This document shows positions 1-28,112 of a stretch of 28,112 nucleotides of DNA, in pieces (the stretch's first letter is position 1; every line of letters begins with the position of its first letter). Source of the stretch: Hyaloraphidium curvatum. Lineage: Eukaryota; Monoblepharomycota; Hyaloraphidiomycetes; Hyaloraphidiales; Hyaloraphidiaceae. Position numbers and translations under genes: made by a program. Location: the NCBI GenBank assembly GCA_025558095.1, contig JAIVFI010000049.1, positions 1 through 28,112 on the forward strand. Reading direction: 5' to 3'. The notes beneath the pieces were generated by a model. It saw nothing but the letters and a program-made list of their open reading frames with translations. It ran no database searches and was not told the DNA's origin.

Positions 1-2
1 CC

Positions 3-757
3 CTCCGCAACGCATGCCTCGCACTCCGCGCGGCCGTCGACGACGTTGCTTTCCTGCGCAAGTGGCTGCTCGCGCCCCCGGACGAGCGCCGCGTTGCGCT
101 GTACGACCGCACCGAGGCCATGCTCGCGAAGCATCACCTGACCGCGAAGGCCGTGCCCGTCGCCGAGGTCCTGCAGCAGCTGGGCGCCGCCGACCCCGGC
201 GCGTGCCATGGATGCAAGCGCTCGCCGGAGGAGCTCCCCCCCCGCGCCGACGGCGGTGCCGCACCGCCCGACTTCCTCGCCATGGGATCGAGCACCTTTC
301 TCTGCCCCCCCTGCCGGCGCCGCCACTTCCCGACCTCCTCCGAGCTCCCGTGGGGCCTCGCCGCGTCGGACGTCTCGGGTCTCGCCGGCATCCGCCTTCC
401 GGGGAGCTACGTGACCTACTACCCTTTGACCAAGTTGGCCCCCGTTGCCCGCCGCAAGTTCCCCTCGCTCCCCCCCGACGCCAACCCCTCGCAGCTCGAC
501 GCGGCGTGGGCGGAGCGCCTGGCCCGTGCCGCGCGCAGGAGGAAGGAGGCGCTCTCGGCGCGGCTGCGTGAGGACGAGAAGGGCGAGATCGAGGCGGCGC
601 TCAAGGATGCCAAGCTGCTGAGCTACCGCGGGCAGTTCACGACGAGGTACAGGGCGAACCTCAAGCGGGGGAGGGGGACGAGGGGACGAGGGAGGCCGAG
701 GCGTTCGCGGAGGCGATGGCGTACGTGAAAGGCAAGAAGGCGGCCAAGGCCGGGTAG
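3..757 (+). CDS. 3' part of an unknown protein with paired CxxC motifs (5' end outside window)
   Basis: The frame is open from the left edge (codons starting at base 3), so the true start lies outside the window. Visible features are a CHGC pair followed about 55 residues later by a CPPC pair, which could form one zinc site, then a Lys/Arg/Glu-rich helical C-terminus. Read straight through, the frame ends at 728 with an Arg-rich tail that looks wrong. Removing a 44-nt GT-AG segment (647-690) instead joins the frame to an Ala/Glu/Lys-rich end stopping at 755-757, which has normal codon use; a small indel in the G-rich run at 666-690 would do the same. I do not recognise the family and infer no function beyond possible zinc binding. 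The coding call is fairly firm, the last exon less so. Confidence 0.6.
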
Positions 758-911
758 CGCCCGAAATGACGACAGACAACCCGCCAAACGCAACTCGCGC
801 CCCGACCTCCACACCAGGCGTTTCCCGTCCGCTTCCCCCTTCCTGACGCGTCTCTCGAATCATTCCTTCCACCGGCACCCGCCAGCCTCCTCGCCTGCCC
901 GCCGGACCGCC

Positions 912-1388
912 ATGGACGCGCCTTCCCCGGCCTCCGACGTTTCTCCCCCTCCGGACGCTTCCCTCCCCACGGCGCAGCCGGTGACGATGGAATCCCTCCT
1001 TTCCTTCCTCCCGGCATCTTTATTGCCCCCCGCGCTCTTCCTCCTCTCCGGCTTCTCCGCCTGGGTCCCCTCGTTGCTCTCCCTCCTGGACCACGTCACG
1101 CACATGGGCCCCGCCCGGCAGTTCGGGTACTTTTTCGCCGCCTGGATCTCCCTGCGGATGTTCCACCTCGCTTCCCCCTCCGGCTTCGCGCGCGCGAGGA
1201 TCTGGCTGCAGGCCGCGCTCGTGGCGCTGGTAATCGCGGGGCTGGCGGGCGGGTTCGCGGCAAAGGGCGTGGAGTGGTACCACGCTCCCCCGGCGCCGCG
1301 CAGGAACGCCACGCTGTTCAACGCGACGTTTGCCAACGCGACCGGGAACGGGACGGCGGGGGAGGAGGAGGGGTTCGAGGAGCTGTAG
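912..1388 (+). CDS. small membrane protein with clustered N-glycosylation sequons
   Basis: This single-exon frame of 158 residues starts in a good context (GCCATGG). Three hydrophobic stretches are visible, at about residues 35-58, 70-86 and 98-118, separated by short charged loops. The final ~40 residues are polar and hold four N-x-T sequons at N132, N137, N142 and N146, spaced 5, 5 and 4 residues apart, followed by an acidic tail. If the C-terminus faces the ER lumen or cell exterior it would be densely glycosylated, which is inference from the sequons only. The N-terminal 25 residues are Pro/Ser rich and do not look like a cleaved signal peptide. I do not recognise the family. The gap to the upstream gene is about 150 bp, and no intron is needed. 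Confidence 0.6.
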   Translation: MDAPSPASDVSPPPDASLPTAQPVTMESLLSFLPASLLPPALFLLSGFSAWVPSLLSLLDHVTHMGPARQFGYFFAAWISLRMFHLASPSGFARARIWLQAALVALVIAGLAGGFAAKGVEWYHAPPAPRRNATLFNATFANATGNGTAGEEEGFEEL

Positions 1389-1667
1389 GTCGCCGGACGG
1401 GGACGCGCTCATTCGACTGGAGGGGCCCGTGCAGGATGGATACCCTCCTAACTACATGTAGGACGGCCGATACCCGTAAATTTCCTGCCTGCTTCGGCTG
1501 AGGAACGCGTCCGGAACGCCGGTGATTATCGGGCCAGTCACGCGGCCTTCGCCACCCCTTCCGCCGACGCGGGTTCGTCCTCCAGCGGCGGCAGCGAGCC
1601 AGCCCGACGACCCCCGCGGGCAATCCTCACAACTTCCTCGCGTCCGGGAACCGCGCGGCAGCCGAAG

Positions 1668-1779
1668 ATGCCCGTCTTCTCCGACCCCGCCTCGCGCCGC
1701 GTGGACCTCGCCCTCCTCCTCTTCTTCACCTCTCCCTCGCCCTCTCCGTCGTCTCGGCCCCGCGGTCCACCGTGGCTCG

Positions 1780-1817
<38 letters not shown>

Positions 1818-2555
1818 TGGCGGAGCCTCGCGCCGTACCTCCCCGCCACGCTGTTCGGCCTGTTCCGCTCCTGCGCCGCCTTCGGGGACGACGTCACGTG
1901 CACCAACTTCCCCTCGGCGCGGCTGTGCGAGGGGAGCGCGGGGACTTTGCGCCGCGTGGCTGTCGGCAAGGTTCGGGTGGTCCTTGCCTGCGCCGGCGGG
2001 GCGGTGGCGGCGGTCGGGGGGGTGCTGGGGCTGGCGGCGGAGGAGGGGATGAAGGCGATGGCGGGTGGGGGGGTTCCTTTCGCCTGCTTTGGCATCGGCG
2101 GGAGGGTTCGAATTGTCGCGTCTTTGCCGGGTGCGGCCGCGTCGCTTCGCTTCGCTTTTGGCGCGCCGATAGGCAAAATGGCCGTCGCCGGCGTCCTCGT
2201 GCACCTCCTCGGCCAGGTGGTCGCCATGTCGGTCATGATCAACGTGGAGGCCAATGCGGACGGGGCGGTGCCGCTGCCCGTGTTCCGGACGGCGTGGGTC
2301 ACCGCGGTGCGCCGCGGGGATCGATGGACGGGGGCTGACGCGCCGCGCGGGGCGACAGGTTCGGCGCGAGCTTCGTGCTCTGCATCGTGAGCTGGGTCGC
2401 GGACGTGTTCATCGTGGCGGTGGGTCGCTCCGCTTCCAACCTGCCGGCACGGGGCTTTGATGTTGATTCGGACCGTTCGGTTCCCGCGTGGCAGATCAAA
2501 GCTCGTCGCCATCGGCCTCTCCAAGCGGTCCGCGTACACCGAGATCGCGAGCTGA
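1668..2555 (+). CDS. SUR7/PalI (claudin-like) four-helix membrane protein, spliced
   Basis: I read four exons: 1668-2064, 2173-2293, 2359-2419 and 2502-2555. Donors are GTGGGG or GTGGGT and acceptors are TAG, CAG and AAAG; phases match at every junction and the total of 633 nt encodes 210 aa. After a proline-rich part come a claudin-like stretch (GLF-x2-C, then a second Cys eight residues on), helix 2 around VVLACAGGAVAAVGGVLG, helix 3 around VAGVLVHLLGQVVAMSVM and helix 4 around FVLCIVSWVADVFIV. This order fits fungal SUR7/PalI proteins, which act in plasma-membrane domains or pH sensing. Helix 1 seems split between two frames near 1720-1740, and the 36-nt poly-C run makes the exon-1 frame uncertain. 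The final acceptor is the least sure. Confidence 0.5.
1780..1815 (+). repeat. poly-C run, 36 nt
   Basis: An uninterrupted run of 36 C lies inside the presumed first exon of the SUR7-like gene, where it would encode a run of Pro. Runs this long slip readily in replication and sequencing, so its exact length and the frame across it are uncertain. Confidence 0.95.
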
Positions 2556-3076
2556 GTTTCCCCCGCCCGGCCAAATTGGGCCCTGCTGGCGAGGGACGGA
2601 GTTGATCAGTGGCTTCTTGGCTGGGCGATTCCCGGGGGTGATCAGGTTGCGGGGGGCCGGGGGGGGGGGGGGGGGCATGTGGGGTGTATTTGGATTGCTG
2701 CGGCCCGGACATAGATTGCTGCTGAATGCCAACGAGGAGGGATTGGGACGGGGAGGTCACGGGGGTGTATGGAAGGCGGCGTCCCAATCGAGGGTCGCCA
2801 AATTCAGGTTGCGGCAGAGGAGCTGCCGGACCGTGCCGCCGCTCGGACGCGGCGGGAAAATTAGGCCGAGTTGCAAGGCAGCATGCTGCAGGGGATGCAG
2901 TGTTCCCGGGGGTCCCGAATCGGGGTCGAGGGGATACCGCAGCTTTGGTTCGCGGGGACCCGGCGCGAACCAAGTCGAGGAATCTCCCCGACACCCCCAA
3001 ACACCGGGCAGTCCCCGTACGGAGGCGACAGCCGACCCCGCTCCGCCGCCTCGGGACCCCGCGCGCACGCGCCGCC
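2556..3076 (+). other. leader/intergenic region upstream of the F-box gene
   Basis: No separate gene is visible here. The frame of the downstream F-box gene stays open upstream to an ATG at 2726, so a longer protein with about 117 extra Arg/Gly/Pro-rich residues is formally possible. That part shows no domain and has weaker codon bias, so I treat it as 5' untranslated sequence. A 17-nt G run lies at 2659-2675. Confidence 0.5.
2659..2675 (+). repeat. poly-G run, 17 nt
   Basis: An uninterrupted run of 17 G in non-coding sequence between the SUR7-like gene and the F-box gene. On the + strand it could form a G-quadruplex; that is inference. Confidence 0.9.
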
Positions 3077-5629
3077 ATGCCCTTCGAAGGCGGCCCGTCG
3101 CGCGCCGCGCCCTCCGCCGGCCCGTCGCCCCCGCGCCCGCCGCCCCCGCTGCCCTCTCAGCCGCGCACGCCGCACGCCGCCGCCCCTCAGCCGCACCGGA
3201 AGCACCCGCGCGACTCGCCGGCCGCATTCTCGGCGCACGGCGCGCGCGGGGGCATGGCCGGGGCGGGCGGCCCGCAGCCGCACCCCGTGCCGGCCCCGCC
3301 CGACGCCGCCCCCGCTGCGCACGGCTCCCCCGCGGCAAAGGCAAACAAGAAGCGCCGTGCGGACCCGCCGCCGCTGCCCGTCGCCGCCCCGCGCGGCACG
3401 CACTGGCCCGCAATGCCCGCGCCCAGCCTCGCCGCGTTCCCGGCAAAGCACCCCTCGCCGCCCTCGCTCCACGCGCAGTCGCCCTTCGGCATGCAATTCG
3501 GGCACCCCGCCTCGCAAGGCGCCCGCATGCCCGGCCCGCCCTTCGGCCCGCCCGCCGCGCTCACCCCCGCGCTGCACCGCGCGCCCCTCGCCGACCCCGG
3601 CTCCCCGCACAAGCGGCACTCGCTGCCCGCGAACCCCTTCTCCGCGCACGCGGGGGGGCCCCGTCCGCACGCGGGCGCCTTCGCCTCGCCCCGCGCGGAC
3701 GTGCGCTTCCCGCAGGTCGGCGCCGGCGCGCACGGCGCGGCAGCCGGCAGCCCCGCCTTCTTCCGCGAGACCCCCGGCCGCCCGAAGCCGGTCCTCGACC
3801 AGGCGTCCCCCTTCTTTGCCCCCCCGTCGCATACCGCCCCCCCGCCCTCCCAGTTCCACCCCGCGTCGTCGCAGGCCGCGGCTTCTTCCCAGGCCACGCT
3901 CCGCGGGACCGGGAAGCAGGCGTCGACCTGGCCCACCCCCGCGCGGCCGACGAGCAACGTCATGAGCCCGCACGAGCAGCGGGACGCGATAATGAGCAGC
4001 CCCGAGGCCAGGGATGAGAAGGAGGTGCGTTCTCGCTTCCCGCGCACCGCAACGGCCAGCTCACCAGGCTCCGCGTTCCAGTTCTGGGCCTCGCCCCCGG
4101 CAAAGACCCCCCGGACCGAACGGCACCAGCTGCTCACGCCCGTCAAGAGCGGCAAGAAGCAGCCCGATGACTGGTGGCTCAAGTCGCCCTTCAAGTCCGA
4201 AAAGGGCGGCCGCCACGGAAAGTTCCACGAAAAGGTCGACTTCCGGAGCCCCGGCGGGTTCGGCAAGCTCGCGAGCAGGTTCGGGGACATACAGATGCTC
4301 GAGCACGATGCCGCGCCAACGGCGGCGGTGGCCGGGCCGGCGTCGCCCGCGCGGAGGGGCAACCTGCTCTTTTCGGACTTTCTCCCCGCGCCGAGCTCCC
4401 CCGCAAACCACGGCCAGCAAGCGCATCAGCCCGGCGACTTTGTCGCCCTGCTCATGTTCCCCGAGGCCGCTGCCCAGGACCAGCCCCTCCCCTTCGAGCT
4501 CCTCTGCCGCGTGCTCGCGTACCTCCCACCCCCCGACCTCGTGCGCTGCATGGTCCTCAGCAAGTCGTGGTGCAACGCCGCCGCCCCCGCGCTGTGGAGC
4601 GAGATTCGTGTGCGCAGCACGGTCGGCTGGTCCAAGATCTTTGGCGTGCTCAAGGGCAAGTCGACCCCCGCCTCGGACGCCTCGTTGTTCGAGGACCCCC
4701 CCGGCAGCCCGCGCCGCTCCTCCCGCCTTGCCTCTCCCGCGCGCCCCGCGATGCCCTTTGGCGCGCACCGCCGCTCCGGCCCCCGCGCTGCGGTGTACCG
4801 CTCCCTCGTCCGCGCATGGAGCTACTCCTCCATCGACGCCGACGGCAAGCGGCTGCCCACCACGCGGGGCGCCACCCTGTCCATCCTCCGCGGCCTGCTC
4901 ACCTCGCGGGTGTACATGCCGAACCTGCGGCGTGTGTCGCTCGCCGGGGGCGCGGAGTGGGCCGACGACGGGTTCCTGAGGATGCTGGCGGCGGGGTTCG
5001 GCGGGGTTCTGGAGCACCTCTCCCTGTCGGGGTGCAGGAACGTCACCCGCGCCGCGCTGCTCGCCAGCCTGCCCGAGTTCCGTGCGCTCAGATCGGTCAG
5101 GATCGAGTACTCCTCCGAGGTGGACGCCGCCGTCGTCTCGCGCATCGCCGCCCTCGGGGTGCCTTGCGTGGCGGTGGTGTACTGCGGCTCGCTCGACGAC
5201 GCCGCCGTCGCCCTCCTATCGGGGTGCAGGGAGCTCGAGGTGACTTTCTGCCCCGGAGTGACCTTTGGCGCCGGCATCCGCGGGCTGCTCGCGCGCGCCG
5301 AGGGGCTCGAGGTGCTCAGGGCGGGGTACATCACCTGGAGCGAGCCGCCCAGGGGGCAGACGGCCAGGTTCCCGCGGGGGATGAGGGAGCTGGATCTCTC
5401 GGGCTTGCCGGTGCTCGATGCGCGGGTGTCGCTACCGGCGTCGCTGCGGAGGCTGGTGCTGAGGGAGCTCCCGCAGGCCGCGACGGCGGCGGCGCTGGCG
5501 AGGCTGCTGAAACGGTGCACATCCTTGGAGGTGCTGGACGTGGGCGGGACGCCGTTCGCGCCGGGGGAGAGGGAGGAGGCGGGGCGGTGGTGCGCGGGGA
5601 GGGGGGTGCGGATGGTGGCGGACGACTGA
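3077..5629 (+). CDS. F-box and leucine-rich-repeat protein, 850 aa
   Basis: The start is the ATG in GCCGCCATGC, where strong coding bias begins. Residues 1-460 are a Pro/Ala/His-rich, probably disordered region with short conserved-looking basic blocks such as SPFKSEKGGRHGKF near residue 375. An F-box follows at about 471-512 (PLPFELLCRVLAYLPPPDLV, then SKSWCNAAAPALWSEI). Leucine-rich repeats run from about 614 to the C-terminus, with phrases like LRRVSLAGG, LEHLSLSGC and LRRLVLREL. F-box proteins of this build bind Skp1 through the F-box and substrates through the repeats within SCF ubiquitin ligases; that role is family knowledge, and no substrate can be named. No intron is needed: a GTGCGT...CAG pair at 4025-4067 would break the frame. 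It is convergent with the Zn2Cys6 gene downstream. Confidence 0.85.
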   Translation: MPFEGGPSRAAPSAGPSPPRPPPPLPSQPRTPHAAAPQPHRKHPRDSPAAFSAHGARGGMAGAGGPQPHPVPAPPDAAPAAHGSPAAKANKKRRADPPPLPVAAPRGTHWPAMPAPSLAAFPAKHPSPPSLHAQSPFGMQFGHPASQGARMPGPPFGPPAALTPALHRAPLADPGSPHKRHSLPANPFSAHAGGPRPHAGAFASPRADVRFPQVGAGAHGAAAGSPAFFRETPGRPKPVLDQASPFFAPPSHTAPPPSQFHPASSQAAASSQATLRGTGKQASTWPTPARPTSNVMSPHEQRDAIMSSPEARDEKEVRSRFPRTATASSPGSAFQFWASPPAKTPRTERHQLLTPVKSGKKQPDDWWLKSPFKSEKGGRHGKFHEKVDFRSPGGFGKLASRFGDIQMLEHDAAPTAAVAGPASPARRGNLLFSDFLPAPSSPANHGQQAHQPGDFVALLMFPEAAAQDQPLPFELLCRVLAYLPPPDLVRCMVLSKSWCNAAAPALWSEIRVRSTVGWSKIFGVLKGKSTPASDASLFEDPPGSPRRSSRLASPARPAMPFGAHRRSGPRAAVYRSLVRAWSYSSIDADGKRLPTTRGATLSILRGLLTSRVYMPNLRRVSLAGGAEWADDGFLRMLAAGFGGVLEHLSLSGCRNVTRAALLASLPEFRALRSVRIEYSSEVDAAVVSRIAALGVPCVAVVYCGSLDDAAVALLSGCRELEVTFCPGVTFGAGIRGLLARAEGLEVLRAGYITWSEPPRGQTARFPRGMRELDLSGLPVLDARVSLPASLRRLVLRELPQAATAAALARLLKRCTSLEVLDVGGTPFAPGEREEAGRWCAGRGVRMVADD

Positions 5630-5856
5630 TGCGGTGGTGGTGGTGGTGTGGGGCGGGGGCTCGCGCGCGCGGCGCATGCATCTCTTTCGGCTCGAATCAT
5701 CTCTTTCGCTTCTCTTTCTCTGTTTCTGTATCTGTTGTAGAGGCGCGTGCGTGCGGGAACATGATTATGGAATCCCAAAGCTCGGACCGGGGAGTGACTG
5801 GATTTCGTCCGCGTCTGTGCATCACAGTGAGCTTTGTGGTGATGTACATGGAGTAG

Positions 5857-7560
5857 CTACCTCCCCGGCATGAACGACCCCCGCTCCGCCAACGGCCACC
5901 CCTCCAGCCCCCCATCCCAGTCCCTCGGATCCTCCACCGCCCTCGCCAGCGCCTCCATCCCCGGCACGCACCCCGCGCTCCCCCTCAGCGCGCGGAGGCC
6001 CCCGTCCAGCCGCTTCCTTACGAACCCGCGGAGTTCGGGCTGGTCGGGCGGCAGGTCGCGGAGGAGCATGGAGAGGAGGAGGGAGAGCTTGGCGGTGCTG
6101 GTCCAGACGGTGCAGGGGAGGTGGTCCAGGGCGGTGGGGGAGGAAGCGAGGAGGGAGGAGAGGCGGTCGCATGCGGCGAGGGCGGCGTCGAGCGCGGGGA
6201 CGAAGGATTCGGAGGAGAGCCACGGGTGCAGGGCGGCGGCATCGGCGACCCTTGCAGGGCACAGGCAGAGGGCGCGGAGGGTGTGCAGGTGCAGGAGGAG
6301 GTGTTCCGGCTGGGCGTGGCGGAACCGGGAGGGGGCGTCGGGGAGGAGGGTCCATGCCGGTGGGGAGGCAGGGGTGGGGCGGGCGGCGAGGAGGTCCAGG
6401 GCCGAGGCGGCGGCGTCCATGAGGTCCGGCGCGGGGGAGGAGCGGAAGGTGTGGAGGTACGCGAGCATGGCGATGCCGTCGAGGTGGGGGAAGAGGACGG
6501 GGATGGCTCCAGGGGCAGAGAGCATCGAGGCGGTGACGGCGGGGGCGGCGGGTGCGCCGTAGGGGCGGGGGAGGGGAACATCGGCGACCAGCTCATCGGG
6601 GACGATCCAGGTGCCCGTGGACGAGCGCAGGATGCCAGAGCGGTCGTAGGCGTAGACGAACCAGCGCAGACGCCGCGCGAGCTCGCCGTCGTGGCCCTCG
6701 GCCGCGGGGTCCGTGGACGCGGCCGCGGCGGCAGCCAGGCGGAAAAGGTGCTCGGCCGGTCTCCGGTCCGGGTTGTAGAAGGTTGCGATGAAGGCAAGGT
6801 GCACAAGGGCCACGGCATCCCAGAGCAGGCTCCGCCCGTCGAGCGGGGCGGCGTGGAGGGAGGGAACGGGCACGAGGGAGCTTTGCACGAGCTCCGTGGC
6901 CGTGGCCGTACAGGCAGCCCCCCATTTCATGCACTCTGCCGCGCTCAGGCTGCCCGGGGCCGCGTCCAAGGTGCGCTGCGAGGTCCCACTTCCCGTGCCA
7001 ACCGAGGAACCGCGCGCATCGTCGTTGCCCACCCCGTCCTCTCCAATCTCATCGGCAAGATAGAAGAGCGCCAGCGCCAGCACGGCGTTCGCGGCAGCCG
7101 CGGGCATATAACCGGCGTCTCCCACCAAACGCAAGTCCACGAGAGGGAGGGTCGCATAGGCCGAAGCGGAGTACACCTCCATCGTGCGCTGCCGCAAATC
7201 GTCGGGCACGTCTACAACGCGTCCGGTCGCGGAGCTTCGAGAGGGCGCCGGGCTCGGCAGCGGCGGCGGCGAACGCGTCTTCCCGGCCACCGGCCCGGGC
7301 GGCACGCACGCATGCCGCTTCCTGGGCGTGCCCCGCAGCGCCGCTTCGCCGAGCGCCAGCAATTTCGCGAGATCCGCGGCATCGGGCGCCTCGTACTCGC
7401 ATTCGCCGCCGCGGGAGGCGCACCGCCCGCACCGCAGGCCCGCGAACCGGTCCGCGGGATCCCCCTCACGCCAGCCCTCGGCCGCGGCGAGGATGAGTAG
7501 CTCGATGTCGCAGACGCGACGTCGTTGCCGGCAGTACGCGCAGATCAGTCGGGGGCGCAT
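5857..7560 (-). CDS. Zn2Cys6 (fungal-type binuclear cluster) transcription factor, 567 aa
   Basis: The protein opens directly with a Zn2Cys6 cluster: C7-x2-C10-x6-C17, then C44-x2-C47-x6-C54. Basic residues RQRRR lie between C10 and C17, as expected for the DNA-contacting part. The six cysteines would hold two zinc ions. The loop between C17 and C44 is 26 residues, longer than the roughly 5-16 usual for the family, and I found no GT-AG intron that would shorten it. Residues 115-567 are Ala/Leu-rich and helical, in keeping with the fungal-specific transcription-factor middle region, with the phrase FVYAYDRSGILRSSTGTW near its centre. No coiled coil follows the cluster. The gene is intronless. 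Its promoter has been invaded: the element array begins 51 bp upstream of the ATG. Confidence 0.82.
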   Translation of the reverse strand: MRPRLICAYCRQRRRVCDIELLILAAAEGWREGDPADRFAGLRCGRCASRGGECEYEAPDAADLAKLLALGEAALRGTPRKRHACVPPGPVAGKTRSPPPLPSPAPSRSSATGRVVDVPDDLRQRTMEVYSASAYATLPLVDLRLVGDAGYMPAAAANAVLALALFYLADEIGEDGVGNDDARGSSVGTGSGTSQRTLDAAPGSLSAAECMKWGAACTATATELVQSSLVPVPSLHAAPLDGRSLLWDAVALVHLAFIATFYNPDRRPAEHLFRLAAAAAASTDPAAEGHDGELARRLRWFVYAYDRSGILRSSTGTWIVPDELVADVPLPRPYGAPAAPAVTASMLSAPGAIPVLFPHLDGIAMLAYLHTFRSSPAPDLMDAAASALDLLAARPTPASPPAWTLLPDAPSRFRHAQPEHLLLHLHTLRALCLCPARVADAAALHPWLSSESFVPALDAALAACDRLSSLLASSPTALDHLPCTVWTSTAKLSLLLSMLLRDLPPDQPELRGFVRKRLDGGLRALRGSAGCVPGMEALARAVEDPRDWDGGLEGWPLAERGSFMPGR

Positions 7561-7611
7561 TTTTGTCTGCCAACGAGCGTGTATGGTTCATTTCCGCAAG
7601 GAAGACAATAT

Positions 7612-7614
7612 ACA
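7612..7614 (+). other. left core/attachment site ACA
   Basis: The two copies align back to this ACA; the base before it differs (T at 7611, C at 13035). The same three bases occur at the middle junction (13036-13038) and right junction (18460-18462). They are the likely crossover core or target duplication of the recombinase. Confidence 0.55.
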
Positions 7615-7633
7615 GAGCATAATAATCACGGGC

Positions 7634-7700
7634 TTAGGCGGACGGTCAGGTCCGCGGCCAGGCTAACCGGGCGGGCGGCCAGCTCTAACGCGCTGACCGC
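7634..7700 (+). promoter_or_regulatory. left subterminal motif region of copy 1
   Basis: It holds TTAGGCGG followed by CGGTCAGG (7634-7650), GGCTAAC (7661-7667) and CTGACCGC (7693-7700). The same three short words recur at the right end of the element in direct or inverted form, so they may be recombinase-binding sites. The region also replaces the native upstream sequence of the Zn2Cys6 gene. Confidence 0.45.
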
Positions 7701-7897
7701 ACAAACGCTACCCCGAAGCAACCGCCCGAACGCGGGCAAACACCCCCGCGCGGGCCCCGCCGACAGCGCAGAGCCGGACAGCTGTCGCGCGCCGAGCTCC
7801 CCGGGCCGGCGCTTCGCGCCGCGGAGGCCCGGTGCGCGAGCGGCGCCGCATCGCCCGCGGGCAAACGCTGACAGGTCGCGCGCGCGGGTTCCCCCGC

Positions 7898-7963
7898 GGT
7901 CCTCCCGCGCCGCGGTCCTCCCGCGCCGCGGACCCCATAGATTCGGCGGACCCCATAGATTCG
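7898..7963 (+). repeat. two short tandem repeat pairs before the recombinase ATG
   Basis: A 16-bp unit (GGTCCTCCCGCGCCGC) is repeated exactly at 7898-7913 and 7914-7929. A second unit, GGACCCCATAGATTCG, lies at 7930-7945 and 7948-7963. The pair ends 3 bp before the ATG at 7967, so it forms the 5' leader of the gene. Confidence 0.85.
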
Positions 7964-7966
7964 CGC

Positions 7967-10900
7967 ATGGACACCCTCGCCGCCGCGGCGGCCGCGCTGG
8001 AGCCCGTCGCGGGCCCAGGTGCCGGCGGTGACGTCGACTCGACCCCCGCCCCGCGCGCCGCGCCCAAGCCGCGCAGGCCCGCCGCCGGAGCCGCCCCCGC
8101 CCGGGAGACGGGAGAAAGGAAGCGGAAGAGCGCGGGGGAGGGCGAGGGCGGCGCCGCTGCGGGCCCCGTCGCCTCCGCCGGCGGCCTGCAGGGCCCACCG
8201 AAGCGTCGGATCGCCGCGACCAAGCCCCCGTCGGCCAAGGCGCCCGGCGAACCGGGGCGCAAGCAGCCGGCAGGCATACGCAAGAAGGATCTGGCATCGG
8301 CCGGTGCTCCGGCAGCCCGCGGAGGTGCGGCGGGCGCCCCGGACGCGGCGGGCTCGGGAGGCAGCGGAGCGACGCGCAGGAGCAAGGTTGGCGACGCCGT
8401 CGTCCTGCACGAGGCGTCCCCGGGCGGGAATGATGCCGCTGCATCCGGTGCCGGGGCTCGCGCTCGCGGAGGAGGTGCTGGGGGCGACGGCGACGGCGCG
8501 CGGACCGGAGCTCCGGCTGGAGGGACGCCGGTCAAGGCAGGAACCCCTCCCGGCGGTCAGGAAGCGCAGAATCCTGGCGGCCAGGGATCAGATGGATCCG
8601 CTCCCGCGGCAACGGCTGCCTCGGTCCCTCCGGCGGAGGCTCCGGCTCGACCGACGGCGCGGAAGCCAAAGAGGAAGCGCGCCGCCGAAGACGACGGGGA
8701 TGCGGAGCGAGCCGGTGCCGAGCCCGGTGCAGACGGCGCGGACGGAGGCTTGGGCCCCGCCGAGCGCAGCGAGCTCGAGGAGGCGCTCCGTTCCGGCCCC
8801 GCCGTGTCGGACGACCTGGAGCGCCGGGCCGCCCTCGCCGCGGACGAGGCCTGGAAGAACAGGGAGAACAGCGGGACCACGGACAGCATCTACGCCTCGC
8901 ACTTTGAGCACTACAAGCTCTGGTGCGGCGGGAACGGCGTGGAGCCCTTCCCCGTCCTGCCGGCCAAGGCGGTGCTGTTCGCCGACTGGACGATGAAGCG
9001 GCCGCGCCTCAAGTCCGGCGTGAGGAAGGGCTCGAAGAAGGGGCGCACGGCGGACCAGGGCCCAGCAACCCTGGCGGCTTTGGAAGAGCTGTTCGTCACG
9101 GGCACTCGGATTGGGCCGGGTGTGGTCGGGGGCGTTCTCAACGCCCTCGAGTTCTTGCGCAAGGCCACGGCCATCGACTTCCCCGAGGCCGATTTCCCGC
9201 AGGCCCACCGCCCGCTCCGAAGCGATCCTCGGGTGACGCGGATCGAGAAGCTCTCGAAGCAGAACAGCGCGTCGCGGCAGGCAAACTCGGAGGAGATCAA
9301 GTCGGCCGGCGGCGCGTCCAAGACCTACAACCAGCAGCAGTACCGCGACGTCGCGGACTACCATCTGCTGCGAGCGGCGAACGGCAAGAAGGCTGCCGTC
9401 ACGCCGCAGGAGGCCGCCGCGGGGGTGCGCAACCGGGCACTGCACTTGATCTCGGGATCCTTGGCGGATCGGTCGTCGGACGTGCGCCCGACCGCGCTCT
9501 CGGACGTGCAGTTGCGCGAGGTGACTCTCCCAAAGACTGATCGCATTGTGGAGGTGGGCAGTCAATCTCCGTGGGTCGCGTGAAGCTTCCTAACGCTTGT
9601 TTGCCCGCCCAGCTCGGCGTCATCCTCGACAACAGCTCGAAAACAAACAAGGAAGGGGAGATCTTCGAGAAGGCGATGTTGCGGAACCCGGACGTCCGGA
9701 TCTGCCCCATCAACTCGCTCGCCCTGCACAGCTATGCAACGTACCACATCCTACAGGAGCGGCCCTCGGAGCTTGCCCCCGTTTTTGACGCCAAGAGCCC
9801 GCCGTACGGCCGCAGGGACTGGTACAAGATCCCGCTGTTTCCTGGGAACGGAGAGAAGGGGGAGATCGCGTACAAGAGTGGGTGGCCGCGGACTTCCCGC
9901 CTCTCCGTGAACTCACGGGCCCTTCTCCGCCGCAGCGCACTGGAAAGCAGTCACGGGAGCACACACGGCGCTCGGGCTCTTCGACGTCACGAAGAAGACC
10001 CACGCTGGGCGCTCGTACGCTCCGCGTCGCGCGCATGCCAAGGACTGTCCCGACGAGGACATGATGGCCCTGGGGCGGTGGAGCAACGGCAAGATCTTCC
10101 GGGAGCGATACTTGACGTCGATGCCGTGGCCGGCGGTCATCGCGACCGCCGACTCCGACGCCTCCAACCCGGCGGCCTACTACGTCCCGCGTGCGCAGCT
10201 CGGTGGGTGCCGTCGAATTGACACCTGGCGAGGCGCCACTGACGCAGCACGATCGATCGCGTCGATCCTGCAGAGCCGCCTGCGGAGCTCCAGCAACGCA
10301 TCATGCCTTGGGCAGACGCCTCGCTCGCTGCGTACAAGGAGCGCCTCGAACTGGACCCGTCCAAGTACCGCGACCCGTGCTGTGAGATGACCTGCAAGAG
10401 GTTCATTTTGGAGCGGAAGGTGCGGGGCGTCCCTTTTCCTCGGTCGTGCGTGCATGCGGGCGGTTGCTGACCACCCTGCTTTACTCTTGCAGATCCTCCT
10501 TCAAGACGCCCCGGAGCTCATCAACCATTTCGCCCCCGAGTTCAGCAAGGACGGCTACGATGCGCACGCGGACGACGGCCTCCCCTTCGTCTTCAAGACC
10601 GAGCTCTTCCTCTCCACCGAGTACCTGGTATGGCACCGCGAAGCGCTCGCCAAGATCGGCGAGCTGCGCGAGGCCGTGCGCCACGTGGCTGGGCCGAAGG
10701 AGTTTGTGAACGCATCGTGCCGCTCTTTCAGCAGCAGAACCTACTCTTCGGGCGCCTCGAGGAGGCTGTCTCGCGCAAGCCGGACGGGGCGTCGGCAGAC
10801 CTGCGCACCGCGGTGCGCGAGGACGTGCGCGAGGACATGACCGTCCTCTACAACACGCTCGTGGAGACCCTCGACTCCACCATGGAGCAGGCCATGGAGC

Positions 10901-11790
10901 ATCTGACCGAGACGGTCACGGACGTGGTGCAGGACGTGTTCCGCAAGGCTGTGCCTTCCTTGGCGGCGGCCCTGCAGGCCCAGGTGCCGGCCGTCTCGGC
11001 CGGAAGCCCGGGCGTCTCCACCTCCTCCCCTTCGGCCCCGGCCCTCGCCAATCCATCGGCAACGGAGCTCCCGGTGCTCCTTCCCCGCCCGCAGCCCGTT
11101 TCCCAGGACGGTGGCGCCGGCCTGGGTGTTCCCCGCCCCCTGCTTTGCTTCCCCCGGCCTCCGAGCTTTCCCCCCTCCGGAAGCCCGGTCTCCGCCCTTG
11201 CTCCGCAGCCCAGCACCTCTGCAGCTCCCTCAGAACCTGCCCAGGGACCGGCAGCTGCCCCCTCGGCCGGCGCTGCGGCGGCAACGGGCCTCGACGCCGC
11301 CCAGGCGGAGAAGCGGGCGCTGGAGGCGTCGCGGCTGCGGCAAAAGTACGGAGCCAAGCTCCAGGGCATCGACATTGTTTTCCACAACGGGCAGATGGTA
11401 CCGGCGTACGAGCTTGCCGCCGGGAAGCTGTCGATCGAGGACGCCTACAACGAGATCTACGTCGGGCGCGATGGCAAGATCTCGGTGGAGGAGCTGGACA
11501 GGGACTTTGGGCCCAAGTGGCGGCGGAACAACAACCGCATCCAAACCGAATACGGAAGGCGGAAAGCGATCAAGGAGGAGCTGGAGAAGATCCGGCGCGG
11601 CCCGCCCGCAAAGTCGCCGACGGCGGCGCTCCGGGCCCTCAAGGACAGGTTCACGGACAATGGGGCGGAGCTGACGGCGCGGCAGGTGAGCGACCGGCTC
11701 CAGAAGGCGGCGCGGGACGCCGCCAAGGCTGCGAAGGAGGCGGCGGGCGGGGCGGGGACGGGTGCGGCCGCGCAGGGGGCTGCGGCGTGA
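7967..11790 (+). CDS. Crypton-like tyrosine recombinase with GCR1_C-like domain, copy 1
   Basis: Six exons: 7967-9520, 9613-9877, 9936-10202, 10274-10419, 10493-10675 and 10732-11790 (introns 92, 58, 71, 73 and 56 nt, all GT-AG, phases consistent), encoding 1,157 aa. Residues 1-290 are disordered with Lys/Arg clusters such as RKPKRKR, a likely nuclear signal. A core-binding helical domain covers about 290-450. The catalytic domain holds R502 (in LADRSSDVR), K528 (SSKTN), H629-A-G-R632, W655 (GRWSN) and Y665 (ERYL); spacings 26, 101, 3, 23 and 10 resemble Cre. A GCR1_C/Ndc10-associated DNA-binding domain lies at about 1030-1095 (FGPKWRR, TEYGRRKAIKEELEKI). The protein should cut and rejoin element ends in the nucleus. 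The ATG at 7967 was preferred over an in-frame one at 7832 because it lies in GCGCATGG after the repeats. Confidence 0.85.
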
Positions 11791-12088
11791 CGGAAGGCGG
11801 GTCTTCTTGGGACATGGGGCAGTAGCGAGGTAGCGGAGGATCTTTTCGTTCTTTTCCCTGTGTTTGGTTCGGTTCAAGAATTGTAGGCCTCAGAAATCCG
11901 GTCAATCCAGTCCAGTCTGCCAGCGGGCGGCGCCCGCGGGCTCGCAAAACCTCCAGGAGGCCGGCAAGGCCGCCAGTCGCGGGCACCCTGCGCTGGCAAG
12001 AGCCGCGCTGGGCTCGTTGTCCGATTTTGCGGTCCGTTGCCGCGCTGTATCGCGGGGGTAGAGGGGTGGCGGCGAACCCACGGCACTG
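11791..12088 (+). other. 3' flank of the recombinase gene, copy 1
   Basis: No gene seen. A T-rich stretch (11840-11870, TTTTCGTTCTTTTCC) soon after the stop codon probably lies in the 3' untranslated region. Open frames in this GC-rich stretch on both strands have no recognisable domain. Confidence 0.5.
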
Positions 12089-12435
12089 CCCCCCCACATC
12101 CCCCTCCCGCCGGCGGGAACCCCCGGAAAATCCGAACGGCCAGCGAGTTCAATACCGCGGGCACCTCGAACGGGGATTTGTCCGGCCCTTCGACCCATCC
12201 ATCCCGTGTTTCGCCTCCGGAAGAACCGGCGCCCGACCGACGGTCCCCCACATCCCCCCTCCCGCCGGCGACAGCTCCCGGAAAACCCCAACGGCCAGCG
12301 AGCCCAATGCCGTGGGCACCTCGAACGGCGATTTGTCGAGGCTTCGACCCGTCCGCCCGGTGTTTCGCCTCGAAGAGCCGGCTTCCGCCAGACGGCCCTC
12401 CCCATCCCCCCTCCCGCCGCCCTCCGGTCCCTCTG
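12089..12435 (+). repeat. three degenerate ~153-bp direct repeats in the element tail, copy 1
   Basis: Units start near 12089, 12244 and 12396 (offsets 152-155 bp); the third is partial. Shared words include CCCCACATCC, CTCCCGCCGG, AACGGCCAGCGAG, GGGCACCTCGAACGG and GTGTTTCGCCTC. The units differ at many bases, so they are older than the duplication of the whole element. Confidence 0.75.
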
Positions 12436-12901
12436 GGAGCTGGTCCAAACCGGTGCAGCAACGGTGCCCGGCCTCGGCGCGACGCACGCCGGCCGGCGGA
12501 CCCGGCGGCGCCGCGGGAACACGGCACCTCCCGCGGGGGGTTCCCGCCCGCGGCCGCAATTGCGGGCTCCCCCACCGCCACGCCCGCCGCCGCGGGCCCG
12601 CACGCCGGGGCGCCGCACGGCCCGACCGGTGCCGGAGTCGCAGCGCCGCGCGGCGGCCCGGGGGGAGCGGCGGTGCGGCGCGCGGGAGCGCGGCCGGCTT
12701 CGCCCCTCCGCGGTCGGGGCCAAACACCGCCGCCGCCGCGGCCGCCGCCGACCACGGCGCCGCGCAGGCGGATCCCGCGGCCGCGCTGCAGGCCGGGCGG
12801 GCGGGGGGCGGCGGCCGTGGGGCAGCGGGGGAAAGGCGGTCCGGCTCCGGGGGAATGTTACACGCCCTGGGTGGGTTCGAGTCTGGCGGGGCCAATTAGA
12901 G
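12436..12901 (+). other. GC-rich non-coding tail of copy 1
   Basis: Long overlapping open frames occur here in several phases on both strands, a result of the extreme GC content; none has a domain or matches a gene in another way. I see no RNA gene. The word GGGAATGTTA at 12851-12860 foreshadows one arm of the palindrome at 12921-12946. Confidence 0.5.
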
Positions 12902-13024
12902 CTGACCGCGGAACTGGCCGGGGAATGTTATGCGCATAACATTCCCTGCGGTCAGGGCGGCTAACGATCGGGCGGTCAGGTCTAGTTCAATTAGGCGGCG
13001 GTCAGGGGTTTGGGGGCTGACCAC
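12902..13024 (+). promoter_or_regulatory. right subterminal motif cluster of copy 1
   Basis: The 8-mer GCGGTCAG or its reverse complement occurs at 12902-12909, 12948-12955, 12972-12979 and 12998-13005, with a one-base variant at 13017-13024. TTAGGCGG (12991-12998) and GGCTAAC (12959-12965) match words at the left end. The clustering suggests binding sites for the recombinase or its GCR1_C-like domain. Confidence 0.55.
12921..12946 (+). repeat. perfect 26-bp palindrome near the right end, copy 1
   Basis: GGGAATGTTATGC is followed directly by its exact reverse complement with no spacer. It is bracketed by inverted CTGACCGC (12902-12909) and GCGGTCAG (12948-12955). It lies about 90 bp from the right boundary and could be a dimer-binding site or a hairpin. 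Confidence 0.95.
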
Positions 13025-13035
13025 GGTGCACACAC

Positions 13036-13038
13036 ACA
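13036..13038 (+). other. internal ACA core at the junction of the two copies
   Basis: The right end of copy 1 (a short CA repeat) meets the left end of copy 2 (GAGCATAATAATC) with only one ACA between them, as expected for a joined attR-attL type junction of a tyrosine-recombinase element. Confidence 0.55.
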
Positions 13039-13321
13039 GAGCATAATAATCACGGGCTTAGGCGGACGGTCAGGTCCGCGGCCAGGCTAACCGGGCGGGC
13101 GGCCAGCTCTAACGCGCTGACCGCACAAACGCTACCCCGAAGCAACCGCCCGAACGCGGGCAAACACCCCCGCGCGGGCCCCGCCGACAGCGCAGAGCCG
13201 GACAGCTGTCGCGCGCCGAGCTCCCCGGGCCGGCGCTTCGCGCCGCGGAGGCCCGGTGCGCGAGCGGCGCCGCATCGCCCGCGGGCAAACGCTGACAGGT
13301 CGCGCGCGCGGGTTCCCCCGC

Positions 13322-13387
13322 GGTCCTCCCGCGCCGCGGTCCTCCCGCGCCGCGGACCCCATAGATTCGGCGGACCCCATAGATTCG
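13322..13387 (+). repeat. two short tandem repeat pairs before the recombinase ATG, copy 2
   Basis: Same two repeated units as at 7898-7963, here ending 3 bp before the ATG at 13391. Confidence 0.85.
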
Positions 13388-13390
13388 CGC

Positions 13391-16300
13391 ATGGACACCC
13401 TCGCCGCCGCGGCGGCCGCGCTGGAGCCCGTCGCGGGCCCAGGTGCCGGCGGTGACGTCGACTCGACCCCCGCCCCGCGCGCCGCGCCCAAGCCGCGCAG
13501 GCCCGCCGCCGGAGCCGCCCCCGCCCGGGAGACGGGAGAAAGGAAGCGGAAGAGCGCGGGGGAGGGCGAGGGCGGCGCCGCTGCGGGCCCCGTCGCCTCC
13601 GCCGGCGGCCTGCAGGGCCCACCGAAGCGTCGGATCGCCGCGACCAAGCCCCCGTCGGCCAAGGCGCCCGGCGAACCGGGGCGCAAGCAGCCGGCAGGCA
13701 TACGCAAGAAGGATCTGGCATCGGCCGGTGCTCCGGCAGCCCGCGGAGGTGCGGCGGGCGCCCCGGACGCGGCGGGCTCGGGAGGCAGCGGAGCGACGCG
13801 CAGGAGCAAGGTTGGCGACGCCGTCGTCCTGCACGAGGCGTCCCCGGGCGGGAATGATGCCGCTGCATCCGGTGCCGGGGCTCGCGCTCGCGGAGGAGGT
13901 GCTGGGGGCGACGGCGACGGCGCGCGGACCGGAGCTCCGGCTGGAGGGGCGCCGGTCAAGGCAGGAACCCCTCCCGGCGGTCAGGAAGCGCAGAATCCTG
14001 GCGGCCAGGGATCAGATGGATCCGCTCCCGCGGCAACGGCTGCCTCGGTCCCTCCGGCGGAGGCTCCGGCTCGACCGACGGCGCGGAAGCCAAAGAGGAA
14101 GCGCGCCGCCGAAGACGACGGGGATGCGGAGCGAGCCGGTGCCGAGCCCGGTGCAGACGGCGCGGACGGAGGCTTGGGCCCCGCCGAGCGCAGCGAGCTC
14201 GAGGAGGCGCTCCGTTCCGGCCCCGCCGTGTCGGACGACCTGGAGCGCCGGGCCGCCCTCGCCGCGGACGAGGCCTGGAAGAACAGGGAGAACAGCGGGA
14301 CCACGGACAGCATCTACGCCTCGCACTTTGAGCACTACAAGCTCTGGTGCGGCGGGAACGGCGTGGAGCCCTTCCCCGTCCTGCCGGCCAAGGCGGTGCT
14401 GTTCGCCGACTGGACGATGAAGCGGCCGCGCCTCAAGTCCGGCGTGAGGAAGGGCTCGAAGAAGGGGCGCACGGCGGACCAGGGCCCAGCAACCCTGGCG
14501 GCTTTGGAAGAGCTGTTCGTCACGGGCACTCGGATTGGGCCGGGTGTGGTCGGGGGCGTTCTCAACGCCCTCGAGTTCTTGCGCAAGGCCACGGCCATCG
14601 ACTTCCCCGAGGCCGATTTCCCGCAGGCCCACCGCCCGCTCCGAAGCGATCCTCGGGTGACGCGGATCGAGAAGCTCTCGAAGCAGAACAGCGCGTCGCG
14701 GCAGGCAAACTCGGAGGAGATCAAGTCGGCCGGCGGCGCGTCCAAGACCTACAACCAGCAGCAGTACCGCGACGTCGCGGACTACCATCTGCTGCGAGCG
14801 GCGAACGGCAAGAAGGCTGCCGTCACGCCGCAGGAGGCCGCCGCGGGGGTGCGCAACCGGGCACTGCACTTGATCTCGGGATCCTTGGCGGATCGGTCGT
14901 CGGACGTGCGCCCGACCGCGCTCTCGGACGTGCAGTTGCGCGAGGTGACTCTCCCAAAGACTGATCGCATTGTGGAGGTGGGCAGTCAATCTCCGTGGGT
15001 CGCGTGAAGCTTCCTAACGCTTGTTTGCCCGCCCAGCTCGGCGTCATCCTCGACAACAGCTCGAAAACAAACAAGGAAGGGGAGATCTTCGAGAAGGCGA
15101 TGTTGCGGAACCCGGACGTCCGGATCTGCCCCATCAACTCGCTCGCCCTGCACAGCTATGCAACGTACCACATCCTACAGGAGCGGCCCTCGGAGCTTGC
15201 CCCCGTTTTTGACGCCAAGAGCCCGCCGTACGGCCGCAGGGACTGGTACAAGATCCCGCTGTTTCCTGGGAACGGAGAGAAGGGGGAGATCGCGTACAAG
15301 AGTGGGTGGCCGCGGACTTCCCGCCTCTCCGTGAACTCACGGGCCCTTCTCCGCCGCAGCGCACTGGAAAGCAGTCACGGGAGCACACACGGCGCTCGGG
15401 CTCTTCGACGTCACGAAGAAGACCCACGCTGGGCGCTCGTACGCTCCGCGTCGCGCGCATGCCAAGGACTGTCCCGACGAGGACATGATGGCCCTGGGGC
15501 GGTGGAGCAACGGCAAGATCTTCCGGGAGCGATACTTGACGTCGATGCCGTGGCCGGCGGTCATCGCGACCGCCGACTCCGACGCCTCCAACCCGGCGGC
15601 CTACTACGTCCCGCGTGCGCAGCTCGGTGGGTGCCGTCGAATTGACACCTGGCGAGGCGCCACTGACGCAGCACGATCGATCGCGTCGATCCTGCAGAGC
15701 CGCCTGCGGAGCTCCAGCAACGCATCATGCCTTGGGCAGACGCCTCGCTCGCTGCGTACAAGGAGCGCCTCGAACTGGACCCGTCCAAGTACCGCGACCC
15801 GTGCTGTGAGATGACCTGCAAGAGGTTCATTTTGGAGCGGAAGGTGCGGGGCGTCCCTTTTCCTCGGTCGTGCGTGCATGCGGGCGGTTGCTGACCACCC
15901 TGCTTTACTCTTGCAGATCCTCCTTCAAGACGCCCCGGAGCTCATCAACCATTTCGCCCCCGAGTTCAGCAAGGACGGCTACGATGCGCACGCGGACGAC
16001 GGCCTCCCCTTCGTCTTCAAGACCGAGCTCTTCCTCTCCACCGAGTACCTGGTATGGCACCGCGAAGCGCTCGCCAAGATCGGCGAGCTGCGCGAGGCCG
16101 TGCGCCACGTGGCTGGGCCGAAGGAGTTTGTGAACGCATCGTGCCGCTCTTTCAGCAGCAGAACCTACTCTTCGGGCGCCTCGAGGAGGCTGTCTCGCGC
16201 AAGCCGGACGGGGCGTCGGCAGACCTGCGCACCGCGGTGCGCGAGGACGTGCGCGAGGACATGACCGTCCTCTACAACACGCTCGTGGAGACCCTCGACT

Positions 16301-17214
16301 CCACCATGGAGCAGGCCATGGAGCATCTGACCGAGACGGTCACGGACGTGGTGCAGGACGTGTTCCGCAAGGCTGTGCCTTCCTTGGCGGCGGCCCTGCA
16401 GGCCCAGGTGCCGGCCGTCTCGGCCGGAAGCCCGGGCGTCTCCACCTCCTCCCCTTCGGCCCCGGCCCTCGCCAATCCATCGGCAACGGAGCTCCCGGTG
16501 CTCCTTCCCCGCCCGCAGCCCGTTTCCCAGGACGGTGGCGCCGGCCTGGGTGTTCCCCGCCCCCTGCTTTGCTTCCCCCGGCCTCCGAGCTTTCCCCCCT
16601 CCGGAAGCCCGGTCTCCGCCCTTGCTCCGCAGCCCAGCACCTCTGCAGCTCCCTCAGAACCTGCCCAGGGACCGGCAGCTGCCCCCTCGGCCGGCGCTGC
16701 GGCGGCAACGGGCCTCGACGCCGCCCAGGCGGAGAAGCGGGCGCTGGAGGCGTCGCGGCTGCGGCAAAAGTACGGAGCCAAGCTCCAGGGCATCGACATT
16801 GTTTTCCACAACGGGCAGATGGTACCGGCGTACGAGCTTGCCGCCGGGAAGCTGTCGATCGAGGACGCCTACAACGAGATCTACGTCGGGCGCGATGGCA
16901 AGATCTCGGTGGAGGAGCTGGACAGGGACTTTGGGCCCAAGTGGCGGCGGAACAACAACCGCATCCAAACCGAATACGGAAGGCGGAAAGCGATCAAGGA
17001 GGAGCTGGAGAAGATCCGGCGCGGCCCGCCCGCAAAGTCGCCGACGGCGGCGCTCCGGGCCCTCAAGGACAGGTTCACGGACAATGGGGCGGAGCTGACG
17101 GCGCGGCAGGTGAGCGACCGGCTCCAGAAGGCGGCGCGGGACGCCGCCAAGGCTGCGAAGGAGGCGGCGGGCGGGGCGGGGACGGGTGCGGCCGCGCAGG
17201 GGGCTGCGGCGTGA
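13391..17214 (+). CDS. Crypton-like tyrosine recombinase with GCR1_C-like domain, copy 2
   Basis: Exons 13391-14944, 15037-15301, 15360-15626, 15698-15843, 15917-16099 and 16156-17214 encode 1,157 aa, identical to copy 1 except Thr187 to Ala in the disordered N-terminal region. The catalytic residues (R502, K528, H629, R632, W655, Y665) and the C-terminal GCR1_C-like domain are all intact, so both copies could make active protein. Splice sites are unchanged. Since the copies are adjacent, read-through or recombination between them could release one unit as a circle. The function is inferred from family and residue pattern. Confidence 0.85.
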
Positions 17215-17512
17215 CGGAAGGCGGGTCTTCTTGGGACATGGGGCAGTAGCGAGGTAGCGGAGGATCTTTTCGTTCTTTTCCCTGTGTTTGGTTCGGTTCA
17301 AGAATTGTAGGCCTCAGAAATCCGGTCAATCCAGTCCAGTCTGCCAGCGGGCGGCGCCCGCGGGCTCGCAAAACCTCCAGGAGGCCGGCAAGGCCGCCAG
17401 TCGCGGGCACCCTGCGCTGGCAAGAGCCGCGCTGGGCTCGTTGTCCGATTTTGCGGTCCGTTGCCGCGCTGTATCGCGGGGGTAGAGGGGTGGCGGCGAA
17501 CCCACGGCACTG
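17215..17512 (+). other. 3' flank of the recombinase gene, copy 2
   Basis: Identical to 11791-12088; no gene seen. Confidence 0.5.
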
Positions 17513-17859
17513 CCCCCCCACATCCCCCTCCCGCCGGCGGGAACCCCCGGAAAATCCGAACGGCCAGCGAGTTCAATACCGCGGGCACCTCGAACGGGGA
17601 TTTGTCCGGCCCTTCGACCCATCCATCCCGTGTTTCGCCTCCGGAAGAACCGGCGCCCGACCGACGGTCCCCCACATCCCCCCTCCCGCCGGCGACAGCT
17701 CCCGGAAAACCCCAACGGCCAGCGAGCCCAATGCCGTGGGCACCTCGAACGGCGATTTGTCGAGGCTTCGACCCGTCCGCCCGGTGTTTCGCCTCGAAGA
17801 GCCGGCTTCCGCCAGACGGCCCTCCCCATCCCCCCTCCCGCCGCCCTCCGGTCCCTCTG
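17513..17859 (+). repeat. three degenerate ~153-bp direct repeats in the element tail, copy 2
   Basis: Same repeats as at 12089-12435, with the same internal differences between units. Confidence 0.75.
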
Positions 17860-18325
17860 GGAGCTGGTCCAAACCGGTGCAGCAACGGTGCCCGGCCTCG
17901 GCGCGACGCACGCCGGCCGGCGGACCCGGCGGCGCCGCGGGAACACGGCACCTCCCGCGGGGGGTTCCCGCCCGCGGCCGCAATTGCGGGCTCCCCCACC
18001 GCCACGCCCGCCGCCGCGGGCCCGCACGCCGGGGCGCCGCACGGCCCGACCGGTGCCGGAGTCGCAGCGCCGCGCGGCGGCCCGGGGGGAGCGGCGGTGC
18101 GGCGCGCGGGAGCGCGGCCGGCTTCGCCCCTCCGCGGTCGGGGCCAAACACCGCCGCCGCCGCGGCCGCCGCCGACCACGGCGCCGCGCAGGCGGATCCC
18201 GCGGCCGCGCTGCAGGCCGGGCGGGCGGGGGGCGGCGGCCGTGGGGCAGCGGGGGAAAGGCGGTCCGGCTCCGGGGGAATGTTACACGCCCTGGGTGGGT
18301 TCGAGTCTGGCGGGGCCAATTAGAG
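17860..18325 (+). other. GC-rich non-coding tail of copy 2
   Basis: Counterpart of 12436-12901. Open frames on both strands have no recognisable domain; no RNA gene seen. Confidence 0.5.
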
Positions 18326-18448
18326 CTGACCGCGGAACTGGCCGGGGAATGTTATGCGCATAACATTCCCTGCGGTCAGGGCGGCTAACGATCGGGCGGT
18401 CAGGTCTAGTTCAATTAGGCGGCGGTCAGGGGTTTGGGGGCTGACCAC
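18326..18448 (+). promoter_or_regulatory. right subterminal motif cluster of copy 2
   Basis: Counterpart of 12902-13024, with the same four GCGGTCAG words and the variant near the boundary. Confidence 0.55.
18345..18370 (+). repeat. perfect 26-bp palindrome near the right end, copy 2
   Basis: Same palindrome as at 12921-12946, bracketed by CTGACCGC (18326-18333) and GCGGTCAG (18372-18379). Confidence 0.95.
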
Positions 18449-18459
18449 GGTGCACACAC

Positions 18460-18462
18460 ACA
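18460..18462 (+). other. right core/attachment site ACA
   Basis: Last three bases shared with the internal junction. Right of it the host flank (CGAAAAGCGAG) begins. Joining the left flank (GAAGACAATAT), one ACA and this flank gives the predicted empty site. Confidence 0.5.
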
Positions 18463-18819
18463 CGAAAAGCGAGTCGTTCATTTCGCCGCGCTCCCCTCGC
18501 CTCGACCCCCGAATCCCCGACGCGAAAAGGTAGCAATTGGTGGACGTTGGACCGGCCAGGGCGCAGAGGAACTATCCTCGTCCGTGGACACGAACTAAAG
18601 CCAGGAAATACGCGTGCGGATTCAAAGACTCACGAAGGACAGATCGACTCGGTCGTGACCGTTATTCCCGCCCATCTCCCAGGCCTTCACGCTGCGTGCA
18701 CACCATTTCGATAGCGAGCAACTAGACTTGTCGTGAAGGGGGTTCTCAATTGCATTGCCACTGACCCAAAATACACGGAGCTTCGGTCGGATTGCTCATC
18801 CGCAGTGAGGCACGTTTCG
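18463..18819. other. intergenic flank right of the element array
   Basis: Less GC-rich host sequence without a recognisable gene or RNA. It probably formed, with 7561-7611, the original intergenic region between the Zn2Cys6 gene and the 3' end of the CoA-transferase gene. Short open frames here have no domain. Confidence 0.5.
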
Positions 18820-19743
18820 CTACAGATTGGACCTCCTCCGCCGCGGGATTCCGACGGCTCCGACGCGAGCCAGCCCAACGATCTCCTCCGATGCGAACCC
18901 GAGCTCGCCCAACACCTCCTCCGTGTGCTCGCCCAACCCCGGCGCACGGGTCGGCGCCTTCCCCGTGCCCTCTTCCCCTTCGACGCGGAACGGGCACCGC
19001 ACGGTGCTCCCTTTCCCGTCCTCAAACTCGGCAAAGAACCCGCACTCCCTGGGCTGCGCGTCCGCCGCGACCGCCCCCGGTCCCGGCAGCCCCGGGCCCA
19101 ACGAAGGCACACCCGACGGCTCCCCGTTCAGGTCCCCGTGGAGCGGCGCAGCGGCGGCCCATAGCCCGTTGGCGAGCAGCGCGGTGCTCACGTGCGAACC
19201 CTTGCCCGTGCGCTCCCGGTTGTACAGGGCGAGCAGGACGCCGGCGACGAGGGAGACGGCGGTGGGGTGGTCGCCCGTGCCCGGTATCGGGGAGGTGCGC
19301 AGGATGGAAAGCATCCCCGAGCGGGCCCAGTAGGCTTGCGGGTCGAACCCTGGCGCGTCGGCCTCGGGTCCTCGCTCGCCGTACGCCGAGACCGACGCGT
19401 AGATGAGCCGCGGGTTGAGCGCCGACAGCGACGCGTAGTCGATCCCCATCCGTTCGCGCGACGAGGGCAGCGCGTTGGTCACGAACACGTCCGCGCCCTT
19501 CACGAGCCTGCGGAGCACCTCGCGCGCCTCGGGCCGCTTCAGGTCCAGCGAAATGCAGCGCTTGTTCCTGTTGGTCGTGTCGTACGGGTACGCCCCACTT
19601 ATGCCGAACGCGGCGCCGCGCCACGGGTCGCCCCAGGGGGGCTCGATGCGCACGACCGACGCGCCAAAGTCGGCGAGGAGCGTCGAGGTGGAGGGGCCCG
19701 CAATGAAGGTCGCGCAGTCCACGACGCGCAGGTGCGAGAGCAT
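18820..19743 (-). CDS. CaiB/BaiF family (class III) CoA-transferase, internally shortened
   Basis: The first ~200 residues match the class III CoA-transferase / alpha-methylacyl-CoA racemase fold: a start like LRVVDCATFIAGPSTSTLLADFGASVVRIE, then SLDLKRPEAREVLRRLVKGADVFVTN and GVLLALYNRERTGKGSHV. Asp158 (GTGDHPTA) lies at the position of the nucleophilic Asp of the family, ten residues before the GVLLAL helix. The C-terminal end is also typical (FFAEFEDGKG, then APGLGEHTEEVLGELGF). The protein has only 307 residues against roughly 380-440 usual: the segment between about residues 205 and 235 replaces some 100 residues that normally carry the second Rossmann-adjacent part. The frame is open without introns and extends upstream, but no nearer ATG exists. 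CoA transfer between acyl groups is the family role; activity of this shortened form is doubtful. Confidence 0.7.
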   Translation of the reverse strand: MLSHLRVVDCATFIAGPSTSTLLADFGASVVRIEPPWGDPWRGAAFGISGAYPYDTTNRNKRCISLDLKRPEAREVLRRLVKGADVFVTNALPSSRERMGIDYASLSALNPRLIYASVSAYGERGPEADAPGFDPQAYWARSGMLSILRTSPIPGTGDHPTAVSLVAGVLLALYNRERTGKGSHVSTALLANGLWAAAAPLHGDLNGEPSGVPSLGPGLPGPGAVAADAQPRECGFFAEFEDGKGSTVRCPFRVEGEEGTGKAPTRAPGLGEHTEEVLGELGFASEEIVGLARVGAVGIPRRRRSNL

Positions 19744-19953
19744 CGAGACGGAAGGCGACTGCAGATTCGTTGGAAGCTCAGAAACACGCGTTTCGCTCGC
19801 TTTCGGCGCGACGCGGCCGAGGTAGTGGACGATGCGTTTCGGGGGAGACAATGCACGAGTCGATCGCGAAAGCGCGATAGTGCCGGCCCCTCGTTCTCGA
19901 AGGAATCTCCCGTCTCCCTGGCCGCGTCCTTCCAGGAAACATCGGGCGAAAAG
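19744..19953. promoter_or_regulatory. shared divergent promoter region
   Basis: The CoA-transferase (minus) and the glutathione S-transferase (plus) start 210 bp apart, head to head, so this stretch must hold both promoters. I see no clear TATA box or other motif. Confidence 0.4.
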
Positions 19954-20915
19954 ATGGCCGCAGCCAACAATTTCGTCGGTGGCCCCGTCAGAGTGGCCTA
20001 CTGGTGCGCGTCGCGCCTTCCATGACGTGTCTTGTGACAGTCTCCCGTCCTCACCTCTGTTCCATTCCCTGCCAACCGTACCTTGCGGTCGCGCTTTCGC
20101 CTCCCGGCTACCACGGCGGAACGCAGGGACTATCCCATCGCCCGCGGGAACAATATCCGCCTCGTGCTCGCGGACCTCGGCGGACCTCGGAATCCCGTTC
20201 GAAGACGTCGTCCCGGGGACGATCGAGGAGTGGCCCGCGGAAAAGAAGCGCATCCTCGAAAACAAGATCAACCTCGGCACGCTGCCCTGGGTCGAGCTGC
20301 CCGATGGGAGGGTGATCGGGGAGCACCTCGCTTTTCTCCGGTACGTAGCGAGGAAGGCGGGCGGCGAACTGTACCCCGTTGAGGACCCCGAGAAAGCTTT
20401 GGTTGTGGATGAGGTAGCATTTCGCGTTCTTGACGGATCGGAGAACGGACCGCCGACCTCCACTGCAGATGCTGGACCTCAACTAGGACTGGAGGCTCAA
20501 CCGCCGCGAACGCCCTTTCGTTCTCCCTCATCTCCATCGGCTCCCTCCATGTCATCTCACCCCGTTCTCCTGCAGCTACGAGCGATCCCGCCTCGCCATC
20601 CTCGACGTGATCGAGCACCGCTACGCCACGAACCCGTTCCACGGCCCAGGCCCGATCACCATCGCGGACCACTTCACCTACCAGACCCTCGTCGAATGGC
20701 CTCCTGCTATACTTCCAGGGGCGGATGCGAGGTTTCCGGAGCTGGTCAAGCTCAGGGAGGCGATGAAGCAGAGGCCTGGGATCAAGGCGCTGGAGGAGAG
20801 CCAGAAGGGGAGGAGCGAGGCGGTGCCGGAGATGGTCGCCCAAAGCCAGCCTCATTTGGCGGAGATGTACCGCCGGGTGGTGGGCGAAGACGAAGTCAAG
20901 GCACGCGAAGAATAG
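19954..20915 (+). pseudogene. glutathione S-transferase-like gene broken by a 10-bp tandem duplication
   Basis: Exons read as 19954-20003, 20127-20413 and 20487-20915 (introns GTGCGC...GCAG and GTAGCA...CTAG). The N-terminal thioredoxin-like half shows VRVAYW, RGNNIRLVLADLG with a likely catalytic Tyr16, then PFEDVV, LPWVELPDGRVIGEHLAFLR and YVARKAGGELYP. The helical C-terminal half shows YERSRLAILDVIEHRY, PITIADHFTYQ and FPELVKLREAMKQRPGIKALEE. This is the order of sigma/alpha-type glutathione transferases, which conjugate glutathione to electrophiles in the cytosol. An exact 10-bp duplication at 20171-20190 shifts the frame in the middle of LADLG-IPFED; as it stands translation stops at about 20382. 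Ignoring one copy of the unit gives 756 nt, exactly 251 residues plus stop, which supports this reading. A sequencing artefact is possible. Confidence 0.72.
20171..20190 (+). repeat. exact 10-bp tandem duplication causing a frameshift
   Basis: CGGACCTCGG occurs twice in direct succession (20171-20180 and 20181-20190). It has no GT-AG signals, so it is not an intron. Confidence 0.95.
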
Positions 20916-21002
20916 AAGAAAGGTGGAGGCGATACAGGGCACGGCGCGGGTGGTGCTGAGTCACCGTTTTCCGGACAGCACGAAACCATCGTTCAAGCAA
21001 GC

Positions 21003-22118
21003 ATGTCGACCCCTTCCTCCATGCCGTCCGAAGCCGAAACGGTTGCGGTGGAGGACTCGGAAAGCGGTTCGCGGCTCCCCCCGGAGCTCTATCTCCACGT
21101 CTCCTCCTTCTTCAACCCGGGGACACAGAGCCTCCTGAAAATGATGCTTGCCTGCCGGGACCTGTACGAGCTGCTGCTGCCGCGCTTTATGGAGACATTC
21201 TGCTTGGAATGGCTTCCAGAGGAGACCGCGGAAGAGACGGTCGAGGAGCTCGGCCCCCGAGGCGCGCTGGGCTTTATCAAGACCATGGACCTCCGCCTCC
21301 GGAGCGACCGCCAGTCGGAGCCAGACAGCGGTGACCTTGTTTTCCCGGACGCCCACGCCTTCGTGCTGCGGCAGAGGTTACCTTCGCTCTCCCGCCTCTC
21401 GCTCATTCTGTCCACGGAAGAGCTCGTCAAGGCATTTGCCGTGGCAGATCTGACGACCGTCGGTTTTCTGGACCTCGACATCGACTCTGGCCCGTTCCTG
21501 GACTTCGAACATATAAGGTTTCCATCCCTTCCCGCTCTCCGGGAGCTCAAGCTCGCCTTGTGGTACGACGCACGTGTCCTTGCGATTTCGGAAGCCGCAT
21601 GCCCCAACGTCGCAGCAGCCTTCATGAACGTCATGCTCCACCCGCGCGTGCATCACGCCGCGTCCTTTCCAAATTTCCTCTTGGAACGGACGTCGATTGG
21701 ACAGCGCATAACGCGGATCTGCTCGGCGATTTCTCCTCGCTCCCGCACTTTCGTCCGAGAACCCTCCGCTATCGCTTCGGATCCTATGCCCGCGGTGACC
21801 TGCACCAGGAGCTCTGGGTTCTGATGCCGATGTGGCAGTGTGGAGGAGTTGATTGTACCAGTGGAAGAGGGCTGGGGCGACCAGTTCGACATCCTTCTCG
21901 CATTCGAATCTGCAGACGGCGTCGGCGGCGGCTTCCCACCCAACCTCAAAGTGCTGGTCATTGAGCAGCTCAGAGTCTTATTTATCCCATCTGACCTACT
22001 TGCCTTCTCCTCCACTTTCTCGGCAAACTCCCCGAGAGTCGAGGCTTCTAGCCAGAGAGAGAGGTTTCTCGTGTCCTCAATCGTTTTGGCAGCATTGAGG
22101 GAATCCTTCATGACGTGA
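21003..22118 (+). pseudogene. second F-box-like gene, open in three blocks (disrupted or unusual splicing)
   Basis: The first block (from ATG 21003 to about 21650) begins with a Ser/Glu-rich leader and an F-box-like stretch at residues 24-60 (LPPELYLHVSSFF, LACRDLYELLLPRF), then leucine-rich phrases such as LPSLSRLSLIL, GFLDLDIDSGPF and LPALRELKLAL. Coding character then moves to another frame at about 21680-21835 (TDVDWTAHNADLLGDF, GDLHQELWVLMPMW) and back to the first at 21840-22118 (VEELIVPVEEGWGDQFDILL). I tested GT-AG pairs near both switches (for example 21795-21838) and none keeps phase, so indels are the simpler reading. The likely original role is substrate recognition for an SCF ubiquitin ligase; the target is unknown. 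Confidence 0.5.
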
Positions 22119-22497
22119 GCCGCGGCAGCCCTGACGAGTTGGGTGATCTTTTTCTTTGGCAGCGCAGTGTCGGCAATCGCAAGGGTGCCCAGTAACCTCG
22201 GTCGCGCCGGCGATGATCCCGTCGGTAAGCCACGACGGCGGCGACATTTCGTTGCCGGAAGAGACGGTACGGGGGTTGACCATGTCAGTCAGGTCGAAGG
22301 GCGAGCACACGCCGCGATCTCACGGCGTGCAGAACGCGGTCGAGTGACGATAGGGAAGGAGTCGCGGAGGCGCGGGACGGGCCAGGCAGGCCGTGGGCAG
22401 GGAACCATCACTTTTGGGGGTCGCGCCGGGGCATATAGCCGGCGGCTGGGGGCTATCCCTAATCAGCCCCGTTTCCGAGTCAGCGTCCCCGACGGCC
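22119..22497. other. intergenic region between the F-box-like gene and the FAD gene
   Basis: I see no convincing gene. A minus-strand open frame (22310-22077) has no recognisable domain. The stretch just upstream of 22498 is open in the FAD gene's frame but carries no family sequence. Confidence 0.4.
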
Positions 22498-23664
22498 ATG
22501 AGCGCCGACGCGGGGCCGCTCCGCGTGGCGGTGATCGGCGGCGGCTGGTACGGCTGCCACATCGCGGCGGCGCTGCTTGCGCTGGGCCACACGGCGGTGT
22601 GTGCTCGAGCGCGGCCCGCGCCTCTTCTCCGGCTCCTCGGGCGCCAACCAGTTCCGGCTGCACGCGGGCTTCCACTACCCGCGCTGCGCGCGCACGCGGC
22701 GGCAGGTTGCGGCGTGCGCTGGGCCGCTTCCTCGCGGCGTACCCGCGGCTCGTCGCCCCGCTCGCCGCCAACATCTACGCCGTGGCCGCGCGCAGCTCGC
22801 TGCTCGACTTTGAGACGTACGCGACCGTGCTGCGCCACGACGGCGGCGGCGCGCCGTTCGACGTGATCGACCCGGCCGCCGCGGGCCTCGCCGGCGTCGA
22901 GGGCGCGCTGCTGTGCCGCGAGCCGGCGCTGCTCGCCGACGCGCCGCGCGCGCACTTCGAGCGCGTGCTGGGCGGGGCGGTGCAGTGCGGCCGCTCCGTC
23001 GCCTGCGTGGCGTCGCTGCGGGCCCCCGGCGGGGGAGGCCGTCGGCGCCGCGGTCGGACGGCGAGCGCTTCGACTGGGTCGTCGACGCCACGTACGGGCA
23101 GCTGGACGTGCCCGTGCCCCGGCCGGCCCACTTTTTCGAGGTCTGTCTGACGCTGGTCTACCGCCGTCTGGCAGAGGGCCCCGCGGTGGCCCGCGCATTC
23201 ACCATCATGGACGGCGACTTCTGCTCCCTCTTCCCATATTTTTCCGACAGCGAGGACGCCGAGCTCGACCGGCGCAGGCTGCACACGCTGACCCACGTGC
23301 GGCACACGCACCTCGCCCGCTTTCGGACGCTTCGAGGACGCCGCGGCGTTCGCCGCCTCCTTCGGCGAGGCGGACGCCCTGCGGTCGGTGCCCCTGTTCG
23401 AGGACGCCATCGTACGGTTCCTCCCGGCCTTCAGGGAGGAGTACCGGTACCACTCGTACTTTCTGTCGTTCAAGACCAAGATCCCGGGGGCGGACGGACG
23501 GCCGCGAGACCGTCTGCACGCACGAGGGCAGGGTCATCTCGGTCATGTCCGGCAAGGTGAGCACGGTCTTTGTCGCCGAGGACTATGTGCTGGACGTCAT
23601 GGGGCTCGCGGGCAAGCGCGAACCCGGGAAGGAGGCGGTGGCAGGGGTTGCAAAGGCGAGCTGA
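22498..23664 (+). pseudogene. bacterial-type FAD-dependent oxidoreductase of sugar clusters, with five frame changes
   Basis: The start ATG (GCCATGAGC) leads into an FAD/NAD-binding fold, VAVIGGGWYGCHIAAALLALGH, then LERGPRLFSGSSGANQFRLHAGFHYPR. This GWYGCH...SGANQ.RLH.GFHYPR pattern is what I associate with FAD-dependent oxidoreductases encoded in bacterial polysaccharide clusters. Later parts are also family-like: RFLAAYPRLV, IYAVAARSSLLDFETY, RFDWVVDATYG, HFFEVCLTLVYRR, FREEYRYHSYFLSFKT and VISVMSGKVSTVFVAEDYVLDVMG, ending at a TGA at 23662-23664. These parts lie in different frames. Switches occur near 22600, 22710, 23035, 23320 and 23495; the last is an exact GGAC duplication (23492-23499). 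No GT-AG intron fits them. It is either a pseudogene or contains several sequence errors. Substrate unknown; a sugar or amino-sugar derivative is likely from context. Confidence 0.65.
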
Positions 23665-23816
23665 GGGGAGCGGAAGGGACGTCACCACAACCGATGCAAT
23701 GTATTTGCGGTAAAGCAAACGTCGCTTGCCGCACCATCGCGACGCACGATCGCACCGCAACGGCCTCCGCCGCGCACAGCAACGTCAAACCGGTCGGCGA
23801 CCCCGATCCGCCGCAG

Positions 23817-25507
23817 TCACCCAAACAGGCACTGGTAGGTTGCCTCGTAAAACTCCAGCGACGCCTCCAGCTCCCGCACCTCCCTGCATACCATCTCCAG
23901 CGCCACGCATGCCCCGTAACTTCGCATCCTTCAGCGCCGCGCTAACCCCTGGCGTGGTCCACCTGGGGCCCACTACGGCGCAGCAATCGGCTCGAGACGT
24001 GGAAGTGCGCGGGCTGCCCCTCCTCACGGCGCGCCGAAACCCGCCGACGCCACGTCCTCCCCGCCATGGCCATGCACGCCGCGTCGAGGTGCACCTGCAG
24101 CCCCGGGTGTCCGACCCGCCGCACCAGGGACAGGGCGTGGGCCGAGGTGGTGGCAAAGTTGCACCCGTACTGCGGGGCGTTGGGTTCCAGGCACAGGGCG
24201 CAGCCCCTGGAATGGGCGTACTCGGCGAGCGGGCCGAAGAGGGCGCAGAAGATGCGGTCGGCTTCCTCGTGGGACATGCCGTCCGGGATCCGGCGGTTCT
24301 TGGGCGCGCCAAAGACGATGGGGAACGGGCCCGGGGAGGGGCGCCAGAGCTCGCGGAGGGAGGCGGCAAAGTCGACGACCACGCGGAGGTGCCGGGCGAG
24401 CCTGCCCCTCGCCTCCTCGGTGCCGAAGAGGACGAGGTCGGGTTTGCCGAAGAGGACGGCCTGGAGGGAGGAGATCCCGAGCCCGCGGGCCGCGAGGTCC
24501 GCCGCAAACCCCGCGACGAGCCCGTCGAGAACCCCGCCGGCGACGGCCCGCTCGATGGCGTCCCATGCAAAGAACCTGGTGGGGGCGACCTCAATGTACC
24601 GGTACCCGCGGGTCCTCAGCAGGGAAACCGCGGCGTCGTGGGACGGCTCGTCCCACGCGATGCACGAGACAGAGGTACGCCGGAACATGTTCCATTCCCC
24701 GAGGAACCGCGAAAAGGAGGCCAGGACTTGCGCGGCGGTGCAGATGTACGGCAGCCCCGCTGGGGCGCCGAACGCCTGACCGTGCTTCGTCAGGCAGTCG
24801 TAGCGCAGCGGCGGGCCGCCGTGGCCGACGTCGCGGGGCTCGACGTCTCCCGCCAGGAGGCCGGCATCCGAGATGAGCCGGATCAGTTCGGCGGTGGGCA
24901 CGGGTTCGGGGAACAGGTTGGCCTCGCGGAGCCCGAGCTCCAGGGCGCGCTGCATGTCCGCGGACAGCCGCGAAACGTCGTACCATTGGAACGCCGAGTT
25001 CATGTTGATGGCGGGGAGGTTGTTGCCCACTAGCAGGTCGTAGACGTAGTTCTTCTTAAGGTGGATGCCGAACAGCGCGGGGAGGCGGAGGACCAGGTGG
25101 TCGGGGAACCGGTCCCGCACGAAGCGCTCGAGCAGCGCGCGGTGCCTGCCGTAGGGGTGGAGGTCGGGCATGTCGGCGGCTCCACCCAGGCCGTCTTCGT
25201 CCCTTCGGCCGTCCGCCGGGTTGTAGACGTCGATGGTGGAAATGAGCACGAAGCGGTCGCATTCGACGCCCGCCAGCACGGCCTCCAGCTTCCGCAGGTT
25301 CGCCAGGTCGGCGTCCGGGTCCTTGTTTGCCAGCCATTTGGCGGCCGGGAGGGCGGCGCACACGACGGTGGAGAATCGGCGGCCGCGGGCGGCGCCGGCG
25401 TCGGTCGAGCGGAACGCGTGGTCGAACCTGAGTGCGCGCCGCAGAGACGTGCCGACGAACCCGGTGCTGCCGAAAAGCGCCGAGTTTGGCGGCGGGAAGC
25501 TCTCCAT
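23817..25507 (-). CDS. NAD-dependent epimerase/dehydratase fused to sugar-isomerase TIM barrel; C-terminal frame changes
   Basis: ATG 25507 starts an extended short-chain dehydrogenase: GSTGFVG at residues 13-19 (nucleotide-binding GxxGxxG), LISTIDVYNP around 88-97, PYGRHR at 118-123 with the active-site Tyr119, and LVLRLPALFGIHLKKNYVYDLL. From about residue 277 a second domain of the AP-endonuclease-2/xylose-isomerase type follows (VSCIAWDE, GYRYIEVAPTRFF, LCLEPNAPQYGCNF, LQVHLDAACM, AHFHVSS), with metal-ligand-like Glu, Asp and His. Such pairs act on nucleotide sugars or keto-sugars. The main frame stops at 23942, but two +1 changes at about 23840-23945 reach a family-like end (VALEMVCREVRELEASLEFY) stopping at 23817-23819. 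Without them the protein is 521 residues and lacks the last helix. It is convergent with the FAD gene and divergent from the exostosin. Confidence 0.75.
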
Positions 25508-25625
25508 CAGGGGAGTCAAGGCGCTTTTTGATTGGGGATCGATGATGATGGTGCCCTTATTCTACTAGCTTCATTGGGGCCCCACCTGGGACACCGACGG
25601 ACGACTTGTGGGACGCCACTCCCCG
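25508..25625. promoter_or_regulatory. shared divergent promoter of epimerase and exostosin genes
   Basis: Only 118 bp separate the two start codons, so the promoters must overlap, which makes joint regulation plausible. No clear motif seen. Confidence 0.4.
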
Positions 25626-26933
25626 ATGCAGATCTTTTGGCTGTGGCAAGGATCGAGGCCGCTCTCGGCGGCAGCCGTGCTGCTCGCCTCCACGATGCTG
25701 CTCGCGTGGTCGTGGTCGTGGTCGCGGACTGGAGGCCGCGAAGGACCGCGTCGGTTCTCCGTGCTGGCGGACCCCTCGCTGGCGGCGTCCTACGCCGCGT
25801 TCGTGCGCACCGCCGACGAGGCCGACGGCACCACGATCAGCCAGTACTCGCTCAACATCGGCTTCGAGGATTCCGTGCGCCGCAGCACGGCCTTCGTCGC
25901 GGACCCGGCCGCGGCCGACGCCGTCGTCGTTGCCCTATATCCAATCGCTTTGGGCCTGCACAGGCACATGGAGGGCAATCTGATGCGGACAATGGAAACC
26001 GTCGCCAAGCGCTTGGTTCCCGCCATCCGAAGCCTGCCCTCCAGGACCGTGCTCATCTTTGTTATTACGCACGTCGACGAGCTGCCCGAAATCAACCGGT
26101 ATATCCTGCGCCGGGTGCGCGAGGTCCACCCCCGCCGCATCCTGCTGATCCGCACGGACGTCGGCGATACCTCGTGTTCCTGCTACGGCAGGCCGTACTA
26201 CGTCCCGGGAATTGAGAACCTCATGGCGCCCTACGCCGTCGCCAAGCCGCGTGCTCTGGTCTCGGCCGCCGAGCGGGGCTCTCTGGACCGCCCGCGGAAC
26301 CTCACCGTCTTTTTCCGCGGCCGCAGCCCCGGCGTGCGCCGCAAACTCGCGGACAGCATTCGCGCCCTCAAACGGCCGGACGTGCTCTATGACCTCGTGT
26401 CGGACGCCGGCGCGGACCGCGCGCGCCACGCGGACTACCTGGACAAGGCGCTCTCTTCCAAATTCTGCCTCGTACCGGACGGCGACGTGTCGAGCTCGCT
26501 CAGGCTTTTCGAATCCATCGTGGCCAGGTGCGTCCCCGTCATCTTTTCCGACTGCCCGGACCTTCTCCCGTTCGACGGCACCCCCGAGGTCGGCAACTAC
26601 TCGGCATTCTCGCTCATCGTGCCCCTCGCCTCGAGCGGGTCCGCGGTCATGTCCAGGATCGACGCCGCGGTCGCCTCGGGCGCGTACCAAAGGATGCTGG
26701 CGCGCCTCGACGAGGTCTGGATCCACTTTACGGCGCCCAGGGTGCCGATTCCTGGGCAGGCCGGCGCCCACGCGCTGCTGCTGCGGCTCGCGAGTGAGGC
26801 CATGGACCGGATGGACGCGGGGTTGCCGACCAAGTGGTCGCGGTACGACGAGAAGAGGCTTTCGAGGTGCGTCAACATGTACGGCGATGCGTGGTTGCGG
26901 GCCTGGCGGCGGGGAGAGGTCGGAGGAAAGTAA
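25626..26933 (+). CDS. exostosin-family (GT47) glycosyltransferase, type II membrane protein
   Basis: The first ATG in frame (25626) gives 435 residues. A single N-terminal membrane helix (about residues 12-31, AAAVLLASTMLLAW) after a short cytosolic end marks a type II Golgi or ER protein. The catalytic region carries the exostosin pattern: FFRGRSPGVRRKL near residue 232, and KFCLVPDGDVSSSLRLFESI followed by VPVIFSDCPDLLPFDG at about 279-318. Family members transfer sugars such as glucuronic acid, GlcNAc, galactose or xylose to polysaccharides or glycans; the donor here cannot be told. The gene is intronless and unbroken. With the neighbouring epimerase-isomerase fusion and FAD enzyme it suggests a small pathway for making and attaching an unusual sugar. 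Confidence 0.82.
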   Translation: MQIFWLWQGSRPLSAAAVLLASTMLLAWSWSWSRTGGREGPRRFSVLADPSLAASYAAFVRTADEADGTTISQYSLNIGFEDSVRRSTAFVADPAAADAVVVALYPIALGLHRHMEGNLMRTMETVAKRLVPAIRSLPSRTVLIFVITHVDELPEINRYILRRVREVHPRRILLIRTDVGDTSCSCYGRPYYVPGIENLMAPYAVAKPRALVSAAERGSLDRPRNLTVFFRGRSPGVRRKLADSIRALKRPDVLYDLVSDAGADRARHADYLDKALSSKFCLVPDGDVSSSLRLFESIVARCVPVIFSDCPDLLPFDGTPEVGNYSAFSLIVPLASSGSAVMSRIDAAVASGAYQRMLARLDEVWIHFTAPRVPIPGQAGAHALLLRLASEAMDRMDAGLPTKWSRYDEKRLSRCVNMYGDAWLRAWRRGEVGGK

Positions 26934-27472
26934 GAGGCCGCAGAACAGCTCCGTGCCAACGTAGCGAAGCTTTTCTTCAACGAATTCGCCGCATTTCACG
27001 TACCCTCTCTCGAGAGAAAGATCCATCGGCGGCAGGAACCATCACGGAACAACGGGAAGGAAGGACGACACAGCATGTCCTGCACGTGGATTGTCACGTG
27101 CGCTATCCGCGGCAACAGCACTGGACACATGGTACACAATAGACCCAGCTTTCTCGTCACTCGACCCTCCAACCCAGCTTTCTCGTCACTCGACCCTCCA
27201 ACAGACGACTCATCTCGATGTGCCAAACCGAGGATGCTCGTGTACAGTCCATCCAGCGCAGGAGCTGGCAAAGACGTCTGTGCGGGACGCTGTCAGGCGG
27301 GACGCCTCCCGCGTGAACTACAACATTCGCGCTTCGTTGTTTAATAGGAGGAAGTCGCAGAAGATCGCATTCCATTCAATGTCAATCTCAATCTGAAGTT
27401 CTGAAAAGCAAAGAAACCCGCCACAGAGCAGAAACCCCGCGCCCGCAAACAACCACCGAGTCCAAGCCGCCG
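26934..27472. other. intergenic region, lower GC
   Basis: It lies between the convergent exostosin and PH-domain genes and probably holds their 3' untranslated ends. Apart from a 29-bp tandem duplication I see no gene or RNA. Confidence 0.5.
27144..27201 (+). repeat. perfect 29-bp tandem duplication
   Basis: A unit beginning CCCAGCTTTCTCGTCACTCG occurs exactly twice with no spacer (27144-27172 and 27173-27201) in non-coding sequence. Confidence 0.95.
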
Positions 27473-28112
27473 TCAAACCTTGCCCGTCCCCACGCTGACC
27501 TCCACCAGCTTCCCTCCCTCCACCTCCCTCAGCTGCACATCCACCTCCCTCCTCCCCTGGGCCCCCACCTGCCCCCCCCCCTCTCCGCGGCCCTGCGCAC
27601 CTCCATCACGGCCCTGTGCGCCTCCGCCAGCGCCCTGTACGCGCGCGCCAGCTCCCCGGGATCGTCCGCGGCGAGCGTCCACGCGCGCTTGGGGCAGACG
27701 ATCTTGAGCGCGTGCGGGTGGGCTTTGGAGAGCCGGAGGGGATCGCCGCCGGGAGGCGGGAGGAACGAGAGGACGGTGGAAAGGGGGATGATGCGGAGGC
27801 ACTGGTACTCCTGCCGTCCCCGACGTCAGCCTCATGACGGAGCCGAACGCGCACCGACGTACCTTCTCGTCCTTGTACGCCGCCACCTTGCCTCCCCTGA
27901 CCACGAACCACCTCCTCTTCCACCCGCTCCCGGACTTGCCGAGCTTCCACAGCCACCCCGCGTACCGCACCCCGCCGTCGTCCTCGCCCGGAAGCGGGGG
28001 GCCGACGATGATGTCGTCCTCGGAGTCGGCGCGGCCCGGGGGGGATGGGCGGCCGGGGGATGGCCGGTCCTCGTCCGAGGCGATGTATTCCTCATCGCTG
28101 GAGAGGCCATGC
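27473..28112 (-). CDS. PH-domain protein, 5' end outside window
   Basis: The first exon enters from the right edge with an acidic Ser/Asp/Glu/Pro-rich stretch (SSDEEYIASDED) and begins a pleckstrin-homology domain: YAGWLWKLGKSGSGWKRRWF, then VVRGGKVAAYKDEK. A 52-nt intron (27862-27811, GTACGT...GCAG, phase 0) leads to EYQCLRIIPLSTVLSF, HALKIVCPKRAWTLAADDPGEL and a final helix. PH domains bind phosphoinositides or protein partners at membranes. The usual Trp of the last helix is not obvious; a Tyr stands near its place (LARAYRALAEA). After the helix a run of ten C on the + strand (27572-27581) seems to shift the frame: the tail ending LVEVSVGTGKV at the TGA (27475-27473) needs a one- or two-base change there. 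The rest of the protein is outside the window. Confidence 0.7.
   Translation of the reverse strand, partial: HGLSSDEEYIASDEDRPSPGRPSPPGRADSEDDIIVGPPLPGEDDGGVRYAGWLWKLGKSGSGWKRRWFVVRGGKVAAYKDEKVRRCAFGSVMRLTSGTAGVPVPPHHPPFHRPLVPPASRRRSPPALQSPPARAQDRLPQARVDARRGRSRGAGARVQGAGGGAQGRDGGAQGRGEGGGQVGAQGRREVDVQLREVEGGKLVEVSVGTGKV

Follow-up and report, generated by a model that had tools for sequence, protein, structure and literature searches.

A probable tandem pair of CryptonF-type DNA transposons in Hyaloraphidium curvatum, with ends and a target site that suggest excision as a circle and integration

The stretch of DNA analysed here (the window) is the entire contig C49, 28,112 bases long, and the genome searched comprises 31.9 Mb in 55 contigs. 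In a repeat comparison with a period of 5424, two head-to-tail units of 5,424 bp were found to fill positions 7612-18462, with one mismatch between them; three shared bases extend the second unit from 18459 to 18462. Each unit carries a tyrosine recombinase (YR) gene followed by a 3' non-coding part with subrepeats (Table 1). The host genes flanking the array, at 2726-5629, 18820-20463 (minus strand), 23942-25519 (minus strand) and 25608-26933, encode an F-box protein, a CoA-transferase family III protein, a xylose isomerase-like TIM barrel (AP_endonuc_2) protein and an exostosin GT47, respectively.

Table 1. Coordinates of the transposon array and its parts in the window. A slash marks a junction.
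Feature	Position	Strand	Remarks
Left half of target, AAGACAATATACA	7602-7614	+	core ACA at 7612-7614; 12 genomic occurrences
Crypton copy 1	7612-13035	+	5,424 bp; repeat of period 5424; boundaries from comparison with unrelated insertion sites
Recombinase exon 1	7967-9553	+	basic, Ala/Gly-rich N-terminus; presumed core-binding region; catalytic R502
Recombinase exon 2	9613-9877	+	catalytic K539
Recombinase exon 3	9936-10202	+	H640-x-x-R643, W666, Y676
Recombinase exon 4	10274-10419	+	four-intron gene model
Recombinase exon 5	10493-11790	+	holds GCR1_C (about 11431-11601); 1-nt deletion near 10713
Segment formerly read as intron 5	10676-10731	+	coding in relatives
Three diverged subrepeats of ~150 bp	12085-12431; again 17509-17855	+	3' non-coding part of the element
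Copy-copy junction, GGTGC(AC)4A/GAGC	13025-13042	+	same at two C21 junctions; equals the expected circle junction
Crypton copy 2	13036-18459	+	5,424 bp; 1 mismatch to copy 1
Recombinase gene, copy 2	13391-17214	+	structure and deletion as in copy 1 (coordinates + 5424)
Right core ACA and right half of target, CGAAAAGCGA	18460-18472	+	junction comparison

The genome-wide copy search revealed one further full-length copy on contig C22 (99.7% identical), and on contig C2 a full-length copy (98.6% identical) together with a truncated one (95%). Contig C21 holds three tandem copies, of which the middle one is visibly unpolished, with many 1-nt indels. C49 aligned end to end with C21:148966-182461, and the flanks differed by two substitutions and otherwise by small indels only. 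Because of this whole-length alignment and the near-identical flanks, the two contigs represent one locus, with two and three copies. The copy count proposed in the earlier note came to about six. Near-identical copies are indeed dispersed (98.6-99.98% identical across three unrelated sites), but the C49 array is redundant with that on C21. No relatives of the element were found in the viral and prokaryote contigs searched.

The ends of the element were then compared between sites. The left flanks read AAGACAATATACA/GAGC on C49 and C21, AAGACAATATACAC/AGAGC on C22 and CTGATTTACA/GAAC on C2, and the right flanks continue with CGAAAAGCGA, GACTCTTCC and TATGTTTT, respectively. ACA or ACAC is common to both element ends and the target at the three sites, giving an identical core of 3-4 bp, the exact length of which is blurred by the (AC)n run at the ends. 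No terminal inverted repeats (TIRs) were found at the element ends, only the short ACA/ACAC direct repeats. In longer form, the junction between tandem copies reads GGTGC(AC)4A/GAGCATAATAATC, also written GGTGC(AC)4A/GAGCATAA. A single exchange of a circle with the target inside the shared ACA or ACAC accounts for each flank. An enrichment of GGTCAG in the ends was also considered and set aside as weak: seven occurrences were counted there, yet random internal pairs gave 7-8 in 10 of 200 draws.

The target itself recurs in the genome. Of its 12 occurrences, AAGACAATATACA is intact and followed by CGA in nine and interrupted by the element in three (two loci and the redundant contig). Two of the three insertion sites fall in the same target, ATATACAC or AAGACAATATACAC, where a LINE-like repeat has its 3' end; random insertion would hardly strike AAGACAATATACA at two sites out of three. 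The possibility that AAGACAATATACA is part of the element was rejected, since it is absent from the tandem junctions and present at nine element-free sites. At seven of these nine vacant sites a clear dispersed repeat starts, while the remaining two have just 25 and 33 bp of it. A search with the dispersed repeat gave 35 matches, most of them anchored at the AAGACAATATACA end and cut off at variable lengths; short direct repeats bracket three of the copies (GAAGCTTCTG, CTGGATGC and GGTTCG), and the occupied C49 site is likewise bracketed by GTTCATTTC. The repeat resembles the 3' terminus of a LINE truncated at its 5' side, but this label is provisional, as the pieces that were read yielded no reverse transcriptase (RT) domain. 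Judged from these sites, ATATACA(C) seems the most apt description of the target, and the ends of the dispersed repeat often provide it; ATATACA is rare, occurring at 3e-5 per position over 115 kb of sequence from this genome.

The comparison of junctions suggests that the element most likely leaves as a circle by way of its ACA core and integrates at ATATACA(C). The recombinase would cut and rejoin both element ends within the shared ACA(C) core, the resulting circle would carry the same junction as that between the tandem copies, and it would integrate via a single strand exchange at a target with the same core, preferably ATATACA(C). The tandem array might have formed when a circle integrated at the end of a resident copy, or by unequal crossing-over. 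That the array arose and varies between two and three copies through ordinary unequal homologous recombination or assembly, and not through the recombinase, the element being otherwise a Crypton, comes close to an even prospect. The array copies are almost identical and carry a frameshift, and all of C49 is duplicated on C21, where the middle copy has the 1-nt indels typical of unpolished assembly. The tandem arrangement is seen on two contigs with the same junction, which is the predicted circle junction, but homologous recombination would keep this junction too. However the array was formed, recent mobility of the family is likely, because of the identity of the copies at three unrelated sites and the two versus three tandem copies in the two assemblies of one locus. 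Of the earlier suggestion of an active family, this recent mobility fits, but the array copies look truncated.

The structure of the recombinase gene was best described by four introns. The gene starts at 7967 on the plus strand, with introns at 9554-9612, 9878-9935, 10203-10273 and 10420-10492, and this model gives open frames of 1,187 aa in the single copy on C22 and 1,182 aa in that on C2. Coding constraint was evident between the C22 copy and the diverged C2 copy: codon position 3 takes 80 of the 154 exonic substitutions (p 1.5e-6), and of the 134 codons with a single change, 74 changed synonymously where 26% would be expected (p 6e-13). A sister family, referred to below as family B, has introns 1-3 at matching positions. 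An alternative intron 3 (41 nt, 10207-10247) was rejected, because it would put an indel of 5 nt that distinguishes the copies inside an exon. A longer intron 1 was rejected as well, since it lowers the NDC10_II score (58.7 versus 64.3 bits with the 59-nt intron) and does not fit the place of this intron in family B.

Two deletions are common to the array copies: a harmless one of 5 nt within intron 3 and, in the stretch that separates the YR domain from GCR1_C, one of 1 nt near 10713. Because of the latter, the frame breaks ahead of GCR1_C, and in the assembled sequence of the array copies the catalytic domain is followed by about 45 frame-shifted residues, with GCR1_C out of frame. On this assembly the earlier description of both copies as unbroken is wrong, and the array copies would probably need a full-length enzyme supplied in trans. 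It is unlikely, though worth keeping in view, that the 1-nt deletion is an assembly error and that the array copies are intact. Single-base indels do occur elsewhere on the same contigs, and reads from identical copies polish poorly. However, the base agrees in five array copies over two contigs, the position lies outside any homopolymer, and the array copies also share the 5-nt deletion in intron 3, which is atypical for sequencing error.

The earlier note had spliced out five introns to obtain a protein of 1,157 aa. Its fifth intron exactly spans the frameshift, has GT..AG bounds and measures 56 nt, so that its removal restores the frame of the array copies. That this intron is real, and that the array copies yield a full-length protein despite the deletion, is nevertheless very improbable. 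The corresponding segment in the other copies is 57 nt long and in frame, and none of its 57 positions differ from the diverged C2 copy (~5% diverged overall); the same comparison finds 5-14% of sites changed in introns 1, 2 and 4, and 2 of 76 in intron 3. The segment also aligns as coding with the sister family (PKDYVDAMVPRFQQ versus PKEFVNAIVPLFQQ). These results led us to retain the four-intron model.

A Pfam profile check showed the NDC10_II and GCR1_C domains to be significant and in the expected order. On the first splice, with five introns, the protein matched Pfam NDC10_II (E 4.3e-17, 62.6 bits) and then GCR1_C (E 1.4e-8), both above the curated cut-offs, and the C-terminal likeness to GCR1_C pointed out before is thereby confirmed. 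GCR1_C may be the DNA-binding domain of the recombinase. In the four-intron model, the catalytic residues are R502, K539, H640, R643, W666 and Y676; family B, despite a YR of only 36% identity, shares every one of them. The residues R, K, H-x-x-R, W and Y named in the earlier note are therefore present and in order, but its K528 is K539 and the later residues are renumbered. The order is that of Cre of phage P1, in which the R-K, R-W and W-Y spacings are 28, 23 and 9. The corresponding values here are 37, 23 and 10; the last two stand as first given, whereas the Cre-like R-K spacing of 26 becomes 37 because intron 1 has 59 nt. The context of R502, R-x-x-D/N, resembles R173-x-x-E176 of Cre. Unlike the element, Cre has no GCR1_C, and no sequence match to it was found; a sequence search of the PDB matched no chain, apart from one chance match.

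Taken together, the feature is very probably two copies in tandem of one CryptonF-type DNA transposon; the recombinase gene has four short introns, its product reaches 1,187 aa in one of the single copies outside the array, and the junctions suggest a circle-and-integrate mechanism. The assignment is based on domain order, ends and host, set beside CryptonF by its published description. Pfam searches of the recombinase and ten other open reading frames of the element revealed no RT and no DDE transposase, and none of the ten matched a Pfam family. A fungal host is indicated by 96 Zn2Cys6 domain matches in the genome, where no LHC (chlorophyll-binding) proteins were matched; an algal host was rejected for want of LHC, and a bicosoecid (Cafeteria) host on account of the Zn2Cys6 domains. 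The tandem Crypton-like element first proposed from the sequence is thus supported by the exact head-to-tail repeat, the profile matches, the junctions, the dispersed near-identical copies and the lack of RT and TIRs; its setting in a GC-rich host, as a Crypton with a tyrosine recombinase and GCR1_C, is borne out by the same profile matches, junctions and copies.

Fungal Cryptons (CryptonF) have GCR1_C after the YR, and both domains also occur in Crypton-derived yeast genes (Kojima and Jurka 2011, PMC3212892). CryptonF elements, such as Crypton-Cn1 of Cryptococcus neoformans and its relatives, likewise encode one protein with YR and then GCR1_C, lack TIRs, have short terminal direct repeats and live in fungi, with oomycetes as further hosts of the group; these repeats are 6 bp in most members and were 4 or 6 bp in the first Cryptons (PMC3212892). 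The present element differs in its apparent ACA(C) core of 3-4 bp, its long Ala/Gly-rich N-terminus, the tandem array and the apparent ATATACA target. With the DIRS/Ngaro YR retrotransposons it has the tyrosine recombinase in common, but no reverse transcriptase or RNase H was found in the element. The Crypton-derived yeast genes Cbf2/Ndc10, Gcr1, Msn1 and Hot1 contain NDC10_II-like and/or GCR1_C domains, as the element does, but are host genes that have lost the catalytic site. A domesticated gene of this kind, in place of a transposon, is hardly credible here: NDC10_II is the best Pfam match, but every catalytic residue is kept and the several dispersed near-identical copies with defined ends refute this reading. 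As far as tested, the transposon represents a well-preserved CryptonF-type family that is new as a family.

Family B, found at C22:416000-425999 (L016), also has a YR-GCR1_C gene and is partly degenerate, with a stop and a frameshift near GCR1_C. It sits between two inverted LINE pieces (L016 about 1100-1475 and 7732-8807), and its left flank gives a weak antisense RVT_1 match. Its right end on C22 reads ...TTTAAAACACACA/TATG. At C9:336628-341290 (L035:2129-6791), an inverted head-to-head pair of 2.33-kb right halves of family B was found; the right end is fixed because these halves stop at the same ...AAAACACACA, with differing DNA beyond. We infer a left end of CTATATACA/GTATAAATGG, which would make the element 6,146 bp long, in a single copy where the choice was guided by the motif itself. 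A Resolvase (serine recombinase) gene (Pfam E 2.9e-14) occupies L016:5486-6394 (C22:421485-422393), downstream of GCR1_C and short of the right end. A rearranged copy on C2 (L011), 88-98% identical by segment, has the same arrangement, with the Resolvase at L011:5809-6431 (C2:639808-640430). On C9 the Resolvase half stands without the YR half, and it could therefore have been a separate unit that joined a Crypton.

No serine recombinase was found in the window's own Crypton family, and a limited search of the literature gave no report of one inside a Crypton. Bacterial-type serine recombinases are known in fungi from transferred IS607-like genes in a yeast (PMC2715888), and some Fanzor2 elements of eukaryotes and viruses carry serine recombinases (PMC3627910). 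A separate dispersed repeat of ~6 kb (C4:369142-374018, L034:643-5519; also L036, L037 and C34:542991-543419), three compared copies of which are 97-99.7% identical, has a Resolvase gene 3' of a long open reading frame without a Pfam match, which may be a transposase; the repeat could be a DNA transposon that encodes a resolvase of its own. With regard to family B, we tentatively suggest that the Cryptons here include a lineage pairing two unrelated site-specific recombinases in one element, on the grounds that the ~6.1-kb copy on C22 and the rearranged copy on C2 have the Resolvase downstream of YR-GCR1_C and inside ACA-bounded ends, and that both families share an ATATACA-type target.

Crypton movement has been understood largely through analogy with other tyrosine recombinases. 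In this fungus the circle-and-integrate model can be put to a direct test, given near-identical copies whose ends are clear, the circle-like tandem junction and a short target that recurs at nine or more vacant positions in the genome. Family B, with its two recombinases and possibly a new variant, offers the more unusual lead: if the Resolvase gene serves the element, this would be an unusual two-recombinase transposon.
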